64,000 nucleotides of DNA from Euryarchaeota archaeon (GTDB taxonomy: Archaea > Thermoplasmatota > SW-10-69-26 > JACQPN01): NCBI GenBank assembly GCA_016207515.1, contig JACQPN010000002.1, positions 200,350 to 264,349 of the forward strand, read 5' to 3'. Below, one piece after another: positions 1-64,000 of this stretch. The notes beneath the pieces are model-generated. The model was not told where the DNA came from. It was given only the letters and a program-made list of their open reading frames with translations, and searched no databases. Made by a program: the position numbers and the translations under genes. The first letter of the stretch is position 1. Each line of letters starts with the position of its first letter.

Positions 1-2
1 AC

Positions 3-821
3 TATTACAACGACCTCGGCAACGCGAGGAAGATACTCATCGCGGGCCAGTGGCCGCACCAGTATCCGGCGAACGCGACGTTGCCGGACGCCTCGGGACC
101 CGGGGACACCGCAAGATTCACCGCTTATGGCGCTTGGTGGGAGTACGCGGTCGCGTTCTTCGATGAGACGTTGCTCAGCGTCCACACCGGACTCTTCGAT
201 GAGGACATTGCCTTCATCCAGGGAAGCGACAAAGTCTGGCGCACGTATCCGGGCGAATGGCCGCCGAAGGGTGTAGAGAAACTCATGTTGGGCCTCACTC
301 CGTCGGGCCTTACGCTCGACGGGTCATCTTCCGGCACACTTTCGTGGGACGCCAAACCAAAACAGGTTGCTGGCTCGCCGGTGGCGGCCGACGAGACGAT
401 CGGCGCCAGTGAACAGGTCGTACTCGAACTTCCTCCGCTCGCTGGGGCGATCCACACGGCGGGGACGCCGAAGCTCAACGTCACTATCGTATCCACTGCG
501 GCAAACGTGCACCTCGTCGCCGTGTTGGAAGCGACGAACGAGACGGGAGCGTGGGTGCGCGAAAACTACGGCTACCTGAACCCGATCTACAGAAGCGGTC
601 TTGAGACGCCGGAGAAGTTGATCCCTGGCAAGGCCACCCGTGTCACGATCGAGATGTATCCGCAGGAGGACGTGTTCAAGGCGGGGACAAAGCTGCGCCT
701 TATCCTGCGTAGCGTGGACGAGGGGCGCACGATTTCAGCCTTCGATGAGGCCAAGATCATGGTGATGCTCGACGGCGAGCGGCCGGCGGTATTGAAGTTG
801 CCGCTAAGCCCGATTCCATAG
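3..821 (+). CDS. CocE/NonD-family hydrolase (X-Pro dipeptidyl-peptidase-like), C-terminal part
   Basis: The frame is open from base 3, so the gene begins upstream of the window and only about 272 C-terminal residues are visible. The visible part resembles the end of the alpha/beta-hydrolase domain (stretch IAGQWPHQ near the start) followed by the jelly-roll C-terminal domain of the X-Pro dipeptidyl-peptidase/CocE family, with the typical pattern of an early WRTYPGEWPP segment and a late beta-rich GTKLRLILRSVD segment. The catalytic Ser lies outside the window, so substrate (peptide or ester) cannot be told. The TTG at 81 is an internal codon, not the start. Family call is moderate, because only the C-terminal half is present. 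Confidence 0.7.
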   Translation, partial: YYNDLGNARKILIAGQWPHQYPANATLPDASGPGDTARFTAYGAWWEYAVAFFDETLLSVHTGLFDEDIAFIQGSDKVWRTYPGEWPPKGVEKLMLGLTPSGLTLDGSSSGTLSWDAKPKQVAGSPVAADETIGASEQVVLELPPLAGAIHTAGTPKLNVTIVSTAANVHLVAVLEATNETGAWVRENYGYLNPIYRSGLETPEKLIPGKATRVTIEMYPQEDVFKAGTKLRLILRSVDEGRTISAFDEAKIMVMLDGERPAVLKLPLSPIP

Positions 822-937
822 GGCGAGGGGGAAGGAATTGTCGCCGGCGCGCTCTGCTCCGCGGCAACCCCATACCCATCGCGGAACTTGGCGAAGCTCC
901 GGTCAACAAAGCCTATATAGAGACCCACCCCTGGATA

Positions 938-948
938 GCTTATATACT
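938..948 (+). promoter_or_regulatory. TATA box of the multicopper oxidase gene
   Basis: The AT-rich stretch GCTTATATACT lies about 20-25 bp before the ATG at 964, the spacing expected for a leaderless archaeal transcript. A second AT-rich palindrome, CTATATAG, lies about 25 bp further upstream, near 912-920, and could be an alternative box or an operator. Confidence 0.55.
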
Positions 949-963
949 CCAGGTAGCGCCAGA

Positions 964-2175
964 ATGTCGTCTATAGCATCGAGACCGACGCAGATCGGCT
1001 TCGTCTTCATCCTGCTTCTTGCAAGCCTCTCAGGCTGCGTCGGGACGAGCCCCGCCCCAAGCGAGGGTGCGCCTGTCCAATTCGCTTCCTCCGGGGAGGT
1101 GAAGGAGTTCGACCTCTTCGTCCACCACGGCATCATCCAACTCTTCCCTGGCGCAACGGTCCAGGCGATGTTCTTCACCGACAAGGAAACGGCGCCCGCG
1201 CCCGGCGAGGTGGTGCACTCGGGCCATGGCACCGTCCCGGGACCGATGATCCGGGTCCGTGAAGGCGACCTCGTGCGGGTCAACGTCCGCAACCTCGCCG
1301 CCCCGTTCAACCACACGTTCCACGTCCACGGCCTCATCGTCCCGTGGGAGCAGGACGGCGTCCCGTACCTCACGCAAGCTCCGATCAAGCCCGGCGAGGC
1401 GTACACGTACGAGTTCACGTTGAAGCAAAGCGGCACCTATTGGTACCACTGCCACGTCGACGCCGCGCACCACATCGACATGGGGATGTACGGCGCCTTC
1501 ATAGTGGAGCCCGCAGACAACTCAAAGGAGCCGAAGTTCAACCGCGAGGAGACGCTCATCTTCGACGAGTGGGACACGAGCCACATCCACAATCTCGCCG
1601 TCGGCCAGAACGCCATCCCAAAAAGCGGCGACCCGCTTGCGGTCGGCGATTACGCAACGAGGCAGGCGCGAGACGGTTACAACAACCAACAGGTCGCGGC
1701 GAACCCGGTGCGTGAGCCGCGCAATTGGTACCCGGAGACGTATCCCCCGTACATGCCGCAGTACAACGCCTTCCTCATCAACGGAAAGGCGTTCCCCGAG
1801 ACGGAGACCATCTCGGTGGAGACCGGCGACACGTTGCGCCTGCGCCTCATCAACGCCGGCTTCGAGTGGCACGCGATACACCTTCATGGCCACAACTTCT
1901 TGGTCACCCACAAGGACGGGTACCTCCTCTCGGCCCCTTACAGGGCCGACACCATCTCGATAGGTCCCGGAGAGCGCTACGACATCGTCGTCGAGTTGAA
2001 CAACCCCGGAATCTGGATGCTCCAGGATGCGAACGAGCTCTCCCTCCGAAACGACCAGATCTATCCAGGCGGCATGATGACGAGCATCGTGTACAAGTCC
2101 TACGCGGACAAGGCGGGCGTGCACAGCCACAGGGCCGCGGATTACCTGAACCTCTACGAGCGCCTCAACGCATGA
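964..2175 (+). CDS. two-domain multicopper oxidase, lipoprotein
   Basis: A 403-residue secreted oxidase. The ATG at 964 is chosen because a TATA box lies about 25 bp upstream and the protein then begins with a lipoprotein signal ending in LSGC (residues about 17-20). Domain 1 has HVHG and YWYHCHV followed by HHIDMGM, so it combines a type 1 copper site (Cys, His, Met) with histidines of the type 2/3 site. Domain 2 keeps HLHGHNF, but where laccases have the final HCH the sequence reads PGIWMLQDAN. This order is like the two-domain (nitrite-reductase-sized) multicopper oxidases with T1 copper in domain 1. Substrate is unknown; metal ion, phenol or nitrite are possible. It is followed by a small membrane protein/regulator pair and a CopCD gene, so a role in extracytoplasmic copper redox chemistry is likely. 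Confidence 0.85.
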   Translation: MSSIASRPTQIGFVFILLLASLSGCVGTSPAPSEGAPVQFASSGEVKEFDLFVHHGIIQLFPGATVQAMFFTDKETAPAPGEVVHSGHGTVPGPMIRVREGDLVRVNVRNLAAPFNHTFHVHGLIVPWEQDGVPYLTQAPIKPGEAYTYEFTLKQSGTYWYHCHVDAAHHIDMGMYGAFIVEPADNSKEPKFNREETLIFDEWDTSHIHNLAVGQNAIPKSGDPLAVGDYATRQARDGYNNQQVAANPVREPRNWYPETYPPYMPQYNAFLINGKAFPETETISVETGDTLRLRLINAGFEWHAIHLHGHNFLVTHKDGYLLSAPYRADTISIGPGERYDIVVELNNPGIWMLQDANELSLRNDQIYPGGMMTSIVYKSYADKAGVHSHRAADYLNLYERLNA

Positions 2176-2218
2176 ATGGGGCGCGTCCGCTATCGAGAAG
2201 CGCCCGTCGCCGGCGCCC

Positions 2219-2313
2219 GAGACCCCCGCAGATCCTTTCCTTTCCCCGGCAAACGCGCCCGGCGCGCGAGACCCCCGTAGATCCTTTCCTTTCCCCGGCA
2301 AACGCGCCCGGCG
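2219..2313. repeat. 49-bp direct repeat, two tandem copies
   Basis: Two nearly identical units of 49 bp (2219-2267 and 2268 to about 2313) follow the multicopper oxidase stop codon. Each begins GAGACCCCCG and contains the pyrimidine tract ATCCTTTCCTTTCCCC. Only a base or two differs between copies. The pyrimidine tracts could end transcription on the + strand, but the duplication itself is the only firm observation. Confidence 0.7.
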
Positions 2314-2373
2314 TCCTCAAGGCGCGTCGATGCGACGCGCCGGCTTTATCTTGTCTCACCATGATTGCGGCCC

Positions 2374-2694
2374 ATGTTCGGATACCTTCCGTCCGTCTTG
2401 GCGCTCCACATACACGATTTCTCCGGCGCGCTCATCGCGATAGTCGGTCTCATCTCATTGGGCCTTGCCGGCGTCGGGCACCTCGCCTCGAAGGCCTCCT
2501 CGAACCCGGCCTTGAAGTACGTGACCCTTGCCTTCCTCGTGTTCGGCGCGAAGGGGCTTTTTGCGACGTGGGCGATAGTCACGGACGGTGTTGCGCACGA
2601 GGACCTCGAGCTCATCCTCAGCGCGGCTGATCTGCTCGTCGTTCTCTTGCTTGTCGCGCCTCTACTTTCGAAACGGGCGAAGAGCAAGGCATGA
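2374..2694 (+). CDS. small three-helix membrane protein next to a wHTH regulator
   Basis: A 106-residue membrane protein with three predicted hydrophobic segments (about residues 15-35, 48-68 and 82-100) and a short basic tail SKRAKSKA. ATG 2374 is preferred over an upstream TTG because TTTATC at about 2345-2350 is placed as a TATA box 25-30 bp before it. Its last four bases overlap the start of the downstream double-wHTH gene, so the two are translated together. Small membrane proteins paired with wHTH proteins in this way occur in halophilic archaea and Thermoplasmata and are usually unassigned. Function unknown; sensing or anchoring for the regulator is only a guess. Confidence 0.7.
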   Translation: MFGYLPSVLALHIHDFSGALIAIVGLISLGLAGVGHLASKASSNPALKYVTLAFLVFGAKGLFATWAIVTDGVAHEDLELILSAADLLVVLLLVAPLLSKRAKSKA

Positions 2695-3215
2695 CGAGCG
2701 AGACGCAGCATCGCGTGCTGGACTGCATCCGGGCGTACCCCGGCATACATCTAAGGGGCATCGAGCGCCTTCTAGGGATGTCGAGTGCGCTCGTCCATTA
2801 CCACGTGCGAGACCTCTTGGCGAAGGACATCATCATCGACGAGGAGCTTCACGGGCGAAGGCGCTACTTCGACGCCGACCCGGCGCGTTCAAAACGGCTT
2901 TCCCAAGACGAGCGCGACATCTTGGCGCTACTTCGCGAGGAGGCCCCCATGAACGTCGTGCTGCTGCTTCTTGACGACGGCCCGATGTCCCACGGCGAGT
3001 TAGTGGCACAGACAGGCCTTGCCAAGAGCACGGTCACTTACAACATCGACAAGTTGGTCGCGGCAGGGATAGTGGAGAAGGACGAGAAGGGCGACGCCCA
3101 AGAGCTGCGTCTTGCCGACGAGAAGCGTCTTCGCGGTCTTCTTATGGGACACGCGCCGACGCCGGACCTCATGCGCAAGTTCAGGCGACTCTGGGAGGAC
3201 TTCTATTCCGATTGA
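2691..3215 (+). CDS. tandem winged-helix transcriptional regulator
   Basis: A 174-residue cytoplasmic protein made of two winged helix-turn-helix modules. The first (residues about 1-65) has HLRGIERLLGMSSALVHYHV, the second (about 75-150) has LVAQTGLAKSTVTYNIDKLV; both are the MarR/ArsR-like helix-turn-helix pattern. Double wHTH proteins of this length are common euryarchaeal regulators. It overlaps the upstream membrane-protein gene by 4 bp and its stop is only about 11 bp from the convergent CopCD gene. No metal-binding Cys/His cluster is visible, so copper sensing is not shown by the sequence, although the position makes regulation of the neighbouring copper genes plausible. Confidence 0.8.
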   Translation: MTSETQHRVLDCIRAYPGIHLRGIERLLGMSSALVHYHVRDLLAKDIIIDEELHGRRRYFDADPARSKRLSQDERDILALLREEAPMNVVLLLLDDGPMSHGELVAQTGLAKSTVTYNIDKLVAAGIVEKDEKGDAQELRLADEKRLRGLLMGHAPTPDLMRKFRRLWEDFYSD

Positions 3216-3226
3216 CGCGGCGACCC

Positions 3227-4888
3227 CTAGTCTCCCCTCGACCCGCCTGAATCGGGCTCAACGACCTCCACTTCGAACTCCAGCTTCTTGAACTCGTCCG
3301 GGCGTTGCATGATGACGTACACCTGCCAAACGCCGGGTTCCGTGAAAAAGGCATCCTCGATCACCCACTGGTTCTCGCGCACCCTCTCGGGGATGACGAT
3401 CGTCTCCGGCTCCCCGGTCCCCGGGGGGGCGAACTTGAGTCCGACTTCCGTCGAGTTGGGTAAGGGCTCGGAGGAGAGCGGGTGAAGCGCCAGACTGACG
3501 CGTTGGATGCCGACGGTCACCGGGTTCGGCCGGATGCTCAAGACCACGTGCGTCGTCTTCGTCTCTTGCGCGAGTTCCAGCGGCACTGGCCCCTGCGTGC
3601 CCGTCTCCACATCGGCGGAAGGCGGGGCGGTCGACGCAAGAAGCCCCGCCGCACCGACGACAATGAGAAGCAACGACAGCTCGACAGCCACGACGCGGCG
3701 CAGCGTCGGCGAAGAGGCCTCGCCCAGAAGGAGCCGTGGGCCCAACTTGTATTGGTTGTAAGCGCCGAGACAAATGAGCGGCAGGATGAGCGACGCCTTG
3801 AGTATCACGAGTAGACCGTAGTCGGCGGATAGTAGGCGGTCGACGGTCCCCACATGAAGCCACGCGGCGTACGTGCCCGTCAAGAGGATCGCAGCGACGC
3901 TCCCGACCGCGATCGGCGAGAACCGCGTCACGAGTCTTCCCGCCTCCGGCGGCTTCGCCGTGGATAGGACAAGGGCGAAACTCACTAGTCCGCCCACCCA
4001 TATCGATGCCGCCGTCAGGTGGACGAGGTCGGCGGCCACCGCAAGCGCGGTCTGTTCCCGAAGTGCCGCCGCGTGGCTGCCGCTTGCCGTGAGGTAGAGC
4101 GCGGCCACCCCGAGCCCGCCAGTGGCGGCGAGCGCGAGTCGTCGGTATTTTTCAGGCGCGTAGTAGGCGGCGACGCCGCAAGCCGCTGCAAGCGCAAGCG
4201 CTCCGGAGCGCGCGACGAGGAATGTGCCGGCGTCGGTCCCGGCGGCGACTTCCACGGGGGCGGCGATACGCGAGGCGAGGCTTTGAAGCACGTAGAGGCC
4301 GGCGGCGGCTCCGACAAGACCTAGGATGGCCGGGGGAGCCGCCAGTCGACGCGGCGTATCGCCTTTGCGAAGGATCACCAAGGCGAAGGCAGGGACGCCG
4401 ACGCTCGCGAAGACGCCCATGTAGAACAATCCTCGCGCAATCCCTTCGTTCTGCACGACCTCAAGCGAGTGCTCTGCGTGCTCGTGGCTTTTCACCTCGT
4501 CGGTGAACTTCAAAGTCGCGTTCCCGACGCTGAAGACGAAGGAGCCTCTCGCCGTGTGCGTATCAACGGAGAGCGTCCTCCAATTGACGACGTATATGCC
4601 GTCGACGAGGGGCTGCGTCGGGACCCGGATGACGTTCGATTCCGCTTCATCGAACTCCGTCGTTCCAATGCTCACGATCCCTTGGTCGAGGCCCCGCACC
4701 TCGGCTTGGGTGTACTCCCGTTCGACGTCTTCCGTGAAGCGGATCTCGACCTCGGCCACCCCCCACTCGGCGTGCCCGTTCGGGGAAGGGTCGGCGCTTT
4801 GAAGGACGGCGTGCGCGGCCGCTTCGCCGGAGAATAGGATGAGAAGAAGCGCGCAGACGGCGATCAAGGGACCGTTCGCGCGCTTCAT
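3227..4888 (-). CDS. CopC-CopD-YtkA fusion, copper resistance/uptake membrane protein
   Basis: A 553-residue protein. A signal peptide precedes a CopC domain whose mature N-terminus is HAVLQSADPSPNG; its first residue is the conserved copper-binding His, and a second candidate ligand lies in SVDTHTARGSF. Residues about 150-420 form about eight membrane helices of the CopD type, with LVHLTAASIWVGG typical of CopD. The last 100 or so residues (TTHVVLSIRPNPVTVGIQRV and following) resemble the YtkA/FixH-like beta domain. CopC binds copper outside the cell and CopD moves it through the membrane; the three-part fusion is known in archaea and Gram-positives. It lies 16 bp downstream of the secreted-protein gene at 4905-5594 on the same strand, so the two form an operon. 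Confidence 0.85.
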   Translation of the reverse strand: MKRANGPLIAVCALLLILFSGEAAAHAVLQSADPSPNGHAEWGVAEVEIRFTEDVEREYTQAEVRGLDQGIVSIGTTEFDEAESNVIRVPTQPLVDGIYVVNWRTLSVDTHTARGSFVFSVGNATLKFTDEVKSHEHAEHSLEVVQNEGIARGLFYMGVFASVGVPAFALVILRKGDTPRRLAAPPAILGLVGAAAGLYVLQSLASRIAAPVEVAAGTDAGTFLVARSGALALAAACGVAAYYAPEKYRRLALAATGGLGVAALYLTASGSHAAALREQTALAVAADLVHLTAASIWVGGLVSFALVLSTAKPPEAGRLVTRFSPIAVGSVAAILLTGTYAAWLHVGTVDRLLSADYGLLVILKASLILPLICLGAYNQYKLGPRLLLGEASSPTLRRVVAVELSLLLIVVGAAGLLASTAPPSADVETGTQGPVPLELAQETKTTHVVLSIRPNPVTVGIQRVSLALHPLSSEPLPNSTEVGLKFAPPGTGEPETIVIPERVRENQWVIEDAFFTEPGVWQVYVIMQRPDEFKKLEFEVEVVEPDSGGSRGD

Positions 4889-4904
4889 GGTATACGGCCG
4901 TCGA

Positions 4905-5594
4905 CTATGGCTTTCGCCGGTAAAGGGCTATCGTTGCGACGAGCCCGAGGACGGCAGCCAACCCCGTCTCTGGGATGGGGCTCGCCTTCGACGAGCCGCC
5001 GCCGGAGACCTTGAGTGTGGCGATATCCGCCTTGAGTCCGGTGATATCCGCCTTTAGTCCGGCGATTTCTGCGTTGAGGGCGGTGATGTCTGCGGCGAGC
5101 TCGTCCGGCAACGGTTGCTCCTCGGGCCACATGATCGCCGCTAGGGAATCGATGTCGTGTTGCGGGGGCAAGGTCTGATCTATGGCGGACCCGTTGATGA
5201 TCCCTTTTATCTTGAGCGAGTAGATTCCGGGCTCCGTGTAGATGATAGGGTACGTGTATTTGCCTGACAGACCGAATTGGCCCACGAGTTCGTGCGTGAT
5301 ATCCAATTCCTTGTCGCTATGGACGATGGAGATCTCGAATCCGACGGCGCCGGCCGCGTGCGCACCCGAAGTGTTGACGAGGCCCGTGATCGGCGTTCCC
5401 GTGGCGTTGTCGTAGACGCCGAGATCAAGTCCGGTCTTGTGCCACGTATACGTCGGTTCCCCGATGTGGCCCCACACGAATTTAATCCTGTCGTCGGTCG
5501 AGTAGACGGTCTTGTGGGCGGACGCCGCGCCGGCGGCCGCCAAGAGGAGCGCAGTCGCGATTACAAGCATCAACACGGTCCGTTTTGCAGTCAT
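4905..5594 (-). CDS. secreted, C-terminally anchored protein with coiled-coil stalk
   Basis: A 229-residue protein starting at ATG 5594 (a TTG nine bases upstream is less likely). It has a signal peptide ending near ASAHKTVYS, a beta-rich domain of about 140 residues that contains several His, a short heptad stalk with repeated LKADI units (about residues 165-195), and a C-terminus IPETGLAAVLGLVATIALY followed by RRKP. That Pro-Gly/hydrophobic/Arg end matches the tripartite sorting signals used by archaeosortases. The exposed His after signal cleavage and operon position before CopCD suggest a copper-binding surface protein, by inference only. No named family recognised for the beta domain. 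Confidence 0.7.
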   Translation of the reverse strand: MTAKRTVLMLVIATALLLAAAGAASAHKTVYSTDDRIKFVWGHIGEPTYTWHKTGLDLGVYDNATGTPITGLVNTSGAHAAGAVGFEISIVHSDKELDITHELVGQFGLSGKYTYPIIYTEPGIYSLKIKGIINGSAIDQTLPPQHDIDSLAAIMWPEEQPLPDELAADITALNAEIAGLKADITGLKADIATLKVSGGGSSKASPIPETGLAAVLGLVATIALYRRKP

Positions 5595-5778
5595 GTGGAT
5601 CAACTCCGCGAGTTTAACAGTTTTCGAACACTACTGAATTATTTGTAGCTTGTGGTAAAGACGTTGGCGTGACGGCGGTCTGCTTTCGACCCTTGGCCGA
5701 CGCCGCTCGCATTCGTGCCTCGGCGAGGGGACGGACCATGGCGAAACTGCTATGGTCGGTGACGGGTTGTAGTTCCCC

Positions 5779-5964
5779 ATGGTGACAAACGCCCGTTCCG
5801 ACGCTTCTGTCGCGCTACTCATCGCAAGCTTCATCACGGTCTTCAGTTTCGTGCGACAGTCCCTGTCGGATCCCCTCGGCTCCGTCGTCGCGACGCTCGC
5901 TGCCGGCGTCGCCGTCTTTCTCATCGCCCTCAAAGCCGTGCCTTGGTACCGCGGCGAGGCCTAG
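5779..5964 (+). CDS. small two-helix membrane protein
   Basis: A 61-residue reading frame with two hydrophobic segments (about residues 10-25 and 32-52) and a basic end WYRGEA. It stands alone between two minus-strand genes. Its composition is that of a real small membrane protein, but no clear ribosome-binding site or TATA box decides the start and I recognise no family. It could be a chance reading frame. Confidence 0.4.
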   Translation: MVTNARSDASVALLIASFITVFSFVRQSLSDPLGSVVATLAAGVAVFLIALKAVPWYRGEA

Positions 5965-6029
5965 GGACGGGGGCCTTGACCGCAGGCCTCGATCCACACG
6001 CCTCCCGGGGGTTCTTTTTCCGAGGGTCG

Positions 6030-6455
6030 TCAAAGCAGGTCCACGTGGCTTGGGATGACCGTATGCCGCACCAAGTGTATCCCCTTGAGCGCCGAAAGCG
6101 CCGAGTAGAAGCTTGCCACACGCGACGACGCGCCGTCCACGACGAAGACCTCCACGCAGTCGTTGCCTCGAAGGTGCGCATGCATCATGTTCCGGATGAT
6201 CTCGCCGTAGTCGTGCTTCACGGCGGCGACGCGCCTCTCGTCGGACTTGTCGAAGCACACCGCGACGACGGCCTGCTGCTTCGTGGACTTGGAGGCCCGC
6301 TGTTCCGCCACGAACTGCGTCAGGGCCGCCTGGACGGCGACACTGCGCCCGGAAAACGGCGTCTCTTGGACGAGGCGGTCGAGCTCGGAGAGCAGGCTCG
6401 AAGGGATCGAGACCGTGACGGGTTTCGCGTTCGCGTGCTTTGCGCCGGACACCAT
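6030..6455 (-). CDS. nikR: NikR-family metal-responsive repressor (ribbon-helix-helix + ACT-like)
   Basis: A 141-residue protein from ATG 6455, the usual NikR length. Residues about 12-50 form the ribbon-helix-helix DNA-binding domain (PVTVSIPSSLLSELDRLVQ). The C-terminal regulatory domain has H81, H92, H94 and C100 in the context HDYGEIIRNMMHAH...DC; the spacing (11, 2 and 6 residues) is the same as that of the nickel ligands His76, His87, His89 and Cys95 of E. coli NikR. A TTAAG box about 25 bp upstream supports the start. The gene is divergent from a zinc/manganese-type ABC importer, and a TATGA-N16-TCATA palindrome lies between them, matching the known NikR operator. It probably represses the importer when metal is plentiful. 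Whether the metal is nickel, cobalt or zinc is not decided by sequence. Confidence 0.88.
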   Translation of the reverse strand: MVSGAKHANAKPVTVSIPSSLLSELDRLVQETPFSGRSVAVQAALTQFVAEQRASKSTKQQAVVAVCFDKSDERRVAAVKHDYGEIIRNMMHAHLRGNDCVEVFVVDGASSRVASFYSALSALKGIHLVRHTVIPSHVDLL

Positions 6456-6509
6456 GGCACCAAGCCCGTTCACTGGCTTAAGCCCACCGCGGCCGGCACC
6501 TCGCGGCCT

Positions 6510-6535
6510 TATGAAGAATGGCCATTTTCTTCATA
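6510..6535. promoter_or_regulatory. NikR-type operator TATGA-N16-TCATA
   Basis: TATGA at 6510-6514 and TCATA at 6531-6535 are separated by exactly 16 bases, the layout of the E. coli NikR operator (GTATGA-N16-TCATAC). The inner bases add to the symmetry: ATGAAGAA, 8 bases, TTCTTCAT. It lies directly upstream of the TTAATAAG box (6541-6548) of the importer operon and between the divergent regulator and importer genes. A further TTCATAT half site occurs at 6562-6568. Confidence 0.8.
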
Positions 6536-6537
6536 TT

Positions 6538-6548
6538 GCGTTAATAAG
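6538..6548 (+). promoter_or_regulatory. TATA box of the metal importer operon
   Basis: GCGTTAATAAG lies about 50 bp before the importer start and begins only 3 bp after the NikR-type palindrome, so bound repressor would cover the BRE/TATA region. Confidence 0.55.
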
Positions 6549-6593
6549 ACGGGTCGATGGCTTCATATCGGTCGGCCGACTGCCCGTCTTGCG

Positions 6594-7544
6594 ATGAGCG
6601 CGCCGGTACGAAGGGAAGGCGAGAAGGGCCGCTCGCGCTCATCGGCGTCGCGGGCGCCGCTCCTCCTGGCGTTGTTGGTCATCGGCCCCGCCGTCGCGGG
6701 CTGCACCGCGCCTTCGCCGGCCAAGACCGACATCGTTGCCTCCTTCTACCCGGTGCGTTTCCTCGTAGATTCCATCGCCGGGGGAAGGCTATCGGCCATG
6801 ACGCTCGTTTCTCCCGGGGTCGAGCCGCACGACTACGAATTGAAACCCTCCGACGTGGGCGCCATCGAAGGGGCCCGCCTCGTCGCCTACCACGGGGCCG
6901 GACTCGAGGTCTTCGAGGCGCAGGTGAAAGCGCTGGCGGCAGCGGCGGGTGTCGAGGTGGTCGAAGCCTCCCGGGGAGTCGATCGGCAGGTGCGCGACCT
7001 CGGCGAAGAGGGGACCGGCATAGATGCGCACATGTGGTTGGATCCGGTCAGGTTCAAAGCGGAGGCCGCGAACGTCGGGGCCGCAGTCCAGGCGGTGGAT
7101 CCGGGCAACGCATCGTTTTATGCGACGCGCTTCGACGCGCTGGACGAACGACTCGCCGCCTTGGACAGGGAATTCGCCGAAGGCCTTGGGGGTTGCACAA
7201 AGCCGAAGATCATCACGACGCACGCCTCGTTCGGTTACATGGCGGACCGGTACGGTTTCACCCAGTACTCGATAACCGGCTTCGAGCCGGATGCGGAGCC
7301 CTCGGCCGAAAAGGTGAGAGCGGCGGCCGACCTTGCAAGGCGCGAGAACATCACCGTGATCTTTTTCGAGACCCTCGTCTCGCCGAAGGTGGCAAAGGTC
7401 GTCGCCGACGAGATCCACGGCACGGCCGACGTCCTCGACCCCGTCGAGGGGCTCACGGAGGAGGGCGAACGCGCGGGAAGCGACTACATCTCGCTCATGC
7501 GACGGAACCTCGCAAAGCTTCGAGATGCGATGGGGTGCACCTGA
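6594..7544 (+). CDS. ZnuA-like metal-binding lipoprotein of an ABC importer
   Basis: A 316-residue lipoprotein: basic N-terminus, hydrophobic stretch and lipobox AVAGC near residue 36. It is a cluster A-I metal-binding protein. Candidate ligands are His in EPHDYELKPSD, His in AHMWLDP, His in TTHASFGYM and Glu in IFFETLV, as in ZnuA/TroA/PsaA. The acidic-His loop common in ZnuA is absent. Start at ATG 6594 gives a complete lipoprotein signal. It is first in an operon with the ATPase (overlapping) and permease. The NikR-type site upstream implies metal-dependent repression. Zinc is the default guess for the family; nickel or cobalt should be considered because of the regulator. Confidence 0.88.
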   Translation: MSAPVRREGEKGRSRSSASRAPLLLALLVIGPAVAGCTAPSPAKTDIVASFYPVRFLVDSIAGGRLSAMTLVSPGVEPHDYELKPSDVGAIEGARLVAYHGAGLEVFEAQVKALAAAAGVEVVEASRGVDRQVRDLGEEGTGIDAHMWLDPVRFKAEAANVGAAVQAVDPGNASFYATRFDALDERLAALDREFAEGLGGCTKPKIITTHASFGYMADRYGFTQYSITGFEPDAEPSAEKVRAAADLARRENITVIFFETLVSPKVAKVVADEIHGTADVLDPVEGLTEEGERAGSDYISLMRRNLAKLRDAMGCT

Positions 7545-8320
7545 CCTTGGACAAACCCTCAGTCCTCGACCTCACCGGCGTCTCCGTCGACTACGGCACC
7601 GACCGGGCCCTCGAAGCGGCCGACCTCGCCGTCGAACGGGGCGAGTTCGTAGGTGTCATCGGGCCGAATGGTGGGGGGAAGACGACCCTGCTTCGGGCGA
7701 CCCTCGGCCTCGTGCCTGCGAGGGAGGGCTCGATACGGCTTTTTGGGACACACGTGCGCAGTTTCGTCGACTGGTTCCGCATCGGGTACGTGCCGCAAAA
7801 CGCGAGCCATATCGACCCGCAGTTTCCCGCGACCGCTCTCGAGGTGACGATGCTCGGCCGGGTCGGTCGGCGTGGCCTCTTCCGTTGGCTCACGGCCGTC
7901 GACCGGGAAAAGGCCACGCACGCGCTCGAAGAGGTCGAAGCCGCACACCTTGCCGACCGCCTCATCGGGTCGCTCTCGGGGGGCGAGAGGCAACGCGTCT
8001 TGCTTGCCAAGGCGCTCGCCGGGGAGCCCGAACTCCTCATCATGGACGAGCCCACCACGGGTGTGGATCCGAAGGCGCGGTCGGCCTTCTATCGTCTGCT
8101 CGACCATTTGAACCACGAGCACGAACTCACGATCCTACTCATCAGTCACGACACGGAGGCGATCCTCCAAAGCGCCCACCGCATCGTCGCGGTGAACCGG
8201 CGCATTGTCTTCGATGGAGCGCCGGGAGTTTTCCGGGAGCGCGAGAACGTCTTGGGGGTCTACGGCCTCCACGTGACGCACGCCGAAGAAGGACACGGGG
8301 CGGCACGGGGTTCCCCATGA
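7535..8320 (+). CDS. metal ABC transporter ATPase (ZnuC-like)
   Basis: A 261-residue ABC ATPase. It shows Walker A GPNGGGKTT, Q-loop in YVPQNAS, signature LSGGERQR, Walker B LLIMDEP and H-loop ISHD, all intact. The start is taken as GTG 7535, which overlaps the end of the binding-protein gene by 10 bp; TTG 7547 is an alternative. It powers the permease at 8343-9191. Confidence 0.9.
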   Translation: MHLTLDKPSVLDLTGVSVDYGTDRALEAADLAVERGEFVGVIGPNGGGKTTLLRATLGLVPAREGSIRLFGTHVRSFVDWFRIGYVPQNASHIDPQFPATALEVTMLGRVGRRGLFRWLTAVDREKATHALEEVEAAHLADRLIGSLSGGERQRVLLAKALAGEPELLIMDEPTTGVDPKARSAFYRLLDHLNHEHELTILLISHDTEAILQSAHRIVAVNRRIVFDGAPGVFRERENVLGVYGLHVTHAEEGHGAARGSP

Positions 8321-8342
8321 ACGAAGCGCGCGAGGCGTCGAG

Positions 8343-9191
8343 ATGAGCCTCCCGGGCCCCGCGGACGTCTTCGCGTACGACTTCATGGTGCGAGCGCTTG
8401 TCGCCGGCATCCTCGTCGCGTTCCTTTGCGCGCTGCTCGGGGTCTTCACGGTGCTACGCGGCATGGGAATGATAAGCGATGGGCTTGGCCACGTGTCGTT
8501 CGCGGGCGTCGCCGTGGGCCTACTCGTCGGCGCCTTTCCCCTCGAGTTCGCCCTGGTGGCAGCGATCGTCGGGGCCGTGGCGATCCAATTGCTCCAGGAG
8601 CGCGGCCTTCTCAAAAGCGACGTCGCCATCGGCCTCGTCTTCACCGGGGGTCTCGCGCTAGGCATCGCGATCGTGAGCCACGGGCGCGGCCTAGGCGTCA
8701 ACATCTCGAGCTACCTCTTCGGCAACATCCTTGCCGTGTCCGCGGGCGACGTCCAACTAGTCCTCGCGCTCGGCGCCCTGCTCGCGGCCGCGACGGCGTT
8801 ATTCTACAAGGAGTTCCTGTACCTCACTTTCAACGAAGAGGCGGCGCGAGTGAGCGGCCTCCCGGTGGGGGCTCTCAACCTGTTCTTCAGCATCCTCATC
8901 GGCGCGGGAGTGGCGCTCGCGGCGCGAGTCGTCGGCGTTCTTCTAGTGAGCGCCCTGATCGTGGTCCCGGCGGCTGCGGCGCTGCAGGTCGCCCGGAGTT
9001 TCAAGCGGACGCTTGCGGCCGCAGCCGCACTGGGGGTCGTCGCCGTGGTGGTCGGTCTTTACCTCAGTTTCGCCGTCGACATCGCGGCGGGGGCCGCGAT
9101 CGCGCTTGTGAGCATCGGCGAGTTCGCAGCGGCGGCCTCGTGGCGCTTATTCCGTTCGATGCGCTCCGCAAGGGCGCGTAAGACAGCGTGA
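8343..9191 (+). CDS. metal ABC transporter permease, ABC-3 family (ZnuB-like)
   Basis: A 282-residue integral membrane protein with eight or so hydrophobic helices, of the ABC-3 family that carries Zn, Mn or related ions. GMGMISDGLGHVSFAGVAVG (about residues 41-60) is the conserved first cytoplasmic-loop motif of this family. ATG 8343 follows the ATPase stop by 22 bp. Last gene of the importer operon; a GC hairpin overlaps its end. Confidence 0.9.
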   Translation: MSLPGPADVFAYDFMVRALVAGILVAFLCALLGVFTVLRGMGMISDGLGHVSFAGVAVGLLVGAFPLEFALVAAIVGAVAIQLLQERGLLKSDVAIGLVFTGGLALGIAIVSHGRGLGVNISSYLFGNILAVSAGDVQLVLALGALLAAATALFYKEFLYLTFNEEAARVSGLPVGALNLFFSILIGAGVALAARVVGVLLVSALIVVPAAAALQVARSFKRTLAAAAALGVVAVVVGLYLSFAVDIAAGAAIALVSIGEFAAAASWRLFRSMRSARARKTA

Positions 9192-9204
9192 CCCGGAAAC
9201 CGGG
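9192..9204 (+). terminator. GC hairpin after the importer operon
   Basis: CCCGG-AAA-CCGGG follows the permease stop and lies between convergent genes. It could act as a terminator or RNA 3' barrier; there is no T tract after it. Confidence 0.35.
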
Positions 9205-9233
9205 CTCCCTGCCACATTACGAGCGTGACGGTG

Positions 9234-10205
9234 TTACCGCGCCTTCGGCGTCGAACGCCCTTCTGAGTCGTGGCCGAACCGCCTTCGCTCGCCACTCGAC
9301 GAACAGAAATGGATGGTCGTGAAGACACCCCCGAGTTCGTTTTCCAATCGGTCGCGCACCTCGTGGGATACGACATCGGCCTCCTCTATGGTCATCTTGG
9401 GAGCGACGGTGAGGTGCAAGTCGAGATGCACGCGGTTAGGGCCCACGTACTCGGCCGCCATCGAGTGGACGCCTTGGACGCCGGAGACGCCCTTCGCCAC
9501 GGTCTCCACGCGGACGTAGTACTCGTGAGCGGGGGACCCTCCGATGAGATACGGCACGTTCGAGAGGAACAGCCGGATGGCGTTGTAGACGATGAGGCCC
9601 GCCACCAGGATCGTCGCGAAGGCGTCGCCCTGGGAAAAGCCGGCGGCCACAAGAGCGATCCCACCCATCGCGGCCGCGACGCCCAAGACGTCGTTCAGGC
9701 TCTCCATGGCCTGCGCCCGGACGACGCCGCCCTCGGCGCGCTGATCTTTGAGGGCGAGGGCGAGTGGCCACAGGAGGAGGACACCGCTACTTCCGAGGAC
9801 CGCGAGCGCGAGGCTGGTGTCGGTGCCAGGGTCATGCGGGCGGCCTAGCGAAAGCATGGCTTCCCGCACGAGGCCTGCCGCGACCAGGAGCACGAACAGG
9901 ATCGACACGAGGACGGCCGCGAGGTTCTCGATCCGCCCGTAACCGAAAGGGTGTTTCTCATCGGGCGGGGCCGCGCTGAAGCGCGCGGCAAGGAGCAGTA
10001 GCACTATCTGCAGGATGTCGGTGAGGCTGTGGAGGGCCTCGGCAAGGACCACCACGAACCCGGTCTGCGCGTAGAGAAGGACCTTGGCAAGAAGCAACAC
10101 GACGGAGACGAAGAGCGCGACACGGATGCTCCTCAGGCGACCCGGTGTGTTTGTGGCGTGGCCGCTGTGGTCGTGCACGCCTCGCCTTAGGTCCGACCGA
10201 TTCAA
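9234..10205 (-). CDS. cation diffusion facilitator (CDF) efflux protein
   Basis: A 323-residue metal/proton antiporter with six predicted helices and a C-terminal cytoplasmic ferredoxin-like domain (about residues 215-300). The helix-2 metal motif is HSLTD (HxxxD), but the helix-5 motif is ESLND (ExxxD), where zinc-type members normally have His or Asp first. The N-terminus has a short His-rich stretch (HDHSGH). The annotated start is TTG 10205; a GTG before HDHSGH is an alternative. It converges on the metal importer operon, so import and export of metal are encoded side by side. Confidence 0.88.
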   Translation of the reverse strand: MNRSDLRRGVHDHSGHATNTPGRLRSIRVALFVSVVLLLAKVLLYAQTGFVVVLAEALHSLTDILQIVLLLLAARFSAAPPDEKHPFGYGRIENLAAVLVSILFVLLVAAGLVREAMLSLGRPHDPGTDTSLALAVLGSSGVLLLWPLALALKDQRAEGGVVRAQAMESLNDVLGVAAAMGGIALVAAGFSQGDAFATILVAGLIVYNAIRLFLSNVPYLIGGSPAHEYYVRVETVAKGVSGVQGVHSMAAEYVGPNRVHLDLHLTVAPKMTIEEADVVSHEVRDRLENELGGVFTTIHFCSSSGERRRFGHDSEGRSTPKAR

Positions 10206-10280
10206 GAAACCTTCGACGCGACGAGGCGCAGGGCCCGTTCTCCACCCGTCTTGCCTTCATCCCGCCGTTTCCACCGACGC

Positions 10281-11165
10281 CTATGGCGAATCCGGGCGCC
10301 GGCGCTTTGCAAAGGCGGAGAGAGCGATTGCCGCGCCCAGGCCGACCAATAGCGGGTAAAGACCGGTGGCCCCGGGGGTTTGGCGATCCGTTTCGGCCTT
10401 CTTCTCCTCCGAACCCGGAAGGGGGTCGAGCGCGTAAAGGTGCAATATCGGCGTGTCCGAGTAATCGAACCGGCCGGACTCGGAGGAGAAGCGCATGTGG
10501 TACATGCCTCCCGTGCGAAACACCTTGTCGACGCTCCACAACCCCGTTTCCTCCCTCGCCAGTGACGAATCATCGACGTCCACCAGCACACTGTGATCGT
10601 CGCTCCAGTGTTCGAAGCGGACTTTTACGTCCGTGAAAGGGTCCGAACGTGCCCCGGTCGACGCGTTCATCACCTCGAAGGCGAGTCCCACCGTCTTGTT
10701 CGTCGAGGAATCGAGCGACGGGTTCGCGGGCCGTATCCTGAAACCGAGCTCCGGGTAGACCGTGAAGTTGGTGTCGAGGACGTACTTGGTCCGGTTCGCT
10801 TCGAGCGTCAACGTCCCCACGTAGGGCCCGGGCCATTCCGTTCTCCAGAAGGCGCCGAAGACGGTCGGTGATTGGCGTTCGAATGATAGGGTCTCGTTCA
10901 CCTTCCCGGGCAGCACCATCTGGAGCGTGATGTTGAGGTCGGCATCAAGGCCCGATGGCCCGTTCTTCGTGACGAATGCCGAGACGCTCGTGAGCGTCCC
11001 CCTGAAGACGGGCGCCGGGTAGACGTCGACGAAGACCGCGTACGGCCCGGCCGAGAGGCTCTTCGCCTCGCTGAAGCTCTCGACATGCGCGTTAGAAGCG
11101 CCCCCCAGCCAAAGCAGGGCAAGGACCAATCCCGACCGGATCCACCGGCGCGTGCCCGCCTTCAA
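10281..11165 (-). CDS. secreted, C-terminally anchored beta-domain protein
   Basis: A 294-residue protein with an N-terminal signal peptide (cleavage near GGASNAHVE, leaving an exposed His), two beta-rich halves rich in N-x-S/T sites, and a C-terminus with TPGATG, a hydrophobic stretch and AKRRRPDSP that looks like an archaeosortase signal. Its start overlaps the end of the blue copper gene upstream by 4 bp, so the two are co-translated. The domain looks like the immunoglobulin-like/YtkA-type folds seen in copper loci, but I recognise no family. Role in presenting or receiving copper at the surface is inference. Confidence 0.65.
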   Translation of the reverse strand: MKAGTRRWIRSGLVLALLWLGGASNAHVESFSEAKSLSAGPYAVFVDVYPAPVFRGTLTSVSAFVTKNGPSGLDADLNITLQMVLPGKVNETLSFERQSPTVFGAFWRTEWPGPYVGTLTLEANRTKYVLDTNFTVYPELGFRIRPANPSLDSSTNKTVGLAFEVMNASTGARSDPFTDVKVRFEHWSDDHSVLVDVDDSSLAREETGLWSVDKVFRTGGMYHMRFSSESGRFDYSDTPILHLYALDPLPGSEEKKAETDRQTPGATGLYPLLVGLGAAIALSAFAKRRRPDSP

Positions 11166-11665
11166 GCTTTCCTCCGGGACGAGAAGAGCGCAAGGGCGAC
11201 TCCCGCGGCGACGATGGCGAGGGGCGTGGGGCCCGGCGTCGCCTGCGACGACACGGCCGCCACTTCGAGAGCACCGCGCATCCCCGCCGCTTTGTGGCCC
11301 GGGATCGTGCAGTAGTACTCGAAGGTCCCAGGTTCCGTCAACGTGAAGTCGAGGGTCACGGTCGCGTTTGGCGCCATGGGCCCGGTGAAGGCGATCTTTT
11401 GGCCGCAGTCAGAAGAACGGGCGTCGCCGCAAACGAGCAGGTCGTGCTCGGAGGCGCCCGCGTTGAGGATGTTCATCACTATCGTGTCGATCGAGGTCGC
11501 GGCGAGCCTTTCCGGCGCGATGTGGAGCGGGGCCTCGTGCAGGTAGACCGCCTGCTCGATTGTTTTCGACTGGGCGGCGCTCGCGTGGGCCAAGACGCCG
11601 GCCGATCCGAACGCGAGGAGCAATGTGATCGTCCCGACGGCCAATCTGCTGGATACCTTCCGCAT
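11162..11665 (-). CDS. blue copper protein (plastocyanin-like), surface anchored
   Basis: A 167-residue cupredoxin. ATG 11665 gives a normal signal peptide. Type 1 copper ligands are visible: His in SEHDLLV, then Cys, His and Met in YYCTIPGHKAAGM (about residues 121-135). The C-terminus has ATPGPTP, a hydrophobic segment and SSRRKA, an archaeosortase-like anchor. It would carry single electrons outside the membrane. An extra pair of Cys (VCGDARSSDC) may form a disulfide. Divergent from a second cupredoxin of the same length at 11772, and operonic with the downstream gene at 10281-11165. Promoter region contains a GTTC-GAAAA element shared with the gene at 4905-5594. Confidence 0.87.
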   Translation of the reverse strand: MRKVSSRLAVGTITLLLAFGSAGVLAHASAAQSKTIEQAVYLHEAPLHIAPERLAATSIDTIVMNILNAGASEHDLLVCGDARSSDCGQKIAFTGPMAPNATVTLDFTLTEPGTFEYYCTIPGHKAAGMRGALEVAAVSSQATPGPTPLAIVAAGVALALFSSRRKA

Positions 11666-11771
11666 GATGAGGTTTGAACATTTTTCGAACGCCCATAATC
11701 CTTTCGGTGGCCGGACGAGGGAACGGCCGGCAATCCTTAAACGAAAGGGTTCGCTCCAATTGCCGGTGAAG

Positions 11772-12275
11772 ATGCGTCCGGCAGTCCCCATCGCTGCAAC
11801 GCTTCTTCTCGTCGTCGCCCAGGGCGCTTCGGGAAGCGGCGTAGTGACGGTCGATGTACTTTTCCATGACGGCGGCGGCCACGAGACGCCTTACCATATC
11901 GCCCCGTCGGAGTTCAACGCGACCGAGGGGGATCTCCTCGTCCTAACGGTCGTGAACCCCGGCGGAAACCAACAGGGGCACGATCTCGTGGTGGAGCGTC
12001 ACCGGGACGCAAAGACGATGCTCCTGCAACCGGGGAAAAGCGAGACGCTGCGTTTCACGGCGGGCCCCGCCGGGAATCACACGTACTACTGCACGGTTCC
12101 CGGGCATCGGGAGGCCGGGATGGCGGGGACGATGCGGATCGCGGCGGGCCCCGTGGGCGACGAGGGCGATGGAAAGAGGACGGGCGTCGCGCCCGTGCCG
12201 GGCGTCCCGCTGCCGTTGCTTCTCATAGGCGTGCTGCTTCTTGTCAGGGCAAGGCGCCGGCGAAGAGCGATATGA
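11772..12275 (+). CDS. blue copper protein, surface anchored
   Basis: A 167-residue cupredoxin, divergent paralogue of the gene at 11162-11665. ATG 11772 starts a signal peptide ending near GASGSG. Ligands: His in QQGHDLVV, then Cys, His and Met in YYCTVPGHREAGM. The C-terminus VPGVPLPLLLIGVLLLV followed by RARRRRRAI is an anchor of the Pro-Gly/hydrophobic/Arg kind. Likely an extracellular one-electron carrier serving the multicopper oxidase or the CuA protein next door; partner unknown. Confidence 0.87.
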   Translation: MRPAVPIAATLLLVVAQGASGSGVVTVDVLFHDGGGHETPYHIAPSEFNATEGDLLVLTVVNPGGNQQGHDLVVERHRDAKTMLLQPGKSETLRFTAGPAGNHTYYCTVPGHREAGMAGTMRIAAGPVGDEGDGKRTGVAPVPGVPLPLLLIGVLLLVRARRRRRAI

Positions 12276-12356
12276 AGAGGGTGCACTCGGGTGGACCAGG
12301 AGCCCGCAAGCCGCCAACAAAGGTTAAATAAGGTCGAAGGGTAAAGTCGCGTGTCG

Positions 12357-13598
12357 ATGAATCGTAGAGCCATCTTGGCGACCCTTACGGGACTCACTCT
12401 CGTGGTCATCGCGCTGGTCCCCGGCCCCGGTTGGGGTGACGCGACCCACGAGCATCGCGCACCTACGGCGGACCCGTTGCGCTTCGACATGACGCAGTTC
12501 CTCACGGGCGAGAAAGGGATGACGCCGCTCGCACCGACGGCCGCCGCCGCAACGGTGATCGATGCGCCGGAATCATCGCCCGTCCAATCCGAGCCGGTCA
12601 AGTTCGTGACGAAGGCCGGGAGCAATTATTCGAAACGTTTCCTCGGCAAACTCACGCTCTTCGTGCAGTTCGACGCCCCGCCCGTCGGAATCAACGGCAC
12701 AGGCCAACCAGGATTCGGTGTCGCGTTGGGAAAGAACGGAGAGGAATTGACGTTCAGCCAATTCACGCCCTCCGATCCGATCGCCCAGAACGGGACAGCG
12801 CCCTCGAAGTTCGAGATCGGCATCCTCGGCTTCGACCTCCCGTGGAAGGCCGGGGATACGATCGAGATCTGGGTCTACTACTACGGCTTGAACAAGGCCG
12901 AGAACCCGACGGTCCATTATCTCGTGGGGAACGGAACCTACAATTCGTCGCTTTGGATGCCGATGCAGTACGCGAGCATAGACGAGTTGGGGCACAAGCA
13001 CGGGAACGCGAAGCATTTCCTGTACTCGGAATTCGACCCGTTCGACCTCAAGCGGCCGTGGCCGGGCGCCGAGCCGGTGGGAAACGACAGCATCATCATC
13101 AACGTCCGCACCTTCCACTACGCCTTCACGCCGGACCCCATAATCGTCAAGAACGGGACCCACGTCTATCTCCGGTTCTACTACGATCCGGCGCTCGACG
13201 ACTTCACCAGCGACAGCGCCGAGGGGCTCCCGCCGGCGCCCACGAAAACGGACCCGGACGATCGAGGATCCTTACACAGCTGGTCGACGAGTTACGACCC
13301 GGCTCTCACGACCCGGATCTATGCCGGGGAAGTGGTCGTCGTGGATTTCATGGCCGATCGGCCTGGCACCTATCCGACGGCGTGCACCGTGTATTGCGGG
13401 AAGAGTCACTACAACATGCAAGGCGGGCTCACGATACTCGGCGAGAATGGGACAACCGATGAGGACGGGCCAGAAATTGATGGGTGTGAGGGGCCCGATT
13501 GCGTCGCAAAGCCGACCCCGACGCCCGGATTCGAGGCGTTGTCGGTACTGTTCGCGGCCGCCGTCATCGTGTTCGCGCGACGCCGAAAGGCAATATAG
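12357..13598 (+). CDS. surface protein with a CuA (cytochrome oxidase subunit II-like) domain
   Basis: A 413-residue secreted protein from ATG 12357 (GTG 12351 is also possible; a TTAAATA box at 12324-12330 fits both). After a signal peptide and about 220 residues of unfamiliar beta-rich sequence comes a cupredoxin domain (about 245-365). It has His in LHSWSTS and CTVYCGKSHYNM, that is C-x3-C-x3-H-x2-M, the complete ligand set of the dinuclear CuA centre of COX2 and nitrous oxide reductase. It lacks the two N-terminal helices of COX2 and instead has a C-terminal TPGFEALSVLFAAAVIV plus ARRRKAI anchor. No oxidase subunit I gene is nearby. It probably relays electrons outside the membrane, but its acceptor is unknown. 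Confidence 0.82.
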   Translation: MNRRAILATLTGLTLVVIALVPGPGWGDATHEHRAPTADPLRFDMTQFLTGEKGMTPLAPTAAAATVIDAPESSPVQSEPVKFVTKAGSNYSKRFLGKLTLFVQFDAPPVGINGTGQPGFGVALGKNGEELTFSQFTPSDPIAQNGTAPSKFEIGILGFDLPWKAGDTIEIWVYYYGLNKAENPTVHYLVGNGTYNSSLWMPMQYASIDELGHKHGNAKHFLYSEFDPFDLKRPWPGAEPVGNDSIIINVRTFHYAFTPDPIIVKNGTHVYLRFYYDPALDDFTSDSAEGLPPAPTKTDPDDRGSLHSWSTSYDPALTTRIYAGEVVVVDFMADRPGTYPTACTVYCGKSHYNMQGGLTILGENGTTDEDGPEIDGCEGPDCVAKPTPTPGFEALSVLFAAAVIVFARRRKAI

Positions 13599-13614
13599 GT
13601 ACAAGTACGTACTA
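13596..13614. repeat. GTAC-rich 19-bp element, copy 1
   Basis: TAGGTAC-AA-GTACGTACTA, overlapping the stop codon of the CuA gene. A copy differing only at the central AA (TT instead) lies at 49916-49934. Partial two-fold symmetry suggests a protein-binding site. Confidence 0.4.
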
Positions 13615-13626
13615 GCGCGTTCCGTG

Positions 13627-14577
13627 TCAGCTTCCTACGGTCGTCCAGTTCTTCGCGCCGTCCACCGATTTGTAGATCGTCGCTGCCGCCGAAGCGTACA
13701 ACGTCGTAGGCGACTCGGGGTCGATGGCGATGACCGACACGACCGCGTCCTGGTGGATCCCGTTTCCCGCGGCGTCCCAGGTCTTGCCCCCATCGTGGGT
13801 CAGCGCGAGCCTCGGGCCGCCCTGGACGAAGAACGCGTAGATCGTCCCGGCATCCCTGGGATGCACCGCGACGGCCGTCGCCGGAAACGCGGGCGAGCCG
13901 GCGACGATCTCCCACCCATCGCCGCCGTCGCGGCTCACCATGACGCCTCGCGCCGTCCCCGCATAGACCGTGTCCGGCTCGGTCGGGGAAGTCGACATCG
14001 CGGCGACTGGGTACGAGAGGTCGATCCCGAGTCTCTTCGCGAAGTCCTTGGCGTTCGTGGTCCGGTAGAGGCCGGTGCCGCTGTGAGCGCAATAGACGAT
14101 GTCGGGATCCGCGCGCGAGACCGCCATACCGTGACAGTCCACCTGGCCTCGAAGGGCCGAGATCTTCCAGGAGCGACCGCCGTCCGTCGACTTCCGGATC
14201 CCCTGGCTTCCGCCACCCGTCGGATGCCCGCTCGACCAGGCGGTCTGATTGTCGGCCGGATGGAGGCTGAAACCCATGTAATCGGACTTGTCCGGACCCA
14301 CGTACGACCAGTTTGCGTCGTCATAGCCGCGGATAACACCCGTGTGTGTCGCGACGAAGAGGCCGCGGGGATCGCCGGGATCGACGGCGAGACCGTGGAT
14401 GTGGCTGAACGAGGTGGCGGGCTCGGGGACGTAGTTCGAAGCGGTCCCCGATCCAGATGGCGAGGTGCAGCCGGAAAGGGCGACCGTGAGAAGGATCAAG
14501 ACTGGTGAAACCGCCTCGATCCTCAGGGCGCCGGATCCACGGCCCCGACCGATGCGTTGCCCGTCGTTCGCTCCCAC
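13627..14577 (-). CDS. BNR/Asp-box repeat lipoprotein (F510_1955-like sialidase-fold protein)
   Basis: A 316-residue lipoprotein (lipobox VALSGC near residue 37). Beta-propeller repeats of the Asp-box kind are visible, e.g. STDGGRSWK, SRDGGDGWE, THDGGKTWD and SVDGAKNWT, with the family opening HIHGLAVDP. Proteins with this layout are annotated as F510_1955-family glycosyl hydrolases, but catalytic residues of sialidases are not evident. In bacteria, relatives are often near copper genes, as here. Start is uncertain: the first codon is at 14577 but a shorter start closer to the hydrophobic stretch is possible. It begins next to the small membrane gene at 14579-14740. Confidence 0.75.
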   Translation of the reverse strand: MGANDGQRIGRGRGSGALRIEAVSPVLILLTVALSGCTSPSGSGTASNYVPEPATSFSHIHGLAVDPGDPRGLFVATHTGVIRGYDDANWSYVGPDKSDYMGFSLHPADNQTAWSSGHPTGGGSQGIRKSTDGGRSWKISALRGQVDCHGMAVSRADPDIVYCAHSGTGLYRTTNAKDFAKRLGIDLSYPVAAMSTSPTEPDTVYAGTARGVMVSRDGGDGWEIVAGSPAFPATAVAVHPRDAGTIYAFFVQGGPRLALTHDGGKTWDAAGNGIHQDAVVSVIAIDPESPTTLYASAAATIYKSVDGAKNWTTVGS

Positions 14578-14578
14578 T

Positions 14579-14740
14579 TCACTTACCCGCGCCCGAACCG
14601 CCCATCAGCCCGCGGCAGAAGTCCCACATCTCCTGGGTCGTCCAGCCGCTCATCGGGCCGCTTCCGGCGGCGACGTTGCTTACGATGGCGCCGAGCGCGA
14701 AGGCGAGGAGCGCGATCGCGACTACCTGCCATGATTTCAT
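14579..14740 (-). CDS. 53-residue membrane-anchored small protein
   Basis: A small protein from ATG 14740 with an N-terminal membrane helix (VVAIALLAFALGAIVSN) and a short outside part containing MSGWTTQEMWDFCRGLMGG, rich in Met and with one Cys. The stop is next to the start of the BNR lipoprotein gene, so the two probably form an operon. No family recognised. Met/Cys residues in a copper neighbourhood could bind copper; that is a guess. Confidence 0.55.
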   Translation of the reverse strand: MKSWQVVAIALLAFALGAIVSNVAAGSGPMSGWTTQEMWDFCRGLMGGSGAGK

Positions 14741-14944
14741 GCACGGAAGTCTAGGGTCCGAGGCTTTAAGTAATTTCTGTCCCCGTCCAACGTCGAGCGG
14801 GTTCCGAAGCCGCGCGTCGGGCGCGCGCGGCGAAATATCACGTCCCACATCGCGTTGAAGCCCGAGAAACGCGGCGGTCCATCCGCGAGTGCTCACGTCC
14901 GGACAATCTACGTCTGGATAAGGGGCGGTCGTTCGACTACGGAC

Positions 14945-14966
14945 TCACGAAATACGTGAAATATCG
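14945..14966 (+). promoter_or_regulatory. inverted repeat and TATA-like box before the RiPP precursor
   Basis: TCACG-AAATA-CGTGA (14945-14959) is a perfect inverted repeat that runs into GAAATATCG (about 14958-14966), a TATA-like box. Transcription from here would give a leader of roughly 90 bases before the precursor gene, including a CGGGAG-G-CTCCCG hairpin near 15046-15059. The rest of the 14741-15080 gap shows no gene. Confidence 0.4.
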
Positions 14967-15080
14967 AGCACCGCCCTCCTAGTCCGCTCGGGTCGCGACC
15001 GCGTGCCGCTAGAGCGACGCGCGTGCTCACGGCCCGAAGCCGCGACGGGAGGCTCCCGCGCCTACAGGAGGTGACAGAGC

Positions 15081-15176
15081 ATGAGGCAGGCATTCAGCGT
15101 GGAAGTGTTGGAAGACCGGACGGCGCCGTTGTCGATGTTGACGGTGGCGGCGTGTTGTTGCAGCGACTGTTGTTAA
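15081..15176 (+). CDS. RiPP precursor peptide (31 residues, C-terminal CCCSDCC core)
   Basis: A 31-codon gene beginning ATG 15081. An unusually good Shine-Dalgarno sequence, AGGAGGTGA, lies 6 bases upstream (15066-15074). The N-terminal half contains FSVEVLED (residues 5-12), which resembles the F-x-x-x-V/L hydrophobic-acidic leader motif recognised by RRE (PqqD-like) domains in azole and thiopeptide pathways, followed by RTAPLSMLTVAA. The C-terminus is CCCSDCC (residues 25-31): five Cys, one Ser and one Asp. It is followed after 74 bp by an RRE-E1-like enzyme and an M50 protease. I infer that the Cys-rich end is the modified core, by heterocyclisation or another adenylation-driven step. A metallothionein-like unmodified peptide is the main alternative. 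Confidence 0.75.
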   Translation: MRQAFSVEVLEDRTAPLSMLTVAACCCSDCC

Positions 15177-15222
15177 GGAAACGACGACTTTCGAGACAAT
15201 GACATGGTACGATACGAGATTT

Positions 15223-15232
15223 CAATATTTTT
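15223..15232 (+). promoter_or_regulatory. TATA box of the E1-like gene
   Basis: CAATATTTTT is centred 24 bp before ATG 15251 in an otherwise GC-rich region. It suggests that the modifying enzymes have their own leaderless promoter and the precursor is transcribed separately, allowing more precursor than enzyme. Confidence 0.5.
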
Positions 15233-15250
15233 CCATTTCGCGGAAAGACC

Positions 15251-16351
15251 ATGTGGAAAAGACCGAGGCTGAAGAGATCCTGGCAGAAACTGCGCCAGGA
15301 GGACGGCGTGATCGTTCTCTTGAACGAGCTGTCGAACGACCGGTTGCGAATACGCGACGAGAGGGGGGTGGCCTGGAGCATGCTGCAGGCCTTGGAGACT
15401 CCACATGATCCGGAGTCGTTGGTCGGCGCGATCAAGGGATCCACGGGCGCTGACGCCGAGGAGATCCTCGGTGGCCTGGAATCCCTCGGAGAGGCGGGGC
15501 TCCTGGAGGAGACGCTGATCGAACCCCCGCCGGTCCCCGCCGAGTACGGAAGAGCATACAAACGGAACCTTTACTTCTTCAAAGAGTACGAGACGCAGGA
15601 GCGTGACCGCAACAAGCTCCTTCTCTCGCTTTACAACGCGCGCGTCGCCGTCCTTGGACTAGGCGGCACCGGGAGTTGGGTGATCTCGTCGCTTCTTGCG
15701 GCCGGGGTCGGGACGCTACGCGGCGCCGACGGCGACGATGTCGGGCCGGAGAATCTCGGGCGGCAGACATTCTACCGGCGACGCGACATCGGAAAGGCGA
15801 AGACGCAAGCGATGGCGGACGAAGTGGCAGACTTCAATCCTGCGATACGCTTCGAGGCACGGCAGGGAATGGTTCGTTCGGTCGAGGATGTCGCGGCGCT
15901 CATCAAGGATTGCGATTTCTTGGTCGTCGGATGCGTGGGACCCCGTTTCACGCTATTTCGGTGGGTGAACGAGGCGTGCCTCGCCGCCGGCGTCCCTTTC
16001 ATCGTGGTGCAGACTCGCGCCGTCGGCCCGATGATCGTGCCCGGGCACTCGGCGTGTTACACATGTTACGAGGGATTCCTGCGCGAGAACCACCCGTACT
16101 ACGACCAATTGGTGGCCTCCCTGGATACGAACAAGGATGCCGCGCGGGAGATGCCGCAGTTCGGGCCTCTCGTCGCGTATTCCAGCGCACGCGCGGGGTT
16201 GGAGGTCGTCCGATACCTTTCGGGCTACGCGCAGCCGGATACGATCGATTGCATATTGCAACTCAACGGACCCGACTTAGAATGGAACGCGTTCAAATTC
16301 TCAAAAGACCCCGATTGTATATCTTGCGGAACGCGTGATGTGAATGACTGA
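15251..16351 (+). CDS. RiPP leader-binding E1-like adenylating enzyme (ThiF/Ocin-ThiF type)
   Basis: A 366-residue protein. The first 90-100 residues look like a winged PqqD/RRE-like domain (IVLLNELSNDRLRIRD... and EEILGGLESLGEAGLLEE). Then comes an E1/ThiF Rossmann domain: VLGLGGTGSWV (about 134-144), ADGDDVGPENLGRQTF with the conserved Asp, Asn, Arg and Gln, and two zinc pairs, CYTC and CISC. This is the architecture of the leader-binding partner of azoline-forming cyclodehydratases; related E1-like enzymes also adenylate peptides in microcin C7 synthesis. No YcaO partner is present in the window. The gene follows a Cys-rich precursor and overlaps the M50 gene by 8 bp. Proposed role: bind the leader and activate the peptide; exact chemistry is unknown. 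Confidence 0.85.
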   Translation: MWKRPRLKRSWQKLRQEDGVIVLLNELSNDRLRIRDERGVAWSMLQALETPHDPESLVGAIKGSTGADAEEILGGLESLGEAGLLEETLIEPPPVPAEYGRAYKRNLYFFKEYETQERDRNKLLLSLYNARVAVLGLGGTGSWVISSLLAAGVGTLRGADGDDVGPENLGRQTFYRRRDIGKAKTQAMADEVADFNPAIRFEARQGMVRSVEDVAALIKDCDFLVVGCVGPRFTLFRWVNEACLAAGVPFIVVQTRAVGPMIVPGHSACYTCYEGFLRENHPYYDQLVASLDTNKDAAREMPQFGPLVAYSSARAGLEVVRYLSGYAQPDTIDCILQLNGPDLEWNAFKFSKDPDCISCGTRDVND

Positions 16352-17915
16352 GACAAATACCCACGAATGGCGCCCCGAGGACACCCCTAGACTAGCACCG
16401 ACGCTTGAGTTTTCGCCAATGCTCCAGGGCGGTGTGCAGAAGGTGGTCGTCCGCGACGCCACCACACGCAGATATTACCAAGTGACCCCCGAGGTGGCCG
16501 GTGTCATCAAGCTCTTCGATGGCAGCAAGACGATCGCCGAGGTCGCGTCGCTAGCGTCGAGCACCCTGCAAGACGATGTCTCGTCCGGCGACGTCACACA
16601 ACTCGTGGATCAGCTCTGGCGGTTCGGATTCCTTGAGGGGAGTGTCGCCCCTGCCCGCGACCCGGTGACGTGGCGAAGGAGACTGGCCATCCCGTTGGTC
16701 CGGTTCGAAAGCGGAGCCCGGTTTGAAAGGTTTGCGCGTTTCTTCGCCCCGTTTTTCTCCCCGAAACTGGCCACTCCGATGCTCTTGGCGATGGGGGCAT
16801 CCCTGCTTGTCTTCATCTATCTCTTCTTCGGAGAGCGCAACGAGATCGGGATACGGATGATGATGGCCACGAGGGATTGGATGTCCGTGCCTTTCTTCCT
16901 CGCGCTCGTTTTCCCCGTGATGGTGATCCACGAGGCGGCGCACGCCATCGCCTTCATCAATTTCGGCGGTCGCAAGCCCCGGTTCGGCGTCATCGTGTTC
17001 CTGTTCGTCATCCCGGCGTTCTACACGGACGTGAACGATGCGTACCGCTTCCAGAACAAATGGCACAGGATCGGCGTGAGCCTCGCGGGACCGTTTTCGA
17101 ACCTGCTTCTTGCGATACCAGCGCTGATCTTTTGGCCGTTGACTCAGGGCCTGCTTCACGATGCCGTGTTCTTCCTCATCATGATGAACATGAGCGTCGT
17201 GATCTTCACGCTCTATCCCATGTTCAGGGCCGACATTTACTACATCCTCGTCGATCTTCTCGAGATCCCGAACCTGCAGGAAAAGGCCATTGGCTACACG
17301 TGGGGTGCCCTGAAACACCGGTTTGGGGGCCCCCGCCCGGCAGTGCGGGCCGACGGGAGGCGACAGGCGACGATATTCGCGGCCTACGCCGTCCTAAGCG
17401 TCCTCGCTAACGCAGGCATTTTCTATCTCCTGTTCTTGCAAACGGTGGGCTTCACGCCGGTGGGCGATGCCGTGGAACAGAACGAATTCGCATTGGCGCT
17501 TCCCGGCGTCTCGGGGGTCCTGGTGATGCGCGACATGGCCGAGCGCGCCATGGCAGATCGCGACGGAACCGGCGGGATGGGAGACATGATGATGGACCAA
17601 GATCAGGTCTCGAAGAATTCATTGAAAGATTGTCCAAAAGCGCAGGCGGAGGGCGACGCGTCCATGACGATGGCGAGCGGCGAGTCGAACATGTCGTCGA
17701 TGGACAATCAGTCGATGTCGTCCTCGATGGAAGGCATGGACCAGAACCAGACCGAGTCCGGCGCTAGTCCGACGGCCGAGGAGATGAACATGACCGAGGA
17801 AGAACATGCGGGAATGAGCGGAAACGACTCGGACGACCCGATGGCCCACATGTCCGGCGGCGACGGGGTGGAATCGATGGAAGGGATGGGCACGGGCGAC
17901 GAATGCGATGAGTGA
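16344..17915 (+). CDS. M50-family membrane zinc protease with PqqD-like N-terminus and Met-rich tail
   Basis: A 523-residue protein. Residues about 15-95 form a second PqqD/winged leader-binding-like domain. About six helices follow, with HEAAH (about 195-199) as the HExxH zinc motif and the Asp-containing segment FRADIYYILVDLLEIPNL, the pattern of the putative peptide zinc metalloproteases found in bacterial RiPP loci. The last 120 or so residues (from about 395) are hydrophilic and hold about 19 Met plus many Asp/Glu/Ser, e.g. MDNQSMSSSMEGMD; this resembles Met-rich copper-binding tails. The gene overlaps the E1-like gene by 8 bp. Likely roles are cleavage of the leader and/or passage of the modified peptide; the tail suggests a link to extracytoplasmic copper. 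Confidence 0.85.
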   Translation: MTETNTHEWRPEDTPRLAPTLEFSPMLQGGVQKVVVRDATTRRYYQVTPEVAGVIKLFDGSKTIAEVASLASSTLQDDVSSGDVTQLVDQLWRFGFLEGSVAPARDPVTWRRRLAIPLVRFESGARFERFARFFAPFFSPKLATPMLLAMGASLLVFIYLFFGERNEIGIRMMMATRDWMSVPFFLALVFPVMVIHEAAHAIAFINFGGRKPRFGVIVFLFVIPAFYTDVNDAYRFQNKWHRIGVSLAGPFSNLLLAIPALIFWPLTQGLLHDAVFFLIMMNMSVVIFTLYPMFRADIYYILVDLLEIPNLQEKAIGYTWGALKHRFGGPRPAVRADGRRQATIFAAYAVLSVLANAGIFYLLFLQTVGFTPVGDAVEQNEFALALPGVSGVLVMRDMAERAMADRDGTGGMGDMMMDQDQVSKNSLKDCPKAQAEGDASMTMASGESNMSSMDNQSMSSSMEGMDQNQTESGASPTAEEMNMTEEEHAGMSGNDSDDPMAHMSGGDGVESMEGMGTGDECDE

Positions 17916-17922
17916 GGCTCTC

Positions 17923-17938
17923 CGGCGGCGCGCCGCCG
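17923..17938 (+). terminator. GC palindrome after the RiPP operon
   Basis: CGGCGGCGCGCCGCCG is a perfect 16-bp palindrome beginning 8 bp after the protease stop. It may form a 3' hairpin. The rest of 17916-18052 shows nothing else. Confidence 0.3.
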
Positions 17939-18052
17939 TTCCAATCGTCGCGGGGACCAGGGCGACGGCGTCCGACGTTGCCAGCGCCGTAAACGGGTAG
18001 GCTCCAGACCACCAGCAAGAATTCCATTACGGGAAGGTGGGGAGGTTTCAGG

Positions 18053-19120
18053 CTACCCCTTCGCCTTCGTCCAGCCTTCCGGCTTCGAGAGGTTACTCGG
18101 CCGTTCGAGGTACCGGTTGAACCCGATGAGCGCGTTCTCGCTCCCGTACTCCGCTATCCGCCGGAGACTCCAGCTGATGTGCCTAAGGTGCGTGGCGGTG
18201 CCCGGGTCCTTGATGCTCTTGATGATGTCCGCGGTCAATGCTTCTTCCTCCTCCTCGAGCTTGAAGCGCGCCTCGACCGCGCGGTTCGCGAGCCGGATGT
18301 CCCTAGACACGACGGCCGCCATCGCGTCGCCGTTGATGCGCGCCGCGAGTTCTGAGACGCGGCGCAGGCGGAGGAGCAGGTCATCGTCGAGCTTCTTCCC
18401 GCTTTCAAGGAGCCACACGGCGTTCTTCGCGACTATCTCCGCATAATCGCCGATGGTCTCCAGGTTCTTCGCGATGAGACGGTTTCCGACGATGGGCAGC
18501 TGCTCCTTGAGGCCGATCTTCTCTGCGAGTATCGGGTCGGTCTGCGCTGAAAGGAGGAGGCGCAGCGCGAGATAGTACATCGTGTCCGCCTCGTCCTCCC
18601 GGAGCATCGCGTCCTTGGCGAGCGCCACCTGGCCCGTCGTCAGCGCCTCGATCGCCTCCTTGTGGATGGTCGCCCCGATCGTGTAGAGACGCTTCAGGAC
18701 GGTCTCCATGGGGAAACGCGAGGTGTCTATCGAGCATTGGAGCTCTATCTCCTCAGGCGTCTCTTGCATGATGCCGAGGCCCATCAGTTTCATCGCGGCG
18801 GTGCGCGTTTCGTGGATATGATGGCTCTTGATGCGCCCCTTGCTCCTGACACGGATGATGTTGCGGCCCAAAACGTAATTACCGATGATGATCCGGCCGA
18901 GCATTCCGTCTTCGTCGCAAAGGTCGGCGTCGATGACGAACTCCTCGACCTGGCGGTCCCGTGTCTCCTTGCCGGCCACGGCGACTTTCAACGCGCCGTC
19001 GCTTTGCTCGTCGAGCGTGAGGAGGTCGCCCTTCTTTATCCTAAGTTTCTCCACCCAGTCCCTTGGCAGGGAAACGGACAATGTCGAGGCGCCGACCTTC
19101 TGGACCTTACGGCTTTCCAA
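18053..19120 (-). CDS. AbrB/SpoVT-PhoU fusion, phosphate-signalling regulator
   Basis: Residues about 1-50 match the AbrB/MazE swapped-hairpin DNA-binding domain (VQKVGASTLSVSLPRDWVEK...IKKGDLL), and about 120-340 are two PhoU helical repeats (e.g. KNLETIGDYAEIVAKNAVWL). Such fusions are common in archaea and are thought to link phosphate transport state to transcription. No pst genes are in the window. I prefer TTG 19120 (355 residues), about 15 bases after the expected transcription start of a TATA box, AACTTATACTGG, at about 19153-19166; the frame is open back to 19228 but that would place the promoter inside the gene. Confidence 0.82.
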   Translation of the reverse strand: MESRKVQKVGASTLSVSLPRDWVEKLRIKKGDLLTLDEQSDGALKVAVAGKETRDRQVEEFVIDADLCDEDGMLGRIIIGNYVLGRNIIRVRSKGRIKSHHIHETRTAAMKLMGLGIMQETPEEIELQCSIDTSRFPMETVLKRLYTIGATIHKEAIEALTTGQVALAKDAMLREDEADTMYYLALRLLLSAQTDPILAEKIGLKEQLPIVGNRLIAKNLETIGDYAEIVAKNAVWLLESGKKLDDDLLLRLRRVSELAARINGDAMAAVVSRDIRLANRAVEARFKLEEEEEALTADIIKSIKDPGTATHLRHISWSLRRIAEYGSENALIGFNRYLERPSNLSKPEGWTKAKG

Positions 19121-19271
19121 GGTTCCGTTCTCCGCTACCCAGTTGTAATTACCAGTATAAGTTATTTTGCGCGGACGCGTCCACCGCCTCGCGCGTATGT
19201 TCCCACGCCTATCCGCCGGAACCTGCACGTTTTCAAAGCGTCCTAATAATCGCTACGCCGAATTACGGGTC

Positions 19272-19943
19272 GTGACAGTGTCCGCCATCATCCTCGCAGG
19301 CGGGAAAAGCAGCCGCATGGGCCGTGACAAGGCATTGGTGCCGCTCGCCGGCCAAGCCATGATCGTCTGGACCGCGGCCGCCATGAGCCGGATCCCAGGT
19401 TGCGTCGAGATCATCATCGCCGGAGGGAACGTGTCCCGTGGGGAGACCTATTCTCGCCTTCTCAAGGGTCACGTGCCGGTCCCCGTAAGGCCCGTCGCGG
19501 ACCAAAACGAGGACGCCGGGCCCATCGCCGGCCTCATCGCCGCGGCGCGCGTGGCAAACGGTGAGATCGTGGCGCTTGCCCCAGTCGATTCGCCGCTCCT
19601 TCTCCCCGAACTCTACGTGCTCCTCCTCGAAGAGATGGGGACTCAGGCGGGCGCCGTGGCGGAAATCGGGGATCGCCCGGAGCCGCTCAATGCCGTATAT
19701 CGCACGGCACGGCTTCTTGCCGCGACGGCAGATGGGGCCGTCGAGGCACCCCGCGACCTCGTCGAGCTCCTTGACGTCGCGCTCGTCCACGAAGCGCGCG
19801 TGAAGGAGGTGGACGAAGAACTCCTCACCTTCGCCGATGCGGACACGCCGGAGGAACTCGCGGAACTCGAGGACCTGATCGCGGCGCGAGGCGGAGGCGC
19901 CACGAGGGCGGGAAAACACGGGCTCGTGGACCAAGCGCGTTGA
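19272..19943 (+). CDS. mobA: molybdenum cofactor guanylyltransferase (MobA-like)
   Basis: A 223-residue nucleotidyltransferase starting at GTG 19272, 25 bp after a TAATAAT box. It opens with AIILAGGKSSRMGRDKAL, the MobA/GT-A nucleotide-binding signature, and later has APVDSPLL (metal-binding Asp) and RPEPLNAVYR. It would attach GMP to molybdopterin to form the bis-MGD cofactor. The tail beyond about residue 190 is acidic then basic and outside the core fold. No molybdoenzyme is nearby. MobA and related sugar-nucleotide pyrophosphorylases share the signature, but the length and later motifs favour MobA. Confidence 0.8.
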   Translation: MTVSAIILAGGKSSRMGRDKALVPLAGQAMIVWTAAAMSRIPGCVEIIIAGGNVSRGETYSRLLKGHVPVPVRPVADQNEDAGPIAGLIAAARVANGEIVALAPVDSPLLLPELYVLLLEEMGTQAGAVAEIGDRPEPLNAVYRTARLLAATADGAVEAPRDLVELLDVALVHEARVKEVDEELLTFADADTPEELAELEDLIAARGGGATRAGKHGLVDQAR

Positions 19944-20025
19944 ATCGCGGCTGAGCAGGACGCCCGCCCCCGTGTTGAGGGACACGCGAGACCCCGTCGA
20001 TTCCTAGTGGCCCCGGGCCCCGCCG

Positions 20026-20892
20026 CTAGACGCGCCCCATCGTGATGATCGCGGCGCCATCCTTCCAGATCCGGATCGTCCCGCTCGACGAGACTGTCAC
20101 CGCTATCGCCTTCGTGCGCCCGGATATCGAGGCGGCGGCGAGGTGCCTTCCGCCTAGGCCCGACTGCAGGTGAACGCCTTTGTCGATCTCGATGTAGCGC
20201 CCCGCGGCCTCCATGACGCCGTCCTCGCGGAGGATAAAGGCCCCATCGAGCTGCGAGAACTCCTTCGCGGTCTCCCACGCGCTGTCGTTCAGGAGGTTTC
20301 GTTCCGACTCCGGATGTCCCATGAACGGGTTGATGACGATCTGGCGCGAGCGCGACATGACGGCCGGCGCGTCGCCGATGACGAACATCGCGCCCGTCCT
20401 CTTGCCCTCGCGGCCCTCGCGGGCGAGTTCGCTTGAAAGCCGAAGCAACCGCTCCATCACCTTTAGGTTGCCGCGCCCCGAAAGCTCCTGCTTTACCTTC
20501 ACCACTTCGGTGTCTCGAGCGAGGTTCACGCGGATGAGGGATTCGACGCCGCCGCCGCCGGCGATGACTAGAGCGTCGTCCTTCCCGTCGAGCCGGCCCT
20601 CAAGGTACGCCGTGGTGATGACGTCGCGCACTTGGCCGAGCCCCGAGACGCTTCCCGTGATGTCCTCCGTGGTGAGCATGGTCGCCCTGACCTTCGATTC
20701 GAAGGTTCTCGCGAGCTTCTCTTTGCTTGTGGCGAGGATGACGGGGGCTTTCGAACTTGCGATGACCGAGCGGGCGAAAGTCTCGACGTCCGTGACGAGA
20801 AGCGTCACCGTCGCCTTGGAATCGTGGATGAAGTCCGTGATGGGACCGGATGGGACGCGCGACCTCGTGGTGCTGGCCTTCGTCTTCGTCAT
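20026..20892 (-). CDS. dacZ: diadenylate cyclase, DacZ type (c-di-AMP synthase)
   Basis: A 288-residue protein. The C-terminal third is a DAC (DisA_N) domain: [10 protein letters not shown], then [20 protein letters not shown], containing the DGA and RH(R) active-site elements, and [12 protein letters not shown]. The N-terminal part is an alpha/beta domain with [19 protein letters not shown]. This arrangement is that of archaeal DacZ, which makes c-di-AMP from two ATP in euryarchaea such as Haloferax, where the level is vital for osmotic balance. Gene stands alone, divergent from the acyl-CoA dehydrogenase. The second Arg of RHR is Leu here, a small departure. Confidence 0.85.
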
Positions 20893-20968
20893 CGGCGGTA
20901 CAGCGCCTCACCATGGGATAAGCGTTGCCGGTCCCGAAACCATCTTAAGAATCGGCCACATTCGCCAC

Positions 20969-22138
20969 ATGGTAAAGATGAACTTTGACCTCACCGAGGA
21001 GCAACTGGCCATCCGGAAACTCGTGCGCGAATTCGGCGAGCAGGAGGTCGTCCCGAAGACGAAGGAGATCGAGGAGACGGGTGTTTTCGAGACCGACGTC
21101 GTAAAGAAAGCGGCGAAGCTCGGGCTTCTTGGGATGAACGCGCCGCCGGAACTCGACGGTGCAGGCCTCGACTTCGTGTCCTACACGATCGCCATCGAGG
21201 AAGCGAGCAGGGCGAACGGTTCGTTCGGGATCACGCTCGCGGCGCACAATGGCCTCGGGATGTCGCAGATCCTTCACCAAGGCACGGATGCGCAGAAGAA
21301 GAAGTACATCCCGCCGCTCGCGCGCGGGGATCACGTCGGCTGCTGGGCATTGACCGAGCCCGCCTCCGGTTCCGACGCGGCAGGTCTCCAGACGACGGCC
21401 ACCAAGAAGGGCCACCATTACATCCTGAACGGAACCAAGGTATTCGCGACGAACGGCCACTACGCCGACACGATAACGGTGATGGCCAAGACCGACCCGG
21501 ACAAGGGAAGGAAAGGGATCACTGCGTTCATCATCGAAAAGGGCACACCGGGATTCAAGCTCGGCATCATGGAGGAGAAGCTCGGGCTCCACGGTTCGTG
21601 CACGAGCGAACTGATACTAGACAATTGCGAGGTCCACGAGGACCAGATCGTCGGTGGAAGCGAAGGCATCGGCATGGGCTTCAACGGCGCTTTGAAGACG
21701 CTCGACTCGGGCCGGATAGCGATCGGCGCCATGGCGCTCGGAATCGGCCAGGCGGCGCTCGACGCGTCGGTCGAGTACGCGAAGCAGAGGAAACAGTTCG
21801 GAAGACCCATCGGGACATTCCAGGCCATCCAGTGGAAGATCGCGAACATGGCCACCGAACTCGACGCGGCGCGGCTTCTTCTTTACCGCGCGGCGTACTT
21901 GCGGCAGAAAGGCGCGGAGTTCAAGTCGGACGCCTCGATGGCGAAACTCTACGCGAGCGAGGCCGCGATGCGGGCATGCAACGATGCGATCCAGATCCAC
22001 GGCGGCAACGGCTACACGACCGATTATCCGGTCGAGCGGTACTTCCGCGACGTGAAGCTCTGCGAGATCGGGGAAGGGACGAGTGAGATCCAGCGGATGA
22101 TAATAGCGCGGCAACTCGGATTGCCGGTCGAGAAATAG
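20969..22138 (+). CDS. acyl-CoA dehydrogenase
   Basis: A 389-residue flavoenzyme from ATG 20969; a TTAAGA box lies 25 bp upstream. Shows the family signatures [13 protein letters not shown] (FAD contact), [16 protein letters not shown] and GEGTSEIQR, whose Glu is at the position of the catalytic base of medium/short-chain enzymes. It oxidises an acyl-CoA to the enoyl-CoA and passes electrons to ETF. Full length for the family. Monocistronic, so chain length or branched substrate cannot be deduced. Confidence 0.92.
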
Positions 22139-22154
22139 ACGCCGGCGGGCTGCG

Positions 22155-22289
22155 TCATGGACCCTTGGGCCGACTGCGATCAAATGCGTCAAGGAGCCGG
22201 ACGACGATTTGTTCGTCAGTCTCCCCCGGCGCGCCAAACGTCCGTAATAGGGCCCGGACCTTGCGGCTAACCGGGATCTTGATTCTCAT
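22155..22289 (-). CDS. 44-residue antitoxin-like small protein
   Basis: A short minus-strand gene (ATG 22289 to TGA 22155). The protein opens MRIKIPVSRKVRALLRTFG and continues PGETDEQIVVRLLDAF, the pattern strand-helix-loop-helix of the small archaeal RHH/VapB-like proteins (I/V-x-V-s-x-x-v-r-x-x-L...ge-t-d-x-v-v-x-x-L-l). No toxin gene is beside it. Short length lowers confidence, but the residue pattern is too regular for chance. Confidence 0.5.
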   Translation of the reverse strand: MRIKIPVSRKVRALLRTFGAPGETDEQIVVRLLDAFDRSRPKGP

Positions 22290-22367
22290 GCACGTCAAGG
22301 GCGCTCTCGACCCGCATGACCCTTCCCGTTGGAGGGGTCGCCGAAGGAAATCGGCGTCCGCGAACCA

Positions 22368-22375
22368 TTAATAAG
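22368..22375 (+). promoter_or_regulatory. TATA box of tRNA-Phe
   Basis: TTAATAAG, about 40 bp upstream of the mature tRNA 5' end, which allows a short 5' leader for RNase P. Confidence 0.5.
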
Positions 22376-22412
22376 GTGCCTCGCTTTCGTCCCCCTGCCC
22401 TCGGGCAATACA

Positions 22413-22485
22413 GCCGCAGTAGATCAGTTGGGAGATCGCCAGACTGAAGATCTGGAAGTCGCTGGTTCGAACCCGGCCTGCGGCA
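22413..22485 (+). tRNA. tRNA-Phe (GAA)
   Basis: A 73-base cloverleaf. Acceptor GCCGCAG pairs with CTGCGGC (22478-22484), discriminator A. D arm GATC/GATC; anticodon stem CCAGA/TCTGG around loop CTGAAGA, anticodon GAA; T arm GCTGG-TTCGAAC-CCGGC. No intron and no encoded CCA. Its last 11 bases are the first bases of a 75-bp tandem repeat. Confidence 0.95.
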
Positions 22486-22637
22486 TCGGGACGCGGTCGT
22501 TTCCGTCGACGCTTTTTCCGCGCCAGCGGAAAAAGGGTCGTTTGGAGCCGGCCTGCGGCATCGGGACGCGGTCGTTTCCGTCGACGCTTTTTCCGCGCCA
22601 GCGGAAAAAGGGTCGTTTGGAGCCGGCCTGCGGCATC
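22475..22637. repeat. 75-bp tandem repeat that includes the tRNA-Phe 3' end
   Basis: Units at 22475-22549 and 22550-22624 appear identical and a third starts at 22625 but stops after GGCCTGCGGCATC. Each begins with the last 11 bases of the tRNA and holds a perfect hairpin, CTTTTTCCGC-GCCA-GCGGAAAAAG (22512-22535 and 22587-22610). The hairpin with its T run may terminate the tRNA transcript. Confidence 0.85.
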
Positions 22638-22711
22638 ACATTGTTCCTGCCTTAGTCATTTCGAGGCCTGTTCCATAATCCTATTCCCGGCCCCACCGGG
22701 ATTGAGAGGCC

Positions 22712-23182
22712 GTGACTTCCGGTCCATCGCCCTGGAAGGGAATCGGTCTCCTTGCCCTCTACGTCGCGCTGTCCAGCGCATTCGGCCTGGCGCTACGTGG
22801 CGTTTCCGAAGGCCAGGACCTCGATTGGGCGCAAAACATCATCGTGAACGTCTGGTCGCGTAGCGCCGACGCCGACGTCGTCTTCAAGGTCGGCACGATC
22901 CTCGCCGGCCTCGTCAGTTACCGGCTCGCCGCGCGGCGACTCGTCGGAGCCTCCATCGTCGCAGGATTCGTCCTCAACTGGATCGTCTACTGGTTGAGTT
23001 TCCTGCTATTGGCCACGCCGGGCAACCCGAATGCCCAGCTCTCGCGCGACCTCGCCGAGTCCTTGCGTTTCGTGGCCCAGTGGGGGATACTGGGCTTGAT
23101 ATTCACGGCCATCGCGCCGGTCGTCGCACAATCGGTCCTGGCGGAGCCCGCCAACAGCGCCACAGAACGACGGATGGCATGA
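22712..23182 (+). CDS. four-helix membrane protein, unknown
   Basis: A 156-residue protein from GTG 22712 with hydrophobic segments at about residues 10-28, 58-75, 82-105 and 125-142. Its body is typical of a small integral membrane protein; an amphipathic stretch, EGQDLDWAQNIIVNVW, lies between the first two helices. Not recognised as any family. Stands alone downstream of tRNA-Phe on the same strand. Confidence 0.6.
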   Translation: MTSGPSPWKGIGLLALYVALSSAFGLALRGVSEGQDLDWAQNIIVNVWSRSADADVVFKVGTILAGLVSYRLAARRLVGASIVAGFVLNWIVYWLSFLLLATPGNPNAQLSRDLAESLRFVAQWGILGLIFTAIAPVVAQSVLAEPANSATERRMA

Positions 23183-23221
23183 ACCCGGGTGCGTCCGGAT
23201 GACGACCCGACAGTAAGGTTT

Positions 23222-23719
23222 ATGGGGCGCCATGCGGCCCACGATGTGATAAAGGTCGCGTGGTCCACCCTCTCCGCCTTGGTGGTTCTCGTCTCGGGTT
23301 GCGTCTCCACGACGCCACCGACAAGTGGCGACGCGTCTACGATCGAACCGGCTGCGGTTCAAGATATGTCGCCCTCCAACGCGACCCAGGCCTCGAAGGA
23401 CATCGCCCGCGGGCACATCGTGGCGGCAGGTCCGTACACGAACGTCCGCAGCATCGCCGTCCTCGCGAGAGAGGGAGTTGACGGTTTCTTTTTCCCGGCG
23501 CCGCCCGCGAAGACGATGCTCACGACGCGCACAATGGACAATCGAGGCCTCGGCTACGACCTCTCGATGAACTTCCACGACGCGGCACGGGTCTATCTCG
23601 GTGGATGTTCGACGCCTGCGATGGACGAGACGTGTGTCGTGCCGGTCGGCGCCGCCACAGGGGAAGTGACGGCGGCGATGGGCGTCGATCTCGATGTGGT
23701 CGTGCTGATTGCGCAGTGA
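23222..23719 (+). CDS. lipoprotein, unknown
   Basis: A 165-residue lipoprotein with lipobox VLVSGC (about residue 25) followed by a Thr/Ser/Pro linker and a compact domain of about 110 residues containing two Cys pairs' worth of residues (YLGGCSTPAMDETC). ATG 23222 is used; GTG 23246 would suit a TATA-like GGTTTATGG 25 bp upstream and still gives a full signal. No family recognised. Confidence 0.6.
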   Translation: MGRHAAHDVIKVAWSTLSALVVLVSGCVSTTPPTSGDASTIEPAAVQDMSPSNATQASKDIARGHIVAAGPYTNVRSIAVLAREGVDGFFFPAPPAKTMLTTRTMDNRGLGYDLSMNFHDAARVYLGGCSTPAMDETCVVPVGAATGEVTAAMGVDLDVVVLIAQ

Positions 23720-23917
23720 ATCGAAAGACCTCGAACGTCGCCTCGGCGGGTCTTTCACCCCCGGGGAGGATCCGTCCGGTCGCGCAATGGGCTTTGCGTC
23801 AACGGAAGGTCGATGCGCGCCGCTTCATCCGCTACGCTCTCCCTAGCGTCGTGACTATGGTCTCCCCAGAATCGTTATCCCTCTCCCGGCTGGCTACGTC
23901 TTCTGGAGGCTCCCTGT

Positions 23918-25342
23918 TTGAGACGTGTCAGCGCATTGGGAATCGTGTTCGGTCTGTTATTGATGAGTTCGGTGAACGCAGGATCGCCGTCCAATAGGGG
24001 CGACGTTACCGCGGCCCCGTCCATCGATCCACACGCCGACACGTTCGACGCGTCATTCATTGCGCGAGAGCGTTTCGCCATGGAGAGCGAGTGGGTCGGG
24101 TTCTCCCCCATGTCGGGCCGGCTGGTCGGACCCGCTTCAAGCGACGAGGCCCCCTTGGCGTCGGGGCCCTGCGACGTATCGTTTTCGGGGCGCATCGTCG
24201 CCGGCGGCCTGCCGCTTGCCAACGCACCGCTCGAACTCCACGACAAGCTCCACGTGACGAGCGCGGACGATGTGGATATCCTACGCTCGGCATCGGCTAA
24301 CCGGTGGGTCCCATCGTCCAAGATCGTCTCCTCCGGACGCACCGATGGGGACGGCGGTTTCACGTTCTGCGTTTCGAGGGCCGCCCTCCCGGACGGCACG
24401 CTCGACGCCTTCGTTCGTCTACGGACCGTCGATCCGGTCGTCGCAAGCGTCATGGCATCGGGCCGAAGCGTCGCGGTCCACACCGACTCGGGTGCTTTAG
24501 CCTACGAGGCGGATTCGGCGGAGTTCAGGGACGTGGCTGATGGCGATTTTGACGCGGGAACGCTCGTCCCCAGAGAACCGGGCCCGTATCCGCCGGTCGT
24601 CGACGACCTGCCGGATTGTCCAATCGAATTCGCGTCCGGGCCCACGGGGCGGGTCGTCACGGCGGAGCGCCCGCAAGACGACCTCGTGTGCCTCCCACGC
24701 TCCATCCTGCCATACGGTTCCGTGGCGTCCGCCTTCGCGGTCTACTCGTACATCCACTATGCCGCCCACTACCTCGCTAGCGACCTCGGGGTCGGCATGG
24801 GCCATGTTGAAGTCTACTACCCTGACGAGTCGTGCTTCGGTGGTGCGGCCGCCTGCTATTACGGTGGGCAGGCCGAGATCGTCGTACCCGCGAAAGCGGC
24901 CGGGTATTCGATAGTCGTTCACGAGTACGGCCACCACGTGATGTACACGAGAAGCACGTCGAACGTGGTCGGAGGGTGGCATGCGTGCGGCACCGCATCG
25001 GGCGCGATGCTGGCGTGGAGCGAGGGCTTCGCGGACTTCATGCCGGCCTTTGCGAGCAGGTTCGAACGTTCGACCCTCTGCCGGGGCGACGAGGCGCCTC
25101 CGAGCGCTTTCGGGGCCGAGGACGAGGCGAACGTCGCGGCTACCCTCGAGGACCTTCTCGACGACGCGAACGAGCCGGGCGATCCGGCCACCGTCTCCGC
25201 CGCCGATTTCTGGCGCGTCTTCACGCGGGGCCCGCACACGTACCAGACTTTCCACGACCTGTGGCTCGCCGAGTTCGGCGAAGGCTCCCGAGAAGCCGTG
25301 GCGCTCGCGGCCGTCGAGGCCCACAACGGGATCGCGTCGTAG
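23918..25342 (+). CDS. secreted zinc metalloprotease-like protein (HExxH...E)
   Basis: A 474-residue protein starting at TTG 23918 with a signal peptide ending near NAGSPSN. The N-terminal half includes a carboxypeptidase-regulatory/transthyretin-like beta domain (FSGRIVAGGLPLANAPLEL...GRTDGDGGFTFCV). The C-terminal half has VHEYGHHVMY, a zinc HExxH motif at about residues 345-349, and WSEGFADF about 40 residues later whose Glu is the likely third ligand, so it is gluzincin-like. Three or more Cys pairs may make disulfides in the secreted form. Target unknown. Confidence 0.72.
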   Translation: MRRVSALGIVFGLLLMSSVNAGSPSNRGDVTAAPSIDPHADTFDASFIARERFAMESEWVGFSPMSGRLVGPASSDEAPLASGPCDVSFSGRIVAGGLPLANAPLELHDKLHVTSADDVDILRSASANRWVPSSKIVSSGRTDGDGGFTFCVSRAALPDGTLDAFVRLRTVDPVVASVMASGRSVAVHTDSGALAYEADSAEFRDVADGDFDAGTLVPREPGPYPPVVDDLPDCPIEFASGPTGRVVTAERPQDDLVCLPRSILPYGSVASAFAVYSYIHYAAHYLASDLGVGMGHVEVYYPDESCFGGAAACYYGGQAEIVVPAKAAGYSIVVHEYGHHVMYTRSTSNVVGGWHACGTASGAMLAWSEGFADFMPAFASRFERSTLCRGDEAPPSAFGAEDEANVAATLEDLLDDANEPGDPATVSAADFWRVFTRGPHTYQTFHDLWLAEFGEGSREAVALAAVEAHNGIAS

Positions 25343-25454
25343 GGCGACGACCGCAAGGCCCGCGGCCAACCCCACTAGTGCCCGGTGCCAAGTCCCATGA
25401 TCGGCGGCCAGCGAGCCGCCGGCGCGGGCGAGATATCGCGCCGCCGCACACCAT

Positions 25455-25844
25455 TCAGGCGGCGTTCGCGTGCCGTTTGGCGGCTGTCACGGCCTGCTCC
25501 TCCACGTAGTCGAAGCGCTCCGTGAAGGGCGCCTGCAGCACAAAATGGGCCAGCACCTCGTCCTCCGAGATGCCCATGGAGATCATGCGCCGCTCCGCGG
25601 GCTCATCCGCCTCGCCTGGACCGAGAGTTATGTGGCGGACCACGACCACGTTCCCTTCGGTCCCCCCTCGCCGGTAGAGGAAATGCACGCGCGACGAACC
25701 GTTGACTAGGGCCAGGTCCAGCCGGTACCCCTTGAGAAGCGGAAAACCGTCTGGCAGTGCGGCCGTGTTCGCCTTGGCCTCCTCCTCGTACCTAAGGATG
25801 AAGAACCGGCGGATGGATTCGAGGTCGCGTTCGAGAGATCGCAT
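25455..25844 (-). CDS. conserved-looking cytoplasmic protein, unknown
   Basis: A 129-residue protein from the ATG that begins RSLERDLESIRRFFILRYEE; a GTG 99 bases upstream is in frame but less likely. It has an alpha/beta look, with a strand pair (YRLDLALVNGSSRVHFLYRR and NVVVVRHITLG) and a C-terminal helix ending AAKRHANAA. No signal, membrane segment or metal motif. Not recognised. Confidence 0.5.
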   Translation of the reverse strand: MRSLERDLESIRRFFILRYEEEAKANTAALPDGFPLLKGYRLDLALVNGSSRVHFLYRRGGTEGNVVVVRHITLGPGEADEPAERRMISMGISEDEVLAHFVLQAPFTERFDYVEEQAVTAAKRHANAA

Positions 25845-25949
25845 GGGCGTTGACCGTGGAATCGTGTCGTTGAGATTACAAAGCCCTATCGTCCGACCAG
25901 GGGGAGATGGACGTGGTCCCGGGCGCCCCGCCTCCTTGGCCACAACTTC

Positions 25950-26028
25950 AATTCAATGGAATTAAATACGCAGTTAGGGGAATACCCTGTCGGGATGGGA
26001 ATGCACCCAAGACAGGCAGGTTTATCTA
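25950..26028 (+). promoter_or_regulatory. promoter region before the smc operon
   Basis: AATTC-AATG-GAATT (25950-25963) is a perfect inverted repeat that overlaps the TATA-like ATTAAATAC. A second TATA-like GTTTATCTAA lies at about 26019-26028, about 70 bp before the smc start. One of these probably serves smc-scpA-scpB; the rest of 25845-26094 shows nothing else. Confidence 0.35.
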
Positions 26029-26094
26029 AAGCCATCACTTTTGAGGCGTCAATCTGGGTCATGTTCCACTCTGTGCCCGTGGGAGGGACGTAGG

Positions 26095-29000
26095 TTGCAC
26101 CTCACTAGGATCGAACTTGAGAACTTCAAGAGCTTCGGCACGAAGCTGACCATTCCTTTCCTCCCCGGCTTCACGGGCGTCACGGGGCCGAACGGTTCGG
26201 GGAAGTCGAACATCGGGGACGCGGTGTTGTTCGTCCTCGGCCCGAAATCCAGCAAGGCGATACGCGCCGGCAAACTCACCGACCTCATCTTCAACGGCGG
26301 CAAGGACAGGAAGAGCGGGCCGGACTTTTGCAAGGTGAGCCTCGTCTTCGACAACGCCGACCGGACGATGCCCATAGAGGCGAATGAGGTCTCCTTGACG
26401 CGGATGGTGCGTAGATCCAAGACGTCCAAGGAGGACTACTACTCCTATTTCTACATCAACGGCCGGACGTCGAGCCTCACAGAGTTCGACAACCTCCTCG
26501 CATACGCCCGCATCAGTGCCGAAGGGTACAACCTCGTCCAGCAAGGGGACGTCACGCGCATCGTCAACATGTCGCCCTTGGAGCGGCGGCGCGTCCTCGA
26601 CGACATCGCCGGCATCACGAAGTTCGACGAGGAGATAGAGAAGGCGGACAAGCGCAAGGCCGAGGTGGAGGCCAACCTCGAACGCATCGGGATCATCCTC
26701 AATGAACTGAACCAACAACTTGCCGCCCTCGAAAAGGACCGCGCGGCGGCCGAACGGTATGCGACGCTCAAGAAGGATTTCGACGTGACGCGGGCGAAGT
26801 ACGCGAAGCGGCGGAAGGACAATTTCGAGGCGGAGCTGGTCCGGCTCAAGGCGGAGATAGAGAACTTCACGACCCAGAAGACGCAGCTCGAAGGGGAGAA
26901 GACGTGCCTCCAGGACGAGATCGCCGAGGCGGACAAGAAGTTCAACGAGGTCCAATCGAAGCTCTCGGAGCGCGGCGGCGAGGAACTGCGCGAGGTCCAG
27001 GAAGCTGCGAACGAGCTTCGGGTCGAAGTGCAGGTCACCAAGGAGAAGATGAACCACAGCAAGCTCGAACTCGCCGAGCTCAAGAAATCACGTTCAACCG
27101 TGAAAGGCGACCTCGACAAGGCGATGCGTGAGATCGCCCGCCTCGAAAAAGACATCGGCAATCTTGAGAAGGAGCGGGGAACGGCGCTCGAACGCATCGA
27201 ATCGACCGATTCCGAGTTGGCGTCGGTGAAGGACCTCGTCAGCAGGTCGAATTCCAAGTCCGGCGACTTGCAACGCGAACTGTCGCAACTGAAAGTCGAT
27301 TGGGAGGCAAAGAACGCCGAACTCATGAAGGTCAAGGGAGAAGCACAATTGCTTTCCGAGAAGATAGCCCGCCTTGAACAGGACCTTGCGGTCCTCGAAG
27401 AGGCAGAGAAGAACACCGAGTTCGAGCTCAAGGACATCGACTTCTCCCTGCGTGAGACTCAGAAGGAAGCGAAGACGGTCGGCAAGGGCGCCGATGAGCT
27501 GAAATCGAAGATGTTCTCGCTCAAGAAGGACGAGTCCGAATTCACCAAACAGCTCAACGAACTCGAGCCCGCGATACGGCGCCTCAGGAACGAGTACCAG
27601 GACCTCAAGGCCGCAAAGAACGCGGCCGAGGCCGTCACCAAGGGCTACGTCCCCGCCGTCGACCGCGTCCTCGAAGCGCGTGACACCGGGGAGCTCAAGG
27701 GCATCTGCGGGACGATAGCGGAACTCGGCCGCGCCGATTCGAAGTACGATATGGCGCTCGAGATCGCGGCGGGCGGCAGGATGCAGGCAGTAGTGACCGA
27801 GAGCGATGAGGACGCGGCGCGGGCGATCGCGTACCTGAAGAAGAACAACATGGGTAGAGCGACCTTTCTTCCGTTGAACAAGATGCTTCCCGGACGGCCC
27901 CAGGGAAAGCCGTTGATGGCGGTGCGTGACGCCGGCGCCGAGGGGTTCGCGATAGACCTTCTCCGCTACGATGAACGGTTCAAGTCCGCGTTCTGGTACG
28001 TCTTCAAGGACACGGTCATAGTCAAGAACATCGACCACGCGCGTAGGCTCATGGGCGGAGTGCGTCTCGTGACACTCGACGGCGACCTCATAGACTCGGC
28101 GGGCGCCATGTCGGGCGGGTCCACCCCTAAGACCGACCGGTTGAAGTTCGGCGCCCCGTCGAAGGACGCGTTGGACAAGGTCACGAAAAGCCTCCAGGCG
28201 GCGATCGCGCAACAGGAGGTCGTGACGTCGCAGCTCGCGGAGATCCGCGACGAGCTCGGCCGCATCGAATCCGACCTTCGCAACATCAGCCTCACCGGCG
28301 TCACCTCGGATTCAAGGGTACAGGACCTCGAAGGACGGCGAAAGGAGTTCGCCTCGAAGCTCGATCTCGTGAAACGCGACCAGGAACGCGTCCAAGGCGA
28401 GATCAAGGCGACAAAAGATGCGGCCGAAAAACTCGCATCCCGCCTCGCGAAGGCGGAGGCGTCGGTGGCGAAACTCGACGCCGACCGCGAGGAGCGAGGA
28501 AAACTCCTTCTCAAGTCCACGGTGAAAGAACTCGCGGACAAGCTCACCGTCCTCCAGGACGAAGTCACGAAGCTCCGGCAGGAGGAGCACGCGCTCACCT
28601 CGAAGATCGAGACGGGAAAGACGAACCTCTCTCTCGTCTCCGTCCGACGCGACGAACTCGCAGGGAACGTGGAGCGCGTGGACGCTTCGATGGGCGAACA
28701 CGAGAAGACCGTGAAGGAATGCGAGAAGTCCATCCAGGAAAAGGCCGAGAAGCTCACCGTCATCGCGAAAGTCGAAGAGGAGAAGACGAAGGCGTTCTCC
28801 GGGCTCACGAAGGCCCGCGACGAGGCGCACGATCGCGTCGCCGCCTTGAACGCCGGCCTCGACAAGCTCGTCGACAAGCTCAACAGCACATCGGACCTCA
28901 TCACGACGAAACAATCCGAGATCCCCCACGTGGAGGCGGAATTGACGGAAGTCACGGCCGAATTGGGCCAGTACGCTGCCGTCGAGATCCCAGCAACCAT

Positions 29001-29841
29001 CGAGGAGACCCTCGAGACGTTGAAAGCGAAGATACGGCGCATCGAGAACGAGCTGAACTCTTTCCAGGGCGTCAACCTCCGGGCGCTAGAACAGTTCGAC
29101 GCCGAGACGAAGCGCAAGGGCGAACTCGAGGCGGAGGTCTCAAGGCTCCAGGAGCAGAAGACCAACCTCGTGGCCCTAGTCGAGGAGATCACGGCCAAGA
29201 AGAAGGACGGCCTCATGATCGTCTTCGCGGAGGTCAATAAGAACTTCACAGAGGTGTTCGCCGGCCTCTCCGACGGCGGAAAGGCGGAACTGCTCCTTGA
29301 GAACCCCGAACGTCCGTTCGAGGCAGGCCTCATCATCAGAGCACAGCCGAAGGGAAAACGGGTCACGCGCCTCGAAGCGCTGTCCGGCGGCGAGAAATCC
29401 CTCACGGCGCTCGGCTTGATCTTCGCCATCCAGCAATACCAACCGTCGCCGTTCTACATGCTCGACGAGGTCGACATGTTCCTCGACGGCGTCAACGCTG
29501 AACTCGTCGCGCGGATGGTCAAGACAAACAGTGTCCGAGCCCAGTTCATCATGGTCTCCTTGAGGAAGTGCACGCTCCAACAGGCCGACCACGTCTACGG
29601 CGTGACCATGACGGCCTCCGGCCTATCGCAAGTGATAGGCGAGGTGAAGGTCTCGGAGCTCTCGGATGAGCCGGAAAGGAGCGCCACGGAGGAACCGTTG
29701 GTGAAAGTCAAGAGAGCACGCTCGAGGAGCGGCAAGCGCGTGGTCGACGCCCCCACCGTCCACGCCGAGGAAGTCGCGCCCGTGGAAGGCCCGAAGGTTG
29801 AAATCGCGGCGCCGACACCCGATCCAGGGGTGAACCCCTAA
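26095..29841 (+). CDS. smc: chromosome segregation/condensin ATPase SMC
   Basis: A 1248-residue SMC. TTG 26095 is chosen because GGGAGG lies a few bases upstream and the protein then starts MHLTRIELENFKSFG, as SMCs do; the frame stays open to 26041. Walker A GPNGSGKSN at about 32-40, first coiled coil about 170-500, hinge about 520-680 (GRMQAVVTESDEDAARAIAY), second coiled coil to about 1040, signature LSGGEKSLTALGL near 1095 and Walker B FYMLDEVDMFLDG near 1120. A Pro/Glu-rich, Lys/Arg tail of about 70 residues follows the head. It forms the ring with ScpA and ScpB, encoded immediately downstream. Confidence 0.97.
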   Translation: MHLTRIELENFKSFGTKLTIPFLPGFTGVTGPNGSGKSNIGDAVLFVLGPKSSKAIRAGKLTDLIFNGGKDRKSGPDFCKVSLVFDNADRTMPIEANEVSLTRMVRRSKTSKEDYYSYFYINGRTSSLTEFDNLLAYARISAEGYNLVQQGDVTRIVNMSPLERRRVLDDIAGITKFDEEIEKADKRKAEVEANLERIGIILNELNQQLAALEKDRAAAERYATLKKDFDVTRAKYAKRRKDNFEAELVRLKAEIENFTTQKTQLEGEKTCLQDEIAEADKKFNEVQSKLSERGGEELREVQEAANELRVEVQVTKEKMNHSKLELAELKKSRSTVKGDLDKAMREIARLEKDIGNLEKERGTALERIESTDSELASVKDLVSRSNSKSGDLQRELSQLKVDWEAKNAELMKVKGEAQLLSEKIARLEQDLAVLEEAEKNTEFELKDIDFSLRETQKEAKTVGKGADELKSKMFSLKKDESEFTKQLNELEPAIRRLRNEYQDLKAAKNAAEAVTKGYVPAVDRVLEARDTGELKGICGTIAELGRADSKYDMALEIAAGGRMQAVVTESDEDAARAIAYLKKNNMGRATFLPLNKMLPGRPQGKPLMAVRDAGAEGFAIDLLRYDERFKSAFWYVFKDTVIVKNIDHARRLMGGVRLVTLDGDLIDSAGAMSGGSTPKTDRLKFGAPSKDALDKVTKSLQAAIAQQEVVTSQLAEIRDELGRIESDLRNISLTGVTSDSRVQDLEGRRKEFASKLDLVKRDQERVQGEIKATKDAAEKLASRLAKAEASVAKLDADREERGKLLLKSTVKELADKLTVLQDEVTKLRQEEHALTSKIETGKTNLSLVSVRRDELAGNVERVDASMGEHEKTVKECEKSIQEKAEKLTVIAKVEEEKTKAFSGLTKARDEAHDRVAALNAGLDKLVDKLNSTSDLITTKQSEIPHVEAELTEVTAELGQYAAVEIPATIEETLETLKAKIRRIENELNSFQGVNLRALEQFDAETKRKGELEAEVSRLQEQKTNLVALVEEITAKKKDGLMIVFAEVNKNFTEVFAGLSDGGKAELLLENPERPFEAGLIIRAQPKGKRVTRLEALSGGEKSLTALGLIFAIQQYQPSPFYMLDEVDMFLDGVNAELVARMVKTNSVRAQFIMVSLRKCTLQQADHVYGVTMTASGLSQVIGEVKVSELSDEPERSATEEPLVKVKRARSRSGKRVVDAPTVHAEEVAPVEGPKVEIAAPTPDPGVNP

Positions 29842-30839
29842 TGGCGCCGGGCCAACAGTTGGTCGAGAAGACGACGGCCGGCGCGCCGCCTTCCGAAACG
29901 GCCGTCCCGGCCGCGCTCCCCTTACGCCCCGTCGATCCCGCCTTGAAGGAAGCGCAGGACAAGGTCATGGGCCATCTCCTTTTCCACAAGGCGATGATAA
30001 GCGAGGACGGCGGGAACGAAAAGATCAACCAGTACATCGAACTCGTGCGCGAATCGAAGGACGGGGCGCACGTCTCCATAACGAACCCCGTCGACAAGGC
30101 CATCGCCATCGCGTTCGAACTCGTCATGGAAGAGCACCTCAACCCGTGGCACATCGACCTGGTCCAGTTCTCGACCATGTACCTGAAGCGCGTGCATGAG
30201 GAGGGCTCGCTCGATCTCATCACGGCCGGACGCATCGTCCACATGGCCTGGACCGTCCTGAAGCTCCAAAGCGACGAAGCCGTCACGAAGGCGGAGACCG
30301 TCCAACAGCAGGCCGAAGAGGCGCCTTCGTGGGAAGAGATCGACACCGCCGGTTGGAGCGCCGACGACGTCGACTACGCCTTCACGACCACGGTCGTCGG
30401 CGGCCGCCAAGCGCCTATCGACGAGAAGGTGCGGCACAAGGGCGACAGGAAAGTGACGCTCTACGAACTCGTCGAGGCCTTCGAAGAGGCGCGCGGCGAG
30501 GCGGAACTACGCCAGATTCTCACCGAGCGCCGGGAAGCGGAGCGCATGAAGTGGAAGTTCGATTCCCGCGCCGACGTGAACCACAAGGTCCACAAGGAAG
30601 ACCTCGAAGCGGAAAAAGCGGAGGTCTGGGCGCGCATCACGCGCCTCAACGGCGCCCCGATCCCGATAACGGACATCCGCGGCAAGAACCGTGAAGACCA
30701 CATCAAGACGCTGATATCGGTCCTGTTCCTCGTGAGCGACAACAAACTCAAGATATGGCAAGAGGACTTCCCGTACGGGATGATCTACGTCCAGAACCTG
30801 CTCGTTGAAAAGCACGACGCGGAGGCTGCAAGGAATTGA
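29841..30839 (+). CDS. scpA: kleisin ScpA, condensin subunit
   Basis: A 332-residue kleisin whose ATG shares one base with the smc stop codon. The N-terminal part has a helix preceded by HLLFHKAMIS and followed by NPWHIDLVQFSTMYLKRV, the SMC-neck-binding region of ScpA. The C-terminal part (about 255-325) is the winged helix that caps the SMC head (VWARITRLNGAPIPI... ISVLFLVSDNKLKIWQEDFP). The acidic middle is the linker bound by ScpB. It overlaps scpB by 4 bp. Longer than many bacterial ScpA by an N-terminal 30-residue Pro/Ala extension. Confidence 0.92.
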   Translation: MAPGQQLVEKTTAGAPPSETAVPAALPLRPVDPALKEAQDKVMGHLLFHKAMISEDGGNEKINQYIELVRESKDGAHVSITNPVDKAIAIAFELVMEEHLNPWHIDLVQFSTMYLKRVHEEGSLDLITAGRIVHMAWTVLKLQSDEAVTKAETVQQQAEEAPSWEEIDTAGWSADDVDYAFTTTVVGGRQAPIDEKVRHKGDRKVTLYELVEAFEEARGEAELRQILTERREAERMKWKFDSRADVNHKVHKEDLEAEKAEVWARITRLNGAPIPITDIRGKNREDHIKTLISVLFLVSDNKLKIWQEDFPYGMIYVQNLLVEKHDAEAARN

Positions 30840-31561
30840 GCACTGAGACGGAGAACCAGGTTTCGTCCGCAGCGGACGAGGTGACGCGCATCGTCGCCAA
30901 GCGGCCGCCGGCCGGGAAAGAACGGCAAGTAGTCGAGGCGGCGCTCTTCTCTGCGGGAAAGCCCGTGCTCATCGACGAGATATCCGAGAAAACAGGTGTC
31001 CCGAAGGCGGACGTCCGGCACGCGATCAAAGCGCTTGAGAAACTTTACGCTTCATCCGATTCCGCGCTCGAAGTGTCGCAAGCAGGCGACAAATGGGCAA
31101 TGCAATTGAAGGCCGAGTACGCCCCGCACGCGACAAAACTCGCGCCGATGGAGATACCGGTGCGCACTTTGAAGACGCTCGCGCTCATCGCCTACCATCA
31201 GCCCGTGAAACAAAGCGACGTCGTCGACATGATAGGCGCGCGCTGCTACGAGCACATCAAGGAACTGCACGATCGCGGCCTTGTGAACTGGCGCGAGCAC
31301 GGGCAGACGAAGATACTTTCGACGACAGCGAGTTTTCCCGAATACTTCGGCATCGCATCGCTCGAACCCGAGGAGATAAAGAAGTTCCTCGCGGCGCGAG
31401 TGGGCCTCAAATTGACGGAGAAGAAGCCTGTGGAGGACGCGGCACTGGAGGCCCCTCCGCAGGAAGACAAGCCGATTGGCGCCGAATCGGACACTCCCCC
31501 GCCAAGTGACGATGCCACCGACACCGCGCCGTCGAAGCAAGAGATCGTCGCCGAGCACTGA
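30836..31561 (+). CDS. scpB: ScpB, winged-helix kite subunit of condensin
   Basis: A 241-residue protein with the two winged-helix domains of ScpB (about residues 25-100 and 105-180: LALIAYHQPVKQSDVVDMIG... and IKELHDRGLVNWREHG), ending in an acidic Pro-rich tail. The start is TTG 30836, overlapping the scpA stop. It dimerises and clamps the ScpA linker. Confidence 0.92.
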   Translation: MSTETENQVSSAADEVTRIVAKRPPAGKERQVVEAALFSAGKPVLIDEISEKTGVPKADVRHAIKALEKLYASSDSALEVSQAGDKWAMQLKAEYAPHATKLAPMEIPVRTLKTLALIAYHQPVKQSDVVDMIGARCYEHIKELHDRGLVNWREHGQTKILSTTASFPEYFGIASLEPEEIKKFLAARVGLKLTEKKPVEDAALEAPPQEDKPIGAESDTPPPSDDATDTAPSKQEIVAEH

Positions 31562-31842
31562 ACGGACGCGTGGACGCATTTTCTGACCGCGCGGCTGAAG
31601 CGCCGCCTCGACGGTGCCGAAGACCCGTCATCATATCGTATGCACTCGTCGATTCGAATAGAAGTACGCGAAAGATAGTGAGCAAAGTTCAAGCTCCGGC
31701 GCATGGCTCGTCGGGCGTCCTGGACCGGGACGGCCGCCCGGCCCGCTTCGAGTGAGTGCGGCGGGCGGGGCGGTGACCATCCCGCTCTTTCCGGGAGAGT
31801 CGTTAAATGCCCAGAGGACATCGGAGATCGGAGGCAAGAAAG

Positions 31843-33924
31843 ATGGCGACAAGCATCCGGAAGGAGCGCAGGCCGTCGGGTATGCTCGTCGTCATCGCGC
31901 TCGTCTTTTCCGCATTGGTCCCGTTGGTTCCCGCTGCGACCGCGACGGGGGCGGCGGATCTACGCGTTTCATGGATCTCGATTTCCCCATTGAACCCAAT
32001 GCAGGGCGAGCAAGTCGCTTTCACGGCCACCGTGGCTAATCTTGGGAACGCGAGCGCATCCGATTTCAGCACACGCTTCATCTTGAACGGGACCATCTGG
32101 GGGCCAGACGTGTTCGTAGGGAATCTCGCAGCTGGTTCTTCCATGAACGTGTCGGCGTTTTGGACCTGGACGGCGATTTCGGGGAACCATTCCATCATGG
32201 CGAGCGCCGACGTTTGGGGGAACGTTTCGGAAACCAGTGAGGCGAACAACAATTTCACAAGGGCATTCCTCGTTGATACGGTCGGTTCCCACAAACCGGA
32301 TTTCGCGGCTGTAGGCGTCTCGGTGTCGCCGCTCGCTCCGGCCGGCGACGATCCGGTCGTGTTCACCGCCCAAATCCGCAACGATGGAAATGCGTCGACC
32401 AGTTACCTCCGGTACAGCTGGTACCTGGACGGATCCAATGCGGGCGGAGGTGAGCTATACGGTACGATGTCACCGGGGCAGTCTGTCTATCCGAGTCTTT
32501 GGGTCCAACTCGGTCCTGGAAACCACACCGCGACAATATTCGCCGACCCCTTCGGCCAGACCGACGAGTGGAACGAGACCAACAACAATGAATCGGGCGC
32601 GGTCTACGTCTCGCCCGGGGCTCCCGACCTACGCATCTTGGCCATCTCGTCGAGCGACGTGGCGCCGGCGGAAGGCGACACTACGGCGTTCACCGCCTGG
32701 GTCGAGAACGTCGGCAGCCTCCGCGCCGAGAATCTGACGGTCTTTTTCGAGATTGACGGCGTCTACCTCAGCGAAGCGAGGACCGGGACGGTTTTCGCCC
32801 ACGGTTCGGAAAACGTCACGAGCGCCAATTGGACCCCGCCTCCTGGTAATCACACCGTGCGCGTCGTGGCGGATTACTATTCAGAGGTCCGAGAATCGGA
32901 CGAGGCGAACAATGAATTGAGCGAGACCTTCTTGGTGTCGACGCAATCTCGCGCAGATCTTATCATCGCTTCCATGGTCTTGACGCCTTCCTCGCCAACG
33001 GCAGGGCAATCGGTGTACCTTTCGGCCCTCGTCAGTAACAACGGATCCGCTTCCGCGGGTCCGTCCCTGGTCAGCTTCTTCGTCGATGGCTTTTTGTCGC
33101 TTGGCGAGCGGTCCGTGGGCCCGCTTTTGCCAGGCGACGCGCAATGGGTGACCAGTTCGTCATGGTCGGCCCAACCGGGAGGGCATGGAATTTCGGCGAC
33201 GGCCGACTCCCGGGCGAATGTCACTGAGTCGAATGAAGACAACAACATGGGGACTTACTCTTTCGGCGTCGATCCGGGACTCCCCGACCTCGTGGCCAAA
33301 AGTGCCTCGGTATATCCGTGGCCGCCAGGCGCAGGGTCCTACGTTTCCTTCAGCGCCAACGTCACGAACCTCGCCTACGCAGGTACGGGCTCCTTCAAGG
33401 TGAAATGGCTTCGGGACGGGTTCCTCCTCGCCGAGCAGTCGGCGAGTCCCATGGGTGCATGGGAGACGAGGGCATTTTACGCCGGGTATTTCGCCTCGGT
33501 GTCGGGCTGGCACAACGTCACATTCATCGTGGATTCCACATCGAACGTCACGGAATCCGCCGAGTGGAACAACGTCGCCAAGACCGACTTCTACGTGGAG
33601 GGCGTGGACGTCTCTCCGCAATCGCAACGGCAGGGCGTGCTTCCCGGCCAGACCGCTTACTACTGGCTGCAGGTGTGGAACAACAGGACGACATCGGACT
33701 GGGTGCATCTATCCGCGTCTCTCCCGCCCTCCGGATGGGCCGCGGCGCTCGACCACTATGATGTGTATCTCACGCCAGGAGGTTCTACGTTCGTCCGCCT
33801 TGGCGTGACCGCGCCCCTCGTCCCCGTGTCAGGACTCGAGGCGGCCGTAAGCATACAAGCGCAGTCCGACGGGCGGCCCGAATTGACCGACTGGGCATGG
33901 ACGTACACGGCCATCCCCATTTGA
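31843..33924 (+). CDS. secreted CARDB-repeat protein
   Basis: A 693-residue secreted protein. ATG 31843 is chosen over 31807 because GGAGG lies 8 bases upstream and a GTTAAATG box is about 40 bp upstream. After the signal peptide (VVIALVFSALVPLVPA) come five CARDB-like Ig repeats of about 105-110 residues, each starting with a PDL/ADL motif and ending in (S/N)E-x-NN (e.g. SEANNN, NETNNN, SDEANN, NEDNNM, SAEWNN). A last beta domain of about 100 residues ends the protein, with no C-terminal anchor. N-x-S/T sites are plentiful. CARDB repeats bind other surface molecules; the partner is unknown. Confidence 0.85.
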   Translation: MATSIRKERRPSGMLVVIALVFSALVPLVPAATATGAADLRVSWISISPLNPMQGEQVAFTATVANLGNASASDFSTRFILNGTIWGPDVFVGNLAAGSSMNVSAFWTWTAISGNHSIMASADVWGNVSETSEANNNFTRAFLVDTVGSHKPDFAAVGVSVSPLAPAGDDPVVFTAQIRNDGNASTSYLRYSWYLDGSNAGGGELYGTMSPGQSVYPSLWVQLGPGNHTATIFADPFGQTDEWNETNNNESGAVYVSPGAPDLRILAISSSDVAPAEGDTTAFTAWVENVGSLRAENLTVFFEIDGVYLSEARTGTVFAHGSENVTSANWTPPPGNHTVRVVADYYSEVRESDEANNELSETFLVSTQSRADLIIASMVLTPSSPTAGQSVYLSALVSNNGSASAGPSLVSFFVDGFLSLGERSVGPLLPGDAQWVTSSSWSAQPGGHGISATADSRANVTESNEDNNMGTYSFGVDPGLPDLVAKSASVYPWPPGAGSYVSFSANVTNLAYAGTGSFKVKWLRDGFLLAEQSASPMGAWETRAFYAGYFASVSGWHNVTFIVDSTSNVTESAEWNNVAKTDFYVEGVDVSPQSQRQGVLPGQTAYYWLQVWNNRTTSDWVHLSASLPPSGWAAALDHYDVYLTPGGSTFVRLGVTAPLVPVSGLEAAVSIQAQSDGRPELTDWAWTYTAIPI

Positions 33925-33963
33925 TGCCCGTTTCCGGGAAAAACCCCTTATCCCTCGGGGGCC

Positions 33964-35151
33964 ATGTCGGCCGCGTTGAAGCGTCTACGCGATCCCGTCT
34001 ACAATTACATCCGCCTCGATGAAGTGGCGGAAGCACTCATCGATACGCCCGAGTTCCAGCGCCTTCGTCACGTGAAGCAGCTCGGGACGGCGTACCTCGT
34101 GTTCCCGGGCGCCCATCACACGCGTTTCGAGCATTCCCTCGGTGCCCATCATCTCGCTCGCCTTGCAAGCGAACAGTTGGGCCTTACGCCCGACGATGGG
34201 CGTCTCTTGGAGTATGCGCTTCTTCTTCACGACATCGGCCACGGTCCGTTCAGCCACGTCAGCGAGGAGCTGTTCCGGGACGAGGCGGGTAGCCACGTGG
34301 ACGTGGGAGCTTCGCTCATCGAGAAAGGCCGCCTTGGGGACATCATCGAGCGTGCGGGCCTCGACAAGAAGGTCGTGATATCGCTGATGCGGGGGAAGGG
34401 CCCCCGCGGCGGACTCGTGTCGGGACAGGTGGATCTCGACCGGATGGATTATCTCGTGCGCGATTCCCATTACACCGGCGTCGCGATCGGCGTCGATTCC
34501 GACCGCATCATCTCGAAGCTTCGCCTGGTGAAGGACGGCGTGTGCGTTCTTGAGGACGGCCTCCTCACGGCCGAGATGCTCCTCATCGCGCGTTTCAACA
34601 TGTACACAAGCGTCTACTTTCACCGGACGTGCCGCATCGCCGAACTCATGATTCGGCGGGCCATGGGGGACGGCCTTGCGGCCGGGGAATACACGGCCGC
34701 GGAGCTTTCACGGATGGACGACATCGAGTTGGTCTCTCGCTTCAGGTCGAAGTCCTCCGCCGGTCACCGGATGATGGAGAGGCTGGCGTCTCGAACCCTG
34801 TACAAGGAGTGCCACGCGTGGGGGACCGGCGAACTTCCCTCGTCCTTGATAGCGAGACTCGCCGGCGAGCACACGGCGCGCTCCGCCTTGGAGACCGAGA
34901 TCGAGACGGCCGCGAAGCTCAAGGCCGCCGAGGTCTTGATCGACGTCCCCGCGCTTCCCACCCAAAAGTCAGGCGGGATGGACATCCTGCGAGACGACGG
35001 CACCGTCGTCCCCATCGGACGCCTCTCGAAACTCGTCTCAAACCTTGAGGCGGCCGAGGCCGATTATTGGCGAATGAGGGTCCTCGCGCCACGCGGGAAG
35101 GAGGAGGTCGTGGCGAGGGCGGCGAGGGGCGTCTTGGAGAATCTGGATTGA
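33964..35151 (+). CDS. HD-superfamily phosphohydrolase (COG1078 type)
   Basis: A 395-residue protein with the full HD metal site: His in RFEHSLGAHH, HD in LLHDIGHGPFSH and Asp in QVDLDRMDYLVRD. The opening DPVYNYIRLDEVAEALIDTP and FQRLRHVKQLG are typical of the dNTPase-like COG1078 family. It probably hydrolyses (d)NTPs or a signalling nucleotide. ATG 33964 lies just after a short AT-rich CCTTATCC. Monocistronic. Confidence 0.87.
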   Translation: MSAALKRLRDPVYNYIRLDEVAEALIDTPEFQRLRHVKQLGTAYLVFPGAHHTRFEHSLGAHHLARLASEQLGLTPDDGRLLEYALLLHDIGHGPFSHVSEELFRDEAGSHVDVGASLIEKGRLGDIIERAGLDKKVVISLMRGKGPRGGLVSGQVDLDRMDYLVRDSHYTGVAIGVDSDRIISKLRLVKDGVCVLEDGLLTAEMLLIARFNMYTSVYFHRTCRIAELMIRRAMGDGLAAGEYTAAELSRMDDIELVSRFRSKSSAGHRMMERLASRTLYKECHAWGTGELPSSLIARLAGEHTARSALETEIETAAKLKAAEVLIDVPALPTQKSGGMDILRDDGTVVPIGRLSKLVSNLEAAEADYWRMRVLAPRGKEEVVARAARGVLENLD

Positions 35152-35217
35152 GACGGTTCCAGCGGTGATCCGCCGTTGCGGGCGTGGGTTTCGGCGGTTT
35201 CGCCCGTTGTTGAACTA

Positions 35218-35238
35218 ACGTGCACGCTCGTTGCACGT
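35218..35238. terminator. inverted repeat between convergent genes
   Basis: ACGTGCA-CGCTCGT-TGCACGT, perfect 7-bp arms, between the HD gene (+) and the gene at 35287 (-). It is placed to end both transcripts, but a protein-binding site is as likely. Confidence 0.35.
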
Positions 35239-35286
35239 TCCAAAGACATGAGCGAGTGTGCCTCCAAGTCGCCGAAATCCGTGGAC

Positions 35287-36177
35287 TTAGGTGCTCGCCT
35301 TGCCGTCGAGCCTTTCGAGTACCGCTAGCGCCGGTTCGGTTTCGCGTAGGAGTCGATCGCGTAGCCCGAGCGCGCGCCGCACTTCCCGTTCGTCCCGGTA
35401 GATCCCCGCTTGTTGAAGTCCCATGGCACCCGGGACGAGTTCCGACCACCATACGTAGTCCTCGTCGAAAATGCCGATGTCCCGCATGAGGTCAGGCGGC
35501 AGTTTCTGGGTCATCGCGATGCGCACGTCGATGCCGCCGCGCGCCTGCGCCACCATGAGATCCCGGACTTCGGCATTGAGGTGCGTCGGGTCCTCGAGGA
35601 AAAAGACACGCGTGATCTTGACGCCCCGTTTCGTCGCCTTGAAGTTCTCTTCGAGGTAGGCTCGTCCAGACCCTTCGTTCCAGTAATCGGCAAGCTTCAC
35701 GAAGACCGTTCCGAACATCGAGGTCTTCGTGTGGGCGAGCATCGTGCTCACGACCGAATTGAATTCTTCGGGCCCCACCTTGAAATAACCGTCACGCAGG
35801 TTCTTCACGTCGGAGTTGCACTCCGAGACCACACGTTGTGCCCGTTCGATGAAGAATCCATCGTGGGTTCCCACGAGGGCCGAGTAACTGTCCACAAGTT
35901 CAGGGACCGATTTCACCAAGAACCCGTCTTGGAGCGCTCCGTGCTCGAACCCTAGGGCCTTGGTAAGGTTCTGGCCGGTCAATGTGAGCTGGAAGCGCAA
36001 TTCGATGGTGAGGAGGACGAGTGACACAAGGAGAGAGAGGAGGAGCGACGTGACGCTGTCTTTGGAGACGAACCAGGCGATCAAGCCGACGATAAGGGCA
36101 AAGAACACGTCGAAGAAGAGGAATTTGACGAACTCCACGTCTCCCAGCGCCCTCACGAGGTTTCGATCTTTCGACAT
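35287..36177 (-). CDS. two-helix membrane protein with a PLD-like cytoplasmic domain
   Basis: From ATG 36177 (AAGGAACGG upstream) the protein has 296 residues; in-frame starts exist up to 36273. Two membrane helices lie at about residues 15-60 (FFDVFFALIVGLIAWFV and LLLSLLVSLVLLTIEL). The rest is cytoplasmic; RAYLEENFKATKRGVKITRV and ARGGIDVRIAMTQKL have the strand-helix pattern of phospholipase D-like folds, but no HKD motif is present, so it is unlikely to be an active PLD. Function unknown; a sensor or effector attached to the membrane is possible. Confidence 0.6.
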   Translation of the reverse strand: MSKDRNLVRALGDVEFVKFLFFDVFFALIVGLIAWFVSKDSVTSLLLSLLVSLVLLTIELRFQLTLTGQNLTKALGFEHGALQDGFLVKSVPELVDSYSALVGTHDGFFIERAQRVVSECNSDVKNLRDGYFKVGPEEFNSVVSTMLAHTKTSMFGTVFVKLADYWNEGSGRAYLEENFKATKRGVKITRVFFLEDPTHLNAEVRDLMVAQARGGIDVRIAMTQKLPPDLMRDIGIFDEDYVWWSELVPGAMGLQQAGIYRDEREVRRALGLRDRLLRETEPALAVLERLDGKAST

Positions 36178-36262
36178 CGTCAAGCCGTTCCTTGGGAGTC
36201 GGTCGACCCCCTGGCGACCCATGGACGCCGGGATCAATAAGTCATTCATTTGCGGCTCGCGA

Positions 36263-36288
36263 CGCGTGATCACGCGGCGTTTTCGCCT
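36263..36288. terminator. palindrome and hairpin upstream of 35287-36177
   Basis: CGCGTGATCACGCG (36263-36276) is a perfect 14-bp palindrome, closely followed by GGCGTTTTCGCC (about 36277-36288). The pair lies between two minus-strand genes and could end the upstream transcript or bind a regulator. Confidence 0.35.
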
Positions 36289-36360
36289 ACTTTCAACCCG
36301 TCACGCCGCCCGATGAAAACGGTGGCCCGTACCGTCTTCGCGATGCCCTGCTCCCGGTTC

Positions 36361-37389
36361 TCAATCGAGCACGCTGTAATCGGCGCTCGCGGCCTGCCCG
36401 TAAAACGTGCTGACGTAGAGCGTGAAATGCTGTTGCGCCGCAGCTCCGAGTCCAAGGAAGCATCTTCCGGAGTTCGGGTCGCAAACGACCGCATGTCCTG
36501 CGCCTTGGAGGAATATCCTGGCTCTCAGGTCCTCGCCGTTCGAGTTGATCCGGTGGTCCTTTGCTTGCGACGTCTCGTGGTCGACTCCGGGGACGATGAC
36601 GAGCCGCACGGGGCCTTTTCCCCCCTTCACCGCGTACGCGTCCGATTCCGTGAGGTTGTCGCCGCCGTTCGGCTCGATGTTGAGTTGGAGTTCGCCGCTC
36701 GTCATGGCGGGTGCGTTCTCCCAGACGAGCTCCATGACGATGGTCTGCCAATCCTTGCCGACGCTGAAGTTGAACGAGTATGCGGCGTTCGTCGGGGACT
36801 GGAATTGTCCGATCCCGCCGGTCTCCGCCACGAGGGTCACCGGGGCAAAACAGTCGCCGGTGATGATGATGTAGGTGAGCGTGCATTCGAAGAAGCCGGG
36901 GAATTCCTGTGTGTCGACGGCGAGCCGGGGGCGCTCCAGTGTCGTGAGTACGAGTTCCACCTTGGTCTCCACGTCGCCCGCCACACTCACGGTCGTGGTC
37001 TTGTTGGCGTGTCCGTCGCTTTGAACCCGCAGGAGGTGAGTCCCAGCGCCCACGCGCGCGAAACTGAAACTTCCATCTGGATTGGATTTCGTGGTGGCGA
37101 CGTCGTCGAGTATCACGGACGCGGCGGCGACCGGCGAGTAGTCTTCGGAGACGACGATCCCCTTGATCGCACCGACTTCGAGGGCGTCGTCTTTGGAGCT
37201 CATCCCTAGGGAGGGTTGCGCGCTCCCTGATTCCGCGGACGTAGCCGATCGGGCAGCGTCGGCGAAGCTTGCCGGTGCGACGAGGTCGCCATCTGTGGGC
37301 GCGACACAACCCGCGAGCGCCGCAAAGGCGAGGCTTAGGAGCGTGAATGCCACGACCGGGTGGTTTGCGGCCTTTGGCTCGCGCCTCAT
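36361..37389 (-). CDS. lipoprotein with carboxypeptidase-regulatory-like domain
   Basis: A 342-residue lipoprotein from ATG 37389; lipobox ALAGC at about residue 28. A carboxypeptidase-regulatory/transthyretin-like module is at about 75-150 (IKGIVVSEDYSPVAAASVIL...SNPDGSFSFARVGAGTHLL). The C-terminal 190 residues form a beta-rich domain with four Cys, found in secreted Thermoplasmata proteins but not known to me by name. Just upstream (37405-37448) is a 44-bp element also found before the gene at 37570-39552. Confidence 0.72.
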   Translation of the reverse strand: MRREPKAANHPVVAFTLLSLAFAALAGCVAPTDGDLVAPASFADAARSATSAESGSAQPSLGMSSKDDALEVGAIKGIVVSEDYSPVAAASVILDDVATTKSNPDGSFSFARVGAGTHLLRVQSDGHANKTTTVSVAGDVETKVELVLTTLERPRLAVDTQEFPGFFECTLTYIIITGDCFAPVTLVAETGGIGQFQSPTNAAYSFNFSVGKDWQTIVMELVWENAPAMTSGELQLNIEPNGGDNLTESDAYAVKGGKGPVRLVIVPGVDHETSQAKDHRINSNGEDLRARIFLQGAGHAVVCDPNSGRCFLGLGAAAQQHFTLYVSTFYGQAASADYSVLD

Positions 37390-37404
37390 ATGGTCAACTT
37401 GAAG

Positions 37405-37448
37405 GGTAGACATGTCTTGAACTTTTTGGCTTTACGGTTGGAGAGAGA
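37405..37448 (-). promoter_or_regulatory. 44-bp upstream element, copy 1
   Basis: This element matches 39611-39654 at 39 of 44 positions. It contains the palindrome GACATGTC and the run CTTTTTGGC on the + strand. Here it ends 16 bp before ATG 37389. The conservation and its place before two secreted-protein genes argue for a shared regulator or a conserved mRNA leader. Confidence 0.6.
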
Positions 37449-37569
37449 TCGGACCTGAACGAATGAAAAGTCGACGCTTTCCGTCGAGCGCCCTGGGGCC
37501 GGATGGACTGACCCGTGAGCGGCTCCAGCTGCCGGTCCGGCCGGTGCCGCGTGGCTAGTGCCACTGATC

Positions 37570-39552
37570 TCACACCACGCCATAGACATCCACGTCCCTG
37601 ACGATCTCCACCGACGTGTCCCCGTTCGAGTGGGTCACGTAGCTCTCGACCGTCGTCGTGACCGTGACGCCATATTGGATTCCCGCGCCAAGGAACGAGA
37701 CGTAATCGCGGGCAAGTAGTTGTCCGGTCGTAGTCTCCTCACCCGTGACGCACTCCAGCGGGATCTCTATGGGCCCCGTGAGGTAGAGCTCGACGGTCTG
37801 TCTGCCGGAAAGAGCCGCAAGTCCGACGCGTTCGAAGTTGTTGAAGCGCAACACGCCGCCAGGCCACGAGCCGTCGGCCGTCAAGGGGACTAGGGTGACC
37901 TTCGGAAGGCCGGGCAACTGGGTCCGCACACAGTTGCCGCGGAACTCGCTTTCCGGCGACGACGGGTCGTTGTCCGTGTACTGGTTCGGGTCCTCGTTCT
38001 TTCCCGCGTCGGCGAATCCCTTCGAGTAGGGCTCCAACACGTCCGGCACGCGGCCGATCCACGTGTCCCCGTTCTTGTCCGACCATTGGCCCACGTGACC
38101 GTAGAAATCGTAGAGTTGGCCAGGCGTGAAGGTGCGTTCGCTGTGGCGGCCGGTCTCGCCCGATGGCAGGTTCGCTCCGATCTTCGCTGGGCCGTAGACG
38201 CCGCCGATGAAGGTGCCGCAGATGCAGCCCGAGGAATAGGCCTGGACGTCGAGCCAGGCGTGCCAGTCCGAGGCGTAGCCGGAGTAATCGTTGCAGCTAC
38301 CCCGCGGCTCGGAAAGCGAATCGGTCGCGCATGTCCCGTTGAATGGATCCCCCCCGAAGGTGGCGTTGCAGGGGGTCGAAGGGTCAAAGCAACCGTAGCG
38401 GTCGGCCGGGTCGTTCGGTTCGTGCTCCGCCAAGGGGAAGAAGCGGGCATTCGCCTCGGCCGTGTCGTCGTTTTCGAGCGGTGGGACGGAATCGCGCACG
38501 TCTTTCAGTGCGGGCGTCGCTTCTCGGGTCGCGTTCTCGTCCGCTTGGCGTATCGCGTCGCGTCCCACGGCCGCGAAGCCCGTGTAGAGCGAATCGACGC
38601 TCGGGTGGAGGCTCGAATACCGGTCCACGTCGACGAATGTCGCCTGCGAGACGTCGTACCCCTGCTCGATCAAAGGCTCGCGCCCTGCCCCCTCCTCGAA
38701 AACGGCCACGACCACGGCGGTTTCGCGCACCAAAGCGTCGTCCGCGTGATTGCTCCCGAACCCCGTGCCGCCCACCCAACCAGTGTTTCCGGGGCAACCG
38801 GTCGGCCACTCGGGGTGCGAACCGCCGTTCGAAGCGCCGGCGCTGCGGTCATCGAGCTTGAAGTCCGGGTGCATGTTGTAAGCACCGTCGAACCCCTGCA
38901 CCTTCGTCCCCGCCTCGGTGCCGTCGGGAACCACGATGTCCGGGATCAAGTAGACGTCGGGCCGGTCGCCGAGTTCATCCGAGTGGTTGCCGGGCACGAT
39001 CCACGCGACGAGGTTGAACCTCCCGGCCTCGCCGCTTGCGCCACCTCGCCACAGAAACTCGTCGGCGGCCCCGTTTCCGTGACGGGGGTCCTCCTCGCAA
39101 AGGTCGTCGATACGGGAGTCGCCGTCGACGTCGTTGAACTCCCCGTACCACGCCATGAGGCCGGAACTGCCGGGCAAGAGGAACGACGAGGAGCCTCCGA
39201 TGATGGAGCGGCTGTAGCCGTTCACGGCCACGTAGCTTCCGCCTTGCGTCGTCATGTATTGCACGACCGAGTCGAGGAGCCGGTTGCCGCCGCCGACATC
39301 GGTCCCCGTCGCGCCCAAGTCGCCCTCGGCGTCACCATCGGCGTCGATTGTCGCGTCCTCGACCGGGTCTCCCGCCGGTGTCACAATCCTCGACGTCACC
39401 TCGTGGTCGGGTTCGAACGTGTGCCCCTGCTCCGCGTCCGCCAGGTACGTGTACCGGTGCGAGGCGAGCGCTGGACCGGCGGCTTGGGCGATGATGATCG
39501 TCACGCAGATAGCCTTGAGAATCGTCCGTTGCCACCTTCTGTTGCTTCCCAC
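37570..39552 (-). CDS. large secreted protein, unknown
   Basis: A 660-residue secreted protein. GTG 39552 is taken as start, since it is followed by basic residues and the signal helix ILKAICVTIIIAQAAGPALA. The mature part is rich in Asp, Gly and Asn, with many Cys-pair candidates (CICGTF, CNDYSGY) and acidic calcium-like loops (DVDGDSRIDD, DKNGDTW). It has no clear membrane anchor at the C-terminus. Not recognised; the sequence resembles haloarchaeal secreted proteins in composition. It follows a copy of the 44-bp element. Confidence 0.68.
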   Translation of the reverse strand: MGSNRRWQRTILKAICVTIIIAQAAGPALASHRYTYLADAEQGHTFEPDHEVTSRIVTPAGDPVEDATIDADGDAEGDLGATGTDVGGGNRLLDSVVQYMTTQGGSYVAVNGYSRSIIGGSSSFLLPGSSGLMAWYGEFNDVDGDSRIDDLCEEDPRHGNGAADEFLWRGGASGEAGRFNLVAWIVPGNHSDELGDRPDVYLIPDIVVPDGTEAGTKVQGFDGAYNMHPDFKLDDRSAGASNGGSHPEWPTGCPGNTGWVGGTGFGSNHADDALVRETAVVVAVFEEGAGREPLIEQGYDVSQATFVDVDRYSSLHPSVDSLYTGFAAVGRDAIRQADENATREATPALKDVRDSVPPLENDDTAEANARFFPLAEHEPNDPADRYGCFDPSTPCNATFGGDPFNGTCATDSLSEPRGSCNDYSGYASDWHAWLDVQAYSSGCICGTFIGGVYGPAKIGANLPSGETGRHSERTFTPGQLYDFYGHVGQWSDKNGDTWIGRVPDVLEPYSKGFADAGKNEDPNQYTDNDPSSPESEFRGNCVRTQLPGLPKVTLVPLTADGSWPGGVLRFNNFERVGLAALSGRQTVELYLTGPIEIPLECVTGEETTTGQLLARDYVSFLGAGIQYGVTVTTTVESYVTHSNGDTSVEIVRDVDVYGVV

Positions 39553-39610
39553 AGTGTCATCCTCCCACGCGTCCGGTCCGAGGCCCGAACATACGCTTGT
39601 CAATGACAAA

Positions 39611-39654
39611 GGTGGACATGTCTTGAATTTTTTGGCATTACGGTTAGAGCGAGA
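39611..39654 (-). promoter_or_regulatory. 44-bp upstream element, copy 2
   Basis: Second copy of the element described at 37405-37448, 58 bp before GTG 39552. Same palindrome GACATGTC; the differences are single bases. It may also influence the divergent S2P gene (39732). Confidence 0.6.
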
Positions 39655-39731
39655 AAGCGATCGCAGAGCGCGTCGCGGCCAACGCATCGTCCAACTTTAA
39701 TCCGAGAAGCGGCTTCACGCCGTGACGCGTT

Positions 39732-40916
39732 TTGACTGAACTCATCCCCATCGACCGATTGCCGCTCATCCGCGAGAAGGTCACCCGGCACTTCCCGGTG
39801 TACGACGCGCACTGGAGCGAGAACGCGGTCTATTTCTTCGTCTCGGTGGAAAAGACGGTGCTGGAGGAGAACTTCAAGAAGTTGAAGACCGAGCTACGCG
39901 GCGAAGACCTCCTCCCGATACTTCGCTACCACGCGGGCGAGTACCAGATCTTCGTCGTGAGAAGGCCGGAGCTTGCCGCAAAGAAGAACACGGTCAACAT
40001 CATCCTCTTCGCGGCCACATGGGTCACGACGTTCCTCTCGGGAGTACTCGCGAACTTTCTCTACGAGCACGCAAGCGAGGACTTCACGAAGACCAGCACC
40101 GATGAACTGGTCGCCCTCCTCTTTTCCCAGGACAACATGGTGAAGGGCCTCCTCTACTTCGCGATCCCCCTCATGCTCATCCTCATGCTACACGAGCTTG
40201 GGCACTACTACACGGCGCGTAGACACGGGGTCGCCGCCACGTGGCCGTACTTCATCCCGTTCCCACCGGCCCTCGGCGGGGCCTTGAACATCGGCACGAT
40301 GGGGGCGTTCATCTCGATGCGCGAACCCATCCCGGACAGGAAAGCGCTCTTCGACATCGGCGCTTCGGGCCCGCTCGTCGGGTTCGCCGTCGCCATCCCG
40401 ATCACCTTCCTCGGCCTCTACCTCACGGCCCTTGACCCGTCGTACTTGCCGGAACTGAACCCCGGCCTCTCCGGCATCACGCTCGGCACGCCGCTCATCT
40501 ACGACCTCCTCGCGATCCCGTTCGCGTTCGCCCCCAACCAGATCATCCATCCCATGGCGTTCGCCGGCTGGGTGGGCCTTTTCGTCACGGGCATCAACCT
40601 GCTTCCCGCAGGGCAACTCGATGGAGGACACGTGGCCGCGTCGTATCTAGGCGAACGCTCCCGTTGGCTCTCGTTCGCCGCCGTCGCCATGCTCATCATC
40701 TTCGGTTTCGGCCTGCCGGCCATCGAAGGCGTCATCGGCGAGATCCCGCCTTACACGGGGTGGCTCCTCTTCGCGCTCCTCATCACGTTCCTCGGGATCG
40801 AGCATCCCCCGACCCTCAACAACCTCAGCGAGCTCGACACGAAGCGGAAGATCGCCGCCGCGTTCGTCCTGGTCGTCTTCATCCTCACGTTCACGCCGAC
40901 ACCCGTGCAGGGTTGA
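39732..40916 (+). CDS. site-2-type membrane protease (M50 family)
   Basis: A 394-residue intramembrane zinc protease. It begins TTG 39732, with about 90 cytoplasmic residues (LPLIREKVTRHFPVYDA... related to the PDZ-less cytoplasmic domain seen in plant EGY and archaeal S2P). Zinc motif HELGH lies in the second predicted helix (about 155-159), and the third ligand Asp is in LPAGQLDGGH (about 297). This pair is diagnostic. TTTAAT about 35-40 bp upstream is a probable TATA box. Substrate unknown; such proteases release membrane-bound regulators. Confidence 0.9.
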   Translation: MTELIPIDRLPLIREKVTRHFPVYDAHWSENAVYFFVSVEKTVLEENFKKLKTELRGEDLLPILRYHAGEYQIFVVRRPELAAKKNTVNIILFAATWVTTFLSGVLANFLYEHASEDFTKTSTDELVALLFSQDNMVKGLLYFAIPLMLILMLHELGHYYTARRHGVAATWPYFIPFPPALGGALNIGTMGAFISMREPIPDRKALFDIGASGPLVGFAVAIPITFLGLYLTALDPSYLPELNPGLSGITLGTPLIYDLLAIPFAFAPNQIIHPMAFAGWVGLFVTGINLLPAGQLDGGHVAASYLGERSRWLSFAAVAMLIIFGFGLPAIEGVIGEIPPYTGWLLFALLITFLGIEHPPTLNNLSELDTKRKIAAAFVLVVFILTFTPTPVQG

Positions 40917-41046
40917 AGTACGGCGCCTATGGGCGCTCCCCCGGCCGTCCATCGCTACGCCTTGCCCCCGCGTCGCGGATTCTACGACGCTTGACCCAAA
41001 GGCATTAACTTCCCCCAAGGGTTGGTGGACAAAGACGGGTTTCACC

Positions 41047-41694
41047 ATGGACTGGAAAGACTGGGCCCCACTGTACGACCGCATCAGATCGGACTTCGGT
41101 TATCCGCTCGAAGCCGACGAAAGGGCCGCAGAACGCCTCGACGAGCTCCTCGCGGAGGGCTCGAAGCCGCTTCCCGACATCGCTTCCGTCCTCAAAGGCG
41201 AGGACGTCGTCATCGTCGGCGGCGCCACGTTCGACGCGGCGAACATCCCGCCGGATTCGACCATCGTCGCCGCCGATGGGGCCACGGACGCGGTGCTTGC
41301 CGCAGGCGGGATACCGGACGTCATCGTCACCGACCTCGACGGGCGCGTCGATCTACAAGCGCAGTGCAACACCGGCGGCGCAGCTTTGGTCGTCCACGCC
41401 CATGGGGACAATGTCGCCGCCTTGGAAACCTACGTCCCGGATTTCGCGGGCAAGGTGCTCGGCACCTGCCAGTCGAAGCCCGTCGGGCGAATCGTCAACT
41501 ACGGCGGCTTCACGGACGGGGACCGCGCGTGCCTTCTTGCAGAACACTTCGGCGCGGCAAGGCTCTTGCTCGTCGGCTTCGACTTCGAGAACCCGTCCCC
41601 GAAGCCGGGAAGAAGCGCCGAGACTAAGGCGCGTAAGCTCGCGTGGGCGAGGACCATCATCGGAAACGTCAGGATACCGGTCACCTATCTTTGA
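41047..41694 (+). CDS. mptE: 6-hydroxymethylpterin diphosphokinase MptE-like
   Basis: A 215-residue protein of the archaeal COG1634/DUF115 family. Signatures: VVIVGGATFDA, VAADGATDAVLAAGGIPDVI and VTDLDGR (metal/diphosphate-binding Asp pair) and a late GFDFENPSPKPG. It would make 6-hydroxymethyl-7,8-dihydropterin diphosphate in tetrahydro(methano)pterin or folate synthesis. The end overlaps the convergent CutA gene by 10 bp. Confidence 0.88.
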   Translation: MDWKDWAPLYDRIRSDFGYPLEADERAAERLDELLAEGSKPLPDIASVLKGEDVVIVGGATFDAANIPPDSTIVAADGATDAVLAAGGIPDVIVTDLDGRVDLQAQCNTGGAALVVHAHGDNVAALETYVPDFAGKVLGTCQSKPVGRIVNYGGFTDGDRACLLAEHFGAARLLLVGFDFENPSPKPGRSAETKARKLAWARTIIGNVRIPVTYL

Positions 41695-42188
41695 GCACGC
41701 CTTCCGACTCGGGTCGACGGCGTGCCGCCCCGGCCGCGTCGTTTCGCAATTGCCCTCTTTCCCTGCCGACTCTTTCCCTTCCGGGCTTGTCGCCGCGGCG
41801 TCTCGCGGCCACTTGCCTCCGCATCCATCCATGCCAGGTACTCCCGGTTCCCCGCTGTGATCTTCCACGCGACGACACAAGGGACTTCGTAAGAGTGGCG
41901 TCGCGTGATCTCGGAGATCGTCCGGCGGGCGTTGGCGTCCGACGTCTTGTAGATGACGGCGACCTCGCGACCCGACTCGAGTCGCCCCCTCCACCGGTAC
42001 AACGAAGCTACTGGGAAGGAGTTGGCGCACGCGACGAGGCGGGCCTTGAGAAGCGCTCGCGACACCTTGTCGGCCCCGCGTTTCGTCGCAAACGTAGCGT
42101 AGATGGAGACGGCCACGAGGCGTAAGACGCGGGCGTGGGGAAAAACGCTTTGACGCTTTCTCCCGGTGCGCCCGCTCGGCCGCGGCAT
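41685..42188 (-). CDS. cutA: CutA1-family divalent-ion tolerance protein with basic tail
   Basis: The core (VSIYATFATKRGADKVSRAL...ACANSFPVASLYRW...EVAVIYKT) is CutA1, a ferredoxin-like trimer. From about residue 125 a Lys/Arg-rich tail (e.g. RKGKSRQGKRAIAKRRGRGG) extends the protein by about 45 residues beyond the usual 105-115. The start is uncertain (ATG 42188 used; GTG near 42116 would give the usual short N-terminus). It shares a TTTTTAAG region with the divergent protease gene. Copper-related role is historical; real function is unsettled in the family. Confidence 0.82.
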   Translation of the reverse strand: MPRPSGRTGRKRQSVFPHARVLRLVAVSIYATFATKRGADKVSRALLKARLVACANSFPVASLYRWRGRLESGREVAVIYKTSDANARRTISEITRRHSYEVPCVVAWKITAGNREYLAWMDAEASGRETPRRQARKGKSRQGKRAIAKRRGRGGTPSTRVGRRAQR

Positions 42189-42203
42189 GCGCCATAACAC
42201 ATC

Positions 42204-42212
42204 TTTTTAAGG
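42204..42212 (+). promoter_or_regulatory. TATA box of the M50-PDZ protease gene
   Basis: TTTTTAAGG, centred 26 bp before GTG 42234; supports that GTG as a leaderless start. Confidence 0.6.
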
Positions 42213-42233
42213 GGGAAGCGCCGATAGGCCGCC

Positions 42234-43715
42234 GTGGTTTCCGCCCTAGTGGTTTTCCTGGTGCTTCTAAACCTCTACCTCTTGGGCATCTATCTCCTCC
42301 ACCGTCGGAAACTCCTGGGGCCCGGGAAAGCCGAACTCATCGGCCCCATACTGATGCTCCGAACGAAGAAAGCGAACCAGTTGATGGACGTCGTCGCGCG
42401 CCCAAAGCTCTTCTGGAAGGTCTTCGGCGACGTCGGAGTGGTCGCGACGGTCTTGGCGGGGGTCGTCACCCTCGTCTTCATGGCATACAACGTGTCGCGC
42501 GTCCTGGCCCGGGACGAGAACGTCGCCCGCTACGCGCCCCAACCGCAGCAACTCATCGGCATCCCGGTCATCAACCCCGACATCCCCCTCTATTACGGCG
42601 TGCTCGCCCTCGCCGTCGGGCTCATCGTCCACGAATTCGCGCATGGCGTGCTCTCGCGCGTAGGCGACGTCCGCGTCAAGTCCTCAGGCCTCCTCATGCT
42701 CATCGTGCCGATCGGGGCCTTCGTCGAGCCCGACCCGGAGGACCTGGAAAAACGCACGATGCGTGTCAAGAACCGCATGTTCGCCGCGGGCCCCATGGCG
42801 AACCTCACCATCGCGCTCATCACCGCGTTCCTTTTCTCATCCGTCTTCGTCGCCGCACTTTCCGCCCCCCCGCAGGCCGCCTACGTCGTCGGCGTCTCGC
42901 CGGACTCCCCGGCCTTCGAAGCGGGCGCCGTCCCAGGCGCGTACCTCCTAGAATTCGACGGAAAGGCGGTCACCAACACGCTGTCCTTCAGCGCGTTCAT
43001 CGCGGAGAAGAAGGCGGGCGAGACCGTCCTCGTGAAGGTCTTTTACAGGGGCGAGGCGGCGACGCGTTCCGTCGTCCTCGCCGACAAGTACGCCTACGCG
43101 GCCGCGCATGACCCGCCGAACGCGCGCGACGAGGATCGCGGAAAGGCCTTCTTCGGCGTGTCGACTTTCAACTCGACCTATCCCGGCACCGCGCGCGAGA
43201 TAATGATGGATCCACTCTCTCGCGGCCTCGTCGGCTTCGCGGCCTACGTACAGCTCCCGTTGGGCCTCCCAGCGGCCTTCGACCCTCTCCAGCTTTTCAA
43301 GAGCCCCTTCACGGACATATTCAGGAACAGTTTCGTCATCACGGGGCCGATGAGCGTCCTCCCGGAGGACGTGTTTTGGATAAGCGCGAACTCGCTTTAT
43401 TGGATCTTCTGGATCAACTTCGCGGTCGGGACTTTCAACGCGATCCCCGCGGGGCCGCTTGACGGCGGCCAGATGTTCAAGTCGTCGGTGCGCGGGTTCC
43501 TAAGAGGCTTCTACAAGGTCGACAGGTCCCGAATGGTCATCGAGGCACCGACGGAAGAGGGGGCGAAGGCCGTCGTCATCGTGAAAGGCGCTGATGCGGA
43601 GACGCAAGGCCGGCTCGACAAGGCGGACAAGGTCACGGGCCTCATCTCACGCGTCATGGGCGCTTTCGTCCTGTTCCTCCTCGTCGGCATCATCGTGGGC
43701 CCACGCCTCATTTGA
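42234..43715 (+). CDS. membrane zinc protease with PDZ domain (M50)
   Basis: A 493-residue RseP/S2P-like protease. N-terminal helix with VVFLVLLNLYLLGIYLL; zinc motif HEFAHG at about residue 134; a PDZ domain in the middle (about 220-285: VVGVSPDSPAFEAGAVPG...GETVLVKVFYRG); third ligand Asp in NAIPAGPLDGGQ near 407; C-terminal helix. GTG 42234 is 26 bp after a TATA box. It cuts substrates inside the membrane after a first cleavage; the substrate is unknown. Second M50 protease within 3 kb. Confidence 0.9.
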   Translation: MVSALVVFLVLLNLYLLGIYLLHRRKLLGPGKAELIGPILMLRTKKANQLMDVVARPKLFWKVFGDVGVVATVLAGVVTLVFMAYNVSRVLARDENVARYAPQPQQLIGIPVINPDIPLYYGVLALAVGLIVHEFAHGVLSRVGDVRVKSSGLLMLIVPIGAFVEPDPEDLEKRTMRVKNRMFAAGPMANLTIALITAFLFSSVFVAALSAPPQAAYVVGVSPDSPAFEAGAVPGAYLLEFDGKAVTNTLSFSAFIAEKKAGETVLVKVFYRGEAATRSVVLADKYAYAAAHDPPNARDEDRGKAFFGVSTFNSTYPGTAREIMMDPLSRGLVGFAAYVQLPLGLPAAFDPLQLFKSPFTDIFRNSFVITGPMSVLPEDVFWISANSLYWIFWINFAVGTFNAIPAGPLDGGQMFKSSVRGFLRGFYKVDRSRMVIEAPTEEGAKAVVIVKGADAETQGRLDKADKVTGLISRVMGAFVLFLLVGIIVGPRLI

Positions 43716-43849
43716 CGTGGCCGGCGCCAAGAAAACGAGCCGTCCATCTGACACGCGGGGCCGGCGGAAGGCCAAGTTTCGCCCTTCGGGAGCTCTCCGG
43801 CTCCAGAAAAACTTTAAAAGAGGCGTCGTTTATGCGTCGCGGTGCCCCC

Positions 43850-44236
43850 ATGGGTTTCCTCGCCAAGTTCTTGAAGAACAACATGCTCGTCATCTCAGCG
43901 CTGGTCTTCGTCGTCGGCCTCGCGGTGACGCTTTGGAGCTGGTGGGGTTCAGCCATCTCGAAGGACTATTTTGCCGAATACCTGGCGCAGATCGACGCGA
44001 CGGGCAAGTGGAACCTATGGGTCCAGATAATCAGCCCCCTGGTCCTTCTCACGGGTGCTTGGTATCTTGGCGACCAGATAATCACCCGCCGCAAGTTCGG
44101 AGAGATGATAGCCACCCAGAAGAAGAGCGAGTTCGTGACAGCGAAGAAGGAGCTCACGGACATCGCCCGCAGGCTTCCGGACCGCTACAAGGCGAAGATC
44201 GAGGCGAAGGAAGCAGAGCTCACGTCGAAGCGGTGA
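43850..44236 (+). CDS. two-helix membrane protein with charged C-terminal helix
   Basis: A 128-residue protein from ATG 43850; TTTAAAAG at 43813-43820 supports a short leader (ATG 43832 would be nearly leaderless). Two membrane helices at about 13-33 and 62-80; the last 45 residues are Lys/Glu-rich and helical (KKSEFVTAKKELTDIARRLP...KAKIEAKEAELTSKR). Not recognised; it ends 1 bp before the TrmJ gene frame. Confidence 0.6.
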   Translation: MGFLAKFLKNNMLVISALVFVVGLAVTLWSWWGSAISKDYFAEYLAQIDATGKWNLWVQIISPLVLLTGAWYLGDQIITRRKFGEMIATQKKSEFVTAKKELTDIARRLPDRYKAKIEAKEAELTSKR

Positions 44237-44237
44237 T

Positions 44238-45038
44238 GTGACGGCCGTGGGGACGCGGGCCCCGCCAAGATCCGCCGCTGGGCCCCGACGGGACCTCTCG
44301 GGCGCCGAAAATTCGAAGCCGGCGACACGTTTCCACGTCGTCATCGTCGAACCGAAGCACCCTGGAAACGTCGGCAGCATCGCGAGATCGATGAAGAACT
44401 TCGGGCTCGCCTCTCTCTGGCTTGTCAACCCGCCGGAGCTCAAGCCCGAGGCCTACGTCATGGCCGTCCATGCAAGCGACGTCCTGGACAATGCGCGCGT
44501 GTTCAAGTCCATCGACGACGCGCTCGCGCTCCTTCACCACACGGTGGCGACCACGGCGCAGGTCACGTGGAACGACCGCCACCACTTGAGAAACCCCCTG
44601 ACGGTGCGCGAGTTCGCGGCGCGCGCCAACGATATGTCGGGCGACGTCGGGATACTCTTCGGCCGTGAGGACGCGGGCCTTTCGAACGAGGAGGTCGAGA
44701 AGTGCGACACCGTCGTCACGATCCCGACCTCGAAGGATTACGATTCGATGAACCTGAGCCACGCAGGGGCGGTCGTCTTCTACGAGCTCTTCAACGCCTC
44801 GGCGAAGACCCCGCGCCGGCGTCATGCCGCGGCCGGCGACAAGACGCGGCTTTTCGACTATTTCGACCAACTGATCGACGCGTTGGAGTTCCCGGCCCAC
44901 CGCCGTAAGCACACGGCGATGTCTTTCAGGCGCGTTCTCGGGAGGGCACAGCTCTCGAAGTGGGAGTACTATCGCTTGATGGGCGTCTTCTCGAAGACGT
45001 TGAAGCGGTTGAAGCGCCCGGGGACAGGGAAAAAATAG
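44238..45038 (+). CDS. trmJ: tRNA/rRNA 2'-O-methyltransferase, TrmJ/SpoU family
   Basis: A 266-residue SPOUT methyltransferase. Motif 1 is NVGSIARSMKNFG, motif 2 GILFGREDAGLSNEE and motif 3 IPTSKDYDSMNLSHAGAVV, the TrmJ pattern; the C-terminal helical region (about 185-260) matches archaeal TrmJ, which methylates position 32 of tRNA. The first 30 residues are a poorly conserved extension, so the true start may be a little downstream. Confidence 0.87.
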   Translation: MTAVGTRAPPRSAAGPRRDLSGAENSKPATRFHVVIVEPKHPGNVGSIARSMKNFGLASLWLVNPPELKPEAYVMAVHASDVLDNARVFKSIDDALALLHHTVATTAQVTWNDRHHLRNPLTVREFAARANDMSGDVGILFGREDAGLSNEEVEKCDTVVTIPTSKDYDSMNLSHAGAVVFYELFNASAKTPRRRHAAAGDKTRLFDYFDQLIDALEFPAHRRKHTAMSFRRVLGRAQLSKWEYYRLMGVFSKTLKRLKRPGTGKK

Positions 45039-45062
45039 GCGTTTTTCGAGCGGGAGGCGCGC

Positions 45063-45080
45063 GGCCGCGGCGCCGCGGCC
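45063..45080 (+). terminator. GC palindrome after trmJ
   Basis: GGCCGCGGCGCCGCGGCC, a perfect 18-bp palindrome 25 bp after the trmJ stop; candidate 3' hairpin. Confidence 0.35.
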
Positions 45081-45221
45081 TCTTCCGGGCGAAGGCGCGC
45101 GCCAGGCGTCAATATCAACCATTGGCGGCGAGCACGGGGCCCCGCATCGAAAATCTCAACCCGCACAATCGACGGCCCTGCCCGCAGGTTCAAGTACTAA
45201 GAAACGGACAATTGGGAGCGT

Positions 45222-45479
45222 ATGACCGAGCTCATGATAGGCAAGGTCAAGCACTACTATCCGAAGGTCCACGCGGCTGTCGTCGAGCTTGAGCGCGGAA
45301 TGCTCAAGGTCGGGGACAAGATCCACATCGTGGGTAGCGAGACGGACATCTGGGAGACGGTGAAAAGCCTCCAACTCGACCACCGGCCCGTGCCACAAGC
45401 GTGGCTTGGCCAATCGGTGGGCGTCTTGGTCCCGGAACGGGCGCGTGACAACGCGCGCGTGTTCAAGGTCGTCGAATAG
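45222..45479 (+). CDS. small EF-Tu domain 2-like beta-barrel protein
   Basis: An 85-residue protein. The sequence VGKVKHYYPKVHAAVVEL...LKVGDKIHIVGSETD follows the strand order of translation-factor domain 2 (U32-peptidase-C-terminal/EF-Tu-like barrel). Small free-standing barrels of this kind occur in archaea, role unknown. AAGTACTAAG about 30 bp upstream is a weak TATA candidate. Confidence 0.7.
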   Translation: MTELMIGKVKHYYPKVHAAVVELERGMLKVGDKIHIVGSETDIWETVKSLQLDHRPVPQAWLGQSVGVLVPERARDNARVFKVVE

Positions 45480-45576
45480 GCGGCCTCGCTTAAGATGGGG
45501 ATGGGTACGGTTCCTTCGTGCCAGTTCGCCTGCGCAACGTCCCCGGCAAGCGGCCGGGGCCGCGGGTGGCCGGGCT

Positions 45577-46500
45577 TCAGACTTCTATCATTTTTCTTTC
45601 CGGATCCTTCGGGTGGGACAACCCCCTGTACCCGTAGTTCGGAGGCCGGTAATGGCCCTCCACCGGGGAGAGGAGGAAATGCCGGCGCGCGAGCGTCGCC
45701 TCCACGAAGAACGCGTTGACACCCGCCTTTTCACAATACACGAGCTCATACCCCTTGGCCTTCCCGAGGCGTGCCAACGCCAAGAGGCTTGCCCCGAAGT
45801 AATCGGTGAGCGACCACTTGAAACCGGGATCGTACGCGATCGAGCGCGACTCGCCGGGCGGGATGTGGGCATTGTACTCGATGACGACGGCGCGCGGCCG
45901 GTGTCCCAGTGCTTTCCAGATCCAGTAGTCGTTCCCATCGACGTCGATGGAGAGAAGGTCGAAGACGCGCGGGACCTTGTGGCGCTCGAAGACCGCGTTC
46001 ACGTTCTCGGCCGTGATGAACTCACGGTGCACCTTTGCTTGCGTCTTGTCGGGACGGCGGGCCGCGCCCGTGGACGCCCTAGTGTCGTCCCCAGCGCCCC
46101 CGATGGCAGTGCCGCCGCTTGCGTCCATCATGACGCCGTGCCAGCCGGCGTGTAGAAGGTGCGCGGTGTTGCACTCGGAGCCGTCGCCCACGCCGAACTC
46201 GACGAAGAAACGGTCGGTCGTCCTTATCCGGCGGAATATCTCCTCGATGACGCCGTCCTCACCGTTTTGGGAAGCGACCCTGCGCTCGAACCCTTCGAGC
46301 GGCGCGGGCGGTCCCCTCGTCCCGAGAAGGCCGTGGAAGAGCCCCGGTGGCCTTGCAGGCTTTCCTGCCGTCGTTTCACGCCCTATCGAACCGCGTCTTT
46401 CCTCGCCTTCTCGAGCAGTATCTTCGTCTCGGTGCGGGCGATCATCTCCCTCACGCGTGCCAATGCGTCGATGTTCGTCGAGACGGAGGTGATCCCCCAC
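45577..46500 (-). CDS. FkbM-like methyltransferase-fold protein
   Basis: The conserved part starts near SQNGEDGVIEEIF and has FFVEFGVGDGSECNTAHLL (SAM-binding glycine motif), followed by FDLLSIDVDGNDYWIW and VVIEYNAH, as in FkbM-type methyltransferases. The N-terminal 75 residues are rich in Arg/Gly/Pro and encoded over the 3' end of ppsA (46383-46500), so the true start is probably downstream of the first possible codon (GTG 46500). Substrate unknown, commonly a glycan or small hydroxyl compound. Confidence 0.7.
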   Translation of the reverse strand: MGDHLRLDEHRRIGTREGDDRPHRDEDTAREGEERRGSIGRETTAGKPARPPGLFHGLLGTRGPPAPLEGFERRVASQNGEDGVIEEIFRRIRTTDRFFVEFGVGDGSECNTAHLLHAGWHGVMMDASGGTAIGGAGDDTRASTGAARRPDKTQAKVHREFITAENVNAVFERHKVPRVFDLLSIDVDGNDYWIWKALGHRPRAVVIEYNAHIPPGESRSIAYDPGFKWSLTDYFGASLLALARLGKAKGYELVYCEKAGVNAFFVEATLARRHFLLSPVEGHYRPPNYGYRGLSHPKDPERKMIEV

Positions 46501-48686
46501 TTGATGAGCTTCTCGACGAAGGCGGGGTTGCTTCCCGCTTGGCCGCAGATCGACGATTCGACGCCGCGCTTCTCACATGCGTCGATCGTCATCTTGATGA
46601 GTTTCGCGACCGCCGGGTGGAACTCGGTGTACATCTTTGCGACGTTCTCGTTGTTCCGGTCCACCGCCAAGGTGTACTGTGTGAGGTCGTTGGTGCCGAA
46701 GCTCACGAAGTCCAACCCCTCGTCAAGAAGCTCGTCGATGATGAGTGCCGCCGCGGGGATCTCCACCATGATGCCGAAGACCACGTGCTTGTGCGGCTCG
46801 AGGCCGACCGCTCGCATGACGGCCTTCGCGCCCCGGATCTCGTCCGGGTGCTGTACGAGCGGGAGCATGACGCCGACGTTCGTGAGGCCAAGTTCGTGGA
46901 GTTTCTTTATGGCCTTGAACTCCGCCGTAAGAAGCTCCGGCTGGTCGAGGCCGCGTCGTATCCCGCGCCAGCCGAGCATCGGATTGTGCTCGTGCGGTTC
47001 CGACTCGCCGCCTTTCATGAGTTTGAATTCGTCCGTCGGCGCATCGAGGGTGCGCACCCACACCGGGCGCGGGTACATGGGGTCGGCGACTTTCCGGATG
47101 TTGTCCACGAGGTAGTCCACGTAGACGCCTTCCTTGCCCGCTTTGATGAGCGTCAGAGGGTGCGTCCCGAGGCCGATGACGATGTGTTCGATGCGAAGGA
47201 GGCCGACACCGTCGGGTTCGACCGCGAGTGCCCGGTCGATCGCCTCTGGCATCGAGATGTTCACCTTGACGCTCGTCGCGGTCACAGGCTTCGAGGTCAC
47301 GCGGGCGGCCGCGGCCTCGGTCTTTTCCTTCGGCTTTTCGCTCGAAGCGACCTTTCCGCCGTACACCATCCCCTTTTCCCCGTCGACCGTCACGAGCATC
47401 CCCGTCTTCAGGACCTTCGTCGCCTGCTTGGTCCCCACGATGCAGGGTATCCCGAGTTCGCGGGACACTATCGCGGCGTGGCAGGTCATCCCGCCTTCGT
47501 CCGTGACGATCGCCACAGCGCGTTTCATGGCGGGCACCATGTCGGGCATGGTCATCGTGGTCACTAGGATGTTCCCGTCTTTGCACTTGTCAAGCTCGCT
47601 TGCGTCCTTGAGGTAAACGACCTCGCCTGCGGCGGTCCCAGGGCTTGCTCCTAGTCCCACGAGGATGGGTTTCGAGTCGCCGTCGGCACCTTCCTTCTTC
47701 GAGGCGCCGATCCCCGCTGTGGGGCTCGCCTTCTTCTTGATGGTCGTGATGGGGCGGGCTTGGAGGATGTAGAGTTCCCCGGCCTCGAGCGCCCATTCGA
47801 TGTCCTGGGGACTTCCGTAATGTTTCTCGATGTTGAGGCCTACCTTGAAAAGTCGGGCGAGTTCCTTGTCGTCGAGGACACGCGCCTGCCTCCGGTTCGC
47901 GTCGACGCGTTCGGTGATGGTGCCCCCGGCCTTTCCCCGCACGAACTGCGTCTCCTTGCTGGCGATGGTCGTTGCGATGATCTGTCCGTCGGCGCCGCAG
48001 ACGTAGTTGTCCGGTGAGACGGCGCCGGAGACCACACCTTCGCCAAGCCCCCAAGCGCCCTCGATGATGACCTTGGCCTCGCCGGTGGTCGGGTGCTTGG
48101 TGAACATGACGCCCGATTTCTCGCTGTTCACCATCTTCTGGACGACGACCGCTATCGCGACTTTCCTGTGGTCGAACTTGTTCTTGACGCGGTAGAAGAT
48201 CGCCCTCGGCGTGTAGAGGCTCGCCCAGCATTTCTGGACGTTCTCGAGCAGGTTCTCCTCTCGAGTGTAGAGGAACGTGTCCTGTTGGCCTGCGAAGCTC
48301 GCCTCGGGGAGGTCTTCCGCGGTGGCCGACGACCGAACGGCGACGAAGAGTTCGCTCTTCTCCTTTGCGGAGAGCGTCGCGTACGCCTGCGTGACCTCCT
48401 TCGCCTGGTCCTCGGGCATCGGTGTTTTCAGGATCAAGGCGCGCACCTCGTCGGCGGTCTCGTGCAGCGCCTTGGTGTCGTCGACGCTCGTCGAATCCAG
48501 CATCTTGAAGATCTTCTCGCCGGCGCCGGTCTTTTGGAGGAAATCCGTGAAGGCGTGGGCCGTCACCACGTAAGCGGGAGGCACCGGCAGTCCTAGCTGC
48601 AGGAGCTCGCCGAGGTTCGCTCCCTTGCCGCCGACTTGCACGAGGTCTTTCCTGCCGACGCTTCCTGCCCAGACTACCCATTTCAT
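46383..48686 (-). CDS. ppsA: phosphoenolpyruvate synthase
   Basis: A 767-residue enzyme. N-terminal ATP-grasp-like domain (VGGKGANLGELLQLG; RSSATAEDLPEASFAGQQD), central phosphohistidine domain GGMTCHAAIVSRELGIPCIV (His near 400), and C-terminal PEP-binding TIM barrel (GTNDLTQYTLAVDR; SSICGQAGSNP). It converts pyruvate + ATP to PEP + AMP + Pi for gluconeogenesis. Between the phosphohistidine and barrel domains is a short linker with KPKEKTEAAAARV. It overlaps the HTH regulator gene by 4 bp. Confidence 0.95.
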   Translation of the reverse strand: MKWVVWAGSVGRKDLVQVGGKGANLGELLQLGLPVPPAYVVTAHAFTDFLQKTGAGEKIFKMLDSTSVDDTKALHETADEVRALILKTPMPEDQAKEVTQAYATLSAKEKSELFVAVRSSATAEDLPEASFAGQQDTFLYTREENLLENVQKCWASLYTPRAIFYRVKNKFDHRKVAIAVVVQKMVNSEKSGVMFTKHPTTGEAKVIIEGAWGLGEGVVSGAVSPDNYVCGADGQIIATTIASKETQFVRGKAGGTITERVDANRRQARVLDDKELARLFKVGLNIEKHYGSPQDIEWALEAGELYILQARPITTIKKKASPTAGIGASKKEGADGDSKPILVGLGASPGTAAGEVVYLKDASELDKCKDGNILVTTMTMPDMVPAMKRAVAIVTDEGGMTCHAAIVSRELGIPCIVGTKQATKVLKTGMLVTVDGEKGMVYGGKVASSEKPKEKTEAAAARVTSKPVTATSVKVNISMPEAIDRALAVEPDGVGLLRIEHIVIGLGTHPLTLIKAGKEGVYVDYLVDNIRKVADPMYPRPVWVRTLDAPTDEFKLMKGGESEPHEHNPMLGWRGIRRGLDQPELLTAEFKAIKKLHELGLTNVGVMLPLVQHPDEIRGAKAVMRAVGLEPHKHVVFGIMVEIPAAALIIDELLDEGLDFVSFGTNDLTQYTLAVDRNNENVAKMYTEFHPAVAKLIKMTIDACEKRGVESSICGQAGSNPAFVEKLIKWGITSVSTNIDALARVREMIARTETKILLEKARKDAVR

Positions 48687-49132
48687 CGTTTCACAAGCTC
48701 CTGGAGGATCTGCTTCCGTTTCAGTTCGTAACCGTTGATGGATGCGATTATGACTTCGGAGGCGACGTTTCGTGGAAGACGAAGGGCGTTCCCGAGCATC
48801 GCCATGTAATCGTGGTCGGGTTCCAAGTCTTGGCGCTCCCGGTCGGCGAGGTGTTCACGCACGCCGCGGGCCAGAGCATGCATGCGTGACAGGGTCACGA
48901 TGAGCCGTGTGGACGGTGTGAGCCTGTCCGATTCTATCCGTGAAAGGGTCTCGCGGCGTATCCCCAGGAGGCGCGCCATGTCCGTCTGAGTGAAATCGAG
49001 GCGGTCGCGCAGTTCTCGCACGAGGCCGCCTTGTTCGTCGGCGAGGACGATCCGGCCCGCGAGGTCGATTTGGGCCTTGAGCAGGTTTTCTGGCAAGAGA
49101 CCTGGTTCGGGCCGCATGGTGACGGATTGCAT
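48683..49132 (-). CDS. XRE-family HTH regulator linked to PEP synthase
   Basis: A 149-residue protein (ATG 49132; ATG 49117 and GTG 49135 also in frame). The HTH is LDFTQTDMARLLGIRRETLS (about 45-65), followed by a helical C-terminal domain. Its end overlaps the start of ppsA by 4 bp, so the regulator and enzyme are co-expressed. Autoregulation and control of gluconeogenic PEP formation is a reasonable inference; no ligand-binding domain is obvious. Confidence 0.8.
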   Translation of the reverse strand: MQSVTMRPEPGLLPENLLKAQIDLAGRIVLADEQGGLVRELRDRLDFTQTDMARLLGIRRETLSRIESDRLTPSTRLIVTLSRMHALARGVREHLADRERQDLEPDHDYMAMLGNALRLPRNVASEVIIASINGYELKRKQILQELVKR

Positions 49133-49311
49133 CACTTTGTAGAAAAAGGTTTGCGCGACGCCCGGAAACTTGTGACGGCAACATCACATTCGTGGGCAAT
49201 TGGGCCAGCGTGCAGGAAACGCCACAAATGTTACAAAAGTCCGTGTTCGACGCACCGGTGGTGCATTGATGGAAAGCGTTTGGTCTCAATGGCCTAGCCC
49301 GCGAGCCCCAA

Positions 49312-49830
49312 CTACTGAACGAGCTCGGCCCCGCGCTCAACAAGGATGTGGCATGGCGTCGGGAGCTTCATGTTCGCCTTGCGAAGGGCGTCCTTTGCCC
49401 ATTGGAAGTGCTCCACTTGGCACTTGACCGTCATGATCTTCCGGCCCGGCGTCACCCTCGCTGCGGTCCCGACGGCCTTGCCGAATGAGCCGCGCATCCC
49501 TTGCGAGACACGGTCAGCGCCGGCGCCCGACGCCTGCTTGTTCTCGCGAAGCACGTGGTGCGGATACAAGCGGACCTTGAGATGGAAACCTGTGGCGCCG
49601 GCGTACTTCGTGAGGACCCTTGTGGCCGAGATACGCGCCGCCTCCAACGCGATGTGGCGGATCTGGCAGGTCTCGTCCGCGACGAGCGTCATCTCGACCG
49701 GAAAGTTCGCCTTCGAGTTCCCCATGTCGAATTGGGTGATGCGGCTCCCGGGGACGCCACCCATGTACTCGCGCCGTGTGTAGGCCATCTGGCTGACTTC
49801 GCGGTACATCGAGCCGGGTTTTCGTGGCAT
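49312..49830 (-). CDS. rpl10e: 50S ribosomal protein L10e (L16 family)
   Basis: A 172-residue ribosomal protein: [20 protein letters not shown] at the start, [20 protein letters not shown] and [20 protein letters not shown], typical of archaeal L10e. A good ribosome-binding site, GGAGGAACAGTC, precedes the ATG at 49830. Standing alone between an HTH gene and the 7TM gene. Confidence 0.95.
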
Positions 49831-50229
49831 GACTGTTCCTCCATCAAGACGCGCTCTAAAGCGGTCTTATCTTGGGGATGGCGGGAAAGTGCTTCCCCTT
49901 AATAAGCGTTCCGTGTAGGTACTTGTACGTACTACATGGATCTTCCGGCAGCGTTCATGCGGGCATCACGTTGTGGTCCGCGCGTGGACTTCGTCTGGAA
50001 TCCCCATGGCGTCCCCAGTATCCTCGCCGTGGCCACGAGGTGTTGACGGGCGCGTTGATCTTGCGGCGCTCGATCGTCGAACGACCCGCGACCCCTCGGT
50101 CCGTTTGAAGGCTCTTGGAAGAGGTTTCCGCCAAGTCGATTCCTATTCATATCGGTTATCGGGATGTGCTGCCGATGCCAGGGTCCCTCCCGACGCTAGG
50201 GTTAATAGAACTCGGCCCCCTGGTGTGCC
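49831..50229. other. 399-bp intergenic region with promoters, no clear gene
   Basis: The minus-strand part carries the L10e leader. On the + strand CCTTAATAAG (about 49897-49906) is a TATA-like box, and GGTTAATAG (about 50200-50208) is the probable TATA box of the gene at 50230. A 36-codon frame from ATG 49936 to TGA is possible but unconvincing. The GTAC-rich element copy 2 lies at 49916-49934. Confidence 0.6.
49916..49934. repeat. GTAC-rich 19-bp element, copy 2
   Basis: TAGGTAC-TT-GTACGTACTA, matching 13596-13614 except at the central two bases; about 90 bp upstream of rpl10e and just after a + strand TATA-like box. Confidence 0.4.
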
Positions 50230-51375
50230 GTGGGCTTCGTTTTCACTTGGGTTGGACTCCCCGGGTTGGTGGTTCTGCCCGTTGCGGCAATCCTTTCGGT
50301 CACGGTCTGGCGGGCCGCGCCTTGGCGCCTTCAGAATCGTCTCCTCGCGTTGTTGGTCTTCCTTGAGGGCGCGGCCGTCGGATCCGCGTATGGCTTCCGG
50401 ATGTCGACCGACGTCCCGGAACACGCATTCGCGTTCAACGTCGTTGGATTAGCAGCCGGGTTCGCGCTCCTTCCAATATACCTCCTATTCCTATCTACAC
50501 TATCCTCGTCGCTCGCCCGCCCATTGGCCGTCTGGCACGTGAGGCCGGTGCTCGCTGCCTCAGCCGCGATCGCCCCCCTAGTTCCTATCTTGGCACCATC
50601 GCTTTTCCTTGGGGGCCTCACCCCCGGCACTCTGAACCCATGGGTCGGAATCGTGGGTCCTTACTACTTTCACTTTTTCGGCATCCTCGTTCTGACAATG
50701 GTGTATGGTCTCGGCGTCGCCTACGCGGCCTACGTCGAGGCCCCACCGGAGAGCGCATCAAAGGCCCGTGCCAAGGCGTACGTCGTCGCCTTCGGGACGC
50801 GTGATGTCTTTTACGCGGCGCTCGCCACGGCCCAACTCTGGTTGCCTCGTCTTGGCGACACCCGGTACGTCGTCGTGAACACCGGATTTCCGGTGGTCAC
50901 TCTGCTCTTCCTCGCCCTCCTCTCGTACGGAATCCTCCGCACGCAGCTTTTCGATGTGAACCTGCGCATCAAGTGGGGCATCAGCCGGGGGACAGTTGCC
51001 GCCGCGTTCGTCGTCGTGTTCGTGGTCGGCACGAAGCTTGCCGAATCTTTCCTCGAGACGCAGTTCGATTGGCTGGCCGGCGGCCTCCTGGCAGGCTTGA
51101 TGCTGTTGGGGCTCGCTCCACTCCAGCGCGCCGCCGACCGCGTCGCCGAAGCCGCGATGCCCGGTGTCAAGAACACGGGGGACTACGTCGCTTACCGAAA
51201 ACTGCTCGTCTACCGTGGCGCTGTCGAGGCCGCGATGGAGGACGGCCTCATAACCGAGAAGGAGCGGGCGGTGTTCGCGAGGCTCCGCCGCGACCTACAG
51301 ATCGGTGAATCGGACGCCAAGAACATCGAGTCGGAGGTCGCGGCACAGTCGAAGCCCGGCGTTCCCGGCGCTTGA
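50230..51375 (+). CDS. 7TM sensor-like membrane protein with TerB-like tail, no kinase
   Basis: A 381-residue protein. About nine hydrophobic segments fill residues 1-300; the first seven resemble the 7TM extracellular sensor region of archaeal histidine kinases. No histidine kinase domain follows. Instead a short cytoplasmic part (about 310-375: YRGAVEAAMEDGLITEKERAVFARLRRDLQIGESDAKNI) resembles the TerB-like helical repeat. GTG 50230 is 25 bp after a GGTTAATAG box. The CheY-like gene starts 60 bp later on the same strand, so a signalling pair is likely. Confidence 0.72.
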   Translation: MGFVFTWVGLPGLVVLPVAAILSVTVWRAAPWRLQNRLLALLVFLEGAAVGSAYGFRMSTDVPEHAFAFNVVGLAAGFALLPIYLLFLSTLSSSLARPLAVWHVRPVLAASAAIAPLVPILAPSLFLGGLTPGTLNPWVGIVGPYYFHFFGILVLTMVYGLGVAYAAYVEAPPESASKARAKAYVVAFGTRDVFYAALATAQLWLPRLGDTRYVVVNTGFPVVTLLFLALLSYGILRTQLFDVNLRIKWGISRGTVAAAFVVVFVVGTKLAESFLETQFDWLAGGLLAGLMLLGLAPLQRAADRVAEAAMPGVKNTGDYVAYRKLLVYRGAVEAAMEDGLITEKERAVFARLRRDLQIGESDAKNIESEVAAQSKPGVPGA

Positions 51376-51435
51376 GGCTTTTGGAAAAGGCTATCATCCA
51401 TAGAGGACCGTTCGAGTGGTGGAGACGGAAGTCGA

Positions 51436-51807
51436 ATGCCCCTCGGTCGCGCACTCATCGTCGACGACAGCCGCGCGATACGCATGTTCATGAGCGACAA
51501 GCTCAAAGCGGCGGGGTTCGCGGATGTCCTTGAAGCGAAGAACGCCGAAGAGGCCCTGAAACTTTATTACGACTACAAGCCCGAAGTCGTCTTCCTCGAC
51601 ATGGTCATGCCCGGGATCCCCGGGAACACGCTGGCGGAACACATACTTGAGAGATTCCCGGAGGCTAAGATCGTCGCCGTGACCTCGCTCGGTCGCGAGA
51701 GCGAGGAAGTCACCCGCTCCATGGCGGCGGGCGTGCGCCACTTCCTAAGGAAGCCCATCACCGATGAAGGATTGGCCGAGATATTGACGGCCCTCAAGCT
51801 GAAGTGA
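51436..51807 (+). CDS. CheY-like response regulator receiver
   Basis: A 123-residue single-domain receiver. Acidic pocket Asp-Asp in LIVDDSRAIR, phosphoacceptor Asp in VVFLDMVMPG (about residue 55), Thr/Ser in AVTSLGRES and Lys in FLRKPITDE are all present. No output domain. Downstream of the 7TM gene; phospho-donor not in the window. Confidence 0.92.
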   Translation: MPLGRALIVDDSRAIRMFMSDKLKAAGFADVLEAKNAEEALKLYYDYKPEVVFLDMVMPGIPGNTLAEHILERFPEAKIVAVTSLGRESEEVTRSMAAGVRHFLRKPITDEGLAEILTALKLK

Positions 51808-51894
51808 CGCGGGCGACCGACGGTACCTCCAGGGCTTGGCCGCGCTTCGTATTCGAAAACTGCAGCTTGCCCGTTTTCCATGAGGCGCGTCGTC

Positions 51895-52806
51895 TCATTC
51901 TCGGGATGGGCCTGTCTCCGATGGGGATCGGCTCCCGGAACTCAGGCCGCGCGCGGCCTCGACGCTTCCAGAGATCCGCGCCCCTTTCTCAAGATACAGC
52001 TCGCCGCCGCATGAGACGTCACCCACTACCGCGTCGCTGCGAAGGCGCAGGTCGCCGCCGGCCCGCACGTGCCCGCGAACGCATGCTCCTTTCCCGACGG
52101 TCACGTCGCCGGTCGCAGAGAAATCCGTCTCCGTCTCGACGCCGTCGCCGATGAGGAGGTCGCCGATTGCGAAGACCGAGTTCAGTACGAGAGGCTCGGT
52201 AGTCTCGCGCATCGTCGTGCCCTTTCGGCCGGGCGTCTCCATCGAGGACGTTGTCGGTCCGCGATCCACCATCGCCACCGCTTCCTCGGCCGAGCTCGAA
52301 TGCCCGGTCGGGGATCCCACCGACGGGAAGACGATCGAAAGGGTGGTCAGTGCGTCCTCGTCCTCCGCCGTCGTCACGGTCCTTCCCGTGTCCTTCGCTT
52401 GCCAGCCGACGCGCAGGAAAGCCCGGAGGATCTCGTCCGCGTTCCGTGTCGGGACATCGATGTCGATCCAATCCAGCGCACGGATTCTCTCCGAGGCCGA
52501 TCCCCCTTCGACGACAGTGGACGCATTGAGGCCGAAGGCGCTCGGTCTACGCGGTTCAACTGGTTCCGCCGATGTGGCAAGCGGCTTCTTCGCGTGCGCG
52601 ACCGTATCGATGAGGCTCAAGAGGTCCGGCGGCGGCAAGGCGGCACTCCCCCAGAGACCACTTGGCCTTGATGCGGCCGGCCGCGCCCGGGAAAGCGTGG
52701 CCCCGATCGTGAAAGTGGAAAAAAGTCCGAGGAAGATGATGAGGAAGATTAGGACGCCCAGGGGGACGGGGACACCGCCGACCTCTGACCCAAGAGGGCC
52801 AGGCAT
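51895..52806 (-). CDS. membrane-anchored bactofilin-like protein
   Basis: A 303-residue protein: one N-terminal helix (VLIFLIIFLGLFSTFTIGA), a Pro/Ser/Ala-rich linker with a small alpha/beta region (IDIDVPTRNADEILRAFLRV), and a C-terminal stretch (about 215-285) with repeating short strands such as SATGDVTVGKGACVRGHVRA and RSDAVVGDVSCGGELYLEKG, the right-handed beta-helix pattern of bactofilins. No enzymatic motif. Bactofilins make filaments in bacteria; an archaeal membrane-tethered form is unusual. The end of the protein is Ser/Pro-rich. Confidence 0.62.
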   Translation of the reverse strand: MPGPLGSEVGGVPVPLGVLIFLIIFLGLFSTFTIGATLSRARPAASRPSGLWGSAALPPPDLLSLIDTVAHAKKPLATSAEPVEPRRPSAFGLNASTVVEGGSASERIRALDWIDIDVPTRNADEILRAFLRVGWQAKDTGRTVTTAEDEDALTTLSIVFPSVGSPTGHSSSAEEAVAMVDRGPTTSSMETPGRKGTTMRETTEPLVLNSVFAIGDLLIGDGVETETDFSATGDVTVGKGACVRGHVRAGGDLRLRSDAVVGDVSCGGELYLEKGARISGSVEAARGLSSGSRSPSETGPSRE

Positions 52807-52862
52807 GCCTTTCCATTCCCCGGGGGTTATATCTTCTTTGTTTTATGATTCCGGGGGACACG

Positions 52863-53413
52863 TCAACCCATGTAGGTGCCTAGGAGAACCGCGCCGCCGT
52901 TGTCGGTCATCTCGAACGTCACTTCGTCGAAGAGGCCGGAATAAGCAAGCCGCTCATTGCTCAATCCGACGAACGCGGGTCCGCCGAATACGGTCCCGGC
53001 GATGCCGAGGGTCCGGAGCTTGGCGTCGCCGCCTCGGCTCACAAAGAGGATGACAGGGTCGGCGTTGGCGGTCCCCGACCCTTACCGACCGTACGCAAAC
53101 GGCGCCCCCGGCACGGCCAATGAGAAGTCGCCGTTGAAGAGCCGGTTCGGGCCTACTGTGCCCAGACGCGGGCGTTGTCGTTCTCGCGGCCCAACGCCTC
53201 CGGGAAAGTCGAAACCCCGTGGGCTTCGACGTCGTCTATGACGATGGAGGAGGGCCGGCTTCTGGACGACGATCGGCCTCCCACGATGATGGCACCGTCA
53301 TCCGTTGACATCGCGCCGTCCGGCTCGACGGTCGTGACGTCCGCCACGCGACCACGGCCGGCCGACCGTTCCGCGTCAGCGAGGCCCAGAGGCCGAGGCG
53401 GCGCACTCTTGAT
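52863..53413 (-). pseudogene. decayed secreted-protein gene with frameshift and in-frame stop
   Basis: On the minus strand the upstream part reads in one frame ...DVTTVEPDGAMSTDDGAIIV... to a stop after NDNARVWAQ (stop at about 53153). One base away another frame continues with GPNRLFNGDFSLAVPGAPFA, meets a TAA, and then runs on as ANADPVILFVSRGGDAKLRT and LFDEVTFEMTDNGGAVLLG to TGA 52863-52865. The residue patterns are those of a secreted beta-domain protein, so at least one frameshift and one stop have broken it. A TATA box and palindrome remain at its 5' side. Real sequencing errors are an alternative. Confidence 0.5.
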
Positions 53414-53450
53414 GGACCTTTTGTAAAAGGTCCCGCGCAACCCTTTTATA
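53414..53450 (-). promoter_or_regulatory. palindrome and TATA box at the head of the decayed gene
   Basis: GGACCTTTT-GT-AAAAGGTCC (53414-53433) is an inverted repeat with 9-bp arms; TATAAAAG on the minus strand (about 53442-53449) sits about 25 bp upstream of it. The palindrome covers the expected transcription start, a position suited to a repressor. Confidence 0.45.
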
Positions 53451-53650
53451 CCGCGCCCCGTTTCCACGGGTTGCGAGTGACCAGGGCTAAAAGAGTTTTT
53501 TAGCACCGGATCGCCCCGAAGACGCGCGTCGCGGAAAACGCCGACCGCGCGCCTGACTGGATATGGCTCTTGCCGGTCCATAAACGGGGATGGAACGAAT
53601 CCCATTGAACAACGCCGCGGCAAACGCGGCAACACGAAAGGAGTGAACGT

Positions 53651-54370
53651 ATGCAGCCAGCACAGATGTACGACAGGGCCATCACCGTCTTCTCCCCCGA
53701 TGGCCGCCTGTTCCAGGTCGAGTATGCCAGGGAAGCGGTCAAGCGCGGGACGACGACGGTCGGCGTGAAATTCAAGGACGGCGTCGTCCTCATCGTCGAC
53801 AAGCGCATAACAAGCCACCTCATCGAGCCGCAGTCGATCGAGAAGATCTTCAAGCTCGACACGCACGTGGGTTGCGCGACGTCGGGGCTTGTGGCTGACG
53901 CGCGCGTCCTCGTCGACCGCGCCCGCATCGACGCCCAGATGAACCGCGTCACCTACGACGAGGCGATCGAAGTGGAGACGCTCGTCAAGAAAATATGCGA
54001 TTTCAAGCAGACCTACACGCAGTACGGCGGTGTGCGCCCCTTCGGCACGGCGCTACTTGTCGCGGGTTGCGATTCTGAAGGCGTGCATCTCTTCGAGACC
54101 GACCCGTCTGGTGCCCTCATGGCTTACAAGGCCTCGTCCATCGGTGCGGGCAGGGCCACTGTCATGGAAGTGTTCGAGGAAGAGTTCCGTGACGGACTCG
54201 AGAAGGACCCGGCGATACAGCTCGGACTCAAGGCGCTGTATCGCGCGACCGAAGGCAAACTGAACGCGCCTGCGCTCGAAATGGGTGTGGTCACGCAGAC
54301 AGAGAACTTCCGCAAACTGACCGGTGAAGAGGTCAAGCGGTACCTCGACGCCGTCGCGCGTCAACAGTAG
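53651..54370 (+). CDS. psmA: proteasome subunit alpha
   Basis: A 239-residue alpha subunit with the N-terminal gate sequence [20 protein letters not shown], and no N-terminal catalytic Thr. A clear ribosome-binding site, GGAGTGA, lies just before the ATG at 53651. It starts the proteasome-exosome gene cluster; AAACGGGG/TATA-like CCATAAAC at about 53578-53585 is a possible promoter. Its ring opens for AAA+ unfoldases and caps the beta rings; no psmB in the window. Confidence 0.97.
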
Positions 54371-54378
54371 GTGAGAAC

Positions 54379-55083
54379 GTGGTCACCCTCGAGAAGGCGA
54401 TAATCGCTCGGCTCGAGAGCCACGGCCACAAGTTCGAGATACTCGTAGACCCGGACTTCGCCCTCAAGTTCAAGGAGTCGAAGGGGAAGACCGAGCTCAG
54501 CAGTTCCGAGCATCTTGCCATCGACGCGATCTTCAAGGACGCCAAGAAAGGCGACCACGCCGGCGAAACGACCGTGAAGGAGACGTTCGGGACGAACGAC
54601 GTGGCCGAGGTGGCAAAGCAGATCCTCCACAAGGGCGAGATGCAACTCACCACCGAGCAGCGCCGCGTGCTCCAGGAGCAGAAGCGCAAACTCATCGTGA
54701 GCACCATCGTGCGAAACGCGATCAATCCCCAGACGGGGACACCGCACCCGCCGCTGCGGATCGAGAACGCGATGGACGAGGCGAAGGTCCACGTGGACCC
54801 CTTCAAGTCCGTCGAAGAGCAGGTGAAGGAGATCCTCGGCCACTTGAAGCCGCTCATCCCCATCCGCTTCGAATCCGTGAAGGTCGCAGTGCACCTGCCG
54901 GCGTTACAGGCCGCGAAGGCCTACGGACTCGTCAAAGGGGCAGGGACGCTCGTCCGCGAGGAATGGCAGGCGGACGGGTCGTGGGTGGGGGTCGTCGAGA
55001 TGCCGGCCGGTATGCAGACGGAATTCTACGACAGGTTGAACGAGAAGACCGGCGGCGACAACGAGACGAAGCTAGTGAAATGA
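54379..55083 (+). CDS. sdo1: SBDS/Sdo1-family ribosome maturation protein
   Basis: A 234-residue protein with the three SBDS domains in order: FYSH domain ([20 protein letters not shown]...), central helical domain ([20 protein letters not shown]) and C-terminal ferredoxin-like domain ([19 protein letters not shown]). Family role: release of the anti-association factor eIF6 from the large subunit. Starts with GTG or ATG... the codon used (GTG 54379) is 8 bp after psmA. Overlaps rrp4 by 4 bp. Confidence 0.95.
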
Positions 55084-56096
55084 GAGTGCTATCCATGACT
55101 GAACAAGGAACAGCGAAGGAAGTCGTCATCCCGGGCGACCTGGTGGACGATTCGGGGCAGCTACGCCCCGGGGCCAACACGTACAAGGAAGGAAACCGCA
55201 TCTACGCGATGCGCCTTGGCCTAAAGGCGGTACGCGGCGACACAGTGAACGTCATCTCGCTCTCCGGGAGATACGACCCGCAGCGCGGCGACATGGTGAT
55301 AGGCACCGTCGTCGAGACCGGCCCGTCGAACTGGTACATCAGCATAGGAGCGCCGTCCGATGTCGGCATGCACGTGAACGACGTGCCGTGGCGCGTCGAT
55401 TTCGGTGAGACGGCGAAGTTCCTCAACACCGGCGACACGGTGCTCATCAAGATATTCCACGTCGACGAGATCAAGAAGGTCCAGGTCACCATGAAGGACC
55501 GCCAATGCAGGAAGCTCACGGGCGGCCTCGTCTTCGAAGTGGCGCCGTCCAAAGTGGCCCGGATCGTAGGGAGGAACGGCTCGATGATCGGCCTCGTGAA
55601 GAACGCGACGTCGACAAGGATGTTCGTGGGCCAGAACGGCGTCATCTGGATCGACGGGGAACCCGCCGACGTGGCGCTCGCGACCGCGTGCATCCGCAAG
55701 ATCGAGGCGGAGGCGCATCTTTCCGGCCTCACCGACTCGATCAAGGCGCTTCTTGCCGACGCCAAAGGCTGGGAAGTGGTCGAACGCGCCGAGAAACTTG
55801 CGCAGGAACAGCGCGAACAGGAAGAGCGCGAGTCGCGCGAGGAACCTCGCGGCGGCTACGGGCAAGGCGACCGCGGTGACCGGCGCGGCGGCGGAGGATT
55901 CCGCGGCGGCGACCGGAGGGGCGGCGGTGGCCGCGACCGACGCGGCGGTGGAGGATACCGTGGCGGCGACCGGCGCGGCGGCGGTGGCCGCGACAGGCGC
56001 GGCGGCGGAGGATTCCGTGGCGGCGATCGGCGAAGCGGAGGAAACAGGGGCCCGCCGCGCGACAACCAAGAAGGCTCCGGCGGAGAAGGACAATAG
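55080..56096 (+). CDS. rrp4: exosome cap subunit Rrp4 with RGG-repeat tail
   Basis: A 338-residue protein. ATG 55080 overlaps the SBDS stop; ATG 55095 is the alternative. Residues about 5-65 form the N-terminal domain ([20 protein letters not shown]), followed by S1 ([20 protein letters not shown]) and KH domains ([17 protein letters not shown]). It recruits RNA to the Rrp41-Rrp42 ring. Beyond about residue 250 is an unusual tail of about 85 residues made of [19 protein letters not shown]-like units, like eukaryotic GAR/RGG RNA-binding tails. Normal archaeal Rrp4 ends near 230-260. Genes rrp41 and rrp42 follow. Confidence 0.95.
55896..56040 (+). repeat. 57-bp in-frame tandem repeat encoding the RGG tail
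   Basis: Units begin at 55896, 55953 and 56010, each encoding 19 residues ([12 protein letters not shown] then RDRRGGG); the last is incomplete. The period of exactly 57 bp keeps the frame, so the tail probably grew by unequal duplication. Confidence 0.8.
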
Positions 56097-56108
56097 ATTT
56101 CCAAGAGT

Positions 56109-56936
56109 GTGAATGGATTGAAAGCACCAGAAGGATTGAAACTGTTTGACAACGGGCGCAGGATCGACGGACGCCGCCCCGATGAACTGAGACCGATCCG
56201 CATCGACGCGGGAGTGTTGAAGCGCGCCGACGGAAGCTGCTACCTCGAATGGGGCGGCAACAAGGTGATGGCCGCGGTCTATGGACCCCGCGAAGTCCAC
56301 CCGCGCCACGACTCGAACCCGACGAGGGCGATCGTGCGCTGCAGGTACAACATGGCCGCCTTCTCCGTGGGCGAGCGAAAGAGGCCCGGCCCGGACCGGC
56401 GTAGCCAGGAGATCAGCAAAGTGACCTCCGAGGCGTTGGCGCCCGTGATCCTCACACAGCTTTACCCCCGCACCGCGGTCGACATCTTCGTGGAGATAAT
56501 CGAGGCCGAAGCCGGCAGTAGATGCGCGGGCCTTACGGCCGCGAGCGTCGCGCTCGCCGACGCCGGCATCCCCATGCGGGGCCTCGTTGCGGCCTGCGCG
56601 GCGGGAAAGGTCGACGACCACGTCGTCTTGGACCTCGGCCGCGAAGAGGACAACTACGGCGACAGCGACATGCCGATGGCGGTGATCCCGAAGACCGGCG
56701 AGGTGGTCCTCCTCCAGATGGACGGACACTTCACGGACGAACAGTTCGAGACCGCGTTCGACCTCGCGCACCGCGCGTGCTACGAGATATTCGAATTGCA
56801 AAAAGACGCCCTTCGAAGGAAGTACAAGGACGTGGTGCCGCAAGGCGAGGACGAGGGCGAAGAGGGCCAGGAAGGCGGGTTCGAGCCCGTCGAGGAGCCT
56901 AACGCGGCCGAAGAGATCGTGGAGCGTGAACGCTGA
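56109..56936 (+). CDS. rrp41: exosome phosphorolytic subunit Rrp41
   Basis: A 275-residue RNase PH-like protein. GTG-type start at 56109; [15 protein letters not shown] at the start, [20 protein letters not shown] (phosphate/RNA-binding Arg) and [14 protein letters not shown] with the catalytic Asp. It is the active subunit of the hexameric ring and degrades or adds RNA 3' ends using phosphate. A C-terminal acidic tail of about 35 residues ([17 protein letters not shown]) is longer than usual; it could contact the basic RGG tail of Rrp4. Confidence 0.95.
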
Positions 56937-57733
56937 TGGTGGAATCGCACATGGTGAGCGAGATCAAGCGCGACTACATCCTCCAGATGGCCAAGAGCGG
57001 CAAGAGGTACGACGGTCGCGCATGGGACGAGTACCGCCCGATACGCATCGAGACCGGCATCGTGCAGCAGGCCGAGGGGTCCGCGCGCGTCCATATCGGC
57101 GACACGGAGGTGGTCGTAGGGATCAAGTGCGAGATCGGCACACCCTACCCAGACTCCCCGAATTCTGGCGTGATGACGACGGCTGCCGAGATGCTGCCTA
57201 TGGCGAGCCCCGACTTCGAAAAGGGACCGCCGAGCCAGAAATCGATCGAGCTCGCCCGTGTGGTCGACCGCGGCATCCGCGAGACCGAGACCATCGACTT
57301 CGACAAGCTCTGCATCGAGCCGGGCGAAAAAGTCTGGATGGTCTTCATCGACAGCCACATCCTCGACTACGACGGGAACCTCATCGACGCGTGCGCCCTC
57401 GGGGCGATGGCGGCCCTCATGACGGCGAAGGTGCCGAACATGAAGAAAGGCCTCAACATCCCTGACGTGCCGCTTCCCATCAACCACTGGCCGATAACGT
57501 GCACGGCGATGAAGATCGGAGACAAGATCGCCTTCGACCCGAGCCTCACCGAGGACCAGGTCGGATCACCGCGCCTTTCCGTCTCGATTGACGAGAACGG
57601 CGACATCCGGGCGATGCAGAAGGGAGAGGAAGGCGGCTTCACGAAGGAAGAGGTGAAGCACATCATCGCGATGTCGCGTGTCAAGGGCAACGACATCCGC
57701 AGGATGCTTCAAGACCACGTGAAAAGCCTGTAG
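56936..57733 (+). CDS. rrp42: exosome structural subunit Rrp42
   Basis: A 265-residue RNase PH-like protein lacking the catalytic Asp, as Rrp42 does. ATG 56936 overlaps the rrp41 stop by one base; ATG 56951 is a possible internal start. Motifs: YDGRAWDEYRPIRIETG at the start, LARVVDRGIRETETIDFDKL and ALGAMAALMTAKVP. It alternates with Rrp41 in the ring and helps bind RNA. Confidence 0.95.
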   Translation: MVESHMVSEIKRDYILQMAKSGKRYDGRAWDEYRPIRIETGIVQQAEGSARVHIGDTEVVVGIKCEIGTPYPDSPNSGVMTTAAEMLPMASPDFEKGPPSQKSIELARVVDRGIRETETIDFDKLCIEPGEKVWMVFIDSHILDYDGNLIDACALGAMAALMTAKVPNMKKGLNIPDVPLPINHWPITCTAMKIGDKIAFDPSLTEDQVGSPRLSVSIDENGDIRAMQKGEEGGFTKEEVKHIIAMSRVKGNDIRRMLQDHVKSL

Positions 57734-57802
57734 GCCGTGGACCGGTCCATGCCGGGCAACGTCCGGGAGGACGCCGCGGCCAGGCCGTCTCCACTCCTCC
57801 AA

Positions 57803-57823
57803 ACCCTTAAATATGGTAACCAT
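57803..57823 (+). promoter_or_regulatory. TATA box and palindrome before the L37Ae operon
   Basis: CCTTAAATATGG overlaps ATGGT-A-ACCAT (57813-57823), a perfect palindrome. It lies about 50 bp before the rpl37Ae start and about 75 bp after rrp42, marking a new transcription unit. Confidence 0.55.
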
Positions 57824-57867
57824 AATAGTCGGCCCTCCAGCCCCTCCTCGGGCTGTCGGTGACTCTC

Positions 57868-58179
57868 ATGGCCCAGAGAACGAAGAAGGTCAAATCGGTC
57901 GGCCGTTTCGGCGCCCGGTACGGTGTGTCGATCCGGCGCCGCGTGCGCGAGGTCGAGGCAAAGCAACGGCTCTACCACGCGTGTCCCGGGTGCGGAGCAT
58001 TGAAGGTGAAACGCGTCTCGACTTCCATCTGGCAATGCAGAAAGTGCGACTACAAGTTCGCCGGTGGGGCCTACATCCCGGACACGCCGGCCGGAAAGAT
58101 AGTGTTCCGCACGATCCGCGACATACTGGAAGGGCGAAAACCCGTCCCGATAGTCGTAGAGGAGGCGACGGACCGATGA
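57868..58179 (+). CDS. rpl37ae: 50S ribosomal protein L37Ae
   Basis: A 103-residue zinc-ribbon ribosomal protein; ATG 57868 (a GTG nine bases upstream is in frame). C-P-G-C and C-R-K-C form the zinc site. [19 protein letters not shown] is the family N-terminus. Overlaps rpo12 by 4 bp. The C-terminus extends about 15 residues past the usual end. Confidence 0.93.
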
Positions 58180-58313
58180 ACTACCGTTGCGGCCGCTGCA
58201 GGAAACCCGTAGAGTTCGACGCGAACAACATCGGCATGCGCTGCCCCTACTGCGGCTCGAAGGTGTTCTACAAGGAGCGCCCGACGGTCGCAAAGAAGGT
58301 CAAGGCGTTCTGA
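58176..58313 (+). CDS. rpo12: RNA polymerase subunit Rpo12 (P)
   Basis: A 45-residue zinc-ribbon protein: [12 protein letters not shown] then [17 protein letters not shown]. Two CxxC pairs bind zinc; it is the archaeal counterpart of eukaryotic Rpb12. Start overlaps the L37Ae stop by 4 bp, and the next gene begins 1 bp after its stop. Complete. Confidence 0.95.
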
Positions 58314-58314
58314 C

Positions 58315-58629
58315 ATGAGCCGGGCCACGGGTGCCACGCTTCTTTCTTCCCCTCCGAGCGGCGGGTTCAGCGCCGACCTCGAGGTCGCCTTCGACTCCCA
58401 GCGCGAGGCGCGGGTGGCATACGAAGCGCTTCTTCCCGAATTCTCCTCCGAATTCCCGCGCGTCAAGCGGGCGTTCCAGATCAAGGGCTCGAAGATCGTC
58501 CTTCGTCTTGATGCGAAGGACCCCGCGTCGCTACGCGCGGGACTAAACTCCTACATGCGGTGGATGAAGACGTCCATCGAGGTCCAAGAGGTCGCTCGTC
58601 GCGCTAGCCTGCAAGGAGGCGACGCCTGA
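58315..58629 (+). CDS. pcc1: KEOPS complex subunit Pcc1
   Basis: A 104-residue Pcc1: after about 20 variable residues comes the beta-alpha-beta core with VAFDSQREARVAYEALLPEF and a final helix SLRAGLNSYMRWMKTSIEV. It forms the dimer that carries Kae1 in synthesis of tRNA t6A. Its stop overlaps the prefoldin start. Confidence 0.92.
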   Translation: MSRATGATLLSSPPSGGFSADLEVAFDSQREARVAYEALLPEFSSEFPRVKRAFQIKGSKIVLRLDAKDPASLRAGLNSYMRWMKTSIEVQEVARRASLQGGDA

Positions 58630-59072
58630 TGGGGATGTCCGCGGACGACCTCCCCCCGCAGATGCGCCAACAGTTGCAGCGCCTCCAGCAGATGCAGCAA
58701 CAGGCGCAGATGATAATCCAACAGCGTCTCCAACTCGAGATGCAGGTGCGCGAACTCGACAAGACGCTCGAAGAGCTGGAAAAGATCGCAAGCGATGCGC
58801 CGATCTACCGCTCGGCCGGGGCGCTCCTGGTGCGCGCCAAGGGCCGCGACGAGGTGAAGACGGAGCTTGGCGAGGAGAAGGAGACGGCCGAAGTCAAGCT
58901 CCAATCCCTCAAGAAACAGGAGGCGAAGGTGAAAGAGAGCCTCACGGCGCTACAAAGCGAACTCCAGTCCGCATTGAATTCGCTCCAACAGGGCGCGGGC
59001 GGGTCCACGCCGAGGCCCGCGGCTCCGGCAGGGACCCCTGCGGGTTCGTCGCGGCGTTCTTCCAAGCAGTGA
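58629..59072 (+). CDS. pfdB: prefoldin subunit beta
   Basis: A 147-residue chaperone subunit with two long coiled-coil helices (QMRQQLQRLQQMQQQAQMII... and EETAEVKLQSLKKQEAKVKESL) around the beta hairpin (DAPIYRSAGALLVR). It forms the beta4 part of the alpha2beta4 jellyfish complex. The tail of about 27 residues (Gly, Pro, Ser, Ala) after the second coil is longer than usual. ATG shares one base with the pcc1 stop. Confidence 0.93.
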   Translation: MGMSADDLPPQMRQQLQRLQQMQQQAQMIIQQRLQLEMQVRELDKTLEELEKIASDAPIYRSAGALLVRAKGRDEVKTELGEEKETAEVKLQSLKKQEAKVKESLTALQSELQSALNSLQQGAGGSTPRPAAPAGTPAGSSRRSSKQ

Positions 59073-59138
59073 TTCATCGCGTGCGGCTCTTCGCCACAGA
59101 GTGTTTGGGTTCGCCTTGCACCATAGGCTAGCGCGTGG

Positions 59139-59162
59139 GCGGCCGGAAAAAGTAGGCCGCCG
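59139..59162 (+). terminator. hairpin after the ribosomal/KEOPS operon
   Basis: GGCGGCC (59139-59145) pairs with GGCCGCC (59156-59162) around the loop GGAAAAAGTA. It follows the prefoldin stop by about 65 bp. Confidence 0.4.
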
Positions 59163-59229
59163 CCATTACTCCGAAACGGAGCGACGCGGCCACAAACAAC
59201 ACATATACTTATTAAACAAAAGTCGTTCG

Positions 59230-61722
59230 ATGGTCCGCTTGCGCTCGTCACCTCGTCGGCGTAGAGCGTCCGGCCCCGCTCGGCCGGCGGCCCGCCGACG
59301 TGTACGGCTCGCCCGCGTGGTTGATGCAATGGGAAGGGAAGCGGATTTCGTCCTAGCCGGTTCGATGCTCCTGATCGTCACGTTCCTTGCGACCAGCCCT
59401 GGCGCCACGGCGGTCGGCGCCGAGCCCGGGGTCGCACTCTCCGTCGACACGAGTCCTTCCGTCTCGGAAGTGGCGATGGACGCGTCGGGCGCTTACGCGG
59501 CGGCTTCCTATTCGGATCGCCCGGACGACCTTTCGGACGACGAGTTCGTCGTGTACAGCTTCCTTGGGCAGAAAGAGTACTGCCGGGAGCAGGACAACAG
59601 CACGGCGGAGGAAGGGCGCACCAGCGTCGCCTTCGCGCGCGGTGCGGCCGGGCAGGCGGGCCAGTTCATAGTCGCGGGCGGGCCGAACCGGCACGTGACG
59701 GGTTACAGTTACAATTGCGTCCGATCCGGGACGCAGAGTTCGGCCCTTTGGCAGTTCGACATCGAGACCGGTGGGACCGTGAACGGTGTCGCTATCTCCG
59801 ACGACGGGGCGCTCATCGGTGTCGCGACGACGTCATCGAACAACGCCTGCACAGGCATCGTCGGCGGCTTCCTCGGCCAGGCGACCATCTGCCGTGTCTG
59901 GGTACTTAGGAACAAGGGCACGGTCGGGACGGAGGCGTTCAACTTCACCGCCTACGGGCACGTCGCAGGCGTCGTGATGAGCGGCGACGGGAAATGGGTG
60001 CTCGCCGGCGGGGCGCGCCTCGTCCAAGGCGGCTCCGGCGGCGCCGTCTACCTTCTCGACACGACGGCGATCCCCGAGGGCTCGCGTCTTGCCGGCTCGA
60101 CGGCGGTGCGCTTCGCGAACAACTACACGCTGCCGATAGTCGCGCTCGCGATAAGCAAGGACGGCGGTCTCTTCGCGTACGGGCTCACCGATGGGTCGTT
60201 CATCCTCGTCCGGAACAAGGGTTCGGCGATCTCCGCGCCCGACGATTCCTGGCAATCCAACAAGAAGACGAGCGGCGGGGCGAGTGTCCCGGTGACGACC
60301 CTCGCGCTTGACGCCACGGGCTCGCGAGTGATGGTCGGTTACGAGAACGGCGACGTGGAGTTCTACCAGGTGGCGGCAAGCGGCAATTTCCGGGCGGACA
60401 AGACCGGGACGTACAAGGCCGCCTCCCGGGTGAACGACGTCGTCATCGCCGACGACGGGTCGTATTCGTTCGCCGCCGCGGACAAGCTTCACGGTTTCTA
60501 CAAGGAATCCGCCACCCCACTTTGGAGCCTCGTCACAGGCACAAGCGCGCCGACCACCGTTGCGACCTCCGCGGACGGCCTGTTCTTCTCGGCAGGAGCC
60601 GGGACCCGTTTTCTCGGTTGGAAGCAGGTCGTCGACCTCACGGTGAGCGCGGTTTCCGCCACGTTGAGCGCCAAGGCGGGCGAGACGGCGTCGTTCGAGA
60701 TCAGGCTGGTCAACGCCGGAAGCACCGTCGAGGTACTCGCGCTCGGGACGAACGCGAAAGCGGCGTACTCGCCCAGCCTGTCGCAAGACCGCTTGACGGT
60801 GCGCCCTGGCGAGACGGGCGTCGTGTTCCTGAACGTCTTGGTCCCCGCCGGAGAGTTGCCCGGCAAACTCCAGTTCAACGTCTCCGCGAGCTCGAAGACG
60901 GTGTCGAAGGTCGTGTCGTTGACCTTGAACGTCGGCGCGACGAGCGACGTCGAACTCCTCACCGACACGCGCGACGTCGGCTTGAACCAGGGCGAGATAA
61001 AGACCGTGGACATCGTGGTTCGAAACACCGGGAACGCCGCCGACAGTTTCGAACTCTCGGCCTCGCAGCCTCCGACGAAGGAAGGCCGCTGGCGGATAAC
61101 AGTGGAACCGAGGACCGTCAGCGTCCCGATGGGCGACCAAGAGACCGTCGCTCTCACGATCGAGGCTCCGCGGGACGGCGTCGACGGCGAAGTGAACATC
61201 GTCACCATCGTCGCGAAGAACCCCTCCGGAAGCGCCTCGTGGACGCTCACGGTGACGGCCCGCATCAATCCCCGCTTCTCGGGGCTTCTCACCGCAAACC
61301 CCTCGACGGTGACCATCAGCCACGGCGGCTCGCAGGTCTTCAATATCACGGCGGAGAACAACGGGAACACCATCGACAACTACCAGGTGAACGCGGTGCT
61401 CACGGGCGCCCAGGCGGACCGCTGGACGGCGACCTTCGACACGCCTGCCTTCGAACTCAACGCGAACCAGAAGAAGACAGTGAAACTCACGGTGACGGCG
61501 CCGAATGCGGCGCAGCCGGACGACGTCGTCACGATCGACGTGCAGTTGAAGTCGCTCGGGAAAGGCTCCATCGTGCGGGTGCTCCAATTGAAGGCCGTCG
61601 TCGGCGCCGCGGAGAAACAGGGGAACGGACTCCCCGGGCCCGAAGTCCCACTACTCTTGTCGGGGGTCGCCATCGTCGCGATCATGAGTGTCACGGCGCG
61701 TCGCCGCCGAGGACCGGATTAG
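59230..61722 (+). CDS. surface beta-propeller/NEW3-type protein, C-terminally anchored
   Basis: An 830-residue secreted protein. ATG 59230 is used, about 20-25 bp after ACTTATTAAAC; the internal ATG 59329 would give a more typical signal peptide. The N-terminal half (to about 460) has WD/PQQ-like repeats of the form VAISDDGALIGV, VVMSGDGKWVLA and LALDATGSRVMV. The C-terminal half carries about three NEW3/COG1470-like Ig domains (e.g. VRNTGNAADSFELSASQPP). It ends with GLPGPEVPLLLSGVAIVAIM and RRRRGPD, an archaeosortase-like anchor. The next gene is a paralogue. Confidence 0.82.
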   Translation: MVRLRSSPRRRRASGPARPAARRRVRLARVVDAMGREADFVLAGSMLLIVTFLATSPGATAVGAEPGVALSVDTSPSVSEVAMDASGAYAAASYSDRPDDLSDDEFVVYSFLGQKEYCREQDNSTAEEGRTSVAFARGAAGQAGQFIVAGGPNRHVTGYSYNCVRSGTQSSALWQFDIETGGTVNGVAISDDGALIGVATTSSNNACTGIVGGFLGQATICRVWVLRNKGTVGTEAFNFTAYGHVAGVVMSGDGKWVLAGGARLVQGGSGGAVYLLDTTAIPEGSRLAGSTAVRFANNYTLPIVALAISKDGGLFAYGLTDGSFILVRNKGSAISAPDDSWQSNKKTSGGASVPVTTLALDATGSRVMVGYENGDVEFYQVAASGNFRADKTGTYKAASRVNDVVIADDGSYSFAAADKLHGFYKESATPLWSLVTGTSAPTTVATSADGLFFSAGAGTRFLGWKQVVDLTVSAVSATLSAKAGETASFEIRLVNAGSTVEVLALGTNAKAAYSPSLSQDRLTVRPGETGVVFLNVLVPAGELPGKLQFNVSASSKTVSKVVSLTLNVGATSDVELLTDTRDVGLNQGEIKTVDIVVRNTGNAADSFELSASQPPTKEGRWRITVEPRTVSVPMGDQETVALTIEAPRDGVDGEVNIVTIVAKNPSGSASWTLTVTARINPRFSGLLTANPSTVTISHGGSQVFNITAENNGNTIDNYQVNAVLTGAQADRWTATFDTPAFELNANQKKTVKLTVTAPNAAQPDDVVTIDVQLKSLGKGSIVRVLQLKAVVGAAEKQGNGLPGPEVPLLLSGVAIVAIMSVTARRRRGPD

Positions 61723-61785
61723 AGCACCATGCCGCTGCCCGTTGTAGGAAACCTTAAGGGAAACACGCGCCTCGAAAGCGGCACG

Positions 61786-64000
61786 ATGAGAGAACGCGTC
61801 GTGTATTTCTTTGGGGTCGCGTTGCTCGTGGCCTTGGCAGTCACTGCGCTCGCGCCCGGCGCCGAGGCGGCCCTGCCGCCGGAGAAATGGTCGGCATCGA
61901 CGGGCTCGCCCAACGGCTCGGCGCTCGCGACGTCCAAGTCCGGCGACTTCGTCATCGCCGGGTACCAGGAGATCGGGACCGCCCGCATTCCCGGCCCCGC
62001 AAACATAGACTACGATTGTTACCTTCTGAACGTCGTGACCGGTGTACTGGCGGCACTGCCGGACGATTCGGAGTCTCTCGACGGGATGAAGGCCGTCGCG
62101 ATGTCTGGCGACGGGAATTTTTCCGCGTGCGGCGCAGGCTACGACGGTTCGGTGGGCGGCCTGAACCTGCCTGGCGCGCCTCCCAATCCCGTGCCATCGA
62201 CGGATTTTTGGTTCTTTGACAACCGCAAGGTGAGCGCGTTCGGGAACGGCGAGAACCAAGACTTTGCCGGGAGCAGCGTGGCCGGCAAGCTCAACCCCGA
62301 GTGGACGAAGAAACTCCCAGGCACGATCAACGCGATCGCGATCAACTGGGACGGCACTATCGTCGTCGTCGGCACGGGCCTCGCCCCGTCAAATAGCACC
62401 GTCTACGGGTTCAACAAACAAGGCGACGATGTCTGGCAGTACAAGACCAAGGGCTCGGTACTCTCGGTCGCGATGAACAGCACCGGCGAATGGATCGTGG
62501 CCGGGGCACGCCGCAATGAGGAGAGCGGGCCCGACCAGGGGAAACCGTTTGGGGAGGTCCTCATTTTCAACGAGAAGTACCGCGCGCCGGTGAACACGCC
62601 TGCGGCGGGTTCGCGCCTTCTCTTCAACTACACGATCAAAGAGACGGTGGGCGGCGACATCACGAGCATCTCGGTCTCGGAGGACGGCAAGAAAGTGGTC
62701 GCCGGTACGGCCGGCGGCAAACTCTACTATTTCCGCAACGGTATGGATTCTAACGGAAACGGCGAAGTGAGCCCGCCACAGGTCATCAACATCGGAAGGA
62801 AGATCTATCAAGTGAAGGTGGCGGCGAACGGGAGCCACGTCGTGGTCGGCGACGAATCGTTCGTTTCGCTCTACAAGTTCGAAGGGGACCTGTTGGTGAA
62901 GGCGTGGGACGACCAGGTCTTCAACCCCGTGGTTTCGGCCGACATCACGCCCGACGGCAAGTACATCGTCTCGGTCGGACAAGGTGCCATGCACGCCTAT
63001 GTGAACGAGAGCTCGCAGGCGATATGGGCCGTGTCGATGCCGATCCCCCGCGTGGCCATCGCCTACTACAACAACAACCTCACACGGGTCGCCGCTGCGC
63101 CTGATAGCGTGTCCGGTGGAAACGGCCAGTTACGCTCCTTCGAGCTCGCCTACGAGACGCGCCTCGTCATCGTCAACGACGAGCACGTTCCGTTCGAGGT
63201 CATCCCCGGCGCCGAGAACCACATCGCCGTGCAGGTGCGTAACAACGGCAGCGCGTACGAGTCGTACGAAGTGACGATCGGCAACGCATCCGGCCTCGGC
63301 GTGACGCCGAACATCACGAAGTTCTCGATGCGTCCGACCGTCGATGCGTATCCCACGGACATCGAGGTCAACATGACCCTCATCCCGGACTTCGTCCTTC
63401 CCGGCGTGTACCGGTACAACGTCTCCGTCTACGCCTTCGAGTCTAACACGACGACGAACGTCACGGTGAACGTCTCGATCATCCCTCAGAACCGTCTCGA
63501 GCTACGAGTCCCCGGCGGCGACTTGGGCGGGAAACCCGGCGAATCGGTGAGTGCGCTCATCACGGCGAAGAACCTCGGCAACGACCGCCAAGTCGTCACG
63601 TTCGTCGTCGGCCAGAAGCCGCCTGGTGCCTCGAATTGGACGGTGCGCCTCGATCCGGAGACGACCTCGGTCCAGCCCGATTCCACCGCGTCGCTGAATG
63701 CGATCGTCACGATCCCGGCGGGTGCGGCGGACGGCGACATCAATGTCATCACGCTCACGGGTTACGCGGCGGAGGCCGTGGCGAAGGTGCAGTTCAAGGT
63801 CATCGTCAACCCGCAGTTCGACGTCCGGCTGGAGGCGAGCCCGCCCACGCGCGTCGTGAACCCGGGAAAGACGGCGACGATCGTCGTGAAGATAACGAAT
63901 ACCGGCACCCTCCAGGATATTTACACGATCACGCAGCGGCTCGACATAGTCGGTGTGGCAGGCTGGACGTCATCGTTCGACAAGAACCAGTTGACGCTTG
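61786..64000 (+). CDS. secreted beta-propeller/NEW3-type protein, 3' end outside window
   Basis: Frame open from ATG 61786 to the window end (738 codons visible). The start follows a CCTTAAGG box by about 30 bp and encodes a signal peptide ending near PGAEA. It has the same layout as the previous gene: propeller repeats (VAMSGDGNFSACG, IAINWDGTIVVVG, VAMNSTGEWIVAG, ISVSEDGKKVVAG) to about residue 450, then NEW3-like domains (e.g. VRNNGSAYESYEVTI, ITAKNLGNDRQVVTF, VKITNTGTLQDIYTI). The C-terminus is missing, so anchoring cannot be judged. Role likely structural or ligand-binding at the surface. Confidence 0.82.
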   Translation, partial: MRERVVYFFGVALLVALAVTALAPGAEAALPPEKWSASTGSPNGSALATSKSGDFVIAGYQEIGTARIPGPANIDYDCYLLNVVTGVLAALPDDSESLDGMKAVAMSGDGNFSACGAGYDGSVGGLNLPGAPPNPVPSTDFWFFDNRKVSAFGNGENQDFAGSSVAGKLNPEWTKKLPGTINAIAINWDGTIVVVGTGLAPSNSTVYGFNKQGDDVWQYKTKGSVLSVAMNSTGEWIVAGARRNEESGPDQGKPFGEVLIFNEKYRAPVNTPAAGSRLLFNYTIKETVGGDITSISVSEDGKKVVAGTAGGKLYYFRNGMDSNGNGEVSPPQVINIGRKIYQVKVAANGSHVVVGDESFVSLYKFEGDLLVKAWDDQVFNPVVSADITPDGKYIVSVGQGAMHAYVNESSQAIWAVSMPIPRVAIAYYNNNLTRVAAAPDSVSGGNGQLRSFELAYETRLVIVNDEHVPFEVIPGAENHIAVQVRNNGSAYESYEVTIGNASGLGVTPNITKFSMRPTVDAYPTDIEVNMTLIPDFVLPGVYRYNVSVYAFESNTTTNVTVNVSIIPQNRLELRVPGGDLGGKPGESVSALITAKNLGNDRQVVTFVVGQKPPGASNWTVRLDPETTSVQPDSTASLNAIVTIPAGAADGDINVITLTGYAAEAVAKVQFKVIVNPQFDVRLEASPPTRVVNPGKTATIVVKITNTGTLQDIYTITQRLDIVGVAGWTSSFDKNQLTL

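Follow-up and report, generated by a model that had tools for sequence, protein, structure and literature searches.

The NikR-like regulator P0001, encoded in the window (the whole 64,000-nucleotide stretch of DNA analysed here), probably belongs to an archaeal branch of the NikR family that is separate from canonical NikR and governs the uptake of zinc, here through half-site repression of znuABC. Sequence comparison revealed the branch itself, its linkage to ABC-3 and ZIP transporters, recurrent half-sites with a preferred spacing, intact metal ligands in the regulator, and a zinc-type binding protein in the adjoining importer.

P0001 (147 aa) lies on the minus strand at 6030..6473 and reads from a GTG start at 6473, with an ATG start possible at 6455. 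A gap of 120 bp (6474-6593) separates it from the plus-strand znuA-znuC-znuB operon (6594-9191), which encodes a metal-binding lipoprotein-like substrate-binding protein (SBP) with three zinc-type His residues (znuA, P0002; 6594..7544, +), an ATPase recognised by both Pfam and NCBIfam (znuC; 7547..8320, +), and an ABC-3 permease (znuB; 8343..9191, +). In Pfam searches ZnuA matched PF01297 (E=2.5e-71) and the permease matched PF00950 (E=1.7e-64), bearing out the ABC-3-type transporter that the first-pass annotation had placed beside the regulator. The three components stand in one operon, and zinc transport is predicted for it. The 2.67-Mb genome, which is 98% complete, holds one NikR_C protein and one ZnuA. 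A cation diffusion facilitator gene (9234-10205, -) converges on znuB and could encode a partner efflux pump. Copper-protein genes also occur near the locus: a multicopper oxidase (838-2175), a CopC/CopD fusion (3227-4888), and plastocyanin-like proteins within 11162-13598, although the protein at 12351-13598 gave only insignificant cupredoxin matches.

The NikR fold of P0001 is clear from its sequence matches. NikR_C was the sole Pfam domain found (PF08753, E=1.2e-14), with no sign of a Fur-family (Zur) fold, and residues 20-133 were similar to P. horikoshii NikR (2bj1, E=1.1e-11), in keeping with the ribbon-helix-helix plus NikR_C architecture of the E. coli, H. pylori, and P. horikoshii proteins. 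Alignment identified the ligands as His-87, His-98, His-100, and Cys-106, spaced by 11, 2, and 6 residues like His-76, His-87, His-89, and Cys-95 of E. coli NikR (ligand names from PMC7055735), so that the four NikR ligands at exact spacing reported earlier from the sequence were confirmed. All four are invariant in 9/9 class-level regulators. P0001 nonetheless scored below every NCBIfam NikR cut-off (TIGR02793, 56.2/175.45 bits; PRK02967, 63.6/83; PRK04460, 59/105). It also differs from NikR in a three-residue deletion before the first ligand, shared by branch members from the phylum, in having K/R rather than Q ahead of His-87, and in carrying Val-45 and Ala-49 at the positions of Glu-30 and Asp-34. 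The residue before the first-ligand His is mostly Arg or Lys in branch members from the phylum, whereas it is Gln in canonical NikR. Read from alignment columns, the 26 aligned branch members all have the second His and the Cys, and their third ligand is His (20 members), Asp (3), or Cys (3).

To place P0001 we compared 60 genomes of the phylum, its own included; a NikR_C protein was present in 52 of them. In a 71-row tree P0001 fell within a clade of 32 (support 99/93), with canonical, P. horikoshii, and E. coli NikR outside it; this tree was built without L072 (broken or partial), L019 and L074 (near copies), L016 (a long frame), and the second L040 hit. When plasmid relatives were added, with L056, L072, L019, L074, and the second L040 hit left out, the clade comprised 38 rows (support 98/93). 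One protein of each branch was found in 12/60 genomes (G010, G014, G020, G021, G024, G028, G030, G032, G038, G043, G057, and G058), the G014 branch member being L074, which was omitted from both trees because it nearly duplicates L069. This co-occurrence suggests a division of labour between the two branches. One genome (G020) also carries a canonical-branch NikR paralogue that lacks the metal ligands (L052:4797-5273). A side group of NikR-like regulators (L047, L053, L067, and L068) is adjoined by ZIP in 3/4 cases; in L053:4749-9192, L067:2919-5438, and L068:4824-9436 the regulators stand by ZIP genes or a P-type metal ATPase, and their Cys lies one residue nearer the HxH.

The transporters next to the two branches differ sharply. 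An ABC-3 or ZIP gene lies within 1.5 kb of 27/32 branch members (21 ABC-3, 6 ZIP) versus 2/33 canonical NikRs (Fisher p=4.6e-11), the canonical count being one regulator per locus and leaving out L091, the G014 locus of L019. Five of the 32 branch members had no recognised transporter within this distance. ZIP was assigned by Pfam at L036, L058, L061, L063, and L064, and at L041 by a profile built from confirmed ZIPs. The closest relative of P0001, L036 (65% identical), faces a ZIP gene and not znuABC. As ABC-3 and ZIP are unrelated transporter types swapped beside close relatives, their shared substrate is most simply zinc. Near canonical NikRs we found NicO (L070), CbiM (L084), a CobW/HypB/UreG-family GTPase (L106), HypA (L096), and a nickel-insertion protein family (L083). 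Two membrane proteins, L045:5548-6549 and L073:2841-3494, each adjoin a NikR-like regulator; they are 37% identical over 221 aa, share an FHxxHPIHV motif, have no significant Pfam match, and are candidates for an unnamed zinc permease family. At L045 a TTAATAA pair is phased at 22 bp. In the haloarchaeon Halorubrum ezzemoulense, a plasmid-borne clade member is divergent from two COG0523 GTPases (L120:846-3394), for which the zinc chaperone ZigA was the top NCBIfam model, with scores under the cut-off.

All four nickel ligands are intact in P0001, which, judged by these residues in isolation, could therefore sense nickel. The alternative that fares best is a true nickel (or cobalt) sensor placed over an ABC-3 importer of nickel or cobalt. 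We consider it unlikely. In its favour, the two canonical NikRs with ABC-3 neighbours (L088 and L095) adjoin divergent SBPs, and other organisms of the phylum may therefore possess a nickel importer of the ABC-3 type. Cobalt, cobalamin, CbiM-type, or NMT1-type ABC transporter genes were also found near some haloarchaeal clade members, plasmid-borne ones among them. The nickel/cobalt transporters listed for archaea in PMC2667541, as far as its accessible part goes, are NikMNQO, NikABCDE, and NiCoT, not ABC-3. The ZnuA-like proteins at L088:321-1301 and L095:3730-4800 lack the second and third zinc His and are candidate nickel-type ABC-3 importers, whereas in branch-linked SBPs His 2 and His 3 are kept in 15/16 rows covering those columns (the exception being L042). 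The phylum may thus hold a nickel-tuned ABC-3 importer under canonical NikR and zinc-type importers under the branch represented by P0001. The window SBP, unlike those of L088 and L095, has the zinc His set, and the pairing of ZIP with L036 speaks against nickel as well. Of the four nickel systems searched for, urease, NicO, and CbiM were not found in the 98% complete assembly, and the sole NiFe-family match, considered as a NiFe hydrogenase, looks like NuoD of complex I. The neighbour of the regulator is ZnuABC rather than any nickel transporter or enzyme. The first-pass annotation had left two options, that the regulator senses another metal or that the importer carries nickel or cobalt; we favour the former because the branch is zinc-linked, its nearest relative is paired with ZIP, the SBP has the zinc His residues, and none of the nickel genes searched for was found. 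E. coli NikR binds zinc yet responds solely to nickel (PMC7055735), and a true zinc response in P0001 would therefore need a changed coupling.

The SBP also bears on a regulator of manganese or iron uptake, which we regard as improbable. Carriers of Mn and Fe are known from both the ABC-3 and the ZIP family, and the weak NCBIfam matches of the importer include MntC/MntA models. The three zinc His of P0002, located in the PHD, DAHMW, and THASFGY segments, align with the His residues of YcdH and of the zinc protein AdcA, which are its closest solved SBPs. Its third ligand is thus His, whereas Mn-type SBPs have Glu in this position. The best NCBIfam models, AztC for znuA (151.2/350 bits) and AztB for znuB (178.3/280 bits), are both zinc models, although the scores fall below the zinc-specific cut-offs. 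In addition, Mn would be a poorer fit to a NikR-type His3Cys site than Zn, Ni, Co, or Cu. A His-rich loop is a common feature of zinc SBPs; in the alignment the loop of P0002 contains no His, which counts against zinc, while such a loop is present in most relatives. No ZIP was found in the genome, so that within the families covered by the search (ABC-3 and ZIP) znuABC is its sole predicted zinc importer.

In the gap between regulator and znuA, positions 6510-6535 read TATGAAGAA-N8-TTCTTCATA, a dyad with perfect 9-bp arms around 8 bp. The first-pass annotation had described this 26-mer as TATGA-N16-TCATA and as nearly the E. coli NikR site; the exact sequence is present, the true dyad is longer than claimed, and 10/12 bases are identical to the E. 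coli operator GTATGA-N16-TCATAC (PMC7055735), only the outer G and C differing. Within the dyad are half-site 1 (TATGAA, 6510..6515, +) and, 20 bp further, its partner half-site 2 (TTCATA, i.e., TATGAA on the minus strand; 6530..6535, -). Additional to the palindrome is half-site 3 (TTCATA, 6562..6567, -), located 32 bp, or about three helical turns, past half-site 2. Between half-sites 2 and 3 lies TTAATAA (6541..6547, +), which lies 47 bp ahead of the znuA start and, judging by position, is a candidate TATA element of that gene; L036 has CTATTAA at the equivalent place. A sigma-70 promoter scan found no promoter, the sigma-70 model being inapplicable to archaea.

In a genome-wide search for further copies of the site, as proposed in the first-pass annotation, exact TATGA-N16-TCATA occurred as a single copy in the 2.67-Mb genome, in the regulator/znuA gap, and TRTGAA-N14-TTCAYA likewise gave one genome match, in the same gap, versus 0 for the reversed control. 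Looser copies were no commoner than chance, with 3 matches of up to two mismatches in the window versus 4.3 expected, and one-mismatch copies at 8 further places genome-wide, where the reversed control pattern gave 10. Little could thus be learnt from approximate matches to the E. coli operator: the loose motif is worthless for a genome-wide search, whereas the exact copy within the gap is not. A direct-repeat pair found elsewhere in the genome (L117) falls within an ORF and was dismissed as a chance occurrence.

We then turned to relatives, using a class-level set of eight regulator/transporter gaps (the window and L036-L042) with boundaries set by hand; the class was sampled by seven genomes, none from the family of the window organism. 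A gapless inverted-repeat scan of upstream regions gave scattered dyads only, because half-site orientation varies among these gaps, and a k-mer and spacing approach was used instead. In an unbiased count of all 6-mers, TGTGAA/TTCACA was the most enriched (10 copies in 7/8 gaps, 0.19 expected), followed by TATGAA/TTCATA (9 copies in 6/8 gaps, 0.13 expected). Their consensus, TRTGAA, is present in 8/8 gaps. The half-site had first been read from the window and L036, hence the six remaining gaps were counted apart, and these contained 13 copies versus 0.57 expected. In other families of the branch the enriched element was TTAATAA, with 21 copies in 8/9 group B upstream regions (1.83 expected) and distances near 22 and 32 bp. 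Group C was excluded from the k-mer counts, save L046 and L062, as its upstream regions are mostly coding (the regulator follows znuB as the final gene).

The spacing of the half-sites is more constant than their sequence. Start-to-start distances were 20 and 32 bp in the window, 21 and 31 in L036, 23 and 76 in L037, 21 and 51 in L038, 22 in L039, and 22 and 34 in L041. The phasing test drew on six of the eight class gaps (the single half-sites of L040 and of L042 yield no distance) and on 13 further upstream regions; pooled, 21/28 adjacent distances fell at 20-23 or 31-34 bp, spacing windows chosen after inspection of the data, against a random mean of 3.1, and 0/5000 random placements scored as high. 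The first set alone had 9/11 phased distances (random mean 1.5) and the second 12/17 (random mean 1.7), each with 0/5000. Ten phased half-site pairs occurred within the gaps and none elsewhere in 125 kb around the class loci. The step of the E. coli operator is also 21 bp, in agreement with a NikR operator built of two half-sites two helical turns apart, and NikR signals of other bacteria differ in sequence and even in orientation yet keep their length (PMC545781), which is consistent with the varied half-sites and recurrent spacing of this branch.

These data qualify two earlier claims. The first-pass annotation had named missing conservation of the palindrome in relatives as a refutation, and the outcome is split: the exact palindrome is not kept, because the orientation and sequence of the half-sites vary, whereas TRTGAA with its two-to-three-turn spacing is. 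The label of a bacterial-type NikR operator was likewise overstated, since the E. coli-like TATGA is one half-site variant, the same class also using TGTGAA and other parts of the branch TTAATAA. ABC-3 and ZIP transporters are not known to be copper importers, and this, together with phased half-sites that are missing at the copper genes and found nowhere in the 64-kb window outside the gap, makes a copper-responsive regulator very improbable despite the copper-protein genes on its flanks and the Cu(II) binding by NikR in vitro described in PMC7055735. A palindrome arisen by chance, with the regulator acting at some other place, would fit the chance frequency of loose matches and the absence of the exact palindrome from relatives, but this reading is hard to reconcile with half-sites that are enriched and phased in independent gaps, and we give it very little weight.

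For zinc-responsive control by P0001 we propose the following mechanism, in which metal dependence and the sign of regulation are inferred from NikR. When zinc is plentiful, the metal-loaded tetramer would bind the TRTGAA half-sites at 6510 and 6530, two helical turns apart, one tetramer likely spanning both. The third half-site (6562), three turns on, would extend occupancy over the TATA element; with half-sites 2 and 3 bound, TTAATAA would be bracketed and TBP/TFB excluded. The bound regulator would thereby keep znuABC, and probably its own gene too, from being transcribed. When zinc is scarce, the regulator would be released and the ABC-3 importer made.

The idea of a zinc-responsive NikR homologue is already in print. 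In Methanothermobacter a NikR homologue stands beside ZnuABC (MTH603 / MTBMA_c09830), the same gene pairing as in the window, and was suggested in 2011 to be possibly zinc-responsive (PMC3087415). The accessible part of that paper offers this as a single-locus remark with no operator or family analysis, both of which are covered here. Our literature search, thin on subscription papers, found no paper defining the branch, its half-sites, or their spacing. What is new is the branch as delineated by sequence, with its predicted operator code and transporter swaps. It stands apart from NikR as a separate clade with zinc-type transporter targets and, in some other members, Asp or Cys as third ligand. 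The predicted role of P0001 resembles that of Zur, which represses znuABC in a zinc-dependent manner in bacteria but belongs to the unrelated Fur family. The importer resembles ZnuABC, AdcABC, and AztABC in combining SBP, ATPase, and ABC-3 permease genes within a single operon and in a His3 zinc site, and differs in falling below the specific NCBIfam cut-offs and in a ZnuA without the His-rich loop. According to a 2009 survey, within its accessible part, the archaeal genomes sequenced by then had no Zur, and a DtxR-like ZntR was predicted in Methanosarcina (PMC2770081).

On a wider reading, for and against which we see the balance as even, the branch would be the hitherto missing counterpart of Zur in an entire archaeal phylum and in some of the haloarchaea. 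It would be a NikR-fold zinc sensor built on a re-used nickel site, with H, H, and C kept and the third His changed to Asp or Cys in some families. Such a sensor would read half-site arrays in helical phase, at two and three turns, with sequences that have diverged (TRTGAA, TTAATAA) over a preserved spacing, and would regulate interchangeable zinc carriers, namely ABC-3, ZIP, and perhaps an unnamed membrane family.

The control of zinc uptake is poorly known in most archaea, and a NikR-family zinc sensor, if true, would supply a counterpart of Zur. It would also show a square-planar nickel site turned to zinc with the same ligands. Annotations of archaeal proteins as nickel-responsive regulators may be wrong across the whole branch, and the operators and transporter pairs described here are concrete objects on which these predictions can be tested.

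Follow-up and report, generated by a model that had tools for sequence, protein, structure and literature searches.

RRE-ThiF enzymes such as MccB, PaaA, GrcB, EnfB, and IndF carry an RRE fused to an E1 domain of the MccB fold and are encoded next to a short precursor. As 27,400 RRE-ThiF fusions have already been catalogued (PMC12150305), the enzyme kind itself is known. In the daptide pathway the leader is cut off by another enzyme, the peptidase MpaP (PMC10036551). In one published account, the characterised archaeal RiPPs are haloarchaeal lanthipeptides (PMC12144867). In the literature searched, which covered few subscription journals, we found no account of an E1 protein and an RRE-M50 protease paired with a short precursor, or of an archaeal case. 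Here we describe an archaeal locus of this composition, which we read as a variant of the RRE-ThiF RiPP loci.

The locus belongs to a Thermoplasmatota archaeon, whose class is represented by only seven genomes in our comparison set, and was analysed within a stretch of 64,000 nucleotides (G000:C2:200350-264349; hereafter the window) from a 2.67-Mb genome that is 98.4% complete. An ORF for a 31-aa peptide, an RRE-E1 gene, and an RRE-M50 gene follow one another on the plus strand; the E1 gene starts 74 bases after the short ORF and overlaps the M50 gene by 8 bases, and the three have GC3 values of 0.77, 0.76, and 0.79, respectively. That this is a RiPP-type locus is well supported by the predicted folds, the gene order, the overlap, and similar cassettes elsewhere. 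It is probably a compact RiPP cassette in which the E1 protein, through its RRE, and then the M50 protease handle the leader, and the core is released, although neither an exporter nor a third enzyme adjoins it, which counts against such a cassette. Further along the window, an ORF with the repeated segment PACGIGTRSFPSTLFPRQRKKGRLE (22329-22655) corresponds to a tandem DNA repeat.

The short ORF, for the putative precursor MRQAFSVEVLEDRTAPLSMLTVAACCCSDCC (15081..15176, plus strand), starts at the sole ATG of the window with the 9-base Shine-Dalgarno sequence AGGAGGTGA (15066..15074, plus strand), which lies 6 bases upstream. Its predicted product terminates in CCCSDCC, with Asp29 before the C-terminal Cys31, and among the 1,406 stop-bounded frames of at least 20 residues scanned over the whole window it is the only one with at least five Cys in the last seven residues. 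The putative leader, MRQAFSVEVLEDRTAP (15081..15128, plus strand), weakly resembles the daptide motif ELExMEAP in sequence: its segment VLEDRTAP has L, E, A, and P in common with the motif, 4 of 7 positions. By analogy with the daptides, cleavage may occur after AP and yield the putative core LSMLTVAACCCSDCC (15129..15173, plus strand). Such a leader motif would fit an MpaP-like protease, but the match is post hoc, is equalled by 2% of shuffled sequences, and is tied by three other ORFs (rank 1-4 of 392).

The RRE-E1 protein (366 aa; 15251..16351, plus strand) is an MccB-like member of the ThiF family, with the RRE at approximately residues 1-90, the E1 domain at residues 124-356, and two Cys pairs (Cys269/272 and Cys356/359). 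It matches ThiF in Pfam (7e-38), and a PDB search gave MccB as the best match (2e-24), followed by MoeB, ThiF, and PaaA. Its AlphaFold model (pLDDT 71) matches full-length MccB (E 1.6e-19, TM 0.71/0.76), including the N-terminal leader-binding domain, and the modelled N-terminus has the three-strand, three-helix pattern of an RRE. PqqD was matched in two of six relatives (best E 0.027), and TIGR03882 scored 33 bits on the window, just under its cut-off of 36.9. A scan of genome contigs with the E1 protein alone gave no match, nor did two scans of viral contigs.

The ATP site of this protein is unusual. In an alignment of 25 distinct E1-type proteins, among them the MoeB-like proteins of this genome, the Mg-binding Asp is present in all 24 others and is replaced in the window E1 alone, by Val229 (codon GTG, 15935..15937, plus strand), within the sequence GCVGPRF where ADxP is usual. 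As GTG is two base changes away from an Asp codon, a sequencing error is unlikely. The Arg of the YKRN motif, Asp162, Asn168, Arg171, Gln172, Lys184, and the CxxC pairs are all kept. At the equivalent position of EnfB, an Asp225Ala change abolished activity (PMC12250964). On account of Val229 we count the locus as a variant and not as a proven active member of the RRE-ThiF group; its E1 protein either docks the leader only or activates carboxylates in an unusual manner.

The third gene encodes an RRE-M50 intramembrane metalloprotease of 523 aa (16344..17915, plus strand), which is related to MpaP of the daptide pathway. In NCBIfam it scores highest with daptide_HExxH (MpaP), although its 155 bits stay below the 300 that this model requires, and among the plasmid matches listed an mpaP gene annotated in Streptomyces virginiae has the lowest E-value (2e-20). 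Both the motif HEAAH (HExxH, residues 196-200; 16929-16943, plus strand) and the third-ligand Asp297 (17232-17234, plus strand) are intact, and the protein ends in an acidic, Met-rich tail of 124 aa with 19 Met and 29 Asp plus Glu (17541..17912, plus strand). Taken alone, the modelled N-terminal domain has the fold of TbiB1 bound to its leader (lasso B1) and of PqqD (probability 1.00, TM about 0.73), with E-values of 0.02 or worse and from a weak M50 model (pLDDT 58). In Streptomyces, RRE-M50 genes of this kind adjoin daptide enzymes together with LanKC and YcaO, and also LanB and SagB genes. The features that the first-pass annotation had picked out at this locus were thus recovered: a Cys-ended small gene with a strong Shine-Dalgarno site, an RRE-like domain joined to an E1/ThiF domain, a membrane M50 protease with a second PqqD-like domain (here on a weak model), and the gene order with overlapping enzyme genes.

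From the ORFs, the predicted folds, the intact protease motif, the overlap, and the related cassettes we infer leader binding, cleavage, and release as follows. The RRE of the E1 protein would bind the leader (approximately residues 1-16) of the 31-aa peptide, while the Cys-rich core would be held at the MccB-type E1 site. Next, the leader would be bound by the RRE of the M50 protease, and this membrane enzyme would cut it off, freeing the core at the membrane.

Gene pairs in which an E1 gene precedes an RRE-M50 gene were also found in the archaeal genomes G150 (two loci) and G315 and in the actinobacteria Streptomyces NBC_00464 and NBC_01592, Micromonospora, Nonomuraea, and Actinacidiphila. 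Most of these pairs are adjoined by short ORFs, usually preceded by GGAGGTG, as is the case for the putative precursors of Streptomyces, Micromonospora, Rugosimonospora, and the archaeon G150. The short ORFs include MEKIEIRPLDRLETTAQSCPRCA and MEKIEIRMLDKLETTAVCHEDVPCS at locus L019, one ending in TIEIRKLDKIETTALNSNPSG at L028, and MEIKVRKVEDVKATGLQV at L055; G150 and G315 have two putative precursors on the strand opposite to the enzymes, and in Rugosimonospora (L029) a pair of such ORFs follows E1, with no M50 gene seen there. At the second G150 locus (L044 4419-4950), the leader MAKKIAISIRPAEKWETT is the same in all three tandem ORFs ahead of the E1 and M50 genes, whereas their cores differ. 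Such an arrangement is a hallmark of RiPP precursors, so E1-M50 pairs appear to be RiPP machinery in general, which does not directly show the same for the window. Some of these loci hold further details. After the E1 and M50 genes of L019, on a Streptomyces plasmid, two consecutive unannotated putative precursors (8431-8631) end in SCPRCA and VCHEDVPCS, and the putative precursor at L014 12134-12283 (G315) seems to start with CTG, where its G150 homologue has TTG. In a single family of Thermoplasmatota, loci L046, L048, L049, and L052 have an RRE-E1 gene followed by transporter-like genes, without M50, in a microcin C-like layout.

Related three-gene cassettes thus occur in archaea and actinobacteria, but the window does not have their leader. 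A leader common to the window and the other E1-M50 cassettes had been expected, but the comparison did not bear it out: the other-cassette leader scored 4.6 on the window peptide, compared with 24-39 on its own, and 33% of shuffled sequences reached 4.6. The Cys cluster is not general to the wider E1-M50 cassettes either: any Cys at all occurs in the core of 4 of the 11 other putative precursors. Their short genes are mostly downstream. In the E1 tree the window protein falls outside the E1-M50 clade, on a tree with long branches, which counts against kinship.

The possible readings differ as to what the E1 protein does. Because the Mg-binding Asp has been lost, we slightly favour an E1 that docks or carries the leader and does not adenylate over one that activates carboxylates in an atypical way; the former has a roughly even chance of being correct, and the latter, which would lead to a thiolactone or another macrocycle, a smaller though still appreciable one. 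Were E1 instead an active adenylyltransferase, it would activate the C-terminal or the Asp29 carboxylate for attack by a Cys thiol, giving a GrcB-like thiolactone from which the M50 protease removes the leader. The RRE-ThiF enzyme GrcB links Glu and a C-terminal Cys as a thiolactone (PMC12250964), comparable to the placement of Asp29 before Cys31, and the MccB-like fold and the retained ATP-site residues and CxxC pairs agree with this route; however, the two-base change to Val229 and the inactive EnfB variant make it rather unlikely. A docking E1 would also be expected if the locus worked as in azole RiPPs, with a modifying enzyme supplied from another locus of the genome. Within YcaO clusters, docking is the only role of RRE-E1 proteins (PMC12150305), and the active site of the window protein is degenerate, yet the 98.4%-complete genome gave no match to YcaO or to the SPASM radical SAM, MNIO (bufferin-like), and LanC families in searches whose controls were positive. 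These partners are therefore missing from the genome and not merely outside the window, and a distant enzyme of this sort is doubtful. While the RiPP reading of the first-pass annotation stands as to locus type, its analogy with azole synthesis was rejected because YcaO is missing and the E1 protein is nearest to MccB and PaaA, and its suggestion that the partner might be encoded elsewhere found no support among the YcaO, SPASM, MNIO, and LanC families. MccB and PaaA work without YcaO.

With regard to the product, which may be a thiol, metal-binding peptide, and perhaps a metal-binding or a thiolactone Cys peptide, the surroundings of the cassette have to be considered. Upstream of it, at 0.8-12.3 kb of the window, proteins of copper metabolism are encoded: a multicopper oxidase, a CopC-CopD fusion, and two cupredoxins. 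Together with the Met-rich tail of the protease they suggest a possible link to copper. The same cluster (838-13598) also encodes a CuA-like protein, recognized by its motif only. An unmodified Cys-rich copper ligand, which E1 and M50 would only carry, cut, and release, would account for the CCCSDCC end, the Met-rich tail, and the copper genes within 14 kb upstream. However, at least about 1.5 kb with two ORFs on the opposite strand separates these genes from the cassette, none were seen at other E1-M50 cassettes, and metal binding itself is putative; we consider this explanation unlikely. It would be quite improbable that the 31-aa ORF is a spurious frame and that the two enzymes have some other substrate. 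The peptide has no relative in plasmids and 390 genomes of the phylum, where our search returned only itself and one match at chance level, and the short ORFs of related cassettes are mostly not Cys-ended, but its unique combination of Shine-Dalgarno sequence and Cys end, its gene-like GC3, and its position 74 bases ahead of E1 argue for a genuine gene.

The compact cassette, with the leader handled by E1 and then by the protease, thus remains our preferred reading. It places an E1-plus-RRE-protease route in Thermoplasmatota, beside the haloarchaeal lanthipeptides, and cassettes of E1, RRE-M50, and short precursor are found repeatedly among actinobacteria and archaea. With its Val in place of Asp, the E1 protein would allow a direct test of whether an RRE-E1 can be solely a leader carrier outside azole pathways. 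It is a doubtful but conceivable proposition that the locus combines an E1 that lacks the universal Mg-binding Asp or is a pure leader carrier, a thiolactone or metal-binding Cys-cluster peptide for copper handling, and an RRE-guided intramembrane protease with a metal-binding tail that releases it.

In comparison with known systems, the locus is like the azole (TOMM) cyclodehydratase partners in having an RRE with a degenerate E1 and a near-cut-off TIGR03882 score, but differs from them in its genome without YcaO and its MccB-like fold. Its precursor ends in Cys, in contrast to Asn in microcin C-type and Thr in daptide precursors, and the ORF lists around the cassette contain no MpaB, MpaC, MpaD, or MpaM genes. 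The protease shares with MpaP the fusion of an RRE to M50 and the intact HExxH and Asp, whereas its NCBIfam score is below the cut-off and it has the additional Met-rich tail. With the cassettes at L019, L028, L055, L013, L014, and L044 the locus has in common the gene pair and, for most of them, a short ORF with a strong Shine-Dalgarno sequence; however, their leader motif IxIRxL[DE][KR]xETT is not shared by the window peptide, their M50 proteins are of another subfamily, and their precursors are mostly downstream. The RRE-ThiF enzymes have the Cys pairs and most of the ATP-site residues in common with the window E1; the locus is set apart from them by lacking an adjoining transporter and by the Val in place of the Mg-binding Asp, the Cys-rich C-terminus of its precursor, its RRE-M50 partner, and its archaeal host.
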